Shown here piece by piece: positions 1 through 61,255 of a DNA stretch of 61,255 nt. The notes beneath the pieces were generated by a model. The model worked only from the letters and a program-made list of their open reading frames with translations. It was not told where the DNA came from and ran no database searches. The stretch covers positions 1 to 61,255 of the forward strand of contig JAFXZJ010000015.1 of NCBI GenBank assembly GCA_017541305.1. Direction: 5' to 3'. The stretch is from Clostridia bacterium. Lineage in GTDB: Bacteria > Bacillota > Clostridia > Christensenellales > CAG-138. The position numbers and the translations under genes are program-made. Each line of letters opens with the position of its first letter. Within the stretch, counting starts at the first letter, position 1.

Positions 1-317
1 AAAATGCATGCAAATTTTTCGGAGGCCGTCGCCGCGCCACATGGAGCGTTAAAAAGGGGCAACAGTGTTGCGCCTTTAGCGGAATGCCGAAGCAGCTATG
101 CTGCGAGGGATAGGCGCGGAACCGCGGGCGTAAAAAGGAATGCACGGGGCGGACCCTGCCGCCCGTCGATTGCCTCTTTGACCATTCACCGGATGGTCAA
201 AGTCGCTGCGCGACCGGCAATCGACCTCCCGCGAGACATATCCCAGTATCTAAAAGGATCGGTAACTGAAAAGGCTTATGTATCACAAAGGGAACAATAA
301 TAATGAATCCCCTCATC
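1..317 (+). repeat. Structured dispersed repeat, copy 1
   Basis: This non-coding stretch is the reverse complement of 31903-32135. Positions 1-35 match 32101-32135 exactly and 287-317 match 31903-31933 exactly. Between these blocks are hairpins: arms at 53-64 and 66-77 around the core AACAGTGTT with one mismatch, and a nested structure with outer stem 165-174/216-225 and inner stem 176-185/193-202. The nested part is absent from copy 2. The left end may continue outside the window. I see no credible gene in it. It could be a non-autonomous element or the gene of a structured RNA. Confidence 0.75.
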
Positions 318-403
318 CACCGCTCGTTCCTCGCGGTCCCCCTTCCCCCAAGGGAAGGCTGTTTTTCGGTCTTGCGGCGGTCGGCACCCCCTGAAGCTTG
401 TGA

Positions 404-436
404 ACTCACCGCTCAGAACCGTCCCCATTGGTTAGC
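404..436 (-). repeat. REP-like palindrome
   Basis: This is a divergent copy of the repeat that brackets the transposase gene at 5062-5802. It reads CCGTCCCCATTGGTTAG on the top strand, so it is inverted relative to the copy at 5025-5057. The opposite arm (ACTCACCG) is degenerate. It lies 87 bp from structured repeat copy 1. Confidence 0.6.
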
Positions 437-467
437 GGGCGGGTATTTCATATACTTAAAAATATAT

Positions 468-496
468 TTGAAATATAGGAAAAAAGCTTGTACAAT
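468..496 (+). promoter_or_regulatory. Sigma-A promoter for the aminotransferase operon
   Basis: TTGAAA (468-473), a 17 bp spacer and TACAAT (491-496) precede the GGAGG ribosome binding site at about 523 and the ATG at 535. No other start signal lies between. Confidence 0.7.
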
Positions 497-534
497 AGGC
501 TTGTATAACTATACACTTTTACGGAGGTAACACT

Positions 535-1722
535 ATGCAGTTTTCCGAACGTATCAAAGGCGTTAAGGGCAGCGCCATCCGCGAACTGTTCAAGGTTCTC
601 GGCAATCCTGCCATAATCAGCTTCGGCGGCGGCAATCCCGCCAAGGAATGCTTCCCCAAGGAGTGGGCGGCCGAGACCGCAAAGGCGCTGATCGCCGACA
701 AGGGCGACGTGCTGCTGCAGTACGGTCCCACAGAGGGCTATATGCCCCTGCGCAGGGCCTATCTTGAAAAGGTCCTTCCCCCCCTTGGCATAACCGATGC
801 GACGATCGACAACGTCATAACCATGACCGGCTCCATGCAGGGCCTCGATCTTTTGGCCAAGGTCATGATCAATCCCGGCTCGACCGTGCTGGTCGAGGAG
901 CCCACGTTCCTCGGCGCGATCCAGATATTCAAGATGGCTCAGGCCAACATAATCTCCGTTCCCATGCATGAGGACGGCGTGCATGCCGACGAGCTTGAAG
1001 AGATCGTAAAGCGCGAGCGCCCCGTGATGTTCTACACCATCCCCACCTTCCAGAACCCCACCGGCCGCATAATGGGCATTGAGGCCAGGAAGATGACGGC
1101 AAGGCTTGCCGCTGAATACGATATGCTGGTGATCGAGGACGATCCCTATGCCGCGCTGCGCTATTCCGGTCAGGTAATGCCCCTTATCAAGACATTCGAC
1201 ACCTCCGACAACGTGATACTCCTTACCAGCTATTCCAAGACGATCTCGCCCGGTCTGCGCGTGGCCTGCTGCTGCGGCAACGCCGAGTTGGTCAGGAAGA
1301 TGGTCATTGCCAAGCAGGGCTCCGACACGCATTCCCCCAACCTGAACCAGGCGCTCATCGCCGAATTCCTCAATCAGGAAAGGATGCCCGAGCATCTTGA
1401 TTACATCAACTCCGTCTATTCCAAGTCCATGAACATAATGCTTGACGCCATGGATAAGTACTTCCCCGAATGGGCCAAGTACGATAAACCCGAAGGCGGC
1501 CTGTTCGTGTGGGTCACCCTGCCCGAGGGCATGGACGCGACCGAGATCTATCAGCGCTCGGTCAAGGAAAAGCTTGTGGCTTACGTGCCCGGCGCGCCCT
1601 TCTATACCAAGCCCGGCATTGGCGACAACACCTTCCGCATGAACTTCTCCGCCGAGCCCGAAGAGAGGATCGTTGAGGGCGTGCACCGCCTTGGCGACCT
1701 GCTTAAGGAATACCGCGCATAA
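535..1722 (+). CDS. PLP-dependent aminotransferase, class I/II
   Basis: A 395-residue cytosolic fold-type I aminotransferase. The Schiff-base lysine is K235 in SYSKTISPGLR, and the N-terminal FGGGNPAKECFP segment and the EDDPYAALRY segment fit the 2-aminoadipate aminotransferase (LysN)/MocR catalytic-domain group. There is no GntR DNA-binding domain, so this is an enzyme and not a MocR regulator. The start follows a GGAGG site with good spacing. The YigZ-family gene begins on the base after its stop, so the two are co-transcribed. Substrate cannot be fixed; aromatic, branched or 2-aminoadipate amino groups are all possible. The next gene, IlvE, also transaminates amino acids, which suggests a shared role in amino acid turnover. 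Confidence 0.88.
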   Translation: MQFSERIKGVKGSAIRELFKVLGNPAIISFGGGNPAKECFPKEWAAETAKALIADKGDVLLQYGPTEGYMPLRRAYLEKVLPPLGITDATIDNVITMTGSMQGLDLLAKVMINPGSTVLVEEPTFLGAIQIFKMAQANIISVPMHEDGVHADELEEIVKRERPVMFYTIPTFQNPTGRIMGIEARKMTARLAAEYDMLVIEDDPYAALRYSGQVMPLIKTFDTSDNVILLTSYSKTISPGLRVACCCGNAELVRKMVIAKQGSDTHSPNLNQALIAEFLNQERMPEHLDYINSVYSKSMNIMLDAMDKYFPEWAKYDKPEGGLFVWVTLPEGMDATEIYQRSVKEKLVAYVPGAPFYTKPGIGDNTFRMNFSAEPEERIVEGVHRLGDLLKEYRA

Positions 1723-2346
1723 ATGCTGAAGCCCTATAAAACCGTATTGACCGCCTCGGAGACGGAGTTCACCGAAAAAAGATCCCGCTTCATAGGCCGC
1801 TGCTTCCCCGTCAAATCCGAGGAGGAGGCCATGGAAAAGCTGAACGCGATAAGGAAGCTCCATTACGACGCGACCCATAACTGCTGGGCCTATGCGCTTT
1901 CGGGCGGGGCGCAGCGGTTCTCCGACGACGGCGAGCCCGGCGGCACCGCGGGGATGCCCATTATGGACACGCTTATAAAGCGCGATATAAAGGACGCGCT
2001 GATAGTGGTCACAAGGTATTTCGGCGGCATACTGCTTGGCAGCGGCGGGCTTGTGAGGGCATATTCAAGATCCGCTTCCGAAGCGCTTTCCGCCGCGGGC
2101 TGCGGGCTTATGAGCCCCTGCAGGGTGATCGAATTCGCCGTCGATTATCCGCGCTATGGCGGGATCGAGGGCTTTGTCAAGGCAAATTCGGTTGTGGACA
2201 GCATCGAATTCCTCGAAAACGTGCGCTTTTGCGTGACCGTGCCCGAGGAAAAGACCGACGGCTTTATAAGGGCCGTCATTGAAAAGACCGACGGCAGGGC
2301 GGCTCCCGCCGTCACCGGCGAACGGTTCATCGCCATACCGCTGTAA
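1723..2346 (+). CDS. YigZ/IMPACT (UPF0029) family protein
   Basis: A 207-residue protein with the N-terminal UPF0029 signature: EKRSRFIG near residue 20, ATHNCWAYALSG near 50, then DDGEPGGTAGMPI and VTRYFGGILLGSGGLVRAYS. The C-terminal part (about 140-207) fits the DUF1949 ferredoxin-like domain found in bacterial YigZ/YvyE proteins. Members are linked to translation and in eukaryotes (IMPACT) to GCN2 control; the bacterial role is unclear. Its ATG directly follows the upstream TAA without its own strong ribosome binding site, so translation is probably coupled. A GC hairpin at about 2350-2367 separates it from ilvE. Confidence 0.88.
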   Translation: MLKPYKTVLTASETEFTEKRSRFIGRCFPVKSEEEAMEKLNAIRKLHYDATHNCWAYALSGGAQRFSDDGEPGGTAGMPIMDTLIKRDIKDALIVVTRYFGGILLGSGGLVRAYSRSASEALSAAGCGLMSPCRVIEFAVDYPRYGGIEGFVKANSVVDSIEFLENVRFCVTVPEEKTDGFIRAVIEKTDGRAAPAVTGERFIAIPL

Positions 2347-2400
2347 GCAACGCCCCCGGGGCGGGGGCAAAAAATATAAAAATTTATTTGGAGGTAATCT

Positions 2401-3477
2401 ATGGAAATTTCCGTTAATCTGAGCTGCGATCTCAAAAAGAAGCCCACCCTTGAGGAGGAGGGCAGCCTCGGTTTCGGCAAGCGCTTTACCGACCACATGT
2501 TCATTATGGAGTGGCACGACGGCGAGTGGCATAACCCCCGCATCGAGCCCTATCACCGCCTGAGCCTCGATCCCTCCAGCTCAGTGCTGCACTATGCGCA
2601 GGAGATATTCGAGGGCCTCAAGGCCTATCGCACCGACGACGGACGCATCCAGATGTTCCGTCCCGACGCGAACTCCGAGCGTCTCAACAATTCCGCCAAG
2701 CGTATGTGCATGCCCACCATCGACGTCGATTTCAACGTCGAGGCCATGCGTAAGCTGGTCGAGATCGAAAAGGATTGGGTGCCCCATTCCCCCGGCACCA
2801 GCCTTTACCTCCGTCCCACCATGTTCGCAAACGACGAGGCGCTGGGCGTCCACGCCGCCAAGAACTACGTTTACTTCGTTATCTGCTCCCCCTCCGGCGC
2901 CTATTATAAGGAGGGCCTGAAGCCCATCCGCATCCGCGTTGAGGATAAGTACGTCCGCGCCGTGCGCGGCGGCACCGGCTTTGCCAAGACCGGCGGCAAC
3001 TATGCCTGCTCGATACTTGCCGGCGACGAGGCCGCAAAGGAAGGCTTTGCCCAGGTGCTCTGGCTTGACGGCGAACACTTAAAGTATGTTCAGGAAGTCG
3101 GCGCAATGAACATGATGTTCATCGTAAACGGCAAGCTGCTGACCGCCGATCTTAAGGACACCGTGCTTCCCGGCGTCACCCGCCGCTCCATACTCGCCCT
3201 CGCCCGCGAAAAGGGCATCGAGGTCGAGGAGCGCGATATCTCCATCGACGAGCTGATCGGCTATGCCGAGAGCGGCGAGCTGCAGGAGGCCTTCGGCACC
3301 GGCACCGCTGCCGTCGTATCCCCCGTCGGCGAGCTCTGCTACCGCGATAAGCATATGATCATCGGCGGCGGCGAGATCGGCAAGCTCACCATGGACTTCT
3401 ATAACACCCTCACCGGCATCCAGTGGGGCCGCATCCCCGATACGCACGGCTGGATCAAAGAAGTCTGCAAGGCGTAA
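2401..3477 (+). CDS. ilvE: Branched-chain amino acid aminotransferase
   Basis: A 358-residue fold-type IV transaminase that interconverts leucine, isoleucine and valine with their 2-oxo acids, using PLP. The PLP lysine is K196 in GTGFAKTGGNYA, which matches the class IV pattern of the longer, eukaryote-like BCAT subgroup. YAQEIFEGLKAYR (near 63) and the C-terminal EAFGTGTAAVVSPV, which places the PLP phosphate, are also present. The start follows TTGGAGG with 6 nt spacing. A clear terminator lies 8 bp after the stop. It is probably the last gene of the operon that starts at 535. Confidence 0.95.
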   Translation: MEISVNLSCDLKKKPTLEEEGSLGFGKRFTDHMFIMEWHDGEWHNPRIEPYHRLSLDPSSSVLHYAQEIFEGLKAYRTDDGRIQMFRPDANSERLNNSAKRMCMPTIDVDFNVEAMRKLVEIEKDWVPHSPGTSLYLRPTMFANDEALGVHAAKNYVYFVICSPSGAYYKEGLKPIRIRVEDKYVRAVRGGTGFAKTGGNYACSILAGDEAAKEGFAQVLWLDGEHLKYVQEVGAMNMMFIVNGKLLTADLKDTVLPGVTRRSILALAREKGIEVEERDISIDELIGYAESGELQEAFGTGTAAVVSPVGELCYRDKHMIIGGGEIGKLTMDFYNTLTGIQWGRIPDTHGWIKEVCKA

Positions 3478-3484
3478 AACGTTT

Positions 3485-3510
3485 AAAAAACGCCCCGGTG
3501 GGGCGTTTTT
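3485..3510 (+). terminator. Intrinsic terminator after ilvE
   Basis: The stem ACGCCCC/GGGGCGT with a two-base loop is preceded by an A-run and followed by TTTTT, so it can act on both strands. Confidence 0.9.
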
Positions 3511-3518
3511 AGTTTTAC

Positions 3519-3594
3519 GCCTGATCCGCTTGTCGGATCAGGGCACCTATTTATAGGCGAACGCCTATTCGGCTTGCCGAATAGGGCACCTTAT
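3519..3594. repeat. Two tandem hairpins with shared loop and tail
   Basis: Unit 1 (about 3519-3550) has the stem CTGATCCG/CGGATCAG and unit 2 (about 3561-3594) the stem CCTATTCGG/CCGAATAGG. The two stems differ in sequence but stay self-complementary. Both have a CTTG-type loop and end in GGGCACCT. They look like diverged copies of one structured unit. No reading frame is present. Confidence 0.55.
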
Positions 3595-3626
3595 AAAATC
3601 ACACGTTCCCGAACCGTGAAAAGAAT

Positions 3627-3658
3627 AAACCGAGGATGATCAATTCACCCTCGGTTTT
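3627..3658. terminator. Bidirectional terminator
   Basis: AACCGAGG pairs with CCTCGGTT around a 13-base loop. T-rich tracts follow on both strands. It mainly serves the leftward gene ending at 3696. Confidence 0.7.
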
Positions 3659-3672
3659 AGTTTGCCGGCGCC

Positions 3673-3697
3673 GACCATGGGGACAGCCCCCTTGGTC
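3673..3697. repeat. Possible degenerate REP
   Basis: GACCATGGGGACAG followed by CCCCCTTGGTC keeps the GGGGACAG core and a short terminal inversion (GACCA/TTGGTC) of the REP family seen at 5025-5057. It overlaps the last codon of the APH-GNAT gene. Confidence 0.3.
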
Positions 3698-5024
3698 ATC
3701 GATCGTTCAAATCAAAATAATACACGCACTCATGCGTATGCCCTTCGTTCACGCGCAGATCGTGATCCTTAGGCAGCTCGGCGATCCCGATGAGCTTTCC
3801 GCCCGCCGCCTCGCAGGTCTTTCGCGAAGGAATATTATCCGGGCGGCAGGTGATATAGAGATACTCCATACCGTGCTTTTTTGCAAGCTTCATCAGCAGA
3901 CGGCAGGCCTTTGCCGCGTAATGGTTCCCTCGGAAAGGCTCATCGACGGCGTAGCCGATGTTGCCGCCATAGTAGAGTCCCTCGCTGTGGCCAATGCGCA
4001 GGTCGCAGAAGCCGACCTTCTCGCCGCCGGCGGCGATGATGTCGAAATAGTACGCCGGAACCCATTTCCTCACGGGATCGCCCTCAAAGGTGTGATCGAG
4101 CCGAAGCGATATCTCGTCGGTTTTCAGATCGTTCGTTTCGAGGAATACTATCGGCTCGCCGCTCTCCCCGAAGCCGTCCGCGATAAGCCTTTGCTTCGCC
4201 TCCTCCGCCCAATCGGGGAATATGCCGCGCTTCACGGCGGAAACGAGGTCGATCACGGGCGAGATCGTTTCCTGCAGTTCAAGAAGGCTCATGTCCATCC
4301 CGCCGTATTCCGAAAGGAAGAGCGCCGTTTCATCCCCCGTGAACCAATATGTGACGTTGGTGAAATCGTTTATCGGACAGCCCTTGCCGAGGTAGTTGTA
4401 ATCGAACATCAAAGCCTCGGACTTATCCTTCGAAACGGCCATATTCGTATAGTAAAAATCGTTGTAGCAGAGCGTTTTGGGCGCCGCGTCCATGCGCGCG
4501 CGCAGCTCGGGAAAGCGGTTTTTCAGCCTCTCGAGCGGCTTCCGGCACTCGCCGCCGAGGGCGTTCATCAGAAGGTCGACGCTCTCCTCGGTGAAGAGAT
4601 CCCATTCGTCGTACATCCCCGCGCCGTGCGCCCTGACGTATTCCTCCCCGCGCCCGTGCAGAAGCCGATACCACTTTGCGAGCGAGCGTATCACGTCGGG
4701 ATCGTGCAGATCCTCCTCCCGCCCCAGGCGGAGCGCGGGCGAAGCCTCGATATCCTCCATCAGTATCGAGCGGGAGGTCTGCCCGAATACGCGAAGCGTC
4801 GGCACGCCGAGAACTCGAAGCACGCGGTAATTCGCTATCTCGCGCCTTGAGGGCTCGTCAAGAAACAGCTTGAGTATCAGCGGGACGCCTTCCGCAAAAA
4901 CCCGCGCAAGCACCACCCCGTCCTTCTCGCGGATGAGCTGAAAGCGCGCCCCGGGAAGACCGTGGGCCGATAATTCGTTTGCTGTGAGGCTGTAAACAGT
5001 GTGTACCATTGCGAATACCCGCAT
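3696..5024 (-). CDS. APH-like kinase / GNAT acetyltransferase fusion
   Basis: Residues 1 to about 285 resemble the aminoglycoside phosphotransferase/choline kinase fold. The catalytic loop reads CYNDFYYTNM, so the usual His of the HxDxxxxN motif is Asn, and FDYNYLGKGCPINDF follows as the metal-binding segment. Residues 290-442 are a GNAT domain with GYAVDEPFRGNHYA as the acetyl-CoA loop and RPDNIPSRKTCEAAGG. Both domains suggest modification of a small molecule, but the substrate is unknown and drug resistance is not shown. The ATG at 5024 touches a REP that begins at 5025 and has no ribosome binding site. Met6 (5009) is an alternative start, also with a weak site. The REP insertion may have replaced the native leader. 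Confidence 0.75.
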   Translation of the reverse strand: MRVFAMVHTVYSLTANELSAHGLPGARFQLIREKDGVVLARVFAEGVPLILKLFLDEPSRREIANYRVLRVLGVPTLRVFGQTSRSILMEDIEASPALRLGREEDLHDPDVIRSLAKWYRLLHGRGEEYVRAHGAGMYDEWDLFTEESVDLLMNALGGECRKPLERLKNRFPELRARMDAAPKTLCYNDFYYTNMAVSKDKSEALMFDYNYLGKGCPINDFTNVTYWFTGDETALFLSEYGGMDMSLLELQETISPVIDLVSAVKRGIFPDWAEEAKQRLIADGFGESGEPIVFLETNDLKTDEISLRLDHTFEGDPVRKWVPAYYFDIIAAGGEKVGFCDLRIGHSEGLYYGGNIGYAVDEPFRGNHYAAKACRLLMKLAKKHGMEYLYITCRPDNIPSRKTCEAAGGKLIGIAELPKDHDLRVNEGHTHECVYYFDLNDR

Positions 5025-5057
5025 AACTAACCACGGGGACAGATCTTGTGGTTAGTT
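5025..5057 (+). repeat. REP copy 3' of the RAYT gene
   Basis: AACTAACCAC (5025-5034) and GTGGTTAGTT (5048-5057) form a perfect 10 bp inverted repeat around GGGGACAGATCTT. It lies 4 bp from the stop of the transposase gene. It is a direct repeat of 5830-5860. Confidence 0.85.
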
Positions 5058-5061
5058 CCCG

Positions 5062-5802
5062 TCACCAAACTATCCTTCGGATGATGTATCGACTGATGCC
5101 GGTCAGCCTTGAAACTTGTCTTTCGCTCAGGCCGGCGTCCAGCAGAGCTTTGATCGCAGCGTCCCTTTTGTTTCGTTCAAAGCTTTGAATAATGGAACCG
5201 CTTTCCACCCCGATCAGGTCACGCATGATCTGCTTTGCCGCAGTATCGCTGAGCCTTTTTTGCTCGGTCTCGACTATGCCCGATTCTTTGGGATCCATAA
5301 CGAATTCTTCCAAGTATTCATAGTCGTTCAGCAATTCACGCAGGAGAGCGTCGTCAAGAAACGAATCCTTTCCGTAAAGGTTGTAACTGCTCCAAGGATA
5401 TCCGGCGGGCGATCCGATGCCTGCTTTCAAGGGATTGCGCAGGATATAGCGAAAAACCGTCAAAAGCTGTGAATCATCCTCTGCCGGGTCACAGTTGAAA
5501 CGGCCCTGAAACAGATGCCCTGTTCTCCCATATTTCCAGTTAAAGAAGCTTGCATAGCTGACTTCGAGCTTCTGCATGAACAGCGAGAGAACGTTTGCCT
5601 TATCGTGAACAAGCAAGTGAACGTGATTGCCCATCAGGCAATAAGCACAGATCCCAACGCCCGTCTCTTTGCTGTATTTTTCCAGTATGTTCAGAAAATA
5701 CCGGCAGTCGTTCGTCTCTTCGAAGATCTGCTGTTTCCCGTTTCCGCGAATTATAACGTGAAAGTACCCCGATTCGGAAACCCTTCTTGCGGTTCTTGAC
5801 AT
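5062..5802 (-). CDS. REP-associated tyrosine transposase (Y1/HUH)
   Basis: A 246-residue IS200-like Y1 transposase. The metal-binding HUH motif is H60-V-H62 in GNHVHLL and the nucleophile is probably Y119 in FRYILRNPLKAG. The family nicks single-stranded DNA through a 5'-phosphotyrosine. The C-terminal 60 residues contain a helix-turn-helix (SERQVSRLTGISRYIIRRIV), which is usual in the RAYT group. The ribosome binding site is GGAG, about 10 nt upstream. The identical REP arms around the gene point to its likely substrate. The reading frame is intact and the motifs are complete, so it may be active. Confidence 0.9.
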   Translation of the reverse strand: MSRTARRVSESGYFHVIIRGNGKQQIFEETNDCRYFLNILEKYSKETGVGICAYCLMGNHVHLLVHDKANVLSLFMQKLEVSYASFFNWKYGRTGHLFQGRFNCDPAEDDSQLLTVFRYILRNPLKAGIGSPAGYPWSSYNLYGKDSFLDDALLRELLNDYEYLEEFVMDPKESGIVETEQKRLSDTAAKQIMRDLIGVESGSIIQSFERNKRDAAIKALLDAGLSERQVSRLTGISRYIIRRIVW

Positions 5803-5829
5803 ATCCTTTTTCTCCTATGCGGCCAATGC

Positions 5830-5860
5830 ACTAACCACGGGGACAGATCTTGTGGTTAGT
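5830..5860 (+). repeat. REP copy 5' of the RAYT gene
   Basis: ACTAACCAC and GTGGTTAGT surround GGGGACAGATCTT. The 31 bp are identical to the core of 5025-5057 and have the same orientation. Confidence 0.85.
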
Positions 5861-5893
5861 AGAGTGGGAAAGATTTGATCGACGGCTTGCTTT

Positions 5894-5924
5894 ACTAACC
5901 ACAAGATCTGTCCCCATGGTTAGT
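5894..5924 (-). repeat. Inverted REP copy beside thyX
   Basis: ACTAACCAC, then AAGATCTGTCCCC and ATGGTTAGT. It is inverted relative to 5830-5860, so the two form a head-to-head pair 33 bp apart. It ends 7 bp before the thyX stop and could act as its 3' hairpin. Confidence 0.8.
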
Positions 5925-5931
5925 AGTCTTG

Positions 5932-6543
5932 TTATTCGAAGAACACCGGCAGCAGCTCTTTGAATTTTTCAAGCAGCGGGCAGGCCACGGCGCGCATATC
6001 GGGGTGTGCGGCGGGCGCGGTGCGAAGGGCGAAGAAATGCCGCCATTCGCGCAGGTTCATGGTGCATATGAATTCGGTCTTGAGCGAATTGGGAAGCACG
6101 CTCCTTGCGGTCTCGGGCGCGACGCCCATTTTGAGCAGCCCGAAATAGCTGCGCTCGGCGTTTTCCATAGCGCGGGCCCAGGCCTCGTATTCGGGGGTGC
6201 CGCAATTGAGTTTTGCGGGCTTTATAAAGGTTATCTCGCCGCCGAACTTATCCCTGGAATAATTGCAGTAGCGGGTGGATTCCTGCGAATAGCTGGCAAG
6301 CCTGTGGCGCACCCATTCGTGCGACACGCCGCGGTCGCAGATTATGCGCACGCTTATCGAGAAATGCTCGATGGGGCTTTCGTGCCCGCGGGCGAGCATG
6401 CTGCGTATCAGGCGCTCGGCGCTGCCCTCGTCGATATTCCCCTCGGATTTATAGCACACCCTGCCGCAAAGCTCTATATGGCGATAGACCGTTTCGCGGT
6501 CGATGGGGGTGATTATTTCAAAGGACGGGTTTATAACTCGCAT
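5932..6543 (-). CDS. thyX: FAD-dependent thymidylate synthase
   Basis: ThyX makes dTMP from dUMP with methylene-tetrahydrofolate, FAD and NADPH. The 203-residue protein has the complete signature RHRxxSxxxxSxR at R79-R91. I start it at 6543 (MRVINPSF) because the longer frame runs through the upstream gene and has no family similarity. The start lies inside the dCMP deaminase gene, with a 13-nt overlap, so translation is coupled. The neighbour supplies its substrate. No ThyA is seen in the window. A REP hairpin follows the stop. Confidence 0.95.
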   Translation of the reverse strand: MRVINPSFEIITPIDRETVYRHIELCGRVCYKSEGNIDEGSAERLIRSMLARGHESPIEHFSISVRIICDRGVSHEWVRHRLASYSQESTRYCNYSRDKFGGEITFIKPAKLNCGTPEYEAWARAMENAERSYFGLLKMGVAPETARSVLPNSLKTEFICTMNLREWRHFFALRTAPAAHPDMRAVACPLLEKFKELLPVFFE

Positions 6544-6971
6544 ACTTTCTTCCTTTCGATGCCGTTTTCGGTTTTGACCACGATCTCGCTTATGCCCGCG
6601 TTCTTTATAAGGCGCGAGCAGATAAGGCAGGGCGCGGGGGCGGCAAGCTCGCCCCTGTCGTCGAAGCCGGCTAGATACAGCGTTGCGCCGAGCATATCGC
6701 GCCTTGCGGCCGAGATTATCGCGTTCTGCTCGGCGTGCACGGCAACGCATTTTTCATACTGTTCACCGTGGGGGATATGGTTGCGCTCACGCCAGCACTC
6801 GCCCTCGTCACAGCAGTTGGGCTCGCCGCGGGCGGCGCCGTTATAGCCGGTGGCGATTATTTCGTCGTTCTTGATTATGACCGCGCCGTACCTGCGCCTT
6901 AAGCAGGTGGAGCGCTGCGACACGGCGGCCGCGATATTGAGATAGTATTCGTCCTTTGAAATGCGCTGCAT
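6531..6971 (-). CDS. comEB: Deoxycytidylate (dCMP) deaminase
   Basis: A 146-residue zinc enzyme that converts dCMP to dUMP. The zinc and catalytic residues are H79-A-E81 and C115-L-I-C118. An N-terminal YNGAARGEPNCCDEG segment and a HAEQNA core fit the dCMP deaminase/ComEB group and not cytidine deaminase. The start at 6971 is set by GGAGG 5 nt upstream; the earlier ATG at 6983 lies upstream of that site. It is first in a two-gene operon with thyX, which consumes its product. Confidence 0.93.
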   Translation of the reverse strand: MQRISKDEYYLNIAAAVSQRSTCLRRRYGAVIIKNDEIIATGYNGAARGEPNCCDEGECWRERNHIPHGEQYEKCVAVHAEQNAIISAARRDMLGATLYLAGFDDRGELAAPAPCLICSRLIKNAGISEIVVKTENGIERKKVCEL

Positions 6972-7000
6972 GCTGTCCTCCAAATTACAGATTACTCTTT

Positions 7001-7029
7001 ATTTTACCATGCGCGCGGAGAGTAAGCAA
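7001..7029 (-). promoter_or_regulatory. Sigma-A promoter of the dCMP deaminase-thyX operon
   Basis: On the minus strand: TTGCTT (7029-7024), a 17 bp spacer and TAAAAT (7006-7001), about 30 nt before the start codon. Confidence 0.7.
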
Positions 7030-7077
7030 CACCGAATTCAAAAGCATATTATGAACAAAAAGCTTTGGAGGACCTGT

Positions 7078-7848
7078 ATGGAAATAAACGGTATCGACGT
7101 GTCACGCTGGCAGGGGGATATAGACTGGAAAAGGGTGAAGGCCGCCGGCGTGGGATTTGCCATGATCAAGGCGGCGCAGGGGACGAGGCCCGATCCGCGC
7201 TTTGATAAGAACTTTAAGGACGCGCTCAAAAGCGGCGTTCACGCGGGGGCTTACGTTTACAGCCTTGCCGTAACGCCCGGGGAGGCTGCGGCCGAGGCCG
7301 AGGCGGTGCTTGAGCAGACCCGCGGAAGGGAGCTGCGCTATCCCATTGCGCTCGATCTGGAGGACGAAAGGCTTGAAAAGCTTAAAAAGCGCGAGCTTGG
7401 CGAGGTGATAAAAGCCTTCTGCGGCGCCGTCCGCGCGGGCGGGCGCATACCCATGATCTATTCCAACCTCGACTGGTTCAAAAACCGCATACCCAAATCG
7501 GCGGTGAAGGGCGAATACGTATGGCTGGCCTGCTGGCGCGATTCGCTTCCCGATGAGGACTTTGGCTGCGCGATGTGGCAGAAGGGCTCGGGAAGCGTGG
7601 ACGGCATAGAGGGCGAAGCGGATATCGACGTGAGCTTTATCGATTTTGCCGCGCTCACCGCGCCCGAGGCAAGCTATGCGCTTGCCGTGCCGCGCCGCCG
7701 GGGCGATGAATACGCCGCAATGCAGCGGGCGCTGAACGCGGGCAATTACCGCGACGCGGGCGGAAAAGCGCTGACGGTGGACGGCATATGGGGCAAGCGC
7801 AGCTTCGAGGCCTTTCAAAAGCTTGTTTCCAAGGCCGAAGAAGGCTGA
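7078..7848 (+). CDS. GH25 lysozyme with peptidoglycan-binding tail
   Basis: A 256-residue muramidase of glycoside hydrolase family 25, which cleaves the MurNAc-GlcNAc bond. GIDVSRWQGDIDW opens the domain (D7), and D93 and E95 in ALDLEDE are the likely catalytic acids. Residues about 200-256 (AMQRALNAGNYRDAGGKALTVDGIWGKR) resemble a small peptidoglycan-binding domain. There is no signal peptide, as in phage endolysins, but no phage genes are near. The ATG at 7078 follows TTGGAGG; the longer frame to 6961 lacks a ribosome binding site and overlaps the divergent promoter. Confidence 0.88.
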   Translation: MEINGIDVSRWQGDIDWKRVKAAGVGFAMIKAAQGTRPDPRFDKNFKDALKSGVHAGAYVYSLAVTPGEAAAEAEAVLEQTRGRELRYPIALDLEDERLEKLKKRELGEVIKAFCGAVRAGGRIPMIYSNLDWFKNRIPKSAVKGEYVWLACWRDSLPDEDFGCAMWQKGSGSVDGIEGEADIDVSFIDFAALTAPEASYALAVPRRRGDEYAAMQRALNAGNYRDAGGKALTVDGIWGKRSFEAFQKLVSKAEEG

Positions 7849-7889
7849 GTTTTTCGCAAAAAATTTTGATCCGCGCCGCGCGTTCCATA

Positions 7890-7917
7890 TTGAAAATCAT
7901 ATGTAAAGTGATATAAT
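7890..7917 (+). promoter_or_regulatory. Promoter giving a leaderless transcript
   Basis: TTGAAA (7890-7895), a 16 bp spacer and TATAAT (7912-7917). The ATG of the next gene is at 7925, only 7 bp after the -10 box, so transcription should begin at or next to the start codon. No ribosome binding site fits in between. Confidence 0.7.
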
Positions 7918-7924
7918 TTACAAT

Positions 7925-9379
7925 ATGGATAACCGTTTCACTACATTCGGGATCTCAAGGAAGAACGCCGGGCTCTGGATCTCATCGCTCCTAATGCTTG
8001 CGGCCGCAGCGCTGCGCATAATCTATTTTGCGATGGGCGGAGCCGAGGGCCGGACTCTCGGCGGCAGGGTGTTCCTTCTTGCGGCGATCCCCGCCGCAGC
8101 GGCGCTCATTTTCATTGCCGAGCTTTGGATCCACGGGCGCGACCGCCTTTACAAAACAGGCTTTTCGGTGCTCCTTATCACGGTGTTTCTGATCGTAAGG
8201 ATCATATTCATCTTTAAGGAAGCCGCCGGCGCGTGCCCCGTGTGGCTGCTCGTCGCCTGCCTTGTGCTTTACTGCGCGCAGCTTATCGTTTGGAACCTGA
8301 CGACCAACGGCGCCCGCATCAAAACCCGGCTGCCGCTGGTCATGCTGCTTGCGCTGCCCGTGCTTTATTTTGCGGTTTCGCTCTTCACCCCGCTTCCCGG
8401 GGCCGAAACGGGCGCGCCCGCGCTGCTTTCCTCGCTTTCGGTCGTGCTGATGCTGCTTGCAATGCTGGCATGCGCCCTGTTCATGCAGCGCATAACGAGC
8501 GAGGAATACCGTCCCCGCAGGGGCGACAGGCCCGACGGCCGCCTTGTGCGCTCGCTGGATCCCATAAACGGCGTGGCGGTTTACATAATGCCCACCCGCA
8601 ACGGCTCGTCCACCTATTTCCGCGACACTATCGAATGCTCCAAGGTGGAAGAATTCATAAGGCGCAAGCGCGAGGAGGGCCTGCCGGGCTTCGGTATGCT
8701 GCATCTGATCGCCGCGGCGTACGTGCGCGTGCTTTCAAAGCACCCCGCCTGCAACCGCTTTATCAGCGGGCAGAAGATCTATTCCCACGGGAACGTGCTG
8801 GAGCTGGCGCTTGCCGTCAAAAAGGAGATGCGCGCAGACGCGCCCGAAACCATAATAAAGGTCTATTTCGATCCCAACGACACCGTTGACGACGTTTACC
8901 GCAAGGTCAGCGAGCAGATAGAGATCGCCAAAAACACGCCTCTCGATTCGGGCTTCGACGATCTGGCCTGGCTGATAAACGCCGTTCCCGGCATACTCAA
9001 AAAGCTGCTCGTGTGGATATTGAAGGTGTTCGATTATTTCGGCTGGCTGCCCGCGTGGCTGATGCGGCTCTCGCCCTTTCACGGCTCGGTGTTCATCACC
9101 GACCTCGGCTCGCTCGGCATTCCACCCGTTTACCATCACCTGTACGACTTCGGCAATATCCACGCGTTCATTGCCTTCGGCACAAGGCATTCCGAAAACG
9201 AGATCGAGCCCGACGGAACGCCCGTCAAGAAGAAATACATCGATTTCACCATAGTCACCGACGAGCGCATCTGCGACGGCTTCTATTACGCCAGCGCATT
9301 CAAGAGCTTCCGAAGGTTCCTGAACAACCCCGAAAAGCTCGAGGCGCCGCCCGAGAAGGTGGAAAAGGACGTGTTCTGA
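7925..9379 (+). CDS. Membrane protein with E2 acyltransferase-like domain
   Basis: A 484-residue protein. Residues about 15-185 form roughly five to six hydrophobic helices. Residues about 210-470 resemble the catalytic domain of 2-oxo acid dehydrogenase E2/chloramphenicol acetyltransferase: DPINGVAVYIMPTRNGSSTYF, FITDLGSLGIPPVYHHLYDFG and a C-terminal FTIVTDERICDGFYYA. In active E2 enzymes that last motif is DHRxxDG; here it is D446-E-R-I-C-D451-G, so the catalytic His is Glu. There is no lipoyl domain. It may bind rather than transfer an acyl group, or use another chemistry. Its mRNA looks leaderless. Confidence 0.75.
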   Translation: MDNRFTTFGISRKNAGLWISSLLMLAAAALRIIYFAMGGAEGRTLGGRVFLLAAIPAAAALIFIAELWIHGRDRLYKTGFSVLLITVFLIVRIIFIFKEAAGACPVWLLVACLVLYCAQLIVWNLTTNGARIKTRLPLVMLLALPVLYFAVSLFTPLPGAETGAPALLSSLSVVLMLLAMLACALFMQRITSEEYRPRRGDRPDGRLVRSLDPINGVAVYIMPTRNGSSTYFRDTIECSKVEEFIRRKREEGLPGFGMLHLIAAAYVRVLSKHPACNRFISGQKIYSHGNVLELALAVKKEMRADAPETIIKVYFDPNDTVDDVYRKVSEQIEIAKNTPLDSGFDDLAWLINAVPGILKKLLVWILKVFDYFGWLPAWLMRLSPFHGSVFITDLGSLGIPPVYHHLYDFGNIHAFIAFGTRHSENEIEPDGTPVKKKYIDFTIVTDERICDGFYYASAFKSFRRFLNNPEKLEAPPEKVEKDVF

Positions 9380-9412
9380 CGCGTCCGCCGTTAAGACCCT
9401 GCCGATATATGC

Positions 9413-9452
9413 AAAAACCGGCGCCCGAGCTCACGCTCCCGGGCGCCGGTCG
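9413..9452. terminator. Bidirectional terminator between convergent genes
   Basis: A GC-rich stem, ACCGGCGCCCG against CGGGCGCCGGT, sits between the membrane protein gene and the leftward lipoprotein gene. The T-run (TTTTTG) is best on the minus strand. Confidence 0.75.
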
Positions 9453-9484
9453 TTTCATGTCAGTTCCGGCAAATCAACCCTGCA

Positions 9485-10414
9485 TTATAACCGCTCTCCG
9501 TAATAGATCGCCCTTACGTTGTCAAGCATTCCCTCGCAGCCGTGCTCCTTCATCAGCACGATCCAATCGGGATTTTCCACCATTTTATCGGTGAGCCACG
9601 TCACTGCATATCCATAACGGATGTTCTCGGGAAAGTCCCTCATGCGCTCGATGGGGATGAGGGCATAGTAGGTCCGACCCGTTTCCCAGGTCCCGAGAAT
9701 TACTATTCCCTTGCTCTCAAGCCTTTCGATCTCCGTCCCGAGGCGTTCATTAAACAACGCGTTCCAATCCTCACCGTGTTTTTTCAGCTCCTCATAGCGC
9801 TCCATACCCTCATGGTATTGTTTTAAGGTGTCTTCGATCAGCGCAAATTCTTCCTCGGTGTGGTTGCTGCGCCAATCTTCATCGAATAACCGATAGAAGT
9901 ACTCCATCTCTTCATCATACGAGGCGTCTTTCAGCAGTTCCTGTTCCTCCGAGGTCTTGTTATTCCTTCTGTTGTTAGCCCATGCGATGCGTTCTTCTTT
10001 GTATTCGATGTATTTGGGGTCTGTAAGGGGCCGGTTTGCCTCGAAAAACAGCTCTTTATCAAGGGCAGTATCCACGCTGTCAATGATAAGCCTCACCGGC
10101 AGCACGCAGCCGTCGAGCGAAGGGCTTTCCAGATCCAGCGCGAGAATATTCGCATCGTACAGTATTGTCGATGCGTTGATCGTCATGCTGTCGTAATCCA
10201 TAATGAATTGATCGGAGGTAACAATCAGTTCCGGCACGGGAGAAGCCTCGGGCGTGGAGTCTGCGGCAGCCGAGGACTCGGGCTCGGGGCTTGGAGCAGA
10301 GGAAGGCTCCGCCGAAGAAGCGCTCTCAGCGGGTTTCCCCGAGCAAGATACGAGCATTGCCGCGATGAGAACGATCGACAGAAGCACCGAGAAGGTTTTT
10401 TTAACTGCGTTCAT
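9485..10414 (-). CDS. Lipoprotein, unknown function
   Basis: A 309-residue protein with a lipoprotein signal (lipobox LVSC, Cys near 24) followed by a Ser/Pro/Glu/Ala-rich linker to about residue 60, typical of a surface spacer. The rest is an acidic alpha/beta domain with no family I recognise. It starts 12 nt after the stop of the upstream subtilase with its own GGAGG, so they form one operon. This suggests a substrate, inhibitor or chaperone of the protease, which is inference. Confidence 0.75.
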   Translation of the reverse strand: MNAVKKTFSVLLSIVLIAAMLVSCSGKPAESASSAEPSSAPSPEPESSAAADSTPEASPVPELIVTSDQFIMDYDSMTINASTILYDANILALDLESPSLDGCVLPVRLIIDSVDTALDKELFFEANRPLTDPKYIEYKEERIAWANNRRNNKTSEEQELLKDASYDEEMEYFYRLFDEDWRSNHTEEEFALIEDTLKQYHEGMERYEELKKHGEDWNALFNERLGTEIERLESKGIVILGTWETGRTYYALIPIERMRDFPENIRYGYAVTWLTDKMVENPDWIVLMKEHGCEGMLDNVRAIYYGERL

Positions 10415-10426
10415 ACCGTTCCTCCT

Positions 10427-12241
10427 TTACCAAAGAGCTATCCCAACATATTCTTTAGATGAGCCACTCGAACCGGCGACCCTCGTGATCTTAATAGTAT
10501 AGTTGCCGGTTTGAGTTGGTACAAATTGGACTATCTCAAAGTTTGCGTATTCTGTTTTTGAACACCCTACCAAATCTCCATTTGGTGCATATACATATAA
10601 ATTCAAATTAGTTAGATTCGGCGAATAATTATATGTATGATTTTCCACTCCATGCGTTCCAGATAGTGAATTTCGTTTCAACCAAAAAATTGCTATGCGA
10701 ATAATGGAGTTTTCTTGGCTGTTTATATATACTGTTTCTGAGAAAGGGAAGCTCGTGCTCTGAATAGTGTGTTTCGAATAATTTGACTTTTTAGCGATAG
10801 TATATGCCGCTTTTGCGTTCAACATCCCAGCGCCTTCTTTATTGCTTATTTGTTTTCCGCTACCGCTGACGCTTGCTGTTGATGAGAAAACCCCACCAAC
10901 GCTGCCGGGTGTAGTTGAGGTTATTTTCCTCTTTGAACTAGCAGCAAGCATCGCTCCCATGGCTGTTTGCTTGGTTAACAAATCATTATCATATTCACAT
11001 AGCTGAGCAATCACTGCCGCAACCTGCGGTGCTGCAAAGCTAGTACCACTATAATTGGTGTCGCCAACATAAACGTTTTGAGCTAATGCTACAAGATTTG
11101 GCTTTTCTGCTCTGGGAGTGGTGCTGCTCTCTTTATATTTTGACGGACCGTAAAGAGTAAAATTGGAAAATCCACTCGCGTTGTTAGCATCATTATACCC
11201 GCCAACGGTAATTGCATTATATGCCATTCCTACATTTGCAAGATGGTACGTAGAATTATCCGTTTTATTGCCGGCTGCTATAACATAATGAACGTCGTGT
11301 GTAACGGCAATATGATCAATCCACTTGGCAGTTATATCGTATTTACCCTCTTCTTCAATGTAGACGCCATTGTTAGCAAATCCAGCGCTTTGATTGATAA
11401 CATTAACTTCTTTGGTAATTAGCCATTCGACTCTTTCGTAATACTCAGCCTTGTTATTATATGCGGCACAAAATAGCTTAGCCAAAGGTGCAATACCATT
11501 GCTCGCGCCAACCATAATTTGAGCTACATGTGTCGCATGTGGACTATTTGTGAATGGACTCATATTATTTTCTTGAGTATAAAACGTTATGTCAACGTAA
11601 TTTAAGTCCTCAACAATATCAGGTTCACGTGTTTCTATCTGACCAATTTTAATGTCACGTCCTTTATATCCATTACCATTATTTGCGATATCTCTTACCC
11701 AGTTGGCTTCTGTCTCCAGATTAGCATCAGCTAAGTAGTCAATTGCGGGGCTGTTTATAAACAGATCTATATACTCTATTTTATCATTTCTTTCGATATC
11801 CAAAACTTCTCCCTTAGTGAGTTCGGCTATGAGCATTGGAGAGTATTTGCTGACGAAAAGCTGATCTTCCCCTTTTGAAATAGAATCCGCGAAAGCCTTG
11901 TTGCGCGTATAGTATTCCTCGGCATAAATCGATCTCTTGATTCCTATACCACGCTGCAACAGCTCACCGTCAACATTCTCTTCATTGGTTTCCGAAGCAA
12001 GATAGTACTGATAATACTCATCCGGGGCTTCTTCTTGAAAACGTTTCATAACCTTATCGTGATCAACGTCTTCTAAGATAACATAGACCTGAAACAATTC
12101 GTCCAAATCGGCATTCATCATCGCTTCGCTGAGCTCAGGAGTCAGTTTTGATTTACGAGTTTGATCATCTGCAAGAATAGATGTGCTGAAGCACATCAGC
12201 GAAACAACCAACACCAAGAACAATGCAACCGTTTTTTTCAT
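10427..12241 (-). CDS. Secreted subtilisin-like (S8) peptidase with Asp-to-Glu change
   Basis: A 604-residue protein with a Sec signal peptide (about 1-24), a propeptide-like region to about 170, a subtilase domain about 180-480 and a C-terminal beta domain like a P/jelly-roll domain. His (H235, PHATHVAQ) and Ser (S401, SGTSFAAPQVA) of the triad are present. The position of the catalytic Asp reads KIGQIETRE, with E203. VIAAGN supplies the oxyanion Asn. The gene is clearly richer in A+T than its neighbours, which suggests transfer. A good promoter lies upstream. Confidence 0.88.
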   Translation of the reverse strand: MKKTVALFLVLVVSLMCFSTSILADDQTRKSKLTPELSEAMMNADLDELFQVYVILEDVDHDKVMKRFQEEAPDEYYQYYLASETNEENVDGELLQRGIGIKRSIYAEEYYTRNKAFADSISKGEDQLFVSKYSPMLIAELTKGEVLDIERNDKIEYIDLFINSPAIDYLADANLETEANWVRDIANNGNGYKGRDIKIGQIETREPDIVEDLNYVDITFYTQENNMSPFTNSPHATHVAQIMVGASNGIAPLAKLFCAAYNNKAEYYERVEWLITKEVNVINQSAGFANNGVYIEEEGKYDITAKWIDHIAVTHDVHYVIAAGNKTDNSTYHLANVGMAYNAITVGGYNDANNASGFSNFTLYGPSKYKESSTTPRAEKPNLVALAQNVYVGDTNYSGTSFAAPQVAAVIAQLCEYDNDLLTKQTAMGAMLAASSKRKITSTTPGSVGGVFSSTASVSGSGKQISNKEGAGMLNAKAAYTIAKKSNYSKHTIQSTSFPFSETVYINSQENSIIRIAIFWLKRNSLSGTHGVENHTYNYSPNLTNLNLYVYAPNGDLVGCSKTEYANFEIVQFVPTQTGNYTIKITRVAGSSGSSKEYVGIALW

Positions 12242-12275
12242 TTCACTCCTTATTTATAATATTCGTCTATGCTTT

Positions 12276-12303
12276 ATTATACTCTCTTTACGGCAGATGT
12301 CAA
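12276..12303 (-). promoter_or_regulatory. Promoter of the subtilase operon
   Basis: On the minus strand: TTGACA (12303-12298), a 16 bp spacer and TATAAT (12281-12276), both consensus hexamers. GGAG precedes the ATG at 12241. Confidence 0.8.
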
Positions 12304-12371
12304 CTGCTCTATAAATAAATCCCATTTATCCCGTTCGGTCATTGTTCCGCGCTGTTATTATAAGACGCAAA

Positions 12372-12395
12372 GCGACCCCGCGTTTGCGGGATCGC
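12372..12395 (-). terminator. Terminator after the NadE operon
   Basis: GCGATCCCGC pairs with GCGGGGTCGC around a 4-base loop (minus strand), followed by a modest T-rich stretch. Confidence 0.55.
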
Positions 12396-12406
12396 CGTAA
12401 CCAAAC

Positions 12407-12985
12407 CTATTGATCTGCGGGGCGCTCGAGCTTTTCGACATCGAGCTTTATCAGCTCGGCATTGCCGGGGATGAGCTCCCCGATATCGTTGAGGGGGACG
12501 CCCATCGTTTGGGCGAGAAGGTACCCTATCACCGCTCCGTGGCAGACGACGAGAGCGGAGCCCTCCTTCGCCTCCGGAATGGACAGAAGCGCACGCCTCG
12601 CGCGCTCCATCACCTGACGGCCCGTTTCGCCGCCGTGGGCGTTCGAGCCCGCGAGCTTTTCGGCATAATCGGCATACTCCCTTGGGAAAAGCTCCGCGCA
12701 TTCGGCGAAGGTGTGCCCCTGGAAGCAGCCGAAGTTTATCTCCTCCACTCCGTCGATAACGACGGGCTCAAGGCCGAGCTTCTCACCGATCACGCGGGCG
12801 GTCTCGCGCGCACGGGAAAGGCGGCTTGAATAGAGCGCGTCAAAGCGCGGCCCGGCCTCATACAGCCTTTCGGCAAGCGCGCTCGCCTGCCTTCTGCCCT
12901 CGTCGTCGAGAGGGATATCGAGCTGACCCTGCAGGCGGCGCTCGGCGTTATAAGCCGTCTGCCCGTGCCTGACGAGATACAGCAT
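12407..12985 (-). CDS. Histidine phosphatase (phosphoglycerate mutase-like)
   Basis: A 192-residue member of histidine phosphatase branch 1. The phosphorylated His is H7 in YLVRHGQTAYNAE and the second catalytic His is in VVCHGAVIG near 147. Size and motifs fit GpmB/CobC-like phosphatases; the substrate is not clear. The ATG overlaps the nadE stop in TGATG, so translation is coupled. Alternatives are alpha-ribazole phosphatase or a broad sugar phosphatase. Confidence 0.87.
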   Translation of the reverse strand: MLYLVRHGQTAYNAERRLQGQLDIPLDDEGRRQASALAERLYEAGPRFDALYSSRLSRARETARVIGEKLGLEPVVIDGVEEINFGCFQGHTFAECAELFPREYADYAEKLAGSNAHGGETGRQVMERARRALLSIPEAKEGSALVVCHGAVIGYLLAQTMGVPLNDIGELIPGNAELIKLDVEKLERPADQ

Positions 12986-13746
12986 CAGTCCCGGACCTCC
13001 TCGGGCTCGTAGGGGAAGGCGGGCATCATGGAGAGCTTGAAGAGATTGAGCTTATGCTTGCGGTCGATGAGCTCCTTCTTCTCCTCGGGTATGCACACGC
13101 CCGTCCTAATATAGCGGTCGAGCGTTTCATAGGTGAAGCCCAGGTTATCCTCGTCGGTCAGGCCGGTGAGCCCGTCGGAGGGGGCCTTTTCCACTATGAA
13201 ATCGGGCAGGCCGAGGTATCTTCCCACCTCGAGCACCTCGGCCACGGTGAGCTTGGCAAGGGGCGAAAAATCGCCGACGGAATCGCCCCAGCGGGTGGAA
13301 TAGCCCACCCAATCCTCGGAAAGATTGCAGGTGTTGGCCACGCGGCCGTTCATGCTTTGTGAAAGGGCGTAAAGCGCCGTCATGCGGATGCGGGGCGCGA
13401 TATTTATCATGGTCTGTTTGGAGGGCTCGCCGCCTATCGCGCTGCGCACCTGCCCGACTATGGCGTCATAGGAATCCTTTATATTGACGGTGTAGGAGCG
13501 AATGCGCAGATGCTCTATGAGCTTGTGAGAATAATCGATATCGGGCTGGACGCCGTTGGGCATCATGACGCCGATCACGCGGTCAGTTCCCAGCGCCGCC
13601 GCGCATACCGCCGCCGTTACGGAGGAATCCTTGCCGCCGGAGATGCCTATGACGCAGTTGCAGCCCGCGCCGTTCACTTCGAACCAGTCCCTTATCCACC
13701 GGATCATATCCTCGGTGGTCTTCTTAACGTCAAAGCCGTAAGTCAT
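12985..13746 (-). CDS. nadE: NAD+ synthase, ammonia-dependent
   Basis: A 253-residue ATP-pyrophosphatase that amidates deamido-NAD to NAD. The PP-loop is ISGGKDSS at residues 35-42. NLSEDWVGYSTRWGDSVGDFSPLAKLT and KAPSDGLTGLTDEDNLGFTYE are characteristic of NadE substrate loops. No glutaminase domain is present, so it needs free ammonia or another amide source. The start follows GGAG. It is translationally coupled to the phosphatase gene downstream. Confidence 0.95.
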   Translation of the reverse strand: MTYGFDVKKTTEDMIRWIRDWFEVNGAGCNCVIGISGGKDSSVTAAVCAAALGTDRVIGVMMPNGVQPDIDYSHKLIEHLRIRSYTVNIKDSYDAIVGQVRSAIGGEPSKQTMINIAPRIRMTALYALSQSMNGRVANTCNLSEDWVGYSTRWGDSVGDFSPLAKLTVAEVLEVGRYLGLPDFIVEKAPSDGLTGLTDEDNLGFTYETLDRYIRTGVCIPEEKKELIDRKHKLNLFKLSMMPAFPYEPEEVRD

Positions 13747-13824
13747 AATACTGTCTCCTTTTTGAAAATATGGTCAATACACAAAATGGCCCCGATAAAC
13801 GAGGTCATTTGTGCATTTTGTCGC

Positions 13825-14025
13825 TTAGTTCATGCCATAGCGCTTCTTGAACTTGTCTACGCGTCCGCCGGTATCAACGAGCTTCTGACGGCCGGTGTAG
13901 AAGGGATGGCACTTGGAGCAGATTTCGACCTTGAGCTCGCCCTTGACGGAGCCGGACTTGAAGGTCTCGCCGCAGGCACAGCGGACGATGCTCTCACCAT
14001 ACGCAGGATGGATATCCTTCTTCAT
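13825..14025 (-). CDS. rpmE: Ribosomal protein bL31, zinc-binding type
   Basis: A 66-residue large-subunit protein with the complete zinc site C16-x-C18 and C36-x2-C39 (the C+ form, usual under zinc sufficiency). [23 protein letters not shown] is the conserved C-terminal half. The start follows AAGGAG. A leader of roughly 100 nt with a hairpin precedes it. Confidence 0.97.
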
Positions 14026-14123
14026 TTTGAATCTCCTTGCTTTGATCGGTGCAGGGCGAGTAGCCGCCCTCCTGCCGCTTATTTGCGGAGGGACGAAAAA
14101 ATAAGCATCCCTTTAAGTCCGCA
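14026..14123 (-). promoter_or_regulatory. 5' leader of rpmE with hairpin
   Basis: Between the predicted transcript start and the rpmE ATG, CCCTCC pairs with GGAGGG around a loop rich in A and G (about 14067-14095). Ribosomal protein leaders that bind their own product are known for L31 in several phyla; whether this belongs to one of them is inference. Confidence 0.4.
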
Positions 14124-14129
14124 AGGTTT

Positions 14130-14159
14130 ATTATAACTCAGCCGCGGGGAGGAATGCAA
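14130..14159 (-). promoter_or_regulatory. rpmE promoter
   Basis: On the minus strand: TTGCAT (14159-14154), an 18 bp spacer and TATAAT (14135-14130). Confidence 0.6.
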
Positions 14160-14237
14160 TAGCAAAAAGCGCGGTTTCCCCAATATATTTTGGATTTTTC
14201 GAGCTTTCGGGCCCGCGTTTTAAGGCGCTTGACGCGT

Positions 14238-14266
14238 TTGCAATTGCCGCGCGCGCATGATATAAT
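14238..14266 (+). promoter_or_regulatory. thpR promoter
   Basis: TTGCAA (14238-14243), a 17 bp spacer and TATAAT (14261-14266). A short leader with GAGGTG leads to the ATG at 14294. Confidence 0.75.
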
Positions 14267-14293
14267 ATCCCCATCAAAGCTGCGAGGTGAAAT

Positions 14294-14833
14294 ATGCGTC
14301 TTTTCATTGCGATAGAGATCCCCGAGCTCATGCGCAGGGAGCTTGCCGCGCTTTCAAAGGAGCTTCGCGCCCGCTCCTGCGGGGGGCGCTTCGTGCCGCC
14401 CGAAAACTTTCACGTAACGCTTCGGTTCCTGGGCGAATCCGAAGATCTTGCCGGGATCACCTTTGCCATGCGCGAGGCCTGCCGGGGCGTGCGCCCGTTC
14501 ACCCTGAGGGCGGCGGGCTACGGCTTTTTTGAAAAGACCGCGGGCGTAAGCCGCGTGGGGCTGGTGGAGCTGAGCGGCGATATGAACGAGCTTAACGTAC
14601 TGCACGAAACGCTTTCGGCCGCGCTTGCCGATCATGGCTTCCCCAAGGATCCCAAGCGCTTTGTGCCGCATATCACGCTTGGGCGCAGCGTGGAGCATGA
14701 CGAGCTTGTATCGGAGGAGCTGCGCGCGATACCGCTTTCGTCATCGGTCGAGGTGCGCGGCATAACCCTTTTCGAAAGCACCCGCGTGAAGGGCAGGCAG
14801 ATCTACACCCCCCTTCACCGCGAATCGTTCTGA
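14294..14833 (+). CDS. thpR: RNA 2',3'-cyclic phosphodiesterase
   Basis: A 179-residue 2H phosphoesterase (LigT/ThpR). The two catalytic HxT motifs are H40-V-T42 in NFHVTLRFLG and H126-I-T128 in FVPHITLGR. The enzyme opens 2',3'-cyclic phosphates on RNA to 2'-phosphates; its physiological role in bacteria is unsettled. The start follows GAGGTG. It leads a run of closely packed genes to 16505. Confidence 0.95.
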   Translation: MRLFIAIEIPELMRRELAALSKELRARSCGGRFVPPENFHVTLRFLGESEDLAGITFAMREACRGVRPFTLRAAGYGFFEKTAGVSRVGLVELSGDMNELNVLHETLSAALADHGFPKDPKRFVPHITLGRSVEHDELVSEELRAIPLSSSVEVRGITLFESTRVKGRQIYTPLHRESF

Positions 14834-14837
14834 CGCC

Positions 14838-15857
14838 ATGAAAACGAAGGTATTCATATTATCGCTCACTCACGCCGCGGTGGATCTGGCCTGCGCCGCG
14901 CTGTTCTTCGGGCTGCTTCAATATGAAAACGTGTGGCTTTGCATGGTGCTTTACAACGCCTTTGCCTTCCTGATGCAGCTTCCTCTGGGCGTGCTTGCCG
15001 ACAGGCTTGACCGCAACCTGCCCTTTGCGGCGGCAGGCTGCGGATTGGTTGCGGCGGCTTTCGCGCTGACCTCGTGCCCGTGGCTTGCGGCGGTGATCGC
15101 GGGGCTGGGCAACGGCGCCTTCCACGTGGGCGGCGGCATAGAGATATTGAACGGCTCGGAACAAAAGGCGGGGCCGCTGGGCATATTCGTTTCCCCCGGC
15201 GCGGTGGGGCTTTATATCGGCACTTTTTACGCGCGGTTTTTGACCGAGCACACGTTCATAGTGCCGCTTTCGATGCTGCTGTTTTGCATGCTGCTGCTTT
15301 GGTATCACCGCAGGCGTCCCGAAAAGCTTTTAAGCAACGCCGAATTTTCGGCCGCGCTCCCCAAGGGCGGCGCTCTGCCGCTCGCCGCGCTGTTCCTGGT
15401 TGTGGTGCTGCGCTCTTTTCTGGGCACGACGGACGCGTTCAGGGCCGGCCCGTTCCCCTCGCTGCCGCCGGTGCTTGCGGGGCTGATACCCGTGCTGTGC
15501 CTTGCCCTGGGCAAGGCGGCGGGCGGCTTCGTTTGCGACGCCGTGGGGCCGCGCGTCACGGGGATAGCTTCGCTCGCGCTGTGCGCGCTGCTGCTGCTCT
15601 TCCCCGCCTCCCCGTATCTCACGCTTGCCGCGCTCTTCCTTTTCAATATGACTATGCCCATCACGCTGTATGCCTCGGCAAGGCTGCTTCCCGGCGCCAA
15701 GGGCACGGCGTTCGGGCTTTTGACCGCCGCGCTTTTCATGGGCTGCGTGCCCTATTTTATGGGCGTGCGCATGAGCGCTCCGGCGTTTGCAAACGCCCTG
15801 CTGGCCATCCTCTCGCTCGGGCTGCTGCTTGCGGGGCTTAAAAAGGAGCGCGCATGA
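14838..15857 (+). CDS. MFS-type transporter
   Basis: A 339-residue hydrophobic protein with about ten helices. YNAFAFLMQLPLGVLADRLDRN has the position and charge pattern of the MFS loop 2-3 signature. It is shorter than the usual 390-420 residues. Substrate is unknown. The ATG lies 4 nt after the thpR stop without its own ribosome binding site, so it is probably coupled. The next gene overlaps its stop by 4 nt. Confidence 0.8.
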   Translation: MKTKVFILSLTHAAVDLACAALFFGLLQYENVWLCMVLYNAFAFLMQLPLGVLADRLDRNLPFAAAGCGLVAAAFALTSCPWLAAVIAGLGNGAFHVGGGIEILNGSEQKAGPLGIFVSPGAVGLYIGTFYARFLTEHTFIVPLSMLLFCMLLLWYHRRRPEKLLSNAEFSAALPKGGALPLAALFLVVVLRSFLGTTDAFRAGPFPSLPPVLAGLIPVLCLALGKAAGGFVCDAVGPRVTGIASLALCALLLLFPASPYLTLAALFLFNMTMPITLYASARLLPGAKGTAFGLLTAALFMGCVPYFMGVRMSAPAFANALLAILSLGLLLAGLKKERA

Positions 15858-16192
15858 ACATTTATCAGGCGCTGGCACTTTCGCTCGTGCTGACCGAGGC
15901 AGTCGAGCTGCCCGTGTGCCTTGCCATGGGCTTTCGCGGAAGGGAGCTTGTGATAGTGCTTCTTGCAAACATAGTCACCAATCCCCCGGTGGTGTTCCTG
16001 CGCCACGTATTCTCGGCCTTCACGCCGCTGCCCGAATGGAGCTTCACGCTGGCGCTCGAGCTTGGCGCGTTCGCCGCCGAGGCGTTCATCTATCTCAGGG
16101 CGACCGAAAGGAAGCGCCCGATGCTCGATTCCTTCATCGCAAACGCCGTATCGTATTCGATAGGGCTTGCAATAAACGCATTCATTCTTTAG
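15854..16192 (+). CDS. Small multi-pass membrane protein
   Basis: A 112-residue protein with about three to four hydrophobic helices and the motif LTEAVELPVCLAMGFRG near the N-terminus, followed by LLANIVTNPPVVFL. This pattern occurs in unannotated membrane proteins of Clostridia; I do not know a function. It overlaps the transporter gene by 4 nt (ATGA), so it may be an accessory subunit. Confidence 0.75.
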   Translation: MNIYQALALSLVLTEAVELPVCLAMGFRGRELVIVLLANIVTNPPVVFLRHVFSAFTPLPEWSFTLALELGAFAAEAFIYLRATERKRPMLDSFIANAVSYSIGLAINAFIL

Positions 16193-16201
16193 GAGGCTGA
16201 T

Positions 16202-16351
16202 ATGTTTACGATCCTTGACGCCGCGCTGCCCTCGATATTCGATATCGCGGGAGGGCTACTGCCCTATCTTCTGTTGGGGCTGCTGATATCGGCCGCTGTC
16301 GCGGGAGCGATAGTGCTGATCGTGCTGTTCTCTAAGAAGAGGAGGAAATGA
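16202..16351 (+). CDS. Single-helix microprotein A
   Basis: A 49-residue reading frame with a strong AGGAGG 5 nt upstream of its ATG. After about 20 soluble residues it has one hydrophobic helix (LLPYLLLGLLISAAVAGAIV) and ends in a basic tail, FSKKRRK, predicted to be cytosolic. It has no Cys. The next frame is a clear paralogue. Function unknown. Confidence 0.7.
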   Translation: MFTILDAALPSIFDIAGGLLPYLLLGLLISAAVAGAIVLIVLFSKKRRK

Positions 16352-16352
16352 T

Positions 16353-16505
16353 ATGCTTCAAACGCTGCTCGATATAGCGTTAGCGCCGCAAGCTTCGGTC
16401 ATCGAATTGCTCGAATACCTTTTGATAGGTCTGCTGATCGCGGGATCCGCCGCGGCCGCGATAGTGCTGATAGTGGTTTTTTCAAGGAAAAGGAAGAAAA
16501 AATAA
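16353..16505 (+). CDS. Single-helix microprotein B, paralogue of A
   Basis: A 50-residue reading frame starting 1 nt after the stop of microprotein A; its GGAGG lies in the last codons of A. The helix and tail (LLIGLLIAGSAAAAIVLIVV, then FSRKRKKK) match those of A in spacing and composition, while the first 20 residues differ. Tandem duplication with coupled translation argues that both are real. Function unknown. Confidence 0.7.
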   Translation: MLQTLLDIALAPQASVIELLEYLLIGLLIAGSAAAAIVLIVVFSRKRKKK

Positions 16506-16523
16506 GAGGGCTTACGCCCCCTT
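16506..16523. terminator. Terminator between convergent genes
   Basis: GAGGGC, TTAC, GCCCCC forms a short stem. On the minus strand it is followed by TTATTTTTTC, so it best terminates the RNA methylase operon. Confidence 0.6.
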
Positions 16524-16528
16524 TGGAT

Positions 16529-17278
16529 TCACTCGCTCAGTTTATAGATCAGTATCGCGGCGGCGACTGCGGCGTTCAGGCTTTCGGCACGCCCCTTCAT
16601 GGGCAGGCGGTAGAGGAAGCATTTTTCGGCGACCTCGTTTGATGCGCCGTTGGCCTCGTTGCCGATCACGATCGCCCTGTTTGAGCCGAGCGCGGGAAGC
16701 TTTTCAGATCCCGCCAGATGCCCGCAGACCAAATCGAAGCCCTGCGCCTTCATTTTATCGAGCTCGGCGCAAAGGTCGCCCTGCCAGACGGGTATATGAT
16801 AGGTGGATCCCATTGCGGCGCGCACGGCCTTTGCCATGAACGGATCGACGCTCCCCTCGCCCACCAGCACGCCCGCGGCGCCGAACGCGTCGGCGGTGCG
16901 CAGCACGGTGCCGAGATTACCCGGATCCTGTATGCGGTCAAGGCAAACTATCAGCCCGCCGGGGTAATCATCAGGCGGGGCGGTATCCGGAGTTTTGACC
17001 GCGGCGAACACCCCCTGTGGGGAATCGGTATCGCACACGGCCTTCATCACCTCGCCCGTGACGGTGATAAAGGGTATGCCCATCGCGCCCAGCTTTGCGC
17101 CCGCGGTGGTGTTCCATTCGGCAACGAGCACCGTGTCGGGCACGACGCCCAAACCGAGCACGTCCAGCACCAGTCTTTCGCCCTCGATGATATGAAGCCC
17201 CGTTTCCCTGCGCCCCTTTTTGGAGGCGAGGGAGCGGAGCTCCTTTATTTTATCGTTTTTTACCGAAGTGATGATCAT
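16529..17278 (-). CDS. SpoU/TrmH-family RNA 2'-O-methyltransferase
   Basis: A 249-residue SPOUT enzyme. The N-terminal 90 residues form the substrate-binding domain with GERLVLDVL. The catalytic domain has LDRIQDPGNLGTVLRTADAFG (motif 1), AIVIGNEANGAS (motif 2) and LPMKGRAESLNAAVAAAILIY (motif 3), which together build the knotted SAM site. It probably methylates a ribose in 23S rRNA, as RlmB does, though tRNA is possible. It overlaps the transporter gene upstream by 4 nt. Confidence 0.92.
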   Translation of the reverse strand: MIITSVKNDKIKELRSLASKKGRRETGLHIIEGERLVLDVLGLGVVPDTVLVAEWNTTAGAKLGAMGIPFITVTGEVMKAVCDTDSPQGVFAAVKTPDTAPPDDYPGGLIVCLDRIQDPGNLGTVLRTADAFGAAGVLVGEGSVDPFMAKAVRAAMGSTYHIPVWQGDLCAELDKMKAQGFDLVCGHLAGSEKLPALGSNRAIVIGNEANGASNEVAEKCFLYRLPMKGRAESLNAAVAAAILIYKLSE

Positions 17279-18897
17279 CTCTTTGTGCCGGCTTCGGCGA
17301 TGTTCAGCGCGTGGTCGCCAACGCGCTCGAGGTCGGTGAGCATCTCAACGTAAAGCATGCCTATATCCGCCGAGCAGACCTTTTGCTCCATACGGGTGAT
17401 ATGCGCGTTCTTGTATTCGTCCACAAGATCGTCTATCTCCTGCTCGCGCCGCTCTATCTCGGAAAGCGGCACGGCGGAGCGGTCGTGCATGCTGGTGAAG
17501 GCGTCCTTCACGATGCTTATCACCTTGGGGAAGAGGTTGTCCATCTCGGCCATGGCGGATTCGGAAAGACCCAGCTTGTTTTCGCGCATGTGCGCAACGT
17601 AGCCCGCGATGTTCTCGGCATGGTCGCCAATGCGCTCGTAATCGGTGATGACGTGGTGCATGCGGTCGATCGACCTTGCTTCGGGCTCGCCCAGACCGGC
17701 GCGGTTGATATCCACAAGGGCCTTTGCGATCTCGTGATTGAGGAAATCGATGGTCTCCTCGTTATTGTCGATCTCGTCCAGGTCGCCCTTCTTCTTGGTC
17801 TTCATGGCCTCGTAAACGTGCTCCATATTGGTCACGGCCAGCTCGTACATCCTGTTGCACTCAAGCTCGGCGCCCATGACCGCGACTGCGGAGGAACCGA
17901 AGCCCTTGGCGGGAATGTGGATGAGGCGCTTGCCGGCATGCTTGTCCTCGCCGCGGATGATGAGGCGGGAAAGCTTGATCAGCAGGCCGGAGAGCGGGAA
18001 CATGATGAGCGTTGCGCCGATCTTTAAGAAGGTGTTGGCGTTGGCCAGCTGCTGCGCGTAATTCTCGGTGCCCGAGATGCGCTCGATAAAGCCTATCACG
18101 CCGGGGAAAATCTGCAGCAGCAGCACGCAGATTACGCACGCGAACAGGTTGAACATGACGTGTATCGCGGCGGTGCGCTTGGCGTCCTTGCTGCCGCCCA
18201 CGGCGGCGAGGACCGAAACGGTGGTGCAGCCTATGTTCTGACCGCAGATGAGGTAGACCGCTATCGTCAAAGGATGCGCGCCGAACGCGCCCGCGGCGGC
18301 CATGGCCTGAAGGATACCGACGGAGGCCGAAACGGACTGGAGCAGTATCGTCATCAGCGTGCCGAAGAGTATGCCCAGTATCGGGTTTTTAAGGCTGGTC
18401 ACGACCGATATGAACCATTGCTCGTCCTTAAGGGGCATCATGTGCTGCTTCATCAGCATCATGCCCATGAAAAGCATGCCCAGACCCGCGATGGTATAGA
18501 AGATGTTGTTCCAGGGCTTCTTTTTAAGGAAGGTCATGCCCATAACGCCTATGAAGGCGATGAGCGCGGCGAACTGATCGATATTGAACGCGATCAACTG
18601 GCCGGTGATGGTTGTGCCCACGTTGGCGCCCATGATGACGCCCACCGCGTTTTCAAGCGGCATGAGGCCCGTGTCGACAAAGCCGACCGTCATGACCGAT
18701 ACCGCGTTGGAGCTTTGGATGATACCGGTGATCACCATGCCCGCGAGCAGGCCCATGAAGCGGTTTTTCGTGAGCTTCTCGAGTATGGTCTTGAGCCTTG
18801 AGCCCGCGAGACGCTCGATGCCGTTGCCCATTATGCGTATGCCGTAAAGGAACAGCGCGATGCCTCCCGCAATGCCTATCCAGTTTTGAAAAGTCAT
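17275..18897 (-). CDS. Na+/phosphate cotransporter with PhoU domain
   Basis: A 540-residue protein. Residues about 1-310 hold two Na/Pi-cotransporter repeats with the QSSNAVSVMTVGFV and QSVSASVGILQAMA signatures. Residues about 335-540 form a PhoU-like helical domain. It imports or, in some relatives, exports phosphate with sodium across the cytoplasmic membrane. The start follows GGGGGGAAA. The RNA methylase gene follows with a 4-nt overlap. Confidence 0.93.
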   Translation of the reverse strand: MTFQNWIGIAGGIALFLYGIRIMGNGIERLAGSRLKTILEKLTKNRFMGLLAGMVITGIIQSSNAVSVMTVGFVDTGLMPLENAVGVIMGANVGTTITGQLIAFNIDQFAALIAFIGVMGMTFLKKKPWNNIFYTIAGLGMLFMGMMLMKQHMMPLKDEQWFISVVTSLKNPILGILFGTLMTILLQSVSASVGILQAMAAAGAFGAHPLTIAVYLICGQNIGCTTVSVLAAVGGSKDAKRTAAIHVMFNLFACVICVLLLQIFPGVIGFIERISGTENYAQQLANANTFLKIGATLIMFPLSGLLIKLSRLIIRGEDKHAGKRLIHIPAKGFGSSAVAVMGAELECNRMYELAVTNMEHVYEAMKTKKKGDLDEIDNNEETIDFLNHEIAKALVDINRAGLGEPEARSIDRMHHVITDYERIGDHAENIAGYVAHMRENKLGLSESAMAEMDNLFPKVISIVKDAFTSMHDRSAVPLSEIERREQEIDDLVDEYKNAHITRMEQKVCSADIGMLYVEMLTDLERVGDHALNIAEAGTKR

Positions 18898-19008
18898 AAG
18901 GTTTCCCCCCGATTGTTTTCATATTGAACCAACATAATAATACCACGCCGGGGTGACAAATACAAGGGGGAGCGGAAAAGTATATGCACGGCGCGTCAAG
19001 CTTTCCGT

Positions 19009-19040
19009 AAAAAAAAGCGCCCCCTTGGGCGCAAAAAAAA
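19009..19040. terminator. Bidirectional terminator
   Basis: GCGCCC, CCTT, GGGCGC is flanked by eight A on both sides, so it terminates strongly in either direction. It ends the flavin reductase gene. Confidence 0.9.
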
Positions 19041-19047
19041 CCCGGTC

Positions 19048-19521
19048 TTAACCTATTCCTATTATTTCGCCTATATACATGGTGTGGGGCGCTTCCTTGG
19101 CGTAATAGGTCTCGCGCACGGCCTCGGGCACGGCGGACGCGTCGAGCTCCTGCGTGTAGATCTTGCGGCACACCAGCGTGCGGAACGCCTGCACGTAGCC
19201 CACCAGGTTTTCGCCTATGCGCACGGGGGTGAGGTGCGATTCCGCGACCTTATCGCAGTCGCGCCCCGATTTGGAGCCCAGCAGCTTGAGCGCCTCGCGG
19301 TACTCCTCCTCGAAAAAGGAGACGGTGAAATAATCGTTTGCCTCCATGAACTCATGCGTGTAGCGCACGGGCTTGACGTAAACGGTCGCCACGGGCTTGG
19401 ACCAGAGCGTGCCCATGCCGCCCCACGAGATGGTCATGGTGTTGAAATCCGAAATGTCGCCCGCGGTCACGAGCGCCCATTTCCTGTCGAAAAGGGTGAG
19501 TATGTCGGTGGTGAAATTCAT
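19048..19521 (-). CDS. Flavin reductase-like FMN-binding protein
   Basis: A 157-residue split-barrel protein. FNTMTISWGGMGTLWSKPVATVYVKPVRYTHEF is the FMN-binding part (described here by residues about 26-58), and FTVSFFEEEYREALKLLGSKSGRD is the conserved middle. Relatives reduce free flavin or serve as small flavoprotein oxidoreductases. It has a good ribosome binding site (AAAGGAA) and stands alone between a terminator and a lipoprotein gene. Confidence 0.85.
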   Translation of the reverse strand: MNFTTDILTLFDRKWALVTAGDISDFNTMTISWGGMGTLWSKPVATVYVKPVRYTHEFMEANDYFTVSFFEEEYREALKLLGSKSGRDCDKVAESHLTPVRIGENLVGYVQAFRTLVCRKIYTQELDASAVPEAVRETYYAKEAPHTMYIGEIIGIG

Positions 19522-19536
19522 AAACAGTTCCTTTCT

Positions 19537-20568
19537 TTACCAATCGAAATGCGCCATAAGCTCGCGGCTTAGCAGGTTATCGGGATCGTCTATCATCACT
19601 TCGCCGTATTCGACCGAAAGCGCGAATTCGCGGCCCTCACGAACGAGATACGGCCTTCCGTCATGCACCGCAAGGGAATAATCACCGTGATCAAGCACAT
19701 ATCCCGCGAGCGCTTCACTTTCGGGCTTGCCTTCATTCATGCCGAACACCTCGAATATGAGCGATAAGAACCCGGAGGTCGGGCCATAGCCCAGAAGTAT
19801 CGCCTCGGTCTCGCCGTCGCCGTCGATATCCGCAGCGGCGGGATCATAGCACATTATCTCCTTCGCGCAGCCGCCCGCGGCAATGAAAACCGCCGTGGAG
19901 AAAACGGGATCGTCCACGCCGGGCTGGGGCGGCGCGTTGAACAGCGCACGGAAGAGCTGCATACCCGTCGCCTCAAAGAAGCCCTCGGGCGTTATATCGA
20001 GTATCGCGGTCAAGGGACGGGAGGCGCCCCGGGAAAGATTCGTCCAAGTCCTGTCTGCCGCTTCCGCGGCGGCCTTTATCGCCGCCTGCGCCTCGTCCGC
20101 GCTCATGCCGACCCCGCGGGAGCCGATGCTGACCTTGATATCGCAGTAGGAATAGGCGTCGGTGTTGTCGGATATCTCGATCCACGCGTCGCCGCGGTAT
20201 AGTATCTTCGCCCATTTGCCCTCATCGTTTTGAATGAGGGTGAAGCCCTCCGTGACGCGCGCGTTGGCGTATGCCTTCACGTCGGCCGGGGAGACGTTAT
20301 CGTAATGCACCCATTCGGCTTCGGCGTCCTCCGCCGGCCATTCGGGCAGCAGCGCAAGGCGCAGCGCCTCCGGCCCCGGTTCAACCGTGGGGGAGGGCTC
20401 GTCCGTGGGCGCCTCGGGCTCGTCGGTCACGGGCCCGGCAGAGGGGATCTCCGTTGCGCGGATCTCGCCCTCTCCGTCAACGGGCGGAGTCGCCGGATCT
20501 TCCGACGTGCAGCCGAAAAGGGAGATAATCAGCAGAACGGCTGTAATAATGCAAACGGTTTTTTTCAT
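19537..20568 (-). CDS. Lipoprotein, unknown function
   Basis: A 343-residue protein starting at 20568 (MKKTVC), set by AGGAGG upstream. The lipobox is LFGC, followed by a Pro/Glu/Thr-rich linker. The body has no family I recognise. The segment AADIDGDGETEAILLGYG resembles a single FG-GAP/calcium-binding turn. A REP begins 16 bp upstream of the start, between it and ychF. Its Ser/Pro linker style matches the other lipoproteins here. Lgt, encoded at 29048, would lipidate it. Confidence 0.75.
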   Translation of the reverse strand: MKKTVCIITAVLLIISLFGCTSEDPATPPVDGEGEIRATEIPSAGPVTDEPEAPTDEPSPTVEPGPEALRLALLPEWPAEDAEAEWVHYDNVSPADVKAYANARVTEGFTLIQNDEGKWAKILYRGDAWIEISDNTDAYSYCDIKVSIGSRGVGMSADEAQAAIKAAAEAADRTWTNLSRGASRPLTAILDITPEGFFEATGMQLFRALFNAPPQPGVDDPVFSTAVFIAAGGCAKEIMCYDPAAADIDGDGETEAILLGYGPTSGFLSLIFEVFGMNEGKPESEALAGYVLDHGDYSLAVHDGRPYLVREGREFALSVEYGEVMIDDPDNLLSRELMAHFDW

Positions 20569-20584
20569 GGAGTTCCTCCTGATC

Positions 20585-20617
20585 ACTGACCAATGGGGAC
20601 GGTTCTCGGTGGTTAGT
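20585..20617 (+). repeat. REP-like palindrome upstream of a lipoprotein gene
   Basis: ACTGACCAATGGGGAC, GGTTCTC and GGTGGTTAGT. It has the same order as the RAYT-flanking REPs with several changes. It separates ychF from the lipoprotein gene. Confidence 0.65.
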
Positions 20618-20629
20618 AATGTGACCGGA

Positions 20630-21718
20630 TCACACGTTGAACCTGAACACGACTATGTCGCCGTCCTGCATGACGTAATCCTTGCCCTCGGAGCGGACGA
20701 GGCCCTTTTCCTTGCAGGCCTGCATGGTGCCGTTTTCGATGAGGGTATCGTAATGCACTACCTCGGCCCTTATGAAGCCGCGCTCGAAATCGGTGTGGAT
20801 CTTGCCGGCGGCCTGGGGCGCCTTGGTGCCCTTTACTATCGTCCAGGCGCGCACCTCCTTGGGCCCGGCGGTGAGGAAGCTGATAAGCCCCAGCAGACGG
20901 TAGCCCGCCTTGACGAGCTTGTCGAGGCCGCTTTCGCCTATGCCCAGCTCCTCGATGAACAGCTGCTTTTCCTCAAGCGAGAGCGAGGAGAGCTCCTCCT
21001 CGACCTTGGCGGAGACGACTATCACCTCGGCGCCCTCTTTTTCGGCCTGCGCCCTGAGCTTTTTAACGTTCTCGGTCTCGGTGCCTATCTCGTCCTCGGC
21101 GATGTTGGCGCAATAGATGACGGGCTTGGTGGTGAGCAGGAAGTACTGCGCGATCTCCTCGCGCTCCTCGTCGGTCTGGGGCATGGATCTGACGGGCAGC
21201 TGCTTTTCGAGATGCGCGTATATGCGCTCGCAAAGCTCTATCTCGTGCTGATACTTCTTCTCGCCCGATTTGGCCGATTTGCGCGCCTTGTCAAGGCGGC
21301 GCTCGACCGTTTCCATATCGGCGAAGATCAGCTCGATATTGATGGTCTCCATATCGCGGATGGGATCGACGGAGCCGTCCACGTGGACCACGTTGTCATC
21401 CTCGAAGCAGCGGACGACGTGCACCACGGCGTCCACCTCGCGTATGTGGGAAAGGAATTTGTTGCCCAAGCCCTCGCCCCGGTGCGCGTCGCGCACCAGG
21501 CCCGCGATATCGACGAATTCGATCGTGGCGGGGGTGTATTTCTGCGGATCGTACATTTTGGCAAGCACGTCAAGGCGCTCGTCGGGCACGGCAACAACGC
21601 CCACGTTGGGCTCGATGGTGCAGAAGGGATAGTTGGCGGCCTGCGCGCCCGCCTGGGTTATCGCGTTGAAGAGGGTGGATTTTCCCACGTTGGGAAGACC
21701 GATGACTCCGAGTTTCAT
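20630..21718 (-). CDS. ychF: Ribosome-associated GTPase/ATPase YchF (OLA1)
   Basis: A 362-residue Obg-family P-loop protein. The start is [14 protein letters not shown], set by GGAGG; the longer frame has no ribosome binding site. G1 is GLPNVGKS (7-14), G3 is DIAGLV, and a C-terminal TGS domain is present ([25 protein letters not shown] and the C-terminal [16 protein letters not shown]). YchF prefers ATP and acts in ribosome-linked stress responses. Length matches the family's usual 363 residues. Confidence 0.97.
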
Positions 21719-21759
21719 ATGAGAATTTTCCTCCAAACAGAGCATAGTGATACGGATAC

Positions 21760-21788
21760 ATTTTAACCCCAAACGCATTATTTTGCAA
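21760..21788 (-). promoter_or_regulatory. ychF promoter
   Basis: On the minus strand: TTGCAA (21788-21783), a 17 bp spacer and TAAAAT (21765-21760). Confidence 0.65.
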
Positions 21789-21807
21789 GCATAATGTGGC
21801 GGGCAAG

Positions 21808-21836
21808 TTGAACGGGGAACGTTTTTATGGTAAAAT
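21808..21836 (+). promoter_or_regulatory. Promoter giving a leaderless transcript
   Basis: TTGAAC (21808-21813), a 17 bp spacer and TAAAAT (21831-21836). The ATG at 21843 is 6 bp beyond the -10 box and no ribosome binding site intervenes. Confidence 0.7.
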
Positions 21837-21842
21837 CAATGT

Positions 21843-22502
21843 ATGATCAAAAAAAGATTTGGCCGAACATTCAAAAACGCTTCGCGTATCGCGGGCGTTA
21901 TATGCGCCGCCGCGGTGATATGCGCGCTGGCGCTGCTGGCGTTTGCGCTGAACGCGCCGTCAAAGGCCCCTTTGAGCGCGGAGAAGATATCCCTGGTGCT
22001 CGAAAACAACGAATATTCCTCGCCCGAGATGCGCGCCGTGACCGAATCGGCGGTATCGCTGGTGGGAAAGGTGCACTATTTCTGGGGCGGCAAGTACGAC
22101 GGGCTAGGCCCCGACCCCGCGTGGGGCGAGCCGCGCATCGTCACGAGCGAGGGCAGCGTCAATACGGGAAAGGAGCTGCCGTGGGGCCTTGACTGCTCGG
22201 GCTTTGTCACCTGGGCGTTCATACAGGCGGGCTATACTTCAAGCGAGATAGGGCACGGCACGTGGAATCAATGGTTCGCGTCGGACGAGATAAGCCTTCT
22301 GGAGCTTCGTCCGGGGGATCTGGTGTTTCAAAACCTCTATCCCGAATCGAGCGGCAACCACGTCGGGATCTGCATCGGGTATCTGGACGGCAGGCCCGTC
22401 GCCGCGCACTGCTCGAGCGCGGAGGACAATGTTGTCGTGACTTACGTCAGCGACATATTCAATTACGCAAGAAGACCCATTTTGAGAGGAGCTGCCGAAT
22501 AA
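21843..22502 (+). CDS. Membrane-anchored NlpC/P60 hydrolase
   Basis: A 219-residue protein with one N-terminal helix (about 14-36) and an extracellular NlpC/P60 domain. The catalytic Cys is C118 in GLDCSGFVTWAF and the His is H173 in GNHVGICIGYL. Such enzymes cut stem peptides of peptidoglycan. The ATG at 21843 sits 6 nt after a consensus promoter, so the mRNA is probably leaderless. addB starts 1 nt after its stop, so the two share a transcript. Confidence 0.88.
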   Translation: MIKKRFGRTFKNASRIAGVICAAAVICALALLAFALNAPSKAPLSAEKISLVLENNEYSSPEMRAVTESAVSLVGKVHYFWGGKYDGLGPDPAWGEPRIVTSEGSVNTGKELPWGLDCSGFVTWAFIQAGYTSSEIGHGTWNQWFASDEISLLELRPGDLVFQNLYPESSGNHVGICIGYLDGRPVAAHCSSAEDNVVVTYVSDIFNYARRPILRGAAE

Positions 22503-22503
22503 A

Positions 22504-25500
22504 ATGAGCGCGGAGCTTGAATTCGTACTTGGAAGGAGCGGCACGGGCAAAACCGCCGCCCTGTTTTCGCGCGTTGCGCAAAGGAAGCGCGATGGGGGCG
22601 AGATATTCGTTATCGTGCCCGATCAGGAAAGCTTTGAGACCGAAAGGCGGCTTTCGGGCGCCTTAAGCGGCGGGCTGATGGGCGTTACCGTGACCTCGTG
22701 GAGCGGGCTTGCCCGGCGCGAGCTGGATTCGCTGGGCGACCGCCGCGCGTTCCTTTCGGATCAGGGGCGCGTGATGCTGATAAGGCGGTCGGTGGACGCC
22801 TGCTCGAAGGACCTGACCGTGTTCCGCCGCTCCGCCGCGCACAGCGGCTTTCCCGCCGAGGCGGACGAGCTGATAAAGCGCTTCAAGCGCTGCGGCATGG
22901 ACGCGCGCGGCATTTCGGAGGCCGCGGAAAGGCTTGACGACGGGCTTCCCCTGCGCGACAAGCTGCACGATATCGCCCTGATACTCTCGGAACTGGAGCG
23001 GCGCACGCAGGATCGCTATATAGATTCCGAGGACATGATGAACGAGCTGATACGCCGCCTGGGCGAAAGCTCGCTTTGCGGAGCGCACGTGTTCATAGAC
23101 GGAGGCGCCACCGTGACCGAGCAGAGCTTTCCCATGTTCGCCGCGCTGCTCGATCGCGCCGCAAGCATATGCTGCGCGCTGAATTACGACGATTCCCCGC
23201 GCGGGCGCGCCCTGTTCTTTCCCGAGGCGCGCATATTCGAGCGGCTTGCCGATATGGCGCGCGAGGCGGGCGTGAGCTTTGCCGTCACGCGGCTTTCCGA
23301 AAGTAAGCGCCCCCGCACGCCGGCGATAGGGCATCTTGAAAGCGAGCTTTTCGCCTATCCCGCAAAAGTATTCGAAGGCGAGCCCGAGGGGCTTTCGATA
23401 TCCTTCTCCGCCGACGCGCGCGACGAGGTGGCCGAGGCCGCCGAATGCATACGAAGCGCCGCGGCGCAGGGCATGCGCTATCGCGATATGACCGTGATAA
23501 TAAGTGATCTTGACGCCTATTCGCCCATCGTTTCAAGGATATTCCCCGAATACGGCATACCTTATTTCACCGACGCAAAGCGCAGCCTTATCACTCACCC
23601 GATCGCGCAGCTGATACTTTCCGCGCTGCGCGCCGCGGAATCGGGCTTTTATATCGACAGCATACGCGAGCTTGTGAAATCGGGCTTCTTCGATATCGGC
23701 GACGATGAGGCGGAGCGCTTTGAGAACTTTATTTTGGCCCGGGGCATTTACGGCGCGCGCCTGACCGAGGCGTTTGCGGACGGCGACGCCGAATTCGAGC
23801 AGACGCGGCAAAAGCTGATGACGCCTCTTTTACACCTTCGCGAGAACGTGCGCGAGGGCGGCTGCGAGAGCCGCGCGCGGGCGATACACGCATTTATGGA
23901 GGAGCTGGATCTTTACGGCAGGCAGCGCGCGCTGTGCGATTCGCTTCACGAAAAGGGCCTTTACCGCGAGGAGGAGGAGAACGCGCAGGTGATAAACACC
24001 GTGCTTGAGGTGCTCGATCAGCTCTACGTGATAATGGGCGATGAGCGCATAGGCCTGAAGCGCTTCATATCGGTCGCCGCCGAGGGGTTTTCGGCATATG
24101 AGGTGGGCGTGATACCCACCACCTGCGATCAGGTGCTTGTGGGCTCGGTGGACAGGACCCGCTCGCGCGAGGTGCGCCTGCTTATCGTGCTGGGCATGTC
24201 CGACGGGCTGTTCCCCCGCCCGCGAAGGGACGCGGGAGTTATCGACGACGGCGACCTTGCGACGCTTAAAAGCATGGGGCTTGAGCTGTGGCAAAGCTCG
24301 CGCGCGCTGGCCGAAAGCGACCTTTTGACGGTGTATTCCGCGCTTTCAAAGGCCACGGAGCGCATAGTGTTCAGCTGTCCGCTGGCGGTCGCTGGCTCGG
24401 CCGAGGACGCTTCCGCGCTGCCCTGCCGCCTGATAGGCGCGATAAGAGAGATATTCCCGCTGATACCCGTGTTCGATCACAGCGCCGAGGCGGGCTTCCG
24501 CAGCAGCGAGCGGGCGGCCTTTGCCGCGCTTGCCAAAAAGCTGCGCCGCATGCTTGACACGGGCGTGCCCGATCCCGAGGCGGCCGTGCTTTATTCCTAT
24601 TTCCTGCACAGCCCCGCGCACAGGGAGGCGCTGAAATCGCTCACCTCGCAGTGCTTCGGGCAGGAGCCGCTTGCGCCATTCGGGCACGAGCTTTCGCAAA
24701 AGCTTTACGGCGGGCGGCTTTACGGCTCGGCCTCGCGCCTGGAGGACTTCAACAAATGCCCCTTCCTGCACTTCGCGCGATACGGGCTGTGCGCCCAGCC
24801 GCGAAAGGAGCGCACCATGCGCGCAACCGACAAGGGCACCTTCCGCCACGCGGTGCTTGAAGCTTACGTGCGCTATATCATGGACAACGATATCGACTGG
24901 CGGGATATCGACGACGAAAGGACTTTTGCGATACTGCGCGAGATCGTGCCGCCCATAATGACCGCCGAGGGCAGCGGCGTGCTTTACGACACCGCCCGCC
25001 AGCGCGCCGAGCTCGTGGGGATGATAGAATCCATCAAGATCACCTGCTGCGTGCTTACGCGCCAGATCGCCGCGGGAAGCTTCCGCCCCGCGGGCTGCGA
25101 GGTGAGCTTTGGCAGGAAGGAATCGCCCTTCCCGCCCCTCGTCATAGAAACGCCCTCGGGCGCAAGCTTTCGCATAAGCGGCGTCATCGACCGCATCGAC
25201 TCGTTTGAAAACGCCAACGGCGACTCCTTGAGCCGCATAATCGACTATAAATCCGGCGGCAAGGATTTCAAATTCGGGCATCTTGCCGCGGGCCTGCAGC
25301 TGCAGCTGCCCCTTTACGCGGCCGCGATAGAGGCGGCGCGCACGGTGGGCATGTTCTATATGCCGGTCATGGACGTTTCGCCCACAACGCTGGAGGAGGG
25401 CGACGCCGAAAGGCTGCTCACCGACGAGCTGATAAAGGAATTCCGCCTGAACGGGATATGCCTGAGGGACGAGGAGGTCGTGGCCGCCACCGACGATTTC

Positions 25501-25827
25501 GAAAAGACCTCGGCGGTGATAAAGGCAAGGCGATCGAAGGACGGCGAGCTTTCCGGCTCGGGCTTTGTCGATCCCGACGAATACCGCCTGGTGATCGAGA
25601 CCGCGCGCAGGCGCGCCGCAGCCTCGCTCGAGCGGATAATGGAGGGCGACTTCGACGCACGCCCCTTCATAAGCGCCGTGAACAAAAAGGAATGCGCCTG
25701 CACCTACTGCGATTATAAGGATATCTGCCGCTTCGACGCGGAGCTTTCAAAGGGCGGGTACAGGAAGGTGTATCAGATGAGCGCCGACAGCTTCTTCGGG
25801 CGGAATGATACGGATACAGGGGAATGA
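22504..25827 (+). CDS. addB: AddB-type helicase-nuclease subunit
   Basis: A 1107-residue homologue of AddB, the subunit that with AddA processes double-strand breaks to Chi. Walker A is GRSGTGKT at residues 10-17. The RecB-type nuclease core has D914 and K916 in IIDYKSG. The iron-sulfur cluster ligands are C752 (FNKCPF) and C1066-x2-C1069-x5-C1075 near the end. Length is close to Bacillus AddB. AddA, normally the next gene, is absent; an unrelated subtilase with its own promoter follows. The start overlaps the end of the NlpC/P60 gene without a separate promoter. Confidence 0.93.
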   Translation: MSAELEFVLGRSGTGKTAALFSRVAQRKRDGGEIFVIVPDQESFETERRLSGALSGGLMGVTVTSWSGLARRELDSLGDRRAFLSDQGRVMLIRRSVDACSKDLTVFRRSAAHSGFPAEADELIKRFKRCGMDARGISEAAERLDDGLPLRDKLHDIALILSELERRTQDRYIDSEDMMNELIRRLGESSLCGAHVFIDGGATVTEQSFPMFAALLDRAASICCALNYDDSPRGRALFFPEARIFERLADMAREAGVSFAVTRLSESKRPRTPAIGHLESELFAYPAKVFEGEPEGLSISFSADARDEVAEAAECIRSAAAQGMRYRDMTVIISDLDAYSPIVSRIFPEYGIPYFTDAKRSLITHPIAQLILSALRAAESGFYIDSIRELVKSGFFDIGDDEAERFENFILARGIYGARLTEAFADGDAEFEQTRQKLMTPLLHLRENVREGGCESRARAIHAFMEELDLYGRQRALCDSLHEKGLYREEEENAQVINTVLEVLDQLYVIMGDERIGLKRFISVAAEGFSAYEVGVIPTTCDQVLVGSVDRTRSREVRLLIVLGMSDGLFPRPRRDAGVIDDGDLATLKSMGLELWQSSRALAESDLLTVYSALSKATERIVFSCPLAVAGSAEDASALPCRLIGAIREIFPLIPVFDHSAEAGFRSSERAAFAALAKKLRRMLDTGVPDPEAAVLYSYFLHSPAHREALKSLTSQCFGQEPLAPFGHELSQKLYGGRLYGSASRLEDFNKCPFLHFARYGLCAQPRKERTMRATDKGTFRHAVLEAYVRYIMDNDIDWRDIDDERTFAILREIVPPIMTAEGSGVLYDTARQRAELVGMIESIKITCCVLTRQIAAGSFRPAGCEVSFGRKESPFPPLVIETPSGASFRISGVIDRIDSFENANGDSLSRIIDYKSGGKDFKFGHLAAGLQLQLPLYAAAIEAARTVGMFYMPVMDVSPTTLEEGDAERLLTDELIKEFRLNGICLRDEEVVAATDDFEKTSAVIKARRSKDGELSGSGFVDPDEYRLVIETARRRAAASLERIMEGDFDARPFISAVNKKECACTYCDYKDICRFDAELSKGGYRKVYQMSADSFFGRNDTDTGE

Positions 25828-25841
25828 GCTCACACAGGTTA

Positions 25842-25870
25842 TTGACGGTAATAATTTTTCGTCATATAAT
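25842..25870 (+). promoter_or_regulatory. Promoter of the second subtilase
   Basis: TTGACG (25842-25847), a 17 bp spacer and TATAAT (25865-25870), just after the addB stop. Confidence 0.8.
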
Positions 25871-25938
25871 GTAGAAGATGGATAGGGAAAGACAAAATCG
25901 TCGCTTCGATTCATAAAAGCTGAAAGAGAGGTAATGAT

Positions 25939-27690
25939 ATGAAAAAACTTGCTGCATTTTCATTTGCTTTGCTTTTTCTCCTCGTCCCCATGTTCGGCTG
26001 CACTGAGAGTGTACTTCCTGCCGCAAGCTCCCTTACGGAAGCGACATCAGTGCCTCCCGCGACCGACGAACCAGAGGCCACGGAAAGAAGCTTCTCCTCG
26101 ACCAGGCTATGGCTTAGGATAAAAGAAGAGTACCATGATCACATTTTCACATGCGACGATTTCCCGGGCTTGGCAATAGACACGATCATAAACGATCATT
26201 TCAGCAGTGGTTTTTCGGAGGAGGAATCGCTCGGCTGCCTTAATTATTCGGTCATTCCGAACGACAGATCGGATGACGGGATACTGAGCATTTGCGAGGC
26301 TTTGAAACGGTTTGAATCGGTTCAGGACGCCGTTCCGGAGTTTTTTCCCGACCCGTTTGGCGGAGAGGAATTTGTCTCATATAAGCTCAGTATAATGATC
26401 AAACCCGAATACCACGATCATCTTTATACAATGGACGATTTCCCCGAGTTTGAGAACTGTGCGCTGATCATGCCCCTGGATTGGCTCGATCCCGACAAGG
26501 ATCTCGATCAGATGTGGTATGAAATGATACTCCCGCTGCACGCCTTTGACGCAGTACTTTCCACCTGTGAGCGCCTTAACGCACGGGATGACGTTGCCTG
26601 CGCCGAGCCGATCTATTATGCCTTTTACTGTACTGTTCCAAACGACTATTCCACAAGTGGCACATATGAGCAATGGGGGCTTGCCAAAATATCAATGCCT
26701 TCGGCTTGGAGTATAAAAACCGGATCGTCCTCTATTAAGGTCGGGGTTATTGACAGTGGAATCAATAACGCTCACGATGATTTAGAATATCGGGTTAATG
26801 CAACCTTAAGCAAGTCTTTCTCAACTTCCGATGGCCCTCTTATTGATACGGATAACCATGGTACAATGGTTGCCGGTATTATTGGTGCTCAAGGGAACAA
26901 CGGCATTGGAATTACCGGAGTTTGTTGGAATATAAGGCTCGTTTCATTGAAGGTCCCCGAAAGCGGGGTTGTAAATGGCAACCATATTGCATCTGCGATA
27001 AACTATGCCAAAAATAAAGAACTACCAATTCTTAATATATCTATTGGCGTGCCGCAGAGCACTCTACTGCAAAATGCCGTCAATAATTATTCTGGGTTAA
27101 TAGTATGTGCAGCTGGGTATGGGTATTATGCAAGCATCAATCTCGACAGCAATCCTATAGTATTTCCAGCTTGTTGTACAAACGACAATATTTTAGTGGT
27201 CGGCGCCAGCACTCAAACCGATCATCTGTTTGGTTTCACTAATTATGGGCATTATACCGTTGACCTTTTTGCACCTGGAGATAGCATTAGAAGTACAACT
27301 GCAAGCGGCAGTTATGGAACTGATTCAGGCAATTCATTCTCTGCTCCGTTCGTGACCGGTGTTGCTGCACTGCTCAAGTCACTGCATTCAGATGCTTCTG
27401 CTTCAGCGATCAAGAATGCTATTATGGAAAATGTTGACCCGGTTTCATCCCTAAGCAACAAGTGCCTTTCCGGTGGCAGGATTAATGCCTATAAAGCTTT
27501 ATCCTTCTCAGGTTTCCATACTCCCTCAAGTATCACTTCAATAACCAATCAGTATCATTGTTATTATTGTTCGGCATGCCATAAGACCTTGACTGAACGC
27601 CATCTGTTTATTCAAAGCGGAAGTACTCAAACCTGTTCCGTATGCGGCTACAGCATAAGCACTCAGGAGGCAGGAGACGAGATGAGTTGA
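25939..27690 (+). CDS. Lipoprotein subtilase with duplicated N-terminal modules and zinc-ribbon tail
   Basis: A 583-residue protein. The lipobox is FGC (near 21). Residues about 55-140 and 150-235 are two related modules, each with an EYHDH...DDFP motif, and look like tandem propeptides. The S8 domain has D272 (VGVIDSGI), H307 (DNHGTMVAG) and S466 (GNSFSAPF). The oxyanion Asn of the AAGN motif is replaced: AAGY, Y394. The last 50 residues hold two CxxC pairs (YYCSACH, CSVCG) like a zinc ribbon. The catalytic part is more A+T-rich than the first 230 codons, which suggests a fusion of two sources. Confidence 0.87.
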   Translation: MKKLAAFSFALLFLLVPMFGCTESVLPAASSLTEATSVPPATDEPEATERSFSSTRLWLRIKEEYHDHIFTCDDFPGLAIDTIINDHFSSGFSEEESLGCLNYSVIPNDRSDDGILSICEALKRFESVQDAVPEFFPDPFGGEEFVSYKLSIMIKPEYHDHLYTMDDFPEFENCALIMPLDWLDPDKDLDQMWYEMILPLHAFDAVLSTCERLNARDDVACAEPIYYAFYCTVPNDYSTSGTYEQWGLAKISMPSAWSIKTGSSSIKVGVIDSGINNAHDDLEYRVNATLSKSFSTSDGPLIDTDNHGTMVAGIIGAQGNNGIGITGVCWNIRLVSLKVPESGVVNGNHIASAINYAKNKELPILNISIGVPQSTLLQNAVNNYSGLIVCAAGYGYYASINLDSNPIVFPACCTNDNILVVGASTQTDHLFGFTNYGHYTVDLFAPGDSIRSTTASGSYGTDSGNSFSAPFVTGVAALLKSLHSDASASAIKNAIMENVDPVSSLSNKCLSGGRINAYKALSFSGFHTPSSITSITNQYHCYYCSACHKTLTERHLFIQSGSTQTCSVCGYSISTQEAGDEMS

Positions 27691-27763
27691 GATCCTGCCG
27701 ATCAGTGAAAACAATACAGGATCCTTCATTGGAGCAGCATCGGCCTGCATTGCCAAAAAACAG

Positions 27764-27792
27764 TTTACAATCCCGCAAAAACATGGTATTAT
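27764..27792 (+). promoter_or_regulatory. Promoter of the CofE-like/lgt operon
   Basis: TTTACA (27764-27769), a 17 bp spacer and TATTAT (27787-27792). Confidence 0.7.
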
Positions 27793-27798
27793 GCTAAA

Positions 27799-27825
27799 GG
27801 GACGTTCCCCGAAGAGGAGCGTCCC
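27799..27825 (+). promoter_or_regulatory. Leader hairpin at the transcript start
   Basis: GGGACG pairs with CGTCCC with further inner pairing (TTCC/GGAG). It forms almost at the first transcribed base, which could protect the mRNA 5' end. No T-run follows at once. Confidence 0.45.
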
Positions 27826-27854
27826 GTCCCATTTTATAACCGGAGGATATACCC

Positions 27855-29036
27855 ATGGCAACCATTTCACGAGGAATACGCGCCCCCATAATAAGAAAGG
27901 GCGACGATATAGTCAAAATAACGGTCGATTCCGTACTGGCGCAGGCCGAAAAGGAGGGCTTCTCCCTTCACGAGCGCGACGTGATAGCCGTGACCGAGGC
28001 GGTGGTGGCCCGCGCCGACGGCAATTACGCGCAGGTGGACGACATAGCCAAGGACGTGCACGACAAGCTTGGCGATCACGTGGGCCTGGTGTTCCCCATA
28101 CTCTCGCGCAACCGCTTCTCCATCTGCCTGAAGGGCATAGCGAGGGGCGTGAAGAAGGTCACCCTGCAGCTTTCCTATCCCTCGGACGAGGTGGGCAATC
28201 ACCTTGTGGATCCCGAGGTGCTCGAGGACAAGGGCGTGAATCCCTGGGGCGACGCGCTGACCTCGGATGAATTCTACGCGCTCTGCGGCGGCGAGTGCCG
28301 CCATCCCTTCACGGGAGTGGATTACATCGATTTCTACAAGTCCCTCATCGAGGGCGAAGGCGCCGAGGCCGAGATCATATTCTCGAACAAGCCCGAGACC
28401 ATTCTGAATTACACCCAAAACGTGCTCTGCTGCGATATCCACACCCGCGCAAGGAGCAAGAACCGCATAATGAAGCACGGCGGAAAGAACGTGCTCACCC
28501 TGTGCGACATACTGAACGCCCCCGTTAACGGCTCGGGCTGCAACCCCGAATACGGCCTGCTGGGCTCGAACAAGGCCACCGAGGAATCCGTAAAGCTCTT
28601 CCCCAGGAACGCATATGAGGTCGCGCGCGGCATACAGGCGCTGATGCTCGAGCGCACGGGAGTGCGGGTCGAGGCCATGGTCTACGGCGACGGCGCATTT
28701 AAGGATCCCGTTGGCAAGATCTGGGAGCTGGCCGATCCCGTGGTATCCCCCGGCTATACCGACGGCCTTTACGGGCTTCCCAACGAGCTGAAGCTGAAAT
28801 TCCTTGCCGATAACGATTATGCCGATCTTTCCGGCGAGGAGCTTGCCGAAAAGATACGCGGCCGCATACGCGAAAAGGACCGCGACCTTAAGGGCTCCAT
28901 GCTTTCGCAGGGCACCACGCCCAGGATGCTGACCGACCTTATCGGCTCGCTCTGCGACCTTACGAGCGGCTCGGGCGACAAGGGCACGCCCATAGTGCTG
29001 GTACAGGATTATTTTGTGAATTACGCCGATAAATAA
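27855..29036 (+). CDS. CofE-like (F420-0:glutamate ligase domain) protein
   Basis: A 393-residue protein of the F420_ligase (CofE) superfamily. MATISRGIRAPIIRKGDDI opens it, then ERDVIAVTEAVVARADGNY, and YGDGAFKDPVGKIWELADPVVSPGYTDG near 290. The homologues in Clostridia that do not make F420 have no assigned reaction; glutamylation of another acid is possible. No F420 genes are in the window. GGAGG precedes the ATG by 8 nt. lgt follows after 11 nt in the same operon. Confidence 0.8.
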   Translation: MATISRGIRAPIIRKGDDIVKITVDSVLAQAEKEGFSLHERDVIAVTEAVVARADGNYAQVDDIAKDVHDKLGDHVGLVFPILSRNRFSICLKGIARGVKKVTLQLSYPSDEVGNHLVDPEVLEDKGVNPWGDALTSDEFYALCGGECRHPFTGVDYIDFYKSLIEGEGAEAEIIFSNKPETILNYTQNVLCCDIHTRARSKNRIMKHGGKNVLTLCDILNAPVNGSGCNPEYGLLGSNKATEESVKLFPRNAYEVARGIQALMLERTGVRVEAMVYGDGAFKDPVGKIWELADPVVSPGYTDGLYGLPNELKLKFLADNDYADLSGEELAEKIRGRIREKDRDLKGSMLSQGTTPRMLTDLIGSLCDLTSGSGDKGTPIVLVQDYFVNYADK

Positions 29037-29047
29037 GGAGATCCCCG

Positions 29048-29872
29048 ATGCTTCCCTATCTCGATCTGTTTGGGGCAAAGGTGCCCATGTACGGCCTGTG
29101 CATGGCTGTGGCCATGCTGCTTGCCGTGGGGCTTTCGTGCCTGCGGGCAAAGAAGCGCGGAGCGGACGTCGACAGGCTGCTCACCATCGCTTTGGCGGCG
29201 ATTGTCTGCGGCATAATCGGCGCAAAGCTGCTCTATTTCATAGTCACATACAGTTGGGATGAGTTCGTAAACGGCCTGCGCGCCAACGGCTTCTCGTTCA
29301 TAATGAACGGCGGGCTCGTGTTCTACGGCGGGCTGATAGGCGGCGTGCTGGGCGCGTTCCTTGGCGCAAAGCTCGTCAGGGTAAAGCTTTCGAATTATTC
29401 CGACGCCGTCGTGCCCACCCTGCCCCTTGCCCACGCGATAGGGCGCCTGGGCTGCTTCTGCTCGGGCTGCTGCTACGGCAAGGTGACCGATTCGTGGATA
29501 GGCATGTGCTTTCCCAATTCGATCACCGGCCTTGCGCCCGACGTGCGCGTGATACCCACGCAGCTGATAGAATCGGGCCTTAACCTGATCCTGTTCGCCG
29601 CGCTGGTGCTGTTCACGCTGAAGAGGCGCCGCGGCTTCACCACCCTGTTCGTATATCTGATCGCCTACGGCGTGGAGCGCTTCCTGCTGGAGTTCCTGCG
29701 CGGCGACGAGATACGCGGCATATTCGGCCTGTTTTCGACCTCGCAGTGGATAAGCATAGGCCTGATGCTGCTGGGCGCCGCGGGGCTTATCATAACCCAC
29801 GCCGCAAAGAAGCGCGCTCCCGCCGATCCCGCTCCCGATCCCAAATCCGACGCCGGGGCCGGCGAGGGCTGA
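29048..29872 (+). CDS. lgt: Prolipoprotein diacylglyceryl transferase
   Basis: A 274-residue polytopic membrane enzyme that moves diacylglycerol from phosphatidylglycerol to the lipobox Cys. The signature HAIGRLGCFCSGCCYG lies at 129-144, with YGGLIGGVLGAFL upstream and YGVERFLLEFLRGD near 220. It acts before signal peptidase II on the lipoproteins encoded elsewhere in this window. It is co-transcribed with the CofE-like gene; GGAG lies 8 nt upstream. Confidence 0.95.
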   Translation: MLPYLDLFGAKVPMYGLCMAVAMLLAVGLSCLRAKKRGADVDRLLTIALAAIVCGIIGAKLLYFIVTYSWDEFVNGLRANGFSFIMNGGLVFYGGLIGGVLGAFLGAKLVRVKLSNYSDAVVPTLPLAHAIGRLGCFCSGCCYGKVTDSWIGMCFPNSITGLAPDVRVIPTQLIESGLNLILFAALVLFTLKRRRGFTTLFVYLIAYGVERFLLEFLRGDEIRGIFGLFSTSQWISIGLMLLGAAGLIITHAAKKRAPADPAPDPKSDAGAGEG

Positions 29873-29943
29873 CGCCCGCGGCCTTGGAAGATTGGTATTA
29901 CCGCTTAAAATATTACATTGATGAAATTTTGATTTAAGTCATC

Positions 29944-29976
29944 GGGCCCCACAAGATATTGTAGCTTGCGGGGCCC
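29944..29976. terminator. Hairpin after lgt
   Basis: GGGCCCC...CAAG pairs with CTTG...GGGGCCC. A T-run is missing, so termination would be weak. It lies between the lgt stop and the dnaA promoter. Confidence 0.4.
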
Positions 29977-30004
29977 TGTGAATACAACCCGCTCAAATTT
30001 TCGC

Positions 30005-30033
30005 TTGTATTTACAGTCAATTTTTGATATCAT
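30005..30033 (+). promoter_or_regulatory. dnaA promoter
   Basis: TTGTAT (30005-30010), a 17 bp spacer and TATCAT (30028-30033). Confidence 0.6.
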
Positions 30034-30039
30034 AATCGA

Positions 30040-30065
30040 GGGAACAGCTCACGTTCCCTTTTTAT
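30040..30065 (+). terminator. Terminator-like hairpin in the dnaA leader
   Basis: GGGAAC, 7-base loop, GTTCCC and TTTTTAT lie right at the expected dnaA transcript start. It may cause early termination (attenuation) or protect the 5' end. It might instead terminate read-through from lgt. Confidence 0.5.
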
Positions 30066-30125
30066 CGCAAAAAATCGCGCCGCGGCTTTCCTTATTTTTT
30101 CGCGGCTTTCGTTATCGGGGGAAAT

Positions 30126-31466
30126 ATGATTTCGGCACAGGTCATCTGGGCAAAGGCGCTTCCCGTGCTGCAGGAAGAGATGACGCCCACCAGCTATAAA
30201 ACCTGGATAATGGACATAAGGCCCATTTCCGTTGAGGGCAATACGCTAATATTGATGGCTCAGAACGAGCTTTATCTTACCACGCTCCGTCAGTTCTATT
30301 CCAACATAGTGACCGACTGCGTGAACAAGGCGAACAATTCCAATTACACCGTCAGCTTCATCGTTAAGGAAGAGGCCGAGGCCGCCGTTTCCGTGCCCGT
30401 TCAGGGCGTTGGCGACAAGGGGGTCTTCTTCGGCGTGCAGTCGAAATACACCTTTGACACGTTTGTTACCGGCGAATCCAACCGCTTTGCCCATGCCGCC
30501 GCGGTGGCCGTTGCCGACAACCCCGCCTCCGCCTATAACCCCCTTTATATCTATGGCGGCTCGGGCCTGGGCAAGACGCACATACTCCACGCGATAGGCA
30601 ATTACGTGCACGAGATGCACCCCGAATTCAATATCTGCTTCGTTTCGAGCGAGGATTTCACGAACGACGTTATCTCCGCCATCAAATACGACACGCGCGA
30701 GGAGCTGAGAAAGAAATACCGCAATCTCGACCTGCTGCTGGTGGACGACATACAGTTCATAGGCGGCAAGGAAGCGACCGAGATGGAGTTCTTCAACACC
30801 TTCAACGCGCTGCACGGCTCCAACAAGCAGATCGTGATCACGTCCGATAAATCGCCCAAGGATCTGCCCTTTCTGCAGGAGCGCCTGCGCACCCGCTTTT
30901 CGTGGGGCATAACCGCCGACATAAAGCCGCCCGAGGTCGAGACCCGCGTTGCGATACTCAAGGGCAAGGCCGAAAGGGACAACGTCGACATAACCAACGA
31001 AGCGCTGCTGTATATGGCCGAGCAGTTCTCGTCCAACGTGCGCGAGCTTGAAAGCTGCTATAACCGAGTGGTGCTCTATGCCGATTTTTCAAAGCGCGCC
31101 TCCATCGACCGCAGCTTCGTCGAGGTGGTGCTGAAGGATTACGTCTCCTCCGAGGGCAAGCACATGGTCACGCCCGAGCTGATCAAGCAGGTCACGGCCG
31201 ATTATTTCAACATCACCGTGGAGGAGCTGGTCTCCACAAGGCGCGATAAGCGCATATCCGTCCCCCGCCACGTGGCGATGTATCTTTGCCGCACGCTGAC
31301 CAACATTTCCTATCCCGATATAGGCAAGGCCTTCGGCGGCAAGCATTATTCCACCGTCATGTATTCCTGCGACCAGATCGCCGGCGATATCGGGCAGAAG
31401 CTGGATATCACCACCGCCATCGACGATATCACCAACAGGCTTACCAACGACCTGACCACCAAGTGA
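30126..31466 (+). CDS. dnaA: Chromosomal replication initiator DnaA
   Basis: A 446-residue AAA+ initiator. Domain I is at about 1-85, Walker A is GGSGLGKTH (near 145), Walker B is LLLVDDIQF, and domain IV (about 345-446) binds DnaA boxes. The domain IV signature is usually GGRDHTTV; here it is GGKHYSTV (K406-H-Y-S-T), so the Asp-His pair that contacts the box in E. coli DnaA is His-Tyr. dnaN does not follow; a tRNA does. I see no cluster of TTATCCACA boxes on either side, so this need not be the origin. The start follows GGGGGAAA. Confidence 0.95.
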   Translation: MISAQVIWAKALPVLQEEMTPTSYKTWIMDIRPISVEGNTLILMAQNELYLTTLRQFYSNIVTDCVNKANNSNYTVSFIVKEEAEAAVSVPVQGVGDKGVFFGVQSKYTFDTFVTGESNRFAHAAAVAVADNPASAYNPLYIYGGSGLGKTHILHAIGNYVHEMHPEFNICFVSSEDFTNDVISAIKYDTREELRKKYRNLDLLLVDDIQFIGGKEATEMEFFNTFNALHGSNKQIVITSDKSPKDLPFLQERLRTRFSWGITADIKPPEVETRVAILKGKAERDNVDITNEALLYMAEQFSSNVRELESCYNRVVLYADFSKRASIDRSFVEVVLKDYVSSEGKHMVTPELIKQVTADYFNITVEELVSTRRDKRISVPRHVAMYLCRTLTNISYPDIGKAFGGKHYSTVMYSCDQIAGDIGQKLDITTAIDDITNRLTNDLTTK

Positions 31467-31467
31467 G

Positions 31468-31489
31468 CTTTTGCCGCGCGGCAAAAAAG
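31468..31489 (+). terminator. Hairpin after dnaA
   Basis: CTTTTGCCGC pairs with GCGGCAAAA directly after the stop. A short T-run follows 6 nt later. Confidence 0.45.
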
Positions 31490-31503
31490 AGCGTTTTTCG
31501 CAC

Positions 31504-31532
31504 TTGACAAACGCCGGCGGCGGGATTAAAAT
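31504..31532 (+). promoter_or_regulatory. tRNA-Gly promoter
   Basis: TTGACA (31504-31509), a 17 bp spacer and TAAAAT (31527-31532), 12 bp before the mature tRNA. Confidence 0.9.
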
Positions 31533-31544
31533 AGTTAAGTCCAA

Positions 31545-31618
31545 GCGGGTGTAGCTCAGTGGCAGAGCGTCGGCTTCCCAAGCCGATAATGTGGGTTCGA
31601 TTCCCATCACCCGCTCCA
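31545..31618 (+). tRNA. tRNA-Gly(CCC)
   Basis: A 74-nt cloverleaf with CCA encoded. The acceptor stem is GCGGGTG/CACCCGC with discriminator T. The D-arm is GTAGCTCAGTGGCAGAGC. The anticodon stem TCGGC/GCCGA holds the loop TTCCCAA, giving anticodon CCC (reads GGG). The T-arm contains GGTTCGATTCC. Parts of its 3' half recur downstream at 31666-31828. Confidence 0.97.
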
Positions 31619-31655
31619 AACAAATCGGGGAGGCATCCGCCTCCCCGATTTGTTT
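31618..31655 (+). terminator. tRNA-Gly terminator
   Basis: A 17 bp perfect stem (AACAAATCGGGGAGGC against GCCTCCCCGATTTGTT) with the loop ATCC, starting at the last base of the tRNA. Confidence 0.85.
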
Positions 31656-31665
31656 GTATCTTGTT

Positions 31666-31828
31666 ATGGGAATCGAAGGGAAGCGGCGTTCGTCCTGTGG
31701 ACGAAAAAACGCCGCTTCCCCGGCTTTTGTCAAAAGGCGCGAGAACGCAGCGCGGAGCGCAAGTTCGAGACGCATCTTTTGCAAAAGGATTCCCATCACC
31801 CGCTTAAAGATGGATGGGAATCGAAGGG
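31666..31828. repeat. Fragments of the tRNA-Gly 3' end and hairpins
   Basis: The 15-mer ATGGGAATCGAAGGG occurs at 31666 and 31814 as direct repeats; 12 of its bases are the reverse complement of the tRNA T-arm. A 17-base copy of the tRNA 3' end (GATTCCCATCACCCGCT) lies at 31788-31804. Between them is a long hairpin with the stem GGGAAGCGGCGTT/AACGCCGCTTCCC. This is the pattern of an old integration site or a tRNA-derived repeat. No integrase is near. Confidence 0.6.
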
Positions 31829-31843
31829 CGCAGTAAAACAATC

Positions 31844-31873
31844 CTGACCATCAGATCTGTCCCCATGGTTAGT
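31844..31873 (-). repeat. REP-like palindrome
   Basis: CTGACCATCAGATCTGTCC, CC and ATGGTTAGT. It has the inverted orientation of the RAYT-flanking REPs and lies 30 bp from structured repeat copy 2. Confidence 0.7.
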
Positions 31874-31902
31874 GCTTTGCATCAGGATCATATCAGACGA
31901 CT

Positions 31903-32135
31903 GATGAGGGGATTCATTATTATTGTTCCCTTTATGATATTTAAGCCCTTTAAGTTGCCGATTCCTTTAGAAGCCGGGATATGTCTCGCGGGAGCGGCCT
32001 TAGGTGCTTGGTACCCGCGTTCCCCTTCGCAGCATAGCTGCTCGGCGTTCGCTGGAATCGTAACACTGTTACGATTCCTTGACGCTCACGCTATCGCGGC
32101 GCGGCGACGGCCTCCGAAAAATTTGCATGCATTTT
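31903..32135 (-). repeat. Structured dispersed repeat, copy 2
   Basis: This is the reverse complement of 1-317, about 85 bp shorter because the nested hairpin of copy 1 is missing. It contains a perfect 25-base palindrome at 32054-32078 (arms GGAATCGTAACA and TGTTACGATTCC). The arms differ from copy 1 at most outer positions, yet pairing is kept. 32136-32253, up to the esterase gene, shows no gene or clear structure. Confidence 0.75.
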
Positions 32136-32253
32136 TCGATTAGCTAAACCGAAGGTTTTGCGACGCCTTACGACGCTCGCTTTGCTCGCTTAATACCCCT
32201 CTTAGTTTGGGGTGCTTGGCACGGTCGCCCCGGCAGTTTGGGTTGCCCGGCTC

Positions 32254-33006
32254 TCAGAACTCCAGATAATCCATGAACACGGGTATGCGCTGCTCCCAAT
32301 AGGCCTCGGAATGTTTGGCTCCGGGCACGATGCGGGCGGCGACGGACACGCCCCGGCCGGCAAGCCTTTTGGCGGTATTGAACATCGCCTTGAGATCGGG
32401 CGTCACATTGTCATCCTCGGCGTCGCCGTAATCCATATAGACGAGCGTGGGGCGGGCGAATTCGGTTTTTTCTATCATTTCATTCATATTTTTGGGGCTG
32501 ACCCAGAAGCAGGGCGAAAGCGCCGCCGCGCGGGAGAACACATGGTTGTATTCCGCCGCGGCATAGAGCGCCATGAGGCCGCCCATGGAGCTGCCCGCGA
32601 TCATCGTGTGCGCGCGGTCGGGCAGGGTGCGGTATTCCCCGTCGATCATGGGCTTGAGCTCTTTTGTGAACCAATCCATCGTCGCCCTGCCCAGCCCCTC
32701 CATGGAGCCCAGGCCCGCTGCCTTGAAATCCCACGGCGAATATTCGTTCAGCCGCCTTAAGCCTTCGGGATTGCATTCGACGGCGACGAGTATCAGCCGG
32801 CGCCGCGACCGCTCGAGGTATTCCTTCATCCCCCAGCTTTTGCCATAGGTGGCGTGTGAATCGAAAAACACGTTGTGCCCGTCGAACATATACAGCACGG
32901 GATAGCGCTCTTCGCTGTTTTTATAGCCGCGCGGGAGGTAAACGTAAAGCCTGCGGGGCTCCTTTGTGGGAAGCTGCGGAATGGTGATCCTGCCGATCTT
33001 TATCAT
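32254..33006 (-). CDS. Putative esterase, alpha/beta hydrolase
   Basis: A 250-residue protein of the esterase D/putative esterase family. The nucleophile elbow is GSSMGG, the acid lies in the YGDAEDDN segment and the His is in GAKHSEAYW. YVYLPRGYKNSEERYPVLYMFDG is the usual N-terminal strand set, shown here across about residues 19-41. No signal peptide is visible, so it is cytosolic. I start at 33006 (MIKIGRIT), after a weak GAAGG; an upstream ATG at 33045 is 12 nt after the -10 box. It is divergent from the PPTase-NRPS operon and might act on its product or on siderophore-like esters. Confidence 0.82.
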   Translation of the reverse strand: MIKIGRITIPQLPTKEPRRLYVYLPRGYKNSEERYPVLYMFDGHNVFFDSHATYGKSWGMKEYLERSRRRLILVAVECNPEGLRRLNEYSPWDFKAAGLGSMEGLGRATMDWFTKELKPMIDGEYRTLPDRAHTMIAGSSMGGLMALYAAAEYNHVFSRAAALSPCFWVSPKNMNEMIEKTEFARPTLVYMDYGDAEDDNVTPDLKAMFNTAKRLAGRGVSVAARIVPGAKHSEAYWEQRIPVFMDYLEF

Positions 33007-33057
33007 ATCTTTGCCTTCGCTTTGCCGAAAAAGCGATCCTTTCATGTTGATGGGGAT

Positions 33058-33086
33058 ATTTTACCACGCATCAAGCGCCCGGGCAA
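33058..33086 (-). promoter_or_regulatory. Esterase promoter
   Basis: On the minus strand: TTGCCC (33086-33081), a 17 bp spacer and TAAAAT (33063-33058). It is back to back with the PPTase promoter. Confidence 0.5.
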
Positions 33087-33100
33087 CGCAAAATTCGGTA

Positions 33101-33129
33101 TTGTAAAGCGCGGTGAAATATGGTATATT
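33101..33129 (+). promoter_or_regulatory. Promoter of the PPTase-NRPS operon
   Basis: TTGTAA (33101-33106), a 17 bp spacer and TATATT (33124-33129). No terminator is seen from here to about 43900. Confidence 0.65.
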
Positions 33130-33162
33130 TTCAGAATGGGATATTTTGGAGGCCCGCAAAGA

Positions 33163-33762
33163 ATGAAGCTTTATCTGCTGGATATTTCGGAACTGACCGA
33201 AGAGGATATCCGCATGGTGCGCCGCTTTTTTCCCCGGCGGGCCGAGCGGGCGGACCGTTTTGTTTTTGAGAAGGACCGTTTGAGCGCGATAGGCGCGGGA
33301 GTGCTGCTGCGGCGCGTGCTTAAGATCGACGAGCGCGCGATCGAAACGGAGGCTTCGGGCAGGCCGCGCATACCCGGCGGCCCGGGCTTCAGCCTTTCGC
33401 ACAGCGGCGGCAGATGCCTGCTGGCGGTGGGCCGGGGCAGTATAGGCGCGGACATAGAGCGCCTGGACGAAAGCAATCTTGCGGCCGCCGAAAGCGTGAC
33501 GACAAAAAAGGAGCTTGAATGGATGCGTGAAAACGCTTTGGAGCGCTTTCACGTGCTGTGGACCCGCAAGGAGAGCGTCTATAAGGCCGTCGGCGGCCAT
33601 GACGATCCGCGGGATATCCCCGCGCTTGAGGAGGATATCCCAAAGGGCTTCCATATAAAAAGCATCGTTTCCGAGGGCTTTGCGCTGAGCGTGTGCTCGC
33701 AGGAGGAGCCGGGCAAGCTTGAAACAACACATACTGAACGAACATGTATCACGGAGGTATAA
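33163..33762 (+). CDS. Sfp-type 4'-phosphopantetheinyl transferase
   Basis: A 199-residue enzyme that loads the phosphopantetheine arm of CoA onto carrier proteins. The Mg-binding motif GADIE is at 95-99 and the WxxKES motif at 133-138 (WTRKES); SLSHSGG lies at 77-83. It is a little shorter than Sfp (224). The start at 33163 follows TTGGAGG; the longer frame has no such site. The NRPS starts 2 nt after its stop, which gives an obvious substrate: the two T domains. Confidence 0.95.
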   Translation: MKLYLLDISELTEEDIRMVRRFFPRRAERADRFVFEKDRLSAIGAGVLLRRVLKIDERAIETEASGRPRIPGGPGFSLSHSGGRCLLAVGRGSIGADIERLDESNLAAAESVTTKKELEWMRENALERFHVLWTRKESVYKAVGGHDDPRDIPALEEDIPKGFHIKSIVSEGFALSVCSQEEPGKLETTHTERTCITEV

Positions 33763-33764
33763 CT

Positions 33765-36700
33765 ATGGATCGCTTTCCGCTTTCGAAAACGGAATACGGC
33801 ATCTACGTTGAGCAGATGACCGCACGCAACACCGCCTATAACAATCCGCTGACCGTCGCGCTGCCGGACGACGTCGATATCGAAAAGCTTCGCGCCGCGC
33901 TGCACGCGGTGATCGAGGCGCATCCCTATTTCAAGACCGGCTTCGGCACGGATGAGAACGGGGACGTTTACAAATATATCCGCAGCGCGGATATCGATAT
34001 AGACGTGATCGAGGCGGAGCGGTTCGACGTTGACGGGCTGACGCGGGTGTTCGACCTTGAAAACGATATCCTCTGCCGCTTCCATATCATCGTCACGCCC
34101 GAAGGCAAGCTTTTCTTCTTTGACATTCATCATATAATAGTCGACGGCACCACGGCGGGCATATTCTTAAGGGAGCTGAACGCCGCATATCACGGCGATC
34201 GGCTTGAGCCGGAGCCCTTCACCGCAAACGACTTTGCCCTTGAGGAGCAGGCGCGCCTTGCCTCGGACGAATATAAAGCGGCGCGCGAATATTACCTTGG
34301 CGTGTTCGGCGGGGCGGACGCGGATTCCAAGCTTTACCGCGACGCGAACGGCCGCGGGCAGCGCGCGAACGAGCTGGTGTATGACCTGAAGCTGGTGGAT
34401 TCCCCCATGCTTAAGGCCCTTGCTTCGAAGCACGGCGTGAAGCTGAGCACCGTTTTCAACGCGGCCTTTGCAAAGCTGCTTGCCGCGCACACGGGCAGCG
34501 GCGAGGCGCTTTACACCACCGTGCACAACGGCAGGGACGCGCGCCTGAAGCGCACCTTCGGCATGTTCGTGAAGACCTATCCCGTGCTGGCAAAATGCAC
34601 GGACGAAACCCCCGTGGGCGATTTTCTCAAGGGCCTGGACGAGCAGATAGCCCAAAACCGCAGATACGATATCTATTCCTTTGCCGACCTTTGCGCCGAG
34701 ACCGGCCTGCATCCCGACGTGCTGTTTGCTTATCAGGGCGATATGCTTACCGAGATGCCCTTCTGCGGGAACGAGGCCGTGCCCGTCTATTACGATCCCA
34801 AGGACACCAAGGAGGGCTTTGAGCTGACCGTTTGGAGATACGGCGACCGCTTTACCGCCCACGCGATCTACCGCAAATGCGACTATGACGACGCGGTGAT
34901 CGAGGGTATGTGCGAGAGCCTTGACAAGATACTTTTCGATATGCTGACCGCAGACCGGCTTGCGGATATCGACATGCTTACCGACGCGCAGCGCGCGGAG
35001 CTCGATTCCTATAACGGCGCCGAAAGCGAGCCCGACCGCGCCGATATAGTGACGCAGTTCAGGCGCGTCGCGCAGGAATACCCCGATCGCACCGCCGTGG
35101 TGTGCGGGGGCGCATCGCTCACCTATCGCGAGCTTGACCGCCTGAGCGAGAATACGGCCGCGTTCCTTAAGGAAAAGGGCATTGGGCGCGGGGACGTGGT
35201 ATCCATACTGATACCCCGCTGCGAATATATGGCGGCCGCGCCGCTGGGCGTGCTGAAGGCCGGCGCGGGCTATCAGCCCCTCGATCCCGGCTATCCTCCC
35301 GAAAGGCTCGACTTTATGATGAAGGACGCGGGCGCGAAATACCTGATCGCCGACCGCGGGCTTTTGGACCGCGTGCCCGGGCGCGAATGCCCCGTGCTGT
35401 TCACCGACGGGATAAGCGCGCTGCCCGAAGCCGAAAGGCTCGATATAGTTCCCGATCCCGGCGACCTGTTCATAATGCTTTACACCTCCGGCTCGACGGG
35501 AGTGCCCAAGGGCGTGATGCTGGAGCACCGCAATCTTTCCGCCTTCTGCGGCTGGTTCAGGCGCTTCTATTCGCTTGGGCCCGGCTGCCGCGCGGCGGCT
35601 TACGCCAGCTTCGGCTTTGACGCCAACATGATGGACACCTATCCCACACTTACCTCGGGCGCGGAGCTGCACATAATCGTCGAGGAGATACGCCTTGACA
35701 TGCTTGCGATAAGGGATTATTTCCAAACGAACCGCATCACCCACAGCTTTATGACCACGCAGGTGGGCCGCCAGTATGCCGAGCTGTTCCCCGACGCGGA
35801 ATATCCGCATTACCTTTCGGTGGGCGGCGAAAAGCTGGTGCCCGTGGAGCCGCCGAGGACCTATGGGCTTTACAACTGCTATGGCCCCACCGAATGCACC
35901 GTATTCGTGAACCACTTCCCCGTGGACAGGGTGTATGAGCGCGTGCCCATAGGCCGCCCGCTTTCCACCTCAAAGCAATACGTGGTGGATAAGCACATGC
36001 GCCTTGTGCCCGTGGGCGTGCCCGGCGAGCTGATAATAGCCGGTCATCAGGTGGCCAGGGGCTATCTGAACCGCCCCGAACAGAACGAAAAGGCGTTCAT
36101 CAAAAACCCCTTCTGCGATAAGGAGGGCTTTGAGCGCGCCTATCGCTCGGGCGACGTCGTGAGGATGCTGCCCGGCGGCACAGTGGATTTCGTGGGCCGC
36201 AACGACGGCCAGGTCAAGATCCGCGGCTTCCGCATAGAGCTTTCGGAGGTAGAGGGCATAATACGCAAATTCGACGGCATAAAGGACGCAACCGTGCAGG
36301 CCTTTGACGAAAAGGGCGGCGGCAAATTCATTGCGGCATACGTCGTTGCGGACGAGGCGGTGGATATCGGCGCGCTGAACGCCTTCATCGCCAAAAACAA
36401 GCCCCCCTACATGGTGCCCGCGGTGACGATGCAGATAGACCGCATACCTCTCAATCAGAATCAGAAGGTGAACAAGCGCGCCCTGCCCGTGCCGGTCAGG
36501 CAGGCCAAGGAGGCCGAGCCGCCCGAAACCGAATCCCAGAAGCGCATATTCGAGCTTGCGGCAAGGGTGATCGGCTCGCGCGAGTTCGGCGTGAACACCG
36601 ATATTTTCGAGGCGGGGCTTACCTCGATAGGCGCGATAAAGCTTAACGTGCTGCTTTCAAACGAATTTTCGACGCCCGTTTCGATAGGCGATCTTAAGGA

Positions 36701-39700
36701 CAACCCCACGGTGAAGGCGCTGGAGGCCTTCCTTGCGAAAAGCGAGGCCGCCGAAGAATACGGGGTGCTTGACGATTATCCGCTTTCGGAAACGCAGAAC
36801 GGCATATTGGTGGAATGCATATCCAAGCCCGGCTCCACCGTCTATAACATCCCCTACCTCTTCAGGCTTTCGGACGGGATCGATACCGAAAGGCTCAAAA
36901 AGGCCATGGAGGCCGTTATAAACGCGCATCCCTACCTGAAAATAAAGCTCTTTGCGGATGAGGACGGCGAGATACGCGTCTGCCGCGACGATCCCAAGGC
37001 GCCCGTCGTGGATATCGTCGACGCCGAAAAGCTGCCCGAAAACCTTGTGACCCCATTCGAGCTGTTCGGCGGCAGGCTCTACCGCATGACGATATTCAGT
37101 ACCGCGGAGGGCAATTACCTGTTCCTTGAGCTGCATCACATAATCTGCGACGGCACGAGCGAGGCGGTGCTGATAGAGGATATCAATTCCGCATACGCGG
37201 GCAAGGCCGTGGAGACCGAAAAATACACCGGCTTCGAGGCCGTGCTGGACGAAAAGAAGGCAAGATCGGGCGAAAGGTATGAGAAGGCCAAGGCTTATTA
37301 CGCGGGCATATTCGACGGGCTCGATCACGATTTCCTGCCCCCCAGGGACGTGCGCGGCGTCAAGCCCGGCACCGGCGCGCTTTCGCTCATATCCGGGCTG
37401 GATATGGGCCGCATAAAGGATTTCTGCAGGGCGAACCGCTTTACCGTGAACGCCTTCTTCAACGCGGCGTTCGGCCTGGTGCTTTCGAAATACAATTTCA
37501 AGAACGAGGCACTTTACGTCACCATCTACAACGGCAGGAACGATTCGCGCCTGGCGCGCAGTGTGACCATGCTGGTGAAGACCCTGCCCGTTTACGTGCA
37601 GCTTGACGGGAACGCCAAGGTGACCGAGCTGATCGCGGATACCGGCGAGCAGCTTATGAACAGCATGACCAACGACATATACTCGTTCGGCGAGATATCG
37701 CGCGCGTTCGAGATACCCATGGACGTGATGTTCGTTTATCAGGGCGAAAGCTTCACCTTCGATTCGATAGGCGGCCTGCCCGCCGAAAGCATACCGCTCA
37801 AGCTGAGCGACACCAAGGCGCCCATATCCTTCTACATATTCGAAAAGGACGGCAGGGCCGAATTCCGCTTTGAATACCGCTGCGATATGTATTCCGAGCG
37901 CTTCATGCGCGCCTTTGCCGAATGCTTTGAGAAGGCGTCGGACGAGTTCATGAAAAAGCGCCTCGTAAAGGAAGTGAGCATACTTACCGACCGCGTGAAG
38001 GAGCGCATAGCCGGCTTTAACGCCACGGAGGGCCCCGTGCCCGATACCACCGTGAACAAGCTGTTCGAGGCAGTGGCCGCGCGTCTGCCCGACAAGACCG
38101 CGGTCATAGCCAACGGCGAACGCCTGACCTATCGCGAGCTGAACGAGCACGCCAACCGCATTGCGCACGCGCTGCTGCGCGAGGGCGTGAAGCCCGACGA
38201 CATGGTGGGCCTGATGGCGCCGAGGGCGGTTTGGGCATATGCCGGGCGCGAGGGGATCTTGAAATCGGGCGGCGCGTTCCTTATGCTGGCCCCGGATTAT
38301 CCCGATGACCGCGTGCAGTACATAATAGAAAATTCCGAGGCAAGGCTGATCGTCACCATGCGCGATATCGCGCTTGAGCGCAGGGAGCTGTTCGAGCGCT
38401 GCGGCCTTAAGGTGCTGGTGATCGAGGAGCTTATAAAGAGCGGCGATATAACGAATCCCGATCCCGCGATCACCCTGCATAACCTTGCCTACTGCCTGTA
38501 CACCTCCGGCTCCACCGGCAGGCCCAAGGGCGTTATGATAGAGCATCATTCGCTCGTTAATTTCGTCACCGAAAACCCGCACAACCTGTTTGAATACGGG
38601 CATCTGCACGGCATTGACGTTACGCTGAGCTTTGCGGCGCTGACGTTCGACGTTTCGGTGTTCGAGCACACGACGGGCCTTTACGGGGGCAGGACGGTGG
38701 TGATAGCCACCGAGGACGAGATACACAATCCCAACCTGATGGCAAAGCTGATACTGGAAAACGGCGTGGAGGCGGCCTTCTTCTCGCCCTCCTATGCCAA
38801 CAACCTTTTGGACTTCCCCGAGGCGGTGGAGGCCCTGCGCAGCATGAAATCGCTGATACTGGGCGGCGAGGCGCTGCCCGCGCCCCTTTACAAGCGCATG
38901 CGCGCGCTGGGCATTAAGGCCGAGATCTATAACGGCTACGGCCCCACCGAAACGACCATATTCATAACTGTGGATCACGTGACGGACGACCGCATAACCA
39001 TAGGCGGCCCCGTGGCTAACACCAAGCTTGCGATATTCGACAAATTCGACAACGAGCTGCCCCCCTTCGTGCCGGGCGAGCTGATACTCTGCGGGCTTAA
39101 CGTGGGCCGCGGCTACGTCAAGCTTGACAAGATGAACGAGGAAAAATACATTCGCTTTGAGGGCATGCCCGCCTACCGCAGCGGCGACCTTTCGCGCTGG
39201 AGCGAGGACGGGCGCATACTGTTCATGGGCCGCATGGACAATCAGGTGAAGCTGCGCGGCCTTAGGATAGAGCTTGACGAGATAGAGAACGTGATGAACA
39301 CCTATCCCGGCATGCTGCGCAGCCTGGTGCTGGTAAAGGAATCCGAGCGCGAGGGGCAGTTCCTGTGCGCCTATTTCACCGCCGAGCACAGGGTGGATAT
39401 TGCCGGCCTTAAGGCGCATATCGGCAGGAGCCTTGCCAAATACATGATCCCCTCGGTTTATATGCAGCTTGATTCGATCCCGATGAACAAGAACGGCAAG
39501 ATCGACAAGAAGGCGCTGCCCGAGCCCGTGGTCGAGGGCGTGCAGCGCGAGATAAAGCGCCCCGCGAACGAGCTTGAAAGCAGGATAGTTTCGATATTCG
39601 CAAAGGCGCTGGGGCATAAGGAAATGAGCACGGACGACGATTTCTTCGAGAACGGCGGCACTTCGCTTTCGGCCTCGAAGGTGGCTATGCTGGCGCTTTC

Positions 39701-40991
39701 GATGAACCTGCCCATCGCCTATAAGGACGTGTTCGAATTCCCGACGGCGGAGGCCATGGCAAAGCACCTGGGCGCCCTGAGCGCCGAGGCCGCGCCCGAG
39801 GAGAAGAAGGACGAGCGCGCGATACACGAAAACGCGCTGCGCTGCAACGTGAACGAAAACGTGGACGGGATCGCTTCGGAAAGGCCCCTTGGCCGCGTGC
39901 TGCTTGCGGGCGCAACGGGCTTCCTGGGGGCGCACGTGTTCAAGGCGCTGCTTGACAGGGGCGCCGAGACGATCGCCTTCTGCCGCTCGGGCGAGCTGGA
40001 TCCCGACACGCGCCTTCGCGCGATGACGGCATACTACTTCGATTCGCCGCTCGACGACGAGATCGGGAAGCTGGTCAGGGTTTACGACGCGGATATCACT
40101 TCCGAGGGGCTTGAAAAGCTGCTTGAGAACGAAAGCTTCGACACGATAATCAACTGCGCGGCGTGCGTGAAGCATTTTGCCAAGGACGACATAATCGAGC
40201 GCATAAACGTGGGCGGCGTGAAAAACCTGATAGCGCTTGCAAAGGCAAAGAACGCGCGCCTGATACAGATATCCACCCTGTCCGTTGCGGGAGAGGACGT
40301 GGACAACACGTTCGATCCCTCGGTGAAGCTGCACGAGAACGCGCTCGATTTCGGGCAGGATATCTCGAACAAATACGTCAACTCCAAGTTCATGGCCGAA
40401 AGGGCCGTGCTGGAGGCGATAGATTCGGGCCTTGACGCCAAGATAATAAGGGTGGGCAACCTGATGGGCAGGCAGTCGGACGGCGAATTCCAGATCAATT
40501 CCGTTACGAACAGCTTTATTCGCAGCCTTAAGGCTTACCGCGTGCTGGGCTGCTTCCCCGTTTCCTCCTGCGATCAGACCGTGGATTTCTCGCCCATCGA
40601 CGAGGTGGCCGAGGCGATACTCCGCCTTGCCTGCACCGGCAGGGACTTCACCCTGTTCCACTGCGCGAACGCGCACGAGGTGCAGATGGGCGACGTGATC
40701 GAGGCCATGAACCGCTATGGCTTCCCCGTTAAGATCGTGAGCGACGCGGAATTCAAGGCAAAGCTGGGCGAGGCCATTGCGGACGAATCGCGCAGCATGC
40801 TGGTGTCGGGGCTTTTGACCTATTCCTCGAGCGACAGCCGCCTGCGCAGGTATATAAAGACCGACAATACCTTCAGCATCAAGGCGCTTTACCGCCTGGG
40901 CTATAAATGGCCCATCACCGACGAGGCCTATCTTATGCGCGTTATAGAGTCGTTGGATTCACTGGGATTCTTCGACCGTGACGATATCTGA
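33765..40991 (+). CDS. Dimodular nonribosomal peptide synthetase, C-A-T-C-A-T-R
   Basis: A 2408-residue synthetase. C1 has HHIIVDG at 122-128. A1 has LYTSGSTGVPKG at about 572. T1 carries the pantetheine Ser S954 (GLTSIGA). C2 has HHIICDG from 1124. A2 has LYTSGSTGRPKG at about 1578. T2 carries S1967 (GGTSLSA). The terminal reductase has GATGFLG from 2049 and Y2204-x3-K2208. Release should therefore give an aldehyde (or alcohol). The leading C domain suggests N-acylation of residue 1. By-eye pocket residues are DAMQSGCVFK for A1 and DVFSIGGIFK for A2; both are mostly neutral, and I do not assign amino acids. The start at 33765 follows GGAGG. Confidence 0.95.
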   Translation: MDRFPLSKTEYGIYVEQMTARNTAYNNPLTVALPDDVDIEKLRAALHAVIEAHPYFKTGFGTDENGDVYKYIRSADIDIDVIEAERFDVDGLTRVFDLENDILCRFHIIVTPEGKLFFFDIHHIIVDGTTAGIFLRELNAAYHGDRLEPEPFTANDFALEEQARLASDEYKAAREYYLGVFGGADADSKLYRDANGRGQRANELVYDLKLVDSPMLKALASKHGVKLSTVFNAAFAKLLAAHTGSGEALYTTVHNGRDARLKRTFGMFVKTYPVLAKCTDETPVGDFLKGLDEQIAQNRRYDIYSFADLCAETGLHPDVLFAYQGDMLTEMPFCGNEAVPVYYDPKDTKEGFELTVWRYGDRFTAHAIYRKCDYDDAVIEGMCESLDKILFDMLTADRLADIDMLTDAQRAELDSYNGAESEPDRADIVTQFRRVAQEYPDRTAVVCGGASLTYRELDRLSENTAAFLKEKGIGRGDVVSILIPRCEYMAAAPLGVLKAGAGYQPLDPGYPPERLDFMMKDAGAKYLIADRGLLDRVPGRECPVLFTDGISALPEAERLDIVPDPGDLFIMLYTSGSTGVPKGVMLEHRNLSAFCGWFRRFYSLGPGCRAAAYASFGFDANMMDTYPTLTSGAELHIIVEEIRLDMLAIRDYFQTNRITHSFMTTQVGRQYAELFPDAEYPHYLSVGGEKLVPVEPPRTYGLYNCYGPTECTVFVNHFPVDRVYERVPIGRPLSTSKQYVVDKHMRLVPVGVPGELIIAGHQVARGYLNRPEQNEKAFIKNPFCDKEGFERAYRSGDVVRMLPGGTVDFVGRNDGQVKIRGFRIELSEVEGIIRKFDGIKDATVQAFDEKGGGKFIAAYVVADEAVDIGALNAFIAKNKPPYMVPAVTMQIDRIPLNQNQKVNKRALPVPVRQAKEAEPPETESQKRIFELAARVIGSREFGVNTDIFEAGLTSIGAIKLNVLLSNEFSTPVSIGDLKDNPTVKALEAFLAKSEAAEEYGVLDDYPLSETQNGILVECISKPGSTVYNIPYLFRLSDGIDTERLKKAMEAVINAHPYLKIKLFADEDGEIRVCRDDPKAPVVDIVDAEKLPENLVTPFELFGGRLYRMTIFSTAEGNYLFLELHHIICDGTSEAVLIEDINSAYAGKAVETEKYTGFEAVLDEKKARSGERYEKAKAYYAGIFDGLDHDFLPPRDVRGVKPGTGALSLISGLDMGRIKDFCRANRFTVNAFFNAAFGLVLSKYNFKNEALYVTIYNGRNDSRLARSVTMLVKTLPVYVQLDGNAKVTELIADTGEQLMNSMTNDIYSFGEISRAFEIPMDVMFVYQGESFTFDSIGGLPAESIPLKLSDTKAPISFYIFEKDGRAEFRFEYRCDMYSERFMRAFAECFEKASDEFMKKRLVKEVSILTDRVKERIAGFNATEGPVPDTTVNKLFEAVAARLPDKTAVIANGERLTYRELNEHANRIAHALLREGVKPDDMVGLMAPRAVWAYAGREGILKSGGAFLMLAPDYPDDRVQYIIENSEARLIVTMRDIALERRELFERCGLKVLVIEELIKSGDITNPDPAITLHNLAYCLYTSGSTGRPKGVMIEHHSLVNFVTENPHNLFEYGHLHGIDVTLSFAALTFDVSVFEHTTGLYGGRTVVIATEDEIHNPNLMAKLILENGVEAAFFSPSYANNLLDFPEAVEALRSMKSLILGGEALPAPLYKRMRALGIKAEIYNGYGPTETTIFITVDHVTDDRITIGGPVANTKLAIFDKFDNELPPFVPGELILCGLNVGRGYVKLDKMNEEKYIRFEGMPAYRSGDLSRWSEDGRILFMGRMDNQVKLRGLRIELDEIENVMNTYPGMLRSLVLVKESEREGQFLCAYFTAEHRVDIAGLKAHIGRSLAKYMIPSVYMQLDSIPMNKNGKIDKKALPEPVVEGVQREIKRPANELESRIVSIFAKALGHKEMSTDDDFFENGGTSLSASKVAMLALSMNLPIAYKDVFEFPTAEAMAKHLGALSAEAAPEEKKDERAIHENALRCNVNENVDGIASERPLGRVLLAGATGFLGAHVFKALLDRGAETIAFCRSGELDPDTRLRAMTAYYFDSPLDDEIGKLVRVYDADITSEGLEKLLENESFDTIINCAACVKHFAKDDIIERINVGGVKNLIALAKAKNARLIQISTLSVAGEDVDNTFDPSVKLHENALDFGQDISNKYVNSKFMAERAVLEAIDSGLDAKIIRVGNLMGRQSDGEFQINSVTNSFIRSLKAYRVLGCFPVSSCDQTVDFSPIDEVAEAILRLACTGRDFTLFHCANAHEVQMGDVIEAMNRYGFPVKIVSDAEFKAKLGEAIADESRSMLVSGLLTYSSSDSRLRRYIKTDNTFSIKALYRLGYKWPITDEAYLMRVIESLDSLGFFDRDDI

Positions 40992-41022
40992 AAAAACTGC
41001 CGAAAGGAAAGGATAAAACAAG

Positions 41023-41322
41023 ATGGAAGCTGTTATTGAAAAGAACGGGACCACCGTGACCGTCGTCCCCGAGGGAAGGCTTGACACCGTGACGAGCGCC
41101 GCGCTGAAGGAGCAGCTTGCGTGCTGCGAGACCGCGGGGCTGGATTTTGTATTCGATTTTGAAAAGGTCGATTACATCTCATCCGCGGGATTGAGGCTGC
41201 TCGTTGCCGTGCAGAAGAAGACCAGGGCCGAGGGACACTCGATGTCGATCAAAAACATCAATCCCGTGGTGAGAGAGGTGTTCCGCGTTTCGGGCTTCAA
41301 CAAGGCCTTCACCGTGCTATGA
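41023..41322 (+). CDS. STAS-domain anti-sigma factor antagonist
   Basis: A 99-residue RsbV/SpoIIAA-like protein. VDYISSAGLRLLV holds the candidate phospho-acceptor serines S53/S54. In partner switching the unphosphorylated form binds a kinase/anti-sigma factor. It starts 31 nt after the NRPS with AGGAAAGGA upstream and overlaps the sensor phosphatase gene by 4 nt, so both are made together. It is probably the substrate of both catalytic domains of the next protein. Confidence 0.92.
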   Translation: MEAVIEKNGTTVTVVPEGRLDTVTSAALKEQLACCETAGLDFVFDFEKVDYISSAGLRLLVAVQKKTRAEGHSMSIKNINPVVREVFRVSGFNKAFTVL

Positions 41323-43412
41323 GATCGAGTATACGCAAGAAGCTGCTGCTGCTTATCGCGGCGCTTTCGCTTGCGCTGATCGCCGCTTCCGTGCTGATAT
41401 CTTCAAAGCTCTATTCCGATTCGCTCAAAAGAGGCGCGATGCTGAGCTGCACCGAAGCGGCGGATTCGCTTGCCTCAAGCATCGATTCGGAGCATTATAG
41501 CTTCATAACGGGCTATGCCGACAAGGTGAAGGCCGTGTATGAGGAGAACCGTGAGGAGCTTGAGGAAGCTTCCGGATACGAATTCGAAAGCTTTGAAAAG
41601 CGCGAGGAGTATTACAGCCGCTTTACCGAGGGCATATTCCCGCCCAGGCACGGCCTTGGCCTGTCATACGAGATGCTGCTGTTCAACACGGAATATCACC
41701 TTGTGCTTGACAGCATGGATATGCTTTCATACACGGGCGGCATGGAGACCGCTTCGGTATTCTATTACGACCGCGCAAACGGGAACCTGGTCTATCTGAT
41801 CGACCGCATGCCCGAGGGCTCGGTGAGATACAATTTCCCCGTCAGCGTTAAGAAGCCCGGCGACGAAAGGCTCAAGGCTGCGCTTGACGGGTGCGTTTCC
41901 GTCACCACGGAGGACGGCGTGGATTACGCCTCGCTCTCGCCCGTGCCCTGTTCCGACGGCCGCGTATTCGTTTATTTCACAAAGCATGCCGCCGAGATAC
42001 CCGGCAGCGTGCGCCTGTTTTCTTTCTACACGTTTGCCATACTGCTTGGCGCGACCTTGGCGATAGGGCTGGTGGTGCTGCTGTTTGCCGACAGGCTGAT
42101 AGTCAAAAACATAAAGAAGCTTTCGGCGGCTTCCGAGCGCTTCACGTCGGAGATAGGCGGCGGCAGGCCCGAAAAGGTCTCGGCGGATATCGGGGCCGGG
42201 GATGAGATAGGCGATCTTTCGAACAAGTTCGACCTGATGCAGGATTCGATACTGGGCTATATTTCGAGCCTTGCCGAAAAGACCGCGCGTGAGGAGAAGA
42301 TAAACGCCGAGCTTGAGCTGGCGGCCCGCATACAGTCCGAGGCCCTGCCGCGCGGCGGCCTCAGCGCGGGCCGGGCAAGCCTTGCAAGCTTTTTAAAGCC
42401 CGCAAGAGAGGTGGGCGGCGACCTTTACGATTATTTCATGCTTGACGAAAGCCGTATGTTCTTCTGCCTGGCCGACGTTTCGGGCAAGGGGATACCCGCC
42501 TCGCTGTTCATGATGCGCGCGAAGGAGCTGATAAAATCCCTCGCTGTCTCATGCGGCTCCCTGGGCGAATTCGCGTTCACGCTGAACAACGAGCTGTGCG
42601 CCGGCAACGAGGAGAGCATATTCATAACCGCCTTCTTCGGCGTGCTGGACACGGCGAGCGGCGTGATGTTTTTCCTGCGGGCGGGGCACGAGCAGCCCAT
42701 GCTGAGGCGCGGGGGCAAGGTCACGGCGATAGGCGAGGAATCGAATTTCGTGCTGGGCGTTTTCGAGGACGCCGAGTTCATTCCCGACGAGATCGCGCTT
42801 TGCGGCGGCGACGCCCTGCTGCTGTTCACCGACGGGCTTAACGAGGGCATAAACGACCGGGCCGAGGAATTCGGCTATCAGCGCATCGCAAATACGCTTG
42901 CCGGGGCGCAGGGCGATATCACCGGCGCGCTTTATCACGCGCTTTGCGGCTTCTGCGGGGACGCCGAGCAGTTCGACGACGTGACGATGCTTGTGCTGAC
43001 GATGGACGACGATCTTACGCTGGAGATAGACGACCCGGATTACGATGACATAACAAAAGTGACGGACGCGGTGCTTGGCGCGCTTTACGGCTTCGATCCC
43101 GAGCGCGTATCCGAGACGGGCATACTCATAGACGAGGTGATGAACAACCAGATAAGCTACGGCCTTGAGGGCGCCGCCGCGCCGCGCATCACCGTGCGGC
43201 TGAGGCTTTGCGAAAGCGAAGCGGAGCTGGTTTTCGAGGACAACGGCAGGGCGTTCGACCCGCTTTCGGACGTGACCGACGAGGCGGCGGCGCTTTCCGA
43301 GGGCGGCTTCGGCATACGGCTCGTGAAGTCCATGTCGGATTCGCAGCACTATGAGCGCGATGGGGATATAAACCGCCTGACGCTGAAAAAGTGCCTGCAA
43401 AAAAAGCTTTGA
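41319..43412 (+). CDS. Membrane sensor with SpoIIE phosphatase and RsbW-like kinase domains
   Basis: A 697-residue protein. Helix 1 is at about 9-28, an extracytoplasmic sensor domain at about 30-225 and helix 2 at about 227-250, then a HAMP-like linker. The PP2C/SpoIIE phosphatase is at about 340-555 (AREVGGDLYDYFML, CLADVSGKGIPASLFM, LLLFTDGLNEGIN). A GHKL ATPase of the anti-sigma kinase type is at about 565-695 (ETGILIDEVMNNQISYGL, EDNGRAFDP, GGFGIRLVKSM). So opposing kinase and phosphatase activities on the STAS protein sit in one chain under an external signal. No sigma factor is encoded near. Confidence 0.93.
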   Translation: MRSSIRKKLLLLIAALSLALIAASVLISSKLYSDSLKRGAMLSCTEAADSLASSIDSEHYSFITGYADKVKAVYEENREELEEASGYEFESFEKREEYYSRFTEGIFPPRHGLGLSYEMLLFNTEYHLVLDSMDMLSYTGGMETASVFYYDRANGNLVYLIDRMPEGSVRYNFPVSVKKPGDERLKAALDGCVSVTTEDGVDYASLSPVPCSDGRVFVYFTKHAAEIPGSVRLFSFYTFAILLGATLAIGLVVLLFADRLIVKNIKKLSAASERFTSEIGGGRPEKVSADIGAGDEIGDLSNKFDLMQDSILGYISSLAEKTAREEKINAELELAARIQSEALPRGGLSAGRASLASFLKPAREVGGDLYDYFMLDESRMFFCLADVSGKGIPASLFMMRAKELIKSLAVSCGSLGEFAFTLNNELCAGNEESIFITAFFGVLDTASGVMFFLRAGHEQPMLRRGGKVTAIGEESNFVLGVFEDAEFIPDEIALCGGDALLLFTDGLNEGINDRAEEFGYQRIANTLAGAQGDITGALYHALCGFCGDAEQFDDVTMLVLTMDDDLTLEIDDPDYDDITKVTDAVLGALYGFDPERVSETGILIDEVMNNQISYGLEGAAAPRITVRLRLCESEAELVFEDNGRAFDPLSDVTDEAAALSEGGFGIRLVKSMSDSQHYERDGDINRLTLKKCLQKKL

Positions 43413-43430
43413 CGATAAAAGGAGAGTAAT

Positions 43431-43883
43431 ATGGAAGACCTGCGTTTCATCACTCTGCGCGAAGAGCCGCGGCTTAAGGAGCGCGCGGCGGAGTGGTTCT
43501 GCTCCAAGTGGCACGTGCCCAAGCAGGCTTATATCGCCTGCATGGACGCCTATCTTTCGGGCAGTACCGAATACGGCTGGTACCTTTGCCTGGAGGGCGG
43601 GCGCATAGTGGGCGGCATGGGCGTCATACAGAACGATTTTCACGACCGCAGGGATCTCTTTCCCAACGTGTGCGCGGTTTTCACCGAGGAGGACCGCCGC
43701 GGCCGCGGCATTGCCGGAAGACTGCTTGATCTGACCGTGGCCGATCTGCGCGCACACGGCATAAGCCCCGCCTATCTCGTTACCGACCACACCGGCTTTT
43801 ACGAGCGTTACGGCTGGGAATACTATTGCTCCGCGCAGGGCGACGGCGAGGAAGGGCTCACAAGGGTGTACGTTCACAGGTGA
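43431..43883 (+). CDS. GNAT-family N-acetyltransferase
   Basis: A 150-residue acetyltransferase. VCAVFTEEDRRGRGIAGRLL is motif A with the acetyl-CoA loop (RRGRGIA), and YLVTDHTGFYERYGWEYYC is the C-terminal part. Substrate is unknown. It follows the sensor kinase by 18 nt with GGAG and ends the NRPS-led gene run. It could modify the peptide product or its free amine for self-protection, which is inference; many GNATs are unrelated to their neighbours. Confidence 0.87.
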   Translation: MEDLRFITLREEPRLKERAAEWFCSKWHVPKQAYIACMDAYLSGSTEYGWYLCLEGGRIVGGMGVIQNDFHDRRDLFPNVCAVFTEEDRRGRGIAGRLLDLTVADLRAHGISPAYLVTDHTGFYERYGWEYYCSAQGDGEEGLTRVYVHR

Positions 43884-43908
43884 ACCGTTAAAAAACTTCA
43901 AAAAACAC

Positions 43909-43961
43909 TTGACAGCTTCATTCTAACGTGTTAGAATGAAGCTATTCTAATACAGTAGAAT
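43909..43961 (+). promoter_or_regulatory. Promoter with overlapping BlaI-type operators
   Basis: TTGACA (43909-43914), a 17 bp spacer and TAGAAT (43932-43937). A perfect inverted repeat with 14 bp arms (AGCTTCATTCTAAC and GTTAGAATGAAGCT, 43914-43943) covers the spacer and -10. A second one, ATTCTA/TAGAAT (43944-43961), follows. The BlaI-like protein encoded next is the likely ligand, giving autorepression. Confidence 0.85.
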
Positions 43962-43973
43962 GGAGGACGTCCC

Positions 43974-44348
43974 ATGCGCTCGCCCAAGATATTCGAAAGC
44001 GAATACCGATTCTGCCTCATACTCTGGGCCAACGAGCCCATCAAGTGCCGCGAGCTGGCCGCGCTGTGCTCGGAGCAGCTGGGCTGGAAAACGACCACGA
44101 CCTATACTGTGATAAAGCGCCTGAGCGAGCGTGGAGTGCTGAAAAACGAAAACTCGGTCGTCACCTCGCTCGTGACCAAGGAGCAGGTGCAGGCGGACGA
44201 AATAGACGAGCTTGTCGAAAAGAAATTCGAGGGCTCGCTGCCGGCGTTTCTTGCGGCCTTCACAGAAAACTGTGCGCTTTCCGACGCCCAGATCGACGAG
44301 CTGCAGTGCATGATCGACCGCTGCAGAAGGAGGGGACAGGATGGCTGA
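43974..44348 (+). CDS. BlaI/MecI-type transcriptional repressor
   Basis: A 124-residue winged-helix repressor of the BlaI/MecI/CopY family. The HTH is at about 20-55 (KTTTTYTVIKRLSERGVL), and the C-terminal helices form the dimer interface and carry the cleavage region. GGAGG lies upstream. It overlaps the M56 peptidase gene by 8 nt. By analogy the peptidase relieves repression after sensing a signal. Confidence 0.9.
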   Translation: MRSPKIFESEYRFCLILWANEPIKCRELAALCSEQLGWKTTTTYTVIKRLSERGVLKNENSVVTSLVTKEQVQADEIDELVEKKFEGSLPAFLAAFTENCALSDAQIDELQCMIDRCRRRGQDG

Positions 44349-45579
44349 GCTGTTCCGTCACGTGCTGGATAACGCCGTTTCCGCGGGCTGGCTCGTGCTG
44401 ATCGTGATGCTCGTAAGGCTTTTATTCAGGCGCGCGCCAAGGAGCCTTTTCCCCGTGCTGTGGGGGATCGTGGGCTTAAGGCTGATACTGCCCTTCACGA
44501 TACCCGCGCCATTCAGCCTTGTGCCCGACTTGGGCTTCGATCCCCATAATGCCGCGCAGGGCTTCATGCGGCTTGCGCCCTATATCTGGGCGGCGGGCGC
44601 CGCGGCGGTGCTCGCATACGGGCTGATAAGCTATTTACGCCTTCGCATCAAGCTGCGCACCGCCGTGCGAAAGCAGCACAGGGTGTATATGAGCGAATTC
44701 GCGCCATTCCCCTTCGTATTGGGGATATTCCGTCCGCGCATCTATCTCCCCTTCGGCCTTGAGCCCGAGGACGAGGCAAACGTGCTGCTGCACGAGCGCG
44801 CACACATAAAGCGGCTGGATCATATCGCAAAGCCCGCGGCCTTTGCGCTGCTTGCGGTGAACTGGTTCGATCCGCTCCTTTGGGCCGCCTATATCTCGCT
44901 CTGCCGCGATATGGAGCTTGCCTGCGACGAGGCCGTTTCGATCAAGCTGGGCGATATCGAAAGGGCTTCGTATTCTCAAACGCTGCTTTCGGTAACGCTC
45001 TCGGGCAGGAGCGTTTCCGTCTGCCCGCTTGCCTTCGGCGGCGGCAGCCTGAAGCGGCGCGTTAAGCTCATCACCTCGGGCAGGCGGCCCGCGCTGTGGG
45101 CGAAATATGTCTCGGCCGCGCTCGTGCCGATATTCGCGCTGTGCTTTTTGACCGATCCCGCACGCGAAACGCCCGCGCCCGAAATCAGCTCAAATATCGA
45201 ATTCGAGCGCTTTATCGACGCGTCCTCGAAAAAACCGCCCGTGCGTGAAAAATCGAGCCGTGCTTCATACCCTTCGCCCGACACGGTAACGGTTGAAATA
45301 CCCGTTTTCGACCTTGACGGGGCGGAGCTTCCGCCGGAGGACGCTTCCGAATTCAGCTTTATGCTGCTCGTTTACTCGCCGAACGAAAGCGGCGAATACG
45401 TATTCACACCCGCCGTTACCGCCGAATGCGCCGAAAGGCTCGGCTTGTCCGAAGGCTCTTCCCATATTTTGAACGTGCTTACCGACCGCTCCGGCGCCGG
45501 GCCTTATGGCGGCGCCGAAGGACTCGTCAATGGCTGTCTTTATCTCGTACTGCCCATAGAAGAGGGCCCGACCGTCTGA
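44341..45579 (+). CDS. BlaR1-like M56 membrane metallopeptidase
   Basis: A 412-residue membrane protein with four or so helices. The zinc site is H151-E-R-A-H155, and DMELACDEAV supplies the third ligand. The C-terminal extracytoplasmic part (about 275-412) is short and has no SxxK/penicillin-binding motifs, so beta-lactams are not the likely signal. It pairs with the BlaI-like repressor and the three ABC genes downstream. Confidence 0.88.
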   Translation: MAELFRHVLDNAVSAGWLVLIVMLVRLLFRRAPRSLFPVLWGIVGLRLILPFTIPAPFSLVPDLGFDPHNAAQGFMRLAPYIWAAGAAAVLAYGLISYLRLRIKLRTAVRKQHRVYMSEFAPFPFVLGIFRPRIYLPFGLEPEDEANVLLHERAHIKRLDHIAKPAAFALLAVNWFDPLLWAAYISLCRDMELACDEAVSIKLGDIERASYSQTLLSVTLSGRSVSVCPLAFGGGSLKRRVKLITSGRRPALWAKYVSAALVPIFALCFLTDPARETPAPEISSNIEFERFIDASSKKPPVREKSSRASYPSPDTVTVEIPVFDLDGAELPPEDASEFSFMLLVYSPNESGEYVFTPAVTAECAERLGLSEGSSHILNVLTDRSGAGPYGGAEGLVNGCLYLVLPIEEGPTV

Positions 45580-45607
45580 TCCCAAACCAAACCCAAGCAG
45601 CCGTTTT

Positions 45608-45637
45608 CCCCGCCCGAAAAAAGCAAGCCGGGCGGGG
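45608..45637 (+). terminator. Hairpin between the regulators and the ABC genes
   Basis: CCCCGCCCG pairs with CGGGCGGGG around a 12-base loop. The T-run (CTTTTT) comes 16 nt later, so it may only reduce read-through into the exporter genes. Confidence 0.45.
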
Positions 45638-45681
45638 GTGTGATAAGTTTGCTCTTTTTCGGTAAAAAAGGAGGCGATAAT

Positions 45682-46872
45682 TTGGCGTTATGGCTTTATG
45701 AAAGGACTCTTTTACTGCGGCGGCCGATCCGCCCGCTGAGCGCGGCGCTGCTGCTGTGCGCGCTGATGCTCTTTCCTCCCCTGCTCGCGCGGCAGGCGGA
45801 CGTGAAACGCGCGGCCGTTGAAAACGCGCTCGACAGCATACCTGTGAGCGTGGTGCTTTCGGATATCCGCGGCACGGGCACCGAGGATATAGGGCTGCCG
45901 CGCACGATAGGCGACGGGTTCTTTGACGACCGGCCCGGCACGACAGGCGAATACGTTTACGGCGTGCTTGCAAAATCGAGCGTGTGCTATTCGATAGGCG
46001 GCGAGGGCTTTACGAGCGAAAGGCGGCTGATAGGCCTTTCGGCGCTCGAGGCGGAGCGCGGCTTTACACCGGCCGGCGGCAATCGGATCGAGTGGCTTGG
46101 GTGCGAGGGCGAAAGCCTTTTTTACGGCTCGCGGGAGGCGTGCGCGGCGCCGAAGGAGCTTTTTTCCGCGCTGGAGCCCGACCCCGACGGTGTTTACCGC
46201 GTGCGGCTGAGGCTGAGGCCCTATCCTGCCGCCGAGATGCAGGAAACGCAGATCGTGCTGAAGGTCGCGGGAGTGCACGATCGCGGCGCGGACGTCTATT
46301 GTCCGCTCGGGCTGATACGCCGTATCTGCACGGATATGGCTGCGCCGATGTATTACGACAGTCTGCGGGCCGAAGTGAAATCCAACCGCGGGCTGCCCGC
46401 GCTGAAAGCGCTTTTGAGCGAGCATTTTGCCGGGATCGATCCCTTCGCCGACCCCTATGAATACATGCGAAAAGGCGTTTACGCGGCGGCGGTCATACAC
46501 GACGAACAGCTTAATCAAACTGTGGACGCCCTTGAAAAGGATATCCGCACGCTCGAAACGCTGAAGCCCTTCCTGCTGATATTCGAATGCGCGGCGGCGG
46601 GCTTTGCCTCGTTCTTCCTCGTCCACTCAAGGCGAAGGGAGCTTGCGCTGGCGTGCGCGCTGGGCGTGCGGATGCGGGCCGCCGTCATTGCCGCAGCCGC
46701 GGAGCTGCTTATACTGCTCGTGCCCGGAGCGGCGGTCAGGAACGTCATATTCGGCTTTGGAGCGGAGGCGGCGGCATTGGGATCGATATCGGTCTGCACG
46801 CTGTCGGGCGGGTGCGCGGCGGCGCTTGCGGCGGGAGCGCGGCGCTTTGAATTATTAAAGGAAAGCGAATAA
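45682..46872 (+). CDS. ABC transporter permease, FtsX-like
   Basis: A 396-residue permease. One N-terminal helix (about 18-37), a large extracytoplasmic domain, then three C-terminal helices (about 290-390) give the MacB/FtsX topology. I prefer the TTG start at 45682, 7 nt after AAAGGAGG; an ATG at 45640 is upstream of that site and has none of its own. It precedes the ATPase gene by 16 nt. Together with the second permease it should form a heterodimeric exporter or mechanotransmitter. Confidence 0.78.
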   Translation: MALWLYERTLLLRRPIRPLSAALLLCALMLFPPLLARQADVKRAAVENALDSIPVSVVLSDIRGTGTEDIGLPRTIGDGFFDDRPGTTGEYVYGVLAKSSVCYSIGGEGFTSERRLIGLSALEAERGFTPAGGNRIEWLGCEGESLFYGSREACAAPKELFSALEPDPDGVYRVRLRLRPYPAAEMQETQIVLKVAGVHDRGADVYCPLGLIRRICTDMAAPMYYDSLRAEVKSNRGLPALKALLSEHFAGIDPFADPYEYMRKGVYAAAVIHDEQLNQTVDALEKDIRTLETLKPFLLIFECAAAGFASFFLVHSRRRELALACALGVRMRAAVIAAAAELLILLVPGAAVRNVIFGFGAEAAALGSISVCTLSGGCAAALAAGARRFELLKESE

Positions 46873-46888
46873 AAAAGAAAGGCGGGGC

Positions 46889-47560
46889 ATGATCATGGCA
46901 TTGCTTAAAGCGGAAGAACTTTGTTATCATTACAGGACCAAAGCGCAGACCGTACGCGCGGTGGACGGGGTTTCGCTGGAGCTTGAGAGGGGAGGCTTTT
47001 ATGCGCTGACGGGCAGGAGCGGCAGCGGAAAGAGCACGCTTTTATCCCTGCTTGCGGGGCTTGAAACGCCCATGAGCGGGCGCATCACCGTGAACGGGAT
47101 CGAGCTTAAAAGGGACGTTCTGACCTTATACCGCAGGAACACGGCCTCGGTCATATTCCAGAGCTTCAACCTTTTCCCGCTTATGACGGTGAAGGAGAAC
47201 TGCATGTACCCCCTGCTGCTGCAAAAGCGCTCCGAAAGGGACGCCGAAAGGATCGCCTGCGGCATGCTTGAGAAGGTGGGGCTTGACGGGACGTATTTCA
47301 AGCGCCTTCCCGCTCAGCTTTCGGGCGGCGAGCAGCAGCGCGCGGCGATAGCAAGAACTTTGGCCGCCGGGACGGAGCTTGTTTTTGCGGACGAGCCAAC
47401 GGGCAATCTCGATCCCAAGACCGGCGGGCAGATAATCTCGCTCCTTCGTTCCGTTTCCCACGATGAAAAGCGGTGCGTGCTTGTGGTCACTCACGATCTG
47501 AGCATCGCGGACGCGGCGGATGCGGTATTCAGGATGTCCGGCGGCAGATTGGAGGAGTGA
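46889..47560 (+). CDS. ABC transporter ATPase, LolD/MacB type
   Basis: A 223-residue ATPase. Walker A is GRSGSGKST (42-50), the Q-loop is FQSFNLFPLMT, the signature is LSGGEQQRAAIA and Walker B is LVFADEPTGNLDP. ATG codons at 46889 and 46895 are both possible starts. The DEPTGNLDP form is typical of the MacB/LolD/BceA group. It works with the two flanking permeases. Confidence 0.95.
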   Translation: MIMALLKAEELCYHYRTKAQTVRAVDGVSLELERGGFYALTGRSGSGKSTLLSLLAGLETPMSGRITVNGIELKRDVLTLYRRNTASVIFQSFNLFPLMTVKENCMYPLLLQKRSERDAERIACGMLEKVGLDGTYFKRLPAQLSGGEQQRAAIARTLAAGTELVFADEPTGNLDPKTGGQIISLLRSVSHDEKRCVLVVTHDLSIADAADAVFRMSGGRLEE

Positions 47561-47562
47561 TC

Positions 47563-49605
47563 ATGATCGTGCGCATGCATTTCAGAAACCCCGTAAGGCT
47601 TATCGCTCTGCTTCTTTTGCTCGGCGCGTCCGTCGCGTTCTTCTGCCTGGGCGCGGGGGTGTGGGCATCGTCGCTCCTCGCCTCCCGGCGCATCGACGAA
47701 AGCTTCGTTACGATCGCGCTGCCCAAGGCGATAGAGCTCGACCGCGAGGAGCAGGAATGGGGCGTGAGCTATACCGAAAGGGACGGCATATCGCCCGAGC
47801 TCGTTTCCGCATTGGAGGGGATGACGGGCGGCCCCGTTAAGAGAGTTTACCGTCAAAGCTTCATAAACGCCTGCTCCCCCGCCTTCACCGCGCTCACGCG
47901 CATACCGCAGGGCGGGTACTCCACCGAATCCGCGCAGGATGGCGGAGTTTTCGTGATCGAGATCGAGTCGGTCGCCAAGGCGCCGGAAGACGATCCCGAG
48001 GGCGGCGGAGCGGCCGTGCGCGCGAACGTGCTCGAGACCCTTGCCGCGCACCCCGACCTTGGCGCGATAACAAAGGCAAACGTGACCTTTGACTGCCCGT
48101 TCCCCGGCGGCGCGGAAAAGCTGAAGGCGCTTGGGCTTGAAAGCGGCAGGCGCCTGATAATAAGGGCGGTCGCCGTATCGAACATGGATCTTTTCCTCAA
48201 AAACAACATCTCCTCGATACTGGGCATCGACGTAAACGAGGTGGATCTTTCGAAAATAAGCTTCGATCTGCCCGAGGGCGCGCTTGACGGCATGATCGCG
48301 GCGCACACTCCCGAGGACCGGCTTCCCGCGGCGATATACCCCGACGGGAAGGGCGGCGGGCTGTACCTGACCCGGAGCGACCTGGATTCGATAGGCGCAT
48401 ATGAGCTTATCGTGCTCGATTACTATGGTCTGTACTGCAATCAGCAGGCGCCGCAATTCAAGCCGGATGAAAACGGGGGCCTGATACTCGATACCGAAGC
48501 GCCCATGACCACGGGCCGCAGCCCTTTAGCCGACCGCGTGCTGCCCGCATTTGCCGAGGAGATCACGGGCGATACCGAAGAGTTTTTGAAAACGCATCCC
48601 GATTGGGCGGAAGCCGTGCGCGAGATCGAGGTGCGTGCAGGCAGCGTGAGCGTGATCGGCACGGACAGGCTGGAGGCGGTATATGCCTTTCAGTCGGGCG
48701 AGGCGCGCATGATCCAAGGCAGGAGCATGACCGCCGATGAATACGCGGGCGGCGCGAAGGTGTGCGTGATATCCGAAGCCCTTGCGCAGAAGAGCGGCCT
48801 TGCCGTTGGCGACGCGGTGGAGCTTAAACCCTATTGGGGAACGGTGAAGGACATATTCCGCGCGGATCTTTCGCTGACGGGACTGCGCACGCAGCCGTAT
48901 TCCGGCGCGGTGGGCTTTGACGGAGAGCCCGTGCGGTTTGAGATAATCGGCCTTTACCGTCTTGACGATTTGTGGAAGGAGGGGCAGTACGCGTTCACCG
49001 CGAACACCGTGTTCGTGCCGGGCTCGGCACAGTTTCGCGAGCCCTTTACCTGCAACGACGGGCTGTTCCTTTCGGTCGTGCTCGAAAACGGCGCGGAGGA
49101 CGAATTCCGCAAGGCGCTTTCGGAGAGGGGCTTCCCCGAAAACAGCTTCGTGTGCTTTGACGGCGGGTATTCGGGGATAGCGAAAAGCGTTTCGGGCATG
49201 GCCTTGGGCGCCCGCAGGCTTTTTGCAATAAGCACGGCGGTGCTTTTCGCCGCGCTTGCGGTATACATCGCGCTGTTCGTATCGAGGCGCGCAAAAGAGC
49301 TGGGCCTTATGCGCTCGCTGGGCGCTTCGGACTCCGGGAGCCTCGGCCGGGCGTTCATATTCTGCCTTTTGCCCGCTGCGGCATCTTCGGTATTGGGCGC
49401 GGCGTCGGGAGCGGCGCTGGTTTCCGAGGCTGAAAAGCGGCTGTCCGCAGGCTTTGGCGCACTGCCCGAAGCCGTTTCGGGCTCCTCGCCCGCATTCTGC
49501 GCCGCCGCGGGAGCCGCGGCGCTCGCTCTGTTTGCCGCCGCGGTCGGCATAACGCTGTTACTGATGGGAAGGGCTTCTCCCGCCAAGCTGATAAAACGGG
49601 GATGA
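47563..49605 (+). CDS. ABC transporter permease, FtsX-like, large
   Basis: A 680-residue permease with an N-terminal helix (about 10-33), a very large extracytoplasmic domain (about 35-555) and three C-terminal helices. RRAKELGLMRSLGASDSGSLGRAF in the first cytosolic loop is the usual FtsX coupling helix (residues about 575-598). The ATG at 47563 follows GGAGG, which lies in the end of the ATPase gene. The large domain suggests recognition of a peptide or envelope component. It ends the BlaI-controlled operon. Confidence 0.85.
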   Translation: MIVRMHFRNPVRLIALLLLLGASVAFFCLGAGVWASSLLASRRIDESFVTIALPKAIELDREEQEWGVSYTERDGISPELVSALEGMTGGPVKRVYRQSFINACSPAFTALTRIPQGGYSTESAQDGGVFVIEIESVAKAPEDDPEGGGAAVRANVLETLAAHPDLGAITKANVTFDCPFPGGAEKLKALGLESGRRLIIRAVAVSNMDLFLKNNISSILGIDVNEVDLSKISFDLPEGALDGMIAAHTPEDRLPAAIYPDGKGGGLYLTRSDLDSIGAYELIVLDYYGLYCNQQAPQFKPDENGGLILDTEAPMTTGRSPLADRVLPAFAEEITGDTEEFLKTHPDWAEAVREIEVRAGSVSVIGTDRLEAVYAFQSGEARMIQGRSMTADEYAGGAKVCVISEALAQKSGLAVGDAVELKPYWGTVKDIFRADLSLTGLRTQPYSGAVGFDGEPVRFEIIGLYRLDDLWKEGQYAFTANTVFVPGSAQFREPFTCNDGLFLSVVLENGAEDEFRKALSERGFPENSFVCFDGGYSGIAKSVSGMALGARRLFAISTAVLFAALAVYIALFVSRRAKELGLMRSLGASDSGSLGRAFIFCLLPAAASSVLGAASGAALVSEAEKRLSAGFGALPEAVSGSSPAFCAAAGAAALALFAAAVGITLLLMGRASPAKLIKRG

Positions 49606-49631
49606 ACGCTTGAAAAGGCTTTTGAGCGCTA

Positions 49632-49660
49632 TTGAACCGGGTCCTCGTATATGATATAAT
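49632..49660 (+). promoter_or_regulatory. Amylase promoter
   Basis: TTGAAC (49632-49637), a 17 bp spacer and TATAAT (49655-49660). Confidence 0.75.
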
Positions 49661-49710
49661 AAGAAGATGAGAATAACCGGCCTTGCCGGGGGCATATACG
49701 AGAGGTAAAT

Positions 49711-52224
49711 ATGAAAAAAAGACTGCTGTCTTTGATATTGACCGTGCTTTTGCTGGCGGCTTCGATCACGGGGATAATGCCCGCGGCCGCGGAGACGGAG
49801 CACGAGAGCTATGCGCAGGATACCGTGCAGGGCGCGGCGATACTGCACTGCTTTGACTGGTCGTTCGAAAGCATACGCGCCGCGCTGTCGGAAATTGCCG
49901 CGGCGGGCTATACCGCGGTGCAGACGTCGCCGGTGCAGCAGCCCAAGGACTATATCGCCGAAAACGTGATCACCTCCGACGAGTGGTGGAAGCTCTATCA
50001 GCCCCTGGGGCTTCGCATAGCGCCCACCGAAAACGGCGCGGCGACCTCGTGGCTGGGCACGAGGGACGAGCTGTGCGCCCTGTGTGACGAGGCCGAGGAT
50101 TACGGCATAAAGGTGATAGTGGATATCGTGGCGAACCATCTTGCGAATTACAACCAGAGCGGCGGCACATTCGCGAACCTGAGCCCCTATGTGGACGAGG
50201 ATCTGCGGGCGGAGGAATACTATCACCCCTATGCGGATTTCGTGAACGACACGAGCCGCTTTACGATGACCCAGTATCAGATGGGCATGCCCGATCTGAA
50301 CACCTCGCACGATTTTATTCAGAGCAAGGTGCTGGGGCTTTTGAAGGACTGCGTGGACTGCGGCGTGGACGGATTTCGCTTTGACGCGGCGAAGCATATA
50401 GAGCTTCCCACCGATCCCGGCTGCGCGAGCGATTTCTGGCCGACCGTGATCGACGGCGTGCGCGATTATGCCGGCGAAGAGCTTTTCATTTACGGCGAGA
50501 TACTCGGCGGCGCGGGCACGGATATAGGCAACTACACGCAGTACATGGCCGTGACCGATAACGAAACGGGCAATTCCGCCCGATCTAACGCCGTAAGCGG
50601 CAACGCGGCGGGGCTTGCGAATTACTATTACTACAAGGGGGCGGCGCCCGAATACTGCGTGCTGTGGGCCGAATCGCACGACACATACCTTGATCACAGC
50701 ACGGACGGCATATCCGACGAGGATCTGATAAAGACCTGGGCGATAGTCGGCGCAAGGGCGGATTCGACCTCGCTGTATTTTGCAAGGCCCAACGATTCGA
50801 TGGGGCTTGCGGGCACGGATCTATCGTGGAAAAGCGACGCTGTTGCCGAGATAAACAAGTTCAAGAACCATTTTGCGGGGACCAGGGAATACCTTTCCTC
50901 CTTCGGAAATACCGCCTATATCGAGCGCGCCTCGAGGGGCGTTGTGATATGCCGGCTTGACGGAGCGGGCGGCGTGAGCCTGCCCGCGCACCGCATGGCG
51001 GACGGCGTTTACACCGATCAGCTGACGGGAAACACGTTCACCGTGTCCAACGGCACGATAAGCGGCACGGTGGGCTCAAGCTGCGTGGCGGTGGTGTACG
51101 ATCCCGACGTGCCCGCGCTGGACGCGATAACCGAATCGCCCCTTTACCTGCGCCCCGCCTCGAACTGGCTGAACGACGGCGCGCGCTTTGCGATGTATCT
51201 TTACAACGCTCTGACCACCGAGGGCGTGTGGGCGGACATGACCGATGACGACGGCGACGGGGTTTATTCCGCCGAGGTGCCTGAGGGCGAGTGGCATTAC
51301 GTCATATTCTGCCGCATGGATCCCGCTTACGCGGAGAACGGCTGGGAGCACAAATGGAACCAGACGGGCGATCTTGCCCCCGAGGACGGCACGAACTGCT
51401 ATACCGTGACCGAGGGCACCTGGGACGAGGGCGGCGGCGCGTGGAGCCTTTACGGCGCGCCCGCGGACGACACATGGACCGTTTATGCCATTAACAAAGC
51501 GGGCTGGGGCGGAATGAACATACATTACTGGGGCCGCGGCGAAACGGTTTGGCCCGGCATACCCATGGAATCGTTCTCGGGCAGCGCGGTCTATGCCTGC
51601 GAGGTGCCGGCGGGCATAGCGGGCATAGTGTTCAACAACGGCGGCTCGCTGCAGACGGGCGATATCACAAGCGGCATTCACGACGGCGCGGTGTTCATAA
51701 TAAACAACGACAGCTCCGCGCACTGGGCCGCGGCGCCCGATTATTACCTTTCCGGCTCTATGAACGGCTGGGCGGAATCCGACGGCGCTTACGCATTCTC
51801 GCTCAACCCCTCGCAGGAGGGCCTTGCGGAATACGCGCTGTTCGGCGTGACGCTGACCGCGGGGACGGAGCTTAAGGTGTGCTCGAGCGACGGCGGCTGG
51901 TATCCCTCCGGCACGGCCGCCAATTACACCGTTGCCCGCTCGGGCGTCTACAACGTCTATTTCCGCCCGGATCACAACGGCAATTCGGACTGGTATCAGG
52001 GCTGGTTCTATCTTGAGGCGGCCGAAAGCCATATCATCGGCGACGTGAACCTTGACGGCGCGGTGGATATGTCGGACGCAACGCTGCTTTCGGCCTATCT
52101 GATGAACGCGTGCGCGCTTGAGGGCGCGGCCCTTGAGAACGCGGACGCCAACCTTGACGGCGAGGTGAGCGTGCTGGATCTGCCCGCGCTGTGCGCGCTG
52201 GCGATATCGGCTCCCGCGGCCTGA
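49711..52224 (+). CDS. Secreted GH13 alpha-amylase with starch-binding modules and dockerin
   Basis: An 837-residue protein with a signal peptide (about 1-27). The GH13 barrel spans about 40-430, with nucleophile D225 (DGFRFDAAKH), acid/base E263 (YGEILGG) and D324 (ESHDTYLD). Three starch-binding-like modules follow at about 475-585, 590-675 (CBM26-like, VWPGIPMESF and FNNGGSLQTGDI) and 680-770. Residues about 773-835 form a type I dockerin with two calcium loops (GDVNLDGAVDMSDA and ANLDGEVSVLDL). It degrades starch outside the cell and should dock to a cohesin scaffold, as in amylosomes. No cohesin is encoded here. Confidence 0.93.
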   Translation: MKKRLLSLILTVLLLAASITGIMPAAAETEHESYAQDTVQGAAILHCFDWSFESIRAALSEIAAAGYTAVQTSPVQQPKDYIAENVITSDEWWKLYQPLGLRIAPTENGAATSWLGTRDELCALCDEAEDYGIKVIVDIVANHLANYNQSGGTFANLSPYVDEDLRAEEYYHPYADFVNDTSRFTMTQYQMGMPDLNTSHDFIQSKVLGLLKDCVDCGVDGFRFDAAKHIELPTDPGCASDFWPTVIDGVRDYAGEELFIYGEILGGAGTDIGNYTQYMAVTDNETGNSARSNAVSGNAAGLANYYYYKGAAPEYCVLWAESHDTYLDHSTDGISDEDLIKTWAIVGARADSTSLYFARPNDSMGLAGTDLSWKSDAVAEINKFKNHFAGTREYLSSFGNTAYIERASRGVVICRLDGAGGVSLPAHRMADGVYTDQLTGNTFTVSNGTISGTVGSSCVAVVYDPDVPALDAITESPLYLRPASNWLNDGARFAMYLYNALTTEGVWADMTDDDGDGVYSAEVPEGEWHYVIFCRMDPAYAENGWEHKWNQTGDLAPEDGTNCYTVTEGTWDEGGGAWSLYGAPADDTWTVYAINKAGWGGMNIHYWGRGETVWPGIPMESFSGSAVYACEVPAGIAGIVFNNGGSLQTGDITSGIHDGAVFIINNDSSAHWAAAPDYYLSGSMNGWAESDGAYAFSLNPSQEGLAEYALFGVTLTAGTELKVCSSDGGWYPSGTAANYTVARSGVYNVYFRPDHNGNSDWYQGWFYLEAAESHIIGDVNLDGAVDMSDATLLSAYLMNACALEGAALENADANLDGEVSVLDLPALCALAISAPAA

Positions 52225-52239
52225 CGCTTAACTGTCCCG

Positions 52240-52266
52240 CGCTCCGCCGAAAGCTTCGGCGGGGCG
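52240..52266 (+). terminator. Amylase terminator
   Basis: CGCTCCGCCGAA pairs with TTCGGCGGGGCG around a 3-base loop, followed by TTTCATATT. Confidence 0.75.
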
Positions 52267-52283
52267 TTTCATATTGCGGCGGA

Positions 52284-52312
52284 TTGACAAAGCGCGCCGC
52301 TTGTGTTAGTAT
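52284..52312 (+). promoter_or_regulatory. Promoter of a lipoprotein gene
   Basis: TTGACA (52284-52289), a 17 bp spacer and TAGTAT (52307-52312). Confidence 0.7.
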
Positions 52313-52342
52313 TTAGCCAATCATTTCAAAAGAGGTAACGAT

Positions 52343-52915
52343 ATGAAAAAGCTTATCGCAATAACGATCGCACTCGCTTCGCTGCTTGCGCTCTGCGCCT
52401 GCGGAGGCGGGACTCCCGCCGAAAAGCCCGATCCCGCACAGCCCGCCTTTGATAAAGAGGGCTATAAGGGCATGCTTGACACAGCGCTTACGCTGGTTTC
52501 GGACTTTAACGAGGAGAGCTTTGCAAAGGTCATCCCTCAGTGCGAGATAGACTATAACAAAAAGGAATTCGCCTCCAGGGACAAGGACTATATCGAGCTG
52601 GTCAAGCAGGAATACGCCGCGACTGCCGCCGCCTATGCCGAGACCTATGGCGACGACTGGAAGCTTTCCTACGTGATCAACAGCGTGGACGAGAAGGACG
52701 CCGAGGGCATAGAAAAATACAAGAGCTTTGACAACTTCTATTTCACCAGCTACGGCGTGGAGCTTGACAAGATCTCGGCCGTCACATTCGTAAAGGCCAC
52801 CGTCAAGATCGAGGGCAGCAAGGGCTCCAACACCAAGGACAAGACCCTTCAGTGCTTCTGTTATAATAACGAGTGGTATTCCTTCTATGCGGTAAGGTTC
52901 GGGTTCAAGCTGTAA
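52343..52915 (+). CDS. Small lipoprotein, unknown function
   Basis: A 190-residue protein with a lipobox (LCAC, Cys near 20) and a short Gly/Pro-rich linker. The mature part is an acidic, Tyr- and Lys-rich alpha/beta domain without a family I recognise. It has its own promoter and AGAGGT upstream of the ATG. A single-domain substrate-binding or NTF2-like fold is possible, but nothing in the sequence decides it. Confidence 0.78.
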   Translation: MKKLIAITIALASLLALCACGGGTPAEKPDPAQPAFDKEGYKGMLDTALTLVSDFNEESFAKVIPQCEIDYNKKEFASRDKDYIELVKQEYAATAAAYAETYGDDWKLSYVINSVDEKDAEGIEKYKSFDNFYFTSYGVELDKISAVTFVKATVKIEGSKGSNTKDKTLQCFCYNNEWYSFYAVRFGFKL

Positions 52916-53034
52916 GGCTTTACATATATTTTACAAACCCTTTACAGTTTCTTGATAGACCGGCGCGCAGTGCTCCCTTATAATATACTCACGCGGTGGG
53001 GAAAACCACCGGGACGTTATAAAGGAGAAAGAAA

Positions 53035-53907
53035 ATGAAGAATGTTGGCAAGGTTTTGATCGCGGTTGGCGTGCTGGTAGTCGTGCTGGTGCTTGCGCTC
53101 TCGTGCATCACCACCGTGCCCACCGGCTATACCGGCATAGTGACCACCTTCGGCCGCGTTGAGAATTACACCTTTGACGCGGGCTTCCACATCAAGAGCC
53201 CCTTCCAGAGGGTCGTCAAGATGGATAACCGCACTCAGAAGGCGGTGGAATCGCTGCAGGCGTTCTCGTCGGATATCCAGCAGGTGGACATTTCGATAGC
53301 CGTGAACTATTCGATAGACCAGACCACCGCCGAGAAGCTTTACAAGACCGTCGGCGAGGAGTATTACTCCAAGATACTCTATCCCAGGCTGCTCGAAAAC
53401 ACCAAGGCCGTGTTCTCCAAGTACACCGCCGAAAAGCTCATAGCCTTCCGCGAGACGCTTTCATCCGAGATCACCGCTCTCGTAGTAGAGGACGTTTCGG
53501 ATTTCGGCATCACCGTGAGCTCCATATCCGTGCAGGATATCGACTTTACCGACGCCTTCACCAACGCCGTTGAGGCCAAGCAGGTGGCTCAGCAGAATAA
53601 GCTGACCGCGCAGACTCAGCAGGATCAGCTTACCATGGAGGCTCAGCAGGAGGCCGAGCGCCAGGTGATAAAGGCCCAGGCGGACGCCGAGCAGGCCAAG
53701 ATAGCCGCTCAGGCCGACCTGGAGGTGACCAAGATACAGGCGGACGCCGCCGAATACGCCGGCCAGAAGGAAGCCGCCAAGAACAAGGCCATATCCGAAA
53801 GCCTGACCGAAGAACTGGTTAGATATTATTACATCCAGCAGTGGGACGGCAAGCTTCCCGCAACCATGCTGGGCGACAGCGCGAACATACTTTACGGGCT
53901 TGACTGA
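53035..53907 (+). CDS. SPFH/Band 7 (prohibitin-like) membrane protein
   Basis: A 290-residue protein with one N-terminal helix (about 6-26), an SPFH domain (about 27-190; GYTGIVTTFGRVENYTFDAGFH) and an Ala/Gln/Glu-rich coiled coil (about 190-255). Relatives build oligomeric scaffolds or cages in membrane microdomains and often control proteases. A TATAAT box lies at 52979-52984 with no good -35, so an alternative factor may be used. GGAG precedes the ATG. Two small paralogous membrane proteins follow. Confidence 0.92.
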   Translation: MKNVGKVLIAVGVLVVVLVLALSCITTVPTGYTGIVTTFGRVENYTFDAGFHIKSPFQRVVKMDNRTQKAVESLQAFSSDIQQVDISIAVNYSIDQTTAEKLYKTVGEEYYSKILYPRLLENTKAVFSKYTAEKLIAFRETLSSEITALVVEDVSDFGITVSSISVQDIDFTDAFTNAVEAKQVAQQNKLTAQTQQDQLTMEAQQEAERQVIKAQADAEQAKIAAQADLEVTKIQADAAEYAGQKEAAKNKAISESLTEELVRYYYIQQWDGKLPATMLGDSANILYGLD

Positions 53908-53918
53908 TCAAGTCAATA

Positions 53919-53950
53919 CGGCCGCCTCGGAGGGGCTTCCGGGGCGGCCG
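53919..53950 (+). terminator. Hairpin after the SPFH gene
   Basis: CGGCCGCC pairs with GGCGGCCG with extra inner pairing (CGGA/TTCCG). It has no T-run, so it may be a partial terminator or an mRNA 3' stabiliser. Confidence 0.4.
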
Positions 53951-53978
53951 ATACGAAGCGATTCGAGAGGGTAAAACA

Positions 53979-54224
53979 ATGAAAAAGATCATTATTGGCA
54001 TCGTGCTCATACTGCTTTGCGCAGCGATGATAACTTACATGATAATCACCATTTCGTCCAATATCCCCGAGGTGGGGCTGGAGACCGGCCCCGGCTCCAT
54101 CTATCAGTTCCAGGAGCCCTATCCCGGAGCAAAGCTGGTGCTGCTTTTCATAATGATAGCCGCTCTGCTTTCCTTCCTGATAGGCATAATACTGATCTCG
54201 ATGGGGCAGGGCGAGCTGCGGTAA
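53979..54224 (+). CDS. Two-helix membrane protein A
   Basis: An 81-residue protein: helix 1 at about 4-25, a 30-residue outer loop (NIPEVGLETGPG, YQFQEPYPGAKL) and helix 2 at about 53-75. GAGGG lies upstream of the ATG. It is clearly related to the next protein. Function unknown; the position suggests a link to the SPFH scaffold. Confidence 0.8.
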   Translation: MKKIIIGIVLILLCAAMITYMIITISSNIPEVGLETGPGSIYQFQEPYPGAKLVLLFIMIAALLSFLIGIILISMGQGELR

Positions 54225-54261
54225 CGGCCCTGAAACACCGACCGAAAAGAGGAGGATCCCT

Positions 54262-54510
54262 ATGAAAAAGGTAAAGCTGATAATAGGCGCCGCGCTGCTG
54301 CTTTTGAGCATAGCTTTGATGGTTTACGTGATCGTATCCGTATCCGCCAACATACCCGAGGCGGGCTATGACACCGGCATGGGGCAGCTTGTGAACTATC
54401 GTCCCCCCTATCAGAACGCGGGGCTTGTGATGGTGCTGCTGGGAATACTTTCGGTGATATGCTTCATAATAGGCCTGGTGATGACCGTGGTGGGCATAAG
54501 GACCCGGTAA
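54262..54510 (+). CDS. Two-helix membrane protein B, paralogue of A
   Basis: An 82-residue protein with the same plan as its neighbour: helix, the loop NIPEAGYDTGMG...YRPPYQNAGL, helix, short basic end. The conserved NIPE-G--TG and P-PY--A-L positions show tandem duplication. AGGAGG lies upstream. Function unknown. The A+T-rich island begins directly after it. Confidence 0.8.
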   Translation: MKKVKLIIGAALLLLSIALMVYVIVSVSANIPEAGYDTGMGQLVNYRPPYQNAGLVMVLLGILSVICFIIGLVMTVVGIRTR

Positions 54511-54561
54511 CGTGAAATATAAAAAGGTCGACTATTGGGCGCATTCTCCTGAGGTAAGTAA

Positions 54562-54777
54562 TTAGAAAACCGAGCATTAGAGGGCAAAGATAATCGAGAC
54601 AAGCGACGTCAAGTTGGTGGATATAAATGTACAGAGTGCGGAGCGATTATTTACGATTTGCGGAGTATTCCAAACATGACTGAAAACAGCGAAAGGAATA
54701 GTATCTTGGTTTATGATTCAATAGATCATGCTCGAGTTCTTCGTGTTCACAAATGGAAAGGGGGACTTTATGAATAG
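54562..54777 (+). pseudogene. Possible gene remnant with a CxxC motif
   Basis: An open frame without a usable start codon encodes KRRQVGGYKCTECGAIIYDL and ends in the first codons of the next lipoprotein gene. The YKCTECG piece looks like half of a zinc ribbon. The 5' part seems lost. The rest of 54511-54769 shows no gene. Confidence 0.3.
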
Positions 54778-55915
54778 AGTTAAATGCCTTGTTGTATCAT
54801 TGCTCCTTCTGGTAATATCAATTATGCTTTCCGGCTGCGTTGCAAGATATTCCAATGTGCAGACAAACGAACATGAATCATTAACTTGTACTGAGCATTC
54901 CGAAAATAGAACAGAGGAACCAGATAATTTGACTGAATCATCTGCTCCTATGGTGACTGCTTCATCTGCTCCTATGGTGACTGCTTCATCTGCTCCTGTG
55001 GTGACTGCTTCACCTACGCCTGAGCCTGCAGCGACATTGCCGCCAGGTGCGACTTTAGGAAGCATCGTAGTAAGCATTCCCGTTGGCAACGGGAAGGGAG
55101 AGCTTTGTTTCCGCGAATTCGCAGAAGATGTAGCGAACGAGCCAACGGATTTCCTTTTTGATGGTGATGAAATATATGTGTTAAATTCTGCTGGAGGAAA
55201 CATATTGTGTTATAGGAGGGATGGACTGTTGACAAACAGCGTTAAAACAAACGATCCAGCCCCCCAATTAGGGTATTACCCCTATAAACTTGCTTTGGGA
55301 TCAGATAGGCTTTATGTGGTTGATTATAACCGTGGAGAGGTCAGCGTATTTGCAAAAGATAGCGGCACTTTAATTACTTCATGTAAATTACCTGCTGAAA
55401 GGGTATGCCATAGCGGAGATTTAGACCCTCTGGATTTTTGGTATGGTTACAATTTCGCGGGCTCAATTATTCAAATGTATGAGGTTGGAGGTTGTCTCGT
55501 TTTCGTTGTACACGATACATTTTATACGATAACTACATATTTCTATGATGTTGATGCCGGAACGATTATGTCCACAAAAGAGCGCGGCCTATCCGGAGAC
55601 GTTCACAAGACGATAAGTCTTGTTAATAATGAAACTGGAGCAGTAACGAGTTTTAGCTTGGACGGATGGACAATGGACAGAATACTAGGCTTTGATAGCG
55701 TAGGGTCAGTATATGTTTCCGCATTTCTAGAAACGGACTACCAGCCATGTCCGCGCAAGGTCTTTGCTGTTGGAAGCGACGGCTCTATAGCGGCAGAGTC
55801 TGCAACGGTTGAAGACTCCGGTTATATCGGTTTCTCGCTTGGAAACGATTCAATTGTATATGCAATGATTCGTGACGGCGACCATGTGAACCTTGTTCGT
55901 GTCAATCTGTATTAA
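54770..55915 (+). CDS. Lipoprotein with 8-residue repeats and a propeller-like domain
   Basis: A 381-residue protein starting at 54770 (MNRVKC) after AAAGGGGGA; an upstream ATG at 54728 lacks a site. The lipobox is LSGC. A linker holds three copies of SSAPMVTA (the third with V). From about residue 115 the sequence has recurring strands (FLFDGDEIYVLN, YKLALGSDRLYVVDY, MDRILGFDSVGSVYVSAF) like a beta-propeller. It is markedly more A+T-rich than the window, so it is probably acquired. Function unknown. Confidence 0.8.
   Translation: MNRVKCLVVSLLLLVISIMLSGCVARYSNVQTNEHESLTCTEHSENRTEEPDNLTESSAPMVTASSAPMVTASSAPVVTASPTPEPAATLPPGATLGSIVVSIPVGNGKGELCFREFAEDVANEPTDFLFDGDEIYVLNSAGGNILCYRRDGLLTNSVKTNDPAPQLGYYPYKLALGSDRLYVVDYNRGEVSVFAKDSGTLITSCKLPAERVCHSGDLDPLDFWYGYNFAGSIIQMYEVGGCLVFVVHDTFYTITTYFYDVDAGTIMSTKERGLSGDVHKTISLVNNETGAVTSFSLDGWTMDRILGFDSVGSVYVSAFLETDYQPCPRKVFAVGSDGSIAAESATVEDSGYIGFSLGNDSIVYAMIRDGDHVNLVRVNLY
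54938..55009 (+). repeat. Three in-frame 24-bp tandem repeats
   Basis: Three direct copies of a 24-mer beginning TCATCTGCTCCT; the first two are identical and the third has one change (A to G). They encode the 8-residue linker repeat. Slippage here would change the linker length without a frameshift. Confidence 0.9.
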
Positions 55916-55973
55916 TCGCCGAGAATTCTTGTCGACAAAGACGACATTTACTGATTTTATTGGAGATGCTTCT

Positions 55974-56168
55974 ATGTACACATATATTGGTTCTGCGTCC
56001 GACTATAAAGACAAGTTGTATCAAGCCGATAATGCTTTTGAGCGGGGAAACTGGCGTACAGCAATGGGCTATTACGAAGCCTGCCTGCAGTATGCCGAAC
56101 GGAACGGTATTCCTACTTCATATCTGGAGATGAAGATCCGCGATTGCAAGCGCAAGCTGGGGCTATAA
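55974..56168 (+). CDS. Small TPR-like protein
   Basis: A 64-residue protein. I start at 55974 (MYTYIG), after GGAGA; the longer frame overlaps the lipoprotein gene. YQADNAFERGNWRTAMGYYEACLQYAER matches a TPR-type helix pair (residues about 17-44). It has the low G+C of the island. A role as an adaptor is inferred from the fold only. Confidence 0.6.
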   Translation: MYTYIGSASDYKDKLYQADNAFERGNWRTAMGYYEACLQYAERNGIPTSYLEMKIRDCKRKLGL

Positions 56169-56248
56169 ATAAATCCATTATGCGGGTTAAAGATAACCAA
56201 AGTAGTTAGAGGCACATGCTATTCACGCCAAATCAATTGACATTGATT

Positions 56249-56365
56249 ATTCACTTAAGGATACACAGCCTCAAAAAGAATCGGGAATGCGGTTTTCCGC
56301 ACTCCCGGTTTTATTATGGTTCAGGCTGCATTTACCGCCGAAGACCTATGTCTCCTTAAGTGAAT
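56249..56365. repeat. 117-bp unit with 17-bp terminal inverted repeats
   Basis: ATTCACTTAAGGATACA (56249-56265) and TGTCTCCTTAAGTGAAT (56349-56365) are inverted copies with one mismatch. They enclose a terminator hairpin. The unit marks the right edge of the A+T-rich island. It could be a small MITE-like remnant. Confidence 0.55.
56281..56310. terminator. Terminator inside the inverted-repeat unit
   Basis: CGGGAATGCGG pairs with CCGCACTCCCG around TTTT; GGTTTTATT follows on the plus strand. Confidence 0.75.
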
Positions 56366-56400
56366 ACGCCATCGGTCGGCCTTTTTTGCGTCAAAATCTT

Positions 56401-57051
56401 TTAAGCCAGGGGCACCAGCTTGAGCTGAAGCACGCTTACGATATCCTTGCCGTCGCAGAAGAACACGTTGTAAAGCCCCTCGCCCAGCTCCTCATGGACG
56501 TAGAAGCCGATCATCCTGCCGTGATCCTCGGGATCGGGAGTGAGCGGCTCGGTGATGGGCACGTAATCGAGCTTGGAGCTTGCCTGCTCAAGATCGGCCG
56601 GCGTGAGCTTTGAAACGTCCGTATCCGGATCGTTGGGCAGCACGAACGCAAGCACCGAGGAGCCGCCCTCCAGCTCGCCGTAAACGCCTATCCACTCGTT
56701 GAGGAAGAACTCGTTGTAAAGCCCCTCGGTCTTATAGCCGCCGCCGATCAGCTCCTCGATGGAAGAGTAATCGTGATGGCCCGAATCGGTGGTGAGCAGC
56801 AGGCCCTTGACGTTCACGCTGCCCTCCCTGATCTTTTGAAGCACGCCCAGCTTGCTGCCGTCAAGCGAAACGGAAGCCTGGTTTGCGGGGGAATCGCTGC
56901 CGCCGGGCTCGCTGCCGGAGCCTTCGCCGCCCTGCCCGGTCTCGCCGGGCTTATCGGTCGCGTTCGCCTCGCCGCCCGAGGGCTTGCCCCCGCACGCGGC
57001 AAAGCAAACGACCATGACGGCCGCAAGAAGTATGGCTATTATCCTTTTCAT
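56401..57051 (-). CDS. Lipoprotein, unknown function
   Basis: A 216-residue protein starting at 57051 (MKRIIA), after GGAGG. The lipobox is FAAC and is followed by a Gly/Ser/Glu-rich linker to about residue 60. The mature domain has no family I recognise. The gene reads toward the A+T-rich island and has its own promoter. Confidence 0.75.
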   Translation of the reverse strand: MKRIIAILLAAVMVVCFAACGGKPSGGEANATDKPGETGQGGEGSGSEPGGSDSPANQASVSLDGSKLGVLQKIREGSVNVKGLLLTTDSGHHDYSSIEELIGGGYKTEGLYNEFFLNEWIGVYGELEGGSSVLAFVLPNDPDTDVSKLTPADLEQASSKLDYVPITEPLTPDPEDHGRMIGFYVHEELGEGLYNVFFCDGKDIVSVLQLKLVPLA

Positions 57052-57096
57052 ATCATCCTCCGAAAAAATTTCATTGACCGCACTGCGGCCGATAAC

Positions 57097-57125
57097 AATA
57101 TACCATATGTATCGGCACATTGCAA
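57097..57125 (-). promoter_or_regulatory. Lipoprotein promoter
   Basis: On the minus strand: TTGCAA (57125-57120), a 17 bp spacer and TATATT (57102-57097). Confidence 0.65.
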
Positions 57126-57130
57126 CAGTA

Positions 57131-57164
57131 AAATAAAAAGCGGCAGAGCGCGCGCCCTGCCGCC
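57131..57164 (-). terminator. aspS terminator
   Basis: GCGGCAG pairs with CTGCCGC around a GC-rich loop; on the minus strand CTTTTTATTTT follows. Confidence 0.8.
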
Positions 57165-57174
57165 TTATTCGTTT

Positions 57175-58461
57175 TTACGGATTGAGCCTTATGGGGCTGC
57201 GGAATATGAACTCCGCCTCCTTGATGCCGATATCGAGCAGCAGCATCGTCATGCGGTCGACGCCCAGGCCGAAGCCGCCGTGGGGCGGGCAGCCATAGCG
57301 GAAGAATTCCATATAGAACTTTACGTCATCGCCAAGGCCCTTTTCGTCGGCCTGCGCCTTGAGCTGCTCATAGCGGTGCTCGCGCTGTGCGCCGGTGGTG
57401 ATCTCGGTTCCGCGCCAGATCAGGTCATAGCCCTGGGGCACGCCGTCCTTGCGCATGTGATAGAACGCGCGCTTGTCCTTGGGGAAATCGGTGACGAACA
57501 GGAACTCGTGCCCATAGACCTCCTGCGCGAATTTGAAGGAGAGCTTTTCGGCGTCGGTGGAAAGATCGACCTTTTCCTCCTCGGGCACGGTGTAGCCATA
57601 GCGCTTTTCAAGCTCGTCGTAAAGATCGTGCAGCTTTATGCGCGGGAAGGGCAGCGTGGGAACGATCGTTTTGAGGCCATAGAGCCTTTCGATCTCTTCG
57701 CCGTACTTTTCGGCGATATTCCCGAGGGCATAGGCGAGCATCTCCTCCTCGATATGCATGACGTCTTCATACGAATCGATATAGGAGAACTCAAGATCGA
57801 AGCCGGTGAATTCGGTGGCGTGGCGGGAGGTGAAGCTCTTTTCCGCGCGGAACACGGGGCCGACTTCGAATATGCGCTCGAGGCCGGACGCCATTGCCAT
57901 CTGCTTATAGAACTGCGGGCTTTGAGCAAGGTAAGCCTTGCGGTCGAAATAGGTGAGCTCGAAAACGTCCGCGCCGGATTCGCTTGCTGCGCCGATGATC
58001 TTGGGCGTGTGGATCTCGACGAAATTGCGTCCGAGCAGGAATTCGCGGAAGGACTTGACCATTTCGGTCTGCGCCTTGATCATAAGCTTGTTCTTTTCGG
58101 CGCGAAGGTCTATCCAGCGGTAATCGAGCCTTGCGTCGATGGAGGAATCGGCCATCATGGGCATTGCCTCGGCAACGGATTCGACGACGAGCTTTTCGAC
58201 GATCAGCTCGCGCCCGCCCATCTTGACGGCGGGGTTATCCACCACCTTGCCGTAAGCCGTTACGACGGATTCGACGGTGAGCTTGTCGACCTCGGCCGCG
58301 ACTTCGGGATAAGCGCCCTTGTCGACGGTGAGCTGCAGCTTGCCCGAGAAATCGCGCAGCACAATGAAGGCCATCCAGCGCTTGTTGCGCAGGTTTTCAA
58401 CAAAGCCCCCGACGCGGACGTATTCGCCCGAGGGAGCGTTCATGACCAGAGTTCTTTCCAT
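57175..58461 (-). CDS. aspS: Aspartyl-tRNA synthetase, archaeal/eukaryotic type
   Basis: A 428-residue class II synthetase. The OB-fold anticodon domain is at about 10-100. Motif 2 (VFRAEKSFTSRHATEF) and motif 3 (GFGLGVDRMTML) are intact. Bacterial AspRS has about 590 residues with a GAD insertion; this one lacks it and follows the archaeal plan. Such enzymes in bacteria are often non-discriminating and charge tRNA-Asn for GatCAB. I cannot decide that from the sequence. The start follows AAGGAG, with a good promoter. Confidence 0.93.
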   Translation of the reverse strand: MERTLVMNAPSGEYVRVGGFVENLRNKRWMAFIVLRDFSGKLQLTVDKGAYPEVAAEVDKLTVESVVTAYGKVVDNPAVKMGGRELIVEKLVVESVAEAMPMMADSSIDARLDYRWIDLRAEKNKLMIKAQTEMVKSFREFLLGRNFVEIHTPKIIGAASESGADVFELTYFDRKAYLAQSPQFYKQMAMASGLERIFEVGPVFRAEKSFTSRHATEFTGFDLEFSYIDSYEDVMHIEEEMLAYALGNIAEKYGEEIERLYGLKTIVPTLPFPRIKLHDLYDELEKRYGYTVPEEEKVDLSTDAEKLSFKFAQEVYGHEFLFVTDFPKDKRAFYHMRKDGVPQGYDLIWRGTEITTGAQREHRYEQLKAQADEKGLGDDVKFYMEFFRYGCPPHGGFGLGVDRMTMLLLDIGIKEAEFIFRSPIRLNP

Positions 58462-58492
58462 AAAAATGCTCCTTAAAAAGAATTATCGCGTT

Positions 58493-58521
58493 ATTTTACC
58501 ACAAATAACGCGGCGATTCAA
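58493..58521 (-). promoter_or_regulatory. aspS promoter
   Basis: On the minus strand: TTGAAT (58521-58516), a 17 bp spacer and TAAAAT (58498-58493), just after the DUF362 gene stop. Confidence 0.7.
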
Positions 58522-58531
58522 TATTTTTTTG

Positions 58532-59695
58532 TTATGAAGGCCGCTTTTGCAGCAGGCGCACTATCACGCTCCTGTGCACCACCATGGCGGCCTTGGGACA
58601 GAATTCCTGACAGCAGAAGCAGCGTATGCATTTGGCGCGGTCGATCCTGGGATAGCTCTTATCCCCCTTTTTGACCATGGTGATGGCCTTGGCGGGGCAG
58701 ATATTGAAGCATTTTTTGCAGGCGACGCATTTTGACCGTTTCAGCTGCGGGCGCTGCTCGAGCGCCTTTGCCACGGTGCCCGACAGGAAATCGAGCCTGG
58801 TGCCCTTGAGGAACGCGGTGCTCCTTCGCGGGACCTTTTTGAAATCGCGCACGGCAAGGGGCTCGGGATCGCCGTAAAGGGCGATATCCGAAAGCTCGTT
58901 GGTGCACAGCCCGCGGCGCACGGCGGCGGCAAGGGTGGGCACCCCTTGGGAATCGAGCCCGATAAGATGAGCCGCAACGGCGTCCGCCTCATAGACGGAC
59001 CTTGCCGCGATCAGCGCGCCGATATGCCTGGGCGTGCCGGCGGTGGGGCCGTTGCCCTCCATGCCCCACACGGCGTCGATCAGCGCAAGGCGGGGCTTGA
59101 AGTGCTCGTTTATGTCGACGATCATATCGGCAAAATCGTTCACGTCCGGATAGAGATAATGCGTCTGGGGCTTGATAAGGCCGGGGATCACGCCGTACAT
59201 GTTCTTTACCGCGCCCGAAAGCCCCACCATGCCGTGGGATTTGAGCTTGGCAAAATCTATTATCGCGTCGCAGTCATCCAGATAATCCGTATAGGTAAGG
59301 CGGCGCATGGTCTTTCCTTCGATATTAACGGTGTGCGAATCGGTGTTCCTGTTGAGCTCCGCGCCGGCCGCCTCCACCTCGTGCATGCCGGTGGCGCGAT
59401 ATACCGCCGAGAGCGCGGCGGAATTCCACACCCCGCCGGGGCTGTCGCCCACTATAACGTGCGCGCCTCTTTCGGAAAGGAGCTTCGTCAGCGCTATGAG
59501 CAGCTTGGGATGAGTGGTCGCGCAGGAATCGGGCGCCATGGGCGCAACGAGATTCGCCTTGATCACGACGCGCATGCCGGGCTTTACGAAATCCAGCCCG
59601 TCGATCGCCTCGAGGGCGCGGGTCATGGCGGGCAGGGAATCATCATATGATGCGCAGGGGACTACCGCGCAGGTGTAATTGCGCTTTGCTTCCAT
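58532..59695 (-). CDS. DUF362 protein with two 4Fe-4S clusters
   Basis: A 387-residue protein starting at 59695 (MEAKRN); the longer frame runs through the upstream gene. The DUF362 domain spans about 1-290 (VVIKANLVAPMAPDSCATTHP, DFAKLKSHGMVGLSGAVKNMYGV). The end holds two ferredoxin motifs, CVACKKCFNICP and CIRCFCCQEFCP. It is probably a cytosolic redox protein; no reaction is known. It shares TAATG with the TetR gene upstream, so translation is coupled. Confidence 0.88.
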   Translation of the reverse strand: MEAKRNYTCAVVPCASYDDSLPAMTRALEAIDGLDFVKPGMRVVIKANLVAPMAPDSCATTHPKLLIALTKLLSERGAHVIVGDSPGGVWNSAALSAVYRATGMHEVEAAGAELNRNTDSHTVNIEGKTMRRLTYTDYLDDCDAIIDFAKLKSHGMVGLSGAVKNMYGVIPGLIKPQTHYLYPDVNDFADMIVDINEHFKPRLALIDAVWGMEGNGPTAGTPRHIGALIAARSVYEADAVAAHLIGLDSQGVPTLAAAVRRGLCTNELSDIALYGDPEPLAVRDFKKVPRRSTAFLKGTRLDFLSGTVAKALEQRPQLKRSKCVACKKCFNICPAKAITMVKKGDKSYPRIDRAKCIRCFCCQEFCPKAAMVVHRSVIVRLLQKRPS

Positions 59696-60225
59696 TATCC
59701 CAGCACGAAGGCGACGAACGCCTGCTTGGCATAATCTCCGTCGGCATTGAGCGCGGCAAGGCCGCAGAGGAAGGGCAGCACGGCCGGAAGCACGCGTTTC
59801 ATCCTGGCGGCGGGCTCGGGCTTCATGCGAAGAGCGCCCACCTCCAGCATCACGTTCCACTCGTTCATGGCGCGGTCGACTATTTCCTCGAGCCTGCTTT
59901 CGGGCTCGGCGGCGTTATAGAGCCTTACGAAAAGCCGAAGCCCGGGAGAGTCGAGCATCGCTTCGCAGAGCGCGCCGAGAGCTTCCTCGGCAGGTGCGCC
60001 GCCGACGGAATCGACCCAGGCAAAGAGCCTGTCGCCCACGGTTTTGATGCAGTGCTCCGCCGCGGCGTTCAAAAGCGACTGCTTGGTGGGAAAGTGATAG
60101 GAAAGAGTTCCCTTGCTTATGTGAAGCCCGGCGGCGATTTCGCCCAGGCTCATGCCGTACGCCCCGCGCTCCTCTATGAGCGATGAAGCGAGATCTACTA
60201 TGGAATCGACAACGCCGTCATTCAT
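59695..60225 (-). CDS. TetR/AcrR-family regulator
   Basis: A 176-residue regulator. The N-terminal HTH is clear (MSLGEIAAGLHISKGTLSYHF, about residues 24-44), and the C-terminal ligand domain has no assigned ligand. The ATG at 60225 has no ribosome binding site close by; GGAGG lies about 33 nt upstream, beyond a 19-bp palindrome. The palindrome may loop out in mRNA or be the operator. It is co-transcribed with the DUF362 gene, which it probably controls. Confidence 0.88.
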   Translation of the reverse strand: MNDGVVDSIVDLASSLIEERGAYGMSLGEIAAGLHISKGTLSYHFPTKQSLLNAAAEHCIKTVGDRLFAWVDSVGGAPAEEALGALCEAMLDSPGLRLFVRLYNAAEPESRLEEIVDRAMNEWNVMLEVGALRMKPEPAARMKRVLPAVLPFLCGLAALNADGDYAKQAFVAFVLG

Positions 60226-60239
60226 GATCGCTGTACGTT

Positions 60240-60258
60240 GACTTTGCTTGGCAAAGTC
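60240..60258. promoter_or_regulatory. Palindrome between RBS and start of the TetR gene
   Basis: GACTTTGC, TTG, GCAAAGTC: perfect 8 bp arms. It lies between GGAGG and the ATG at 60225. Either it is a TetR operator or it folds in mRNA and brings the two signals together. Confidence 0.5.
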
Positions 60259-60415
60259 CTCCTTTCATCAGGGCTGCGGCTGTTTGGCTTTTGCGGAACG
60301 CCGCGTTGGCGCGGGCCGCCTAAAAGCTTGCCCGATCCGCCTTCTTTTCAGGATATTATAACAGATTTCCGCCCGAAAAAAAAGCCCCGCGCGCGCATTC
60401 CGGCGATTTTGCACA

Positions 60416-60421
60416 TATAAT
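60416..60421 (+). promoter_or_regulatory. -10 box next to a start codon
   Basis: TATAAT ends 5 bp before the ATG at 60427. No good -35 is seen at 16-18 bp. If used, the transcript would be leaderless. Confidence 0.4.
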
Positions 60422-60426
60422 AAAGC

Positions 60427-61140
60427 ATGAACGATTCGGTTTTGACAAGGATAACGCTTTCGGGCAGCCTGCGGGGCAGCGCGCGGCTTGTGGAGACCGC
60501 CGGGAAAACGCGCGTGACTCTCTCCGTTCCGGCCGCACCAGAGGGGCTTTATATTATCGCCTGCGGCGAAGGGGGCTGCAGGCGGGCGGAGCTTGCGGGA
60601 AACGGCGCCGAGCTGCCGATGGGCGGCGTGTGCGCGCTTGCGCTGTGCCGCGGGGGACGCGTGCTTGCCAAAGGCTTTGCGGGAAGCTGCCAACGCATGC
60701 GCCCCGGGATCGAAAGCGAGCTGCGCATAATGGCGGCGCAGGGAGCGGATACTTTACCCGCGCCCCGGGCGCATACCGAAAAGCGCACGCCGCCGCAAGC
60801 GCCCGCTCCGGGCCGCGCCGCGCAAAGCATAATCGAGCAGGCAAGGCGGCTTTTCAGTGCGCTCGACCCGCCGGGCGCGCCTCCGGCCGAGGCCCCGCGG
60901 GAGGAGCCCGCGGAGGAGCTTGAATACGTGCACGATCCGTTCCCTCGAACCTTTCCGCACAGCGTGTGGAGGAAGCGCCCCGGCGAGGAAACGCTTTACG
61001 GCGAGCTTGTGATAAGGGGCGTCCGGCGCAGGGCCGCCGCCGTTCCCGCCGATATGAAGGCCGGCGAAAGCGTCAGCCGCATAAGAGGGAGCATACTGCG
61101 CGATAAAAACGGGCGCGCTTACCGGATAGAGCTGAGATAG
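60427..61140 (+). CDS. Unknown protein, 237 residues
   Basis: Residues about 1-100 look like a small beta-rich domain with three Cys pairs. About 110-165 is a Pro/Ala/Glu-rich linker. The C-terminal part (about 170-237) has YVHDPFPRTFPHSVWRKR and GELVIRGVRRRAAAVP, a pattern I associate with uncharacterised clostridial proteins. No signal peptide or helix is visible. No ribosome binding site precedes the ATG. The frame is convincing by codon use, but function is unknown. Confidence 0.65.
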   Translation: MNDSVLTRITLSGSLRGSARLVETAGKTRVTLSVPAAPEGLYIIACGEGGCRRAELAGNGAELPMGGVCALALCRGGRVLAKGFAGSCQRMRPGIESELRIMAAQGADTLPAPRAHTEKRTPPQAPAPGRAAQSIIEQARRLFSALDPPGAPPAEAPREEPAEELEYVHDPFPRTFPHSVWRKRPGEETLYGELVIRGVRRRAAAVPADMKAGESVSRIRGSILRDKNGRAYRIELR

Positions 61141-61163
61141 GGCGCAGAGGAGCCTTTTGGGGC

Positions 61164-61192
61164 TTGCAATCAAGGTGTTTGTCTGTTATAAT
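61164..61192 (+). promoter_or_regulatory. Promoter near the right edge
   Basis: TTGCAA (61164-61169), a 17 bp spacer and TATAAT (61187-61192). Confidence 0.75.
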
Positions 61193-61207
61193 TAAATTTG
61201 GTTTAAT

Positions 61208-61255
61208 ATGCAAACCTATGTACGAAAGAAAGGACAGCTGCGTTTTCAAACGCCG
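61208..61255 (+). CDS. Possible gene start cut by the window end
   Basis: The ATG 15 bp after the -10 box opens a frame (MQTYVRKKGQLRF) that runs out of the window. No ribosome binding site is seen. An alternative is a longer leader with the start beyond 61255; a GAAAGGA site at about 61228 would fit that. Confidence 0.3.
   Translation, partial: MQTYVRKKGQLRFQTP

What the first reader, a model, noticed from the sequence alone, without database searches (positions are those of the whole stretch)
33163..43883. Peptide-aldehyde NRPS fused to a partner-switch signalling module
A PPTase and a C-A-T-C-A-T-R synthetase are followed, without a visible terminator, by a STAS protein and a membrane sensor containing both SpoIIE phosphatase and RsbW-like kinase domains, then a GNAT. 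Reductase-terminated dimodular NRPSs from gut Clostridia are known to give dipeptide aldehydes and pyrazinones that inhibit proteases. Co-expression with a complete partner switch but no sigma factor is unusual. I infer that an external signal gates production, release or response through the STAS protein.
Basis: partly seen in the sequence, partly recalled or inferred. Interest (0 to 1): 0.85.

Follow-up and report, generated by a model that had tools for sequence, protein, structure and literature searches.

The report
Gut peptide-maker paired with signalling switch
A gut or rumen bacterium carries a four-gene unit that pairs an enzyme predicted to make small peptide aldehydes with a membrane-sensor switch; most relatives compared carry switch parts too, often one fused to an exporter, which suggests that gut bacteria control when such molecules are made or released.

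Summary
The genes are as described: PPTase, C-A-T-C-A-T-R NRPS, STAS protein, membrane SpoIIE-phosphatase/RsbW-like-kinase sensor, GNAT. They are adjacent genes, not a fusion, and the GNAT looks like a bystander (found in 1 of 112 loci). PPTase-NRPS-STAS-sensor is the conserved cassette. Of the 80 closest reductase-NRPS loci returned, 68 carry at least one partner-switch part, MATE-HATPase counted; on a tree of 112 reductase domains, 83 of 98 members of the window's clade do, against 0 of 14 outside. Gene orders differ, spacing is tight, and linked phosphatases fall in several parts of their tree. So the link recurs and is not peculiar to this genome. In 52 of 80 loci there is a MATE exporter fused to an RsbW-like HATPase domain. 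MATE-HATPases away from these NRPSs also sit near partner-switch genes: 19 of 32, against 0 of 16 plain MATEs. My reading: the sensor sets the phosphorylation of STAS, and STAS controls export or production after translation instead of freeing a sigma factor. The window's own lineage lacks the MATE-HATPase in the cassette, so its STAS target is unknown. Sequence evidence only.

The parts
33163..33762 (+). 4'-phosphopantetheinyl transferase (199 aa), first gene of the cassette
   Evidence: Pfam ACPS 39.7 bits; GGAGG upstream; same place in the three same-genus genomes that have the NRPS (G081, G087, G090)
33765..40991 (+). NRPS C-A-T-C-A-T-R (2408 aa from the likely start; the longest ORF begins at 33744)
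   Evidence: Pfam domains; sequence; best NCBIfam NRPS model aureusimine NF047350, 1417 bits, under its cut-off of 2500
39861..40988 (+). terminal reductase domain used as the family marker
   Evidence: alignment A4, tree
41023..41322 (+). STAS protein (99 aa), likely phosphoserine Ser54 in YISSAGL (codon at 41182)
   Evidence: Pfam STAS 56.7 bits, NCBIfam ant_ant_sig above cut-off; the serine is kept in 76 of 76 STAS proteins collected at the NRPS loci; position; which serine is phosphorylated is taken from recalled SpoIIAA numbering
41319..43412 (+). membrane sensor: two hydrophobic helices around an outer region of about 200 aa (read by eye), HAMP-like linker, PP2C/SpoIIE phosphatase (about 340-562), RsbW-like HATPase (about 575-693)
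43431..43883 (+). GNAT acetyltransferase: adjacent, probably not part of the module
   Evidence: Pfam; 1 of 112 loci
43909..43945 (+). promoter-like site overlapping a palindrome before the BlaI-type repressor 43974-44348: probable start of the next unit
   Evidence: TTGACA-17-TAGAAT; 15-pair inverted repeat; 43884-43973, z -4.9

Best explanation
PPTase, NRPS, STAS and sensor form one cassette. Shown: gene content, intact catalytic residues, tight spacing, conservation. Inferred: the PPTase activates the two carrier domains; the NRPS joins two amino acids and releases them reductively as a dipeptide aldehyde, possibly N-capped because its first C domain keeps HHxxxDG. The membrane sensor holds both halves of a phospho-cycle on the STAS serine: the HATPase adds phosphate and the PP2C domain removes it, with the outer domain setting the balance. 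Dephosphorylated STAS then binds an effector and controls production or release after translation instead of freeing a sigma factor. In most relatives a likely effector is visible: a MATE exporter with an RsbW-like HATPase tail, usually encoded right beside the NRPS, so STAS would gate the exporter. The window's lineage (PPTase-NRPS-STAS-sensor) lacks that gene in the cassette; there STAS must act on an exporter elsewhere or on another target.
Against: None of the 7 rows in the window's smallest starred set has the MATE-HATPase beside the NRPS, so the exporter-gating step is borrowed from cousins. The own genome's unlinked MATE-HATPase (C18) has near full-length matches in 3 of 13 genus genomes, itself included; of the three other cassette-bearing ones G081 and G090 have none at E 1e-20 and G087 a fragment. 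In the phylum-even sample 0 of the 10 other genomes with a reductase NRPS had any switch part, including G479 and G598, which fall inside the clade; 15 of 98 clade members have none, some on short contigs. The tail of one MATE-HATPase has only weak similarity to SpoIIAB/RsbW chains (E 0.2-0.5), with unrelated chains ranked above them. The changes in the phosphatase tree may be gains or losses. No expression, binding or chemistry data. The genome searches scored only the best few candidates per genome (3 or 4), so absences are soft.
Confidence: 0.6

Rival explanations
1. Transcriptional control: STAS feeds into a sigma factor or anti-sigma kinase elsewhere (for example the SpoIIAA-SpoIIAB-SigF-like operon), tying production to sporulation or stress.
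For: The genome has a STAS/HATPase/183-aa sigma-like operon on contig C59 (L231; read as SpoIIAA-SpoIIAB-SigF from order and sequence) and a STAS-HATPase-STAS set on C56 (L195). STAS profiles match anti-sigma antagonists.
Against: No sigma domain in the 18 window proteins scanned by Pfam (the rest of the window was not scanned). With that sigma-like protein as query, 1 of 112 NRPS loci gave a weak hit (L061, E 6e-4, opposite strand, outside the cassette); other sigma types were not searched. The recurring extra partner is the MATE-HATPase.
Confidence: 0.2
2. STAS acts directly on the NRPS or PPTase and switches synthesis rather than export.
For: The cassette without an exporter is just PPTase-NRPS-STAS-sensor (8 such loci plus one preceded by a plain MATE). 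Plain MATE genes without HATPase lie near the loci in L064, L065 and L070, so export may be separate.
Against: No recognised STAS-binding domain in the NRPS or PPTase; besides the sensor's kinase, fused or as a separate gene, the other RsbW-like domain seen at these loci is on the MATE.
Confidence: 0.15
3. Chance or hitch-hiking neighbours without functional link.
For: The phylum-even sample had 0 of 10 other genomes with the pairing; sensor-like proteins are common (62 of 103 family genomes).
Against: Recurrence in different gene orders and with phosphatases of different branches, tight spacing; rough chance about 1e-13 for the family alone, relatedness ignored.
Confidence: 0.05

Closest known systems
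SypE/SypA of Vibrio fischeri (PMC10120452, abstract and passages seen)
   Same: One protein with opposed kinase and PP2C activities sets the phosphorylation of a single-domain STAS protein whose output is not a sigma factor and whose target is unknown.
   Different: SypE is a kinase-REC-PP2C response regulator controlling biofilm; here a membrane sensor with PP2C then HATPase in an NRPS cassette, no REC found by Pfam.
Rv1364c of Mycobacterium tuberculosis (PDB 3ke6)
   Same: PP2C (RsbU-like) followed by HATPase (RsbW-like) in one chain; best fold match.
   Different: Rv1364c also carries its own STAS domain and a sensor of another type (recalled); here the STAS is a separate gene and the sensor is a membrane protein.
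Gut reductase NRPSs giving dipeptide aldehydes and pyrazinones; ruminopeptin (PMC12327764, passages seen)
   Same: NRPS of gut bacteria giving dipeptide aldehydes; here a terminal reductase fits that.
   Different: The passages seen do not mention a partner switch; product here unknown.
AusA/AusB aureusimine synthetase and PPTase (NCBIfam NF047350, NF047349)
   Same: Reductase NRPS with its PPTase; best curated NRPS model.
   Different: Scores far below both cut-offs; no partner switch recalled beside ausAB.
TciK/TciR of Vogesella indigofera (PMC12826045, title and passages seen)
   Same: A regulator with an RsbW-like domain controls production of indigoidine (an NRPS product, recalled), target unknown.
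   Different: REC-RsbW two-component system; that species lacks an RsbV homologue.
ClbM (PDB 4z3n), MATE exporter of the colibactin pathway (role recalled)
   Different: No HATPase tail is known to me on ClbM.

Membership tests
Partner-switching (Rsb/SpoIIA) module | STAS protein with phosphorylatable serine | tested here: met
   Pfam/NCBIfam; serine in 76 of 76
Partner-switching (Rsb/SpoIIA) module | PP2C phosphatase with metal-binding aspartates | tested here: met
   D368, D386, D505, D553, D554 invariant in 7 and in 24 aligned sensors
Partner-switching (Rsb/SpoIIA) module | GHKL-type kinase with N-box Glu and Asn | tested here: met
   E606 and N610 invariant; consensus kept in sensor, stand-alone and MATE-fused groups
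Partner-switching (Rsb/SpoIIA) module | cognate sigma factor in the operon | tested here: not met
   none among the cassette genes or the 18 window proteins scanned; a sigma-like gene lies on another contig
Partner-switching (Rsb/SpoIIA) module | phosphorylation-dependent change of binding partner | not testable with these tools
   needs biochemistry
Gut reductase (dipeptide-aldehyde) NRPS | two-module NRPS with terminal reductase, with a PPTase | tested here: met
Gut reductase (dipeptide-aldehyde) NRPS | product is a dipeptide aldehyde or pyrazinone | not testable with these tools
   needs mass spectrometry
Aureusimine synthetase AusA | NCBIfam curated score of 2500 bits | tested here: not met
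   1417 bits
MATE-HATPase-linked NRPS locus (described here) | MATE-HATPase gene beside the NRPS | tested here: not met
   no MATE hit in the window; present in 52 of 80 relatives' loci
SypE-type bifunctional regulator | central REC domain | tested here: not met
   Pfam finds none at E 0.001

The most novel reading that the evidence does not exclude
A partner switch whose output is a transporter: dephosphorylated STAS docks on an RsbW-like domain fused to a MATE exporter and gates release of an NRPS product, and the same switch-plus-MATE-HATPase module is reused away from these NRPSs. The window's cassette would be a derived form acting on another partner.
Probability: 0.4. Interest if true: 0.85.

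Novelty: new variant of a known kind. Interest (0 to 1): 0.72.

Why it matters
Dipeptide aldehydes of gut bacteria are described as potent protease inhibitors (PMC10039858, passages seen) and have been hard to isolate (PMC12327764, passages seen). A dedicated sensor and switch would help explain when they are made or released and gives concrete handles (STAS Ser54, sensor outer domain) to turn production on. If the MATE-HATPase is the output, partner switching would directly control membrane transport. I saw no paper on that among those listed by my ten searches of the held library (some had more hits than were listed).

Tried and rejected
Own-genome MATE-HATPase (C18) as the missing exporter: no match at E 1e-20 in the cassette-bearing sisters G081 and G090, only a fragment in G087; not favoured. 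BlaI/M56 as part of the system: in 3 of 112 loci; not favoured. GNAT as part: 1 of 112; rejected. Promoter-like site at 33101-33129: 10 promoter-like sites found against 7.4 expected in 30000-46000, so uninformative. A-domain specificity: residues compared by eye with recalled GrsA positions; too uncertain to report a substrate. PDB hits for the first A domain only confirm the family. Outer sensor domain: the fold lists were filled by the PP2C part; the sensor fold stays untested. Paper searches on MATE+HATPase_c_2+STAS listed unrelated papers or found none. PMC13142362 (passages) was looked at and not used.

The partner profiles were built from loci of this set, with Pfam checks on a subset, and switch parts were counted anywhere in the held stretch, up to 10 kb away. 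The MATE-HATPase profile A6 was built from NRPS-linked copies. Chance figures ignore relatedness and use rounded genome sizes; one search used 96 hits, a recount gave 91. The trees are 'quick' with long branches flagged. The count of 8 changes included second phosphatase copies in some loci; with one copy per locus it is 6.

Full report
Observation. Pfam gives a PPTase (33163-33762), a C-A-T-C-A-T-R NRPS (ORF 33744-40991), a STAS protein (41023-41322), a SpoIIE plus HATPase_c_2 protein with a HAMP hit under its cut-off (41319-43412) and a GNAT (43431-43883). The likely NRPS start is 33765, behind GGAGGT. Gaps are 31 nt (NRPS-STAS), -4 nt (STAS-sensor) and 18 nt (sensor-GNAT). There is no terminator-like site on the + strand between NRPS and STAS and no unusual fold (z 0.31). 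After the GNAT comes a promoter-like palindrome and a BlaI-type repressor with an M56 protein, probably a separate unit. The title's 'fused' is wrong: the genes are adjacent.

Is the pairing real? In the window's family, 12 of 103 genomes have the NRPS at E 1e-100 and 62 of 103 a sensor-like protein at E 1e-15. Eight of the 12 have STAS and PP2C-HATPase sensor at the NRPS, four as PPTase-NRPS-STAS-sensor (G000, G081, G087, G090) and four as PPTase-STAS-sensor-NRPS (G056, G074, G075, G077) (the G056 PPTase only in the later profile search). Of the other four, G032 has a MATE-HATPase and a STAS, G068 a STAS beside a shorter NRPS, and G026 and G102 none at the NRPS. With a rough sensor density this is expected in about 1.1% of loci; 8 of 12 has a binomial chance near 1e-13, relatedness ignored.

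Wider. A scan of 84,980 species' genomes for the reductase domain returned the 80 best of at least 548 relatives: bins labelled Clostridia, Lachnospiraceae, Erysipelotrichaceae, Bacillales, Acholeplasmatales and Selenomonadaceae among others, many from gut or rumen. Of these 80, 68 carry at least one switch part in the held stretch (MATE-HATPase counted), 50 STAS, 45 PP2C, 42 STAS plus PP2C, and 52 a MATE-HATPase. Of the 54 with at least 6 kb downstream, 47 carry a part. In an even sample of the order, 19 of 396 genomes had the reductase at E 1e-60; 13 of them were close (E under 1e-140), of which 10 carry STAS plus PP2C-HATPase and two more a MATE-HATPase (G032, G281), while G026 has neither at the NRPS. 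Of the six distant ones, some on short stretches, only G359 has switch genes. In an even sample of the phylum, the 10 other genomes with a hit (11 loci) had none. On a tree of 112 non-redundant reductase domains, 83 of 98 in the window's clade carry a switch part or MATE-HATPase and 0 of 14 outside do. Two of the phylum-sample genomes without a switch (G479, G598) fall inside the clade.

Rearrangement and recruitment. NRPS and switch genes occur in many orders, and most neighbouring pairs overlap or nearly touch (3 of 17 NRPS-STAS and 5 of 30 MATE-HATPase-STAS pairs are more than 200 nt apart). In the phosphatase tree the window's sensor sits in a starred set of 36, of which 35 lie at NRPS loci; the one exception is from G026, a genome that also has a reductase NRPS on another contig. 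Other NRPS loci use phosphatases from other parts of the tree: with one copy per locus the linked/unlinked label needs 6 changes, 3 forced by starred branches. These may be gains or losses, but repeated recruitment is the simplest reading and argues for function.

What remains open in the window. The window and the other six rows of its smallest starred set have no MATE-HATPase in the cassette. Neighbouring branches with the gene (L078, L105) suggest loss, but the direction of change was not tested. The own genome has an unlinked copy on C18, but it is missing or fragmentary in the three sister genomes that have the cassette. Plain MATE genes stand near the loci of L064, L065 and L070. Sigma factors: Pfam on 18 window proteins found none, and the own SigF-like protein as query gave one weak hit in 112 loci, L061, outside the cassette. 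So the STAS target in the window is unknown.

Known background. A kinase and phosphatase in one protein acting on a STAS with a non-sigma output is known from SypE/SypA (PMC10120452, abstract and passages seen); a regulator with an RsbW-like domain and unknown target controls indigoidine in Vogesella (PMC12826045, passages seen); NRPSs of gut bacteria give dipeptide aldehydes isolated as pyrazinones (PMC12327764, passages seen). I saw no paper describing a partner switch at gut NRPS loci or a MATE-HATPase fusion among those listed by ten searches. I did not see the original reports on these NRPS clusters, and their figures may show such genes.

Verdict. The mechanism (sensor to STAS to exporter or production) is inference from anatomy and neighbourhood. 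New variant of a known kind.

Noticed in passing
window 43909-45579: A promoter-like site overlapping a palindrome precedes a BlaI-type repressor and an M56 (BlaR1-like) protein; BlaI/M56 pairs also lie near the NRPS in L062 and L063 (3 of 112 loci).
   Followed up: partly
L192:7796-9598 (own genome, contig C18): A MATE-HATPase fusion with no partner-switch gene or NRPS in the 17 kb held.
   Followed up: yes
L195:4254-6146 (own genome, contig C56): STAS, HATPase and a 389-aa protein that starts with a STAS domain and continues into a kinase-like region (read by eye): another switch without a sigma gene seen beside it.
   Followed up: no
L231:4156-5442 (own genome, contig C59): STAS, HATPase and sigma-like gene in the order of SpoIIAA-SpoIIAB-SigF.
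   Followed up: partly
window 49711-52224: Alpha-amylase with CBM26 and a dockerin domain, suggesting a cellulosome-like starch system.
   Followed up: no
L263-L293: MATE-HATPase genes away from reductase NRPSs often sit near STAS and PP2C genes; their cargo is unknown.
   Followed up: partly
L191:9000-11404 (G026, contig C6): A sensor-STAS pair of the window's type stands away from any NRPS in the 19 kb held, while the same genome has a reductase NRPS on another contig.
   Followed up: partly
L078:5800-8504: A radical SAM/SPASM protein and a protein without Pfam match lie between MATE-HATPase and STAS.
   Followed up: no
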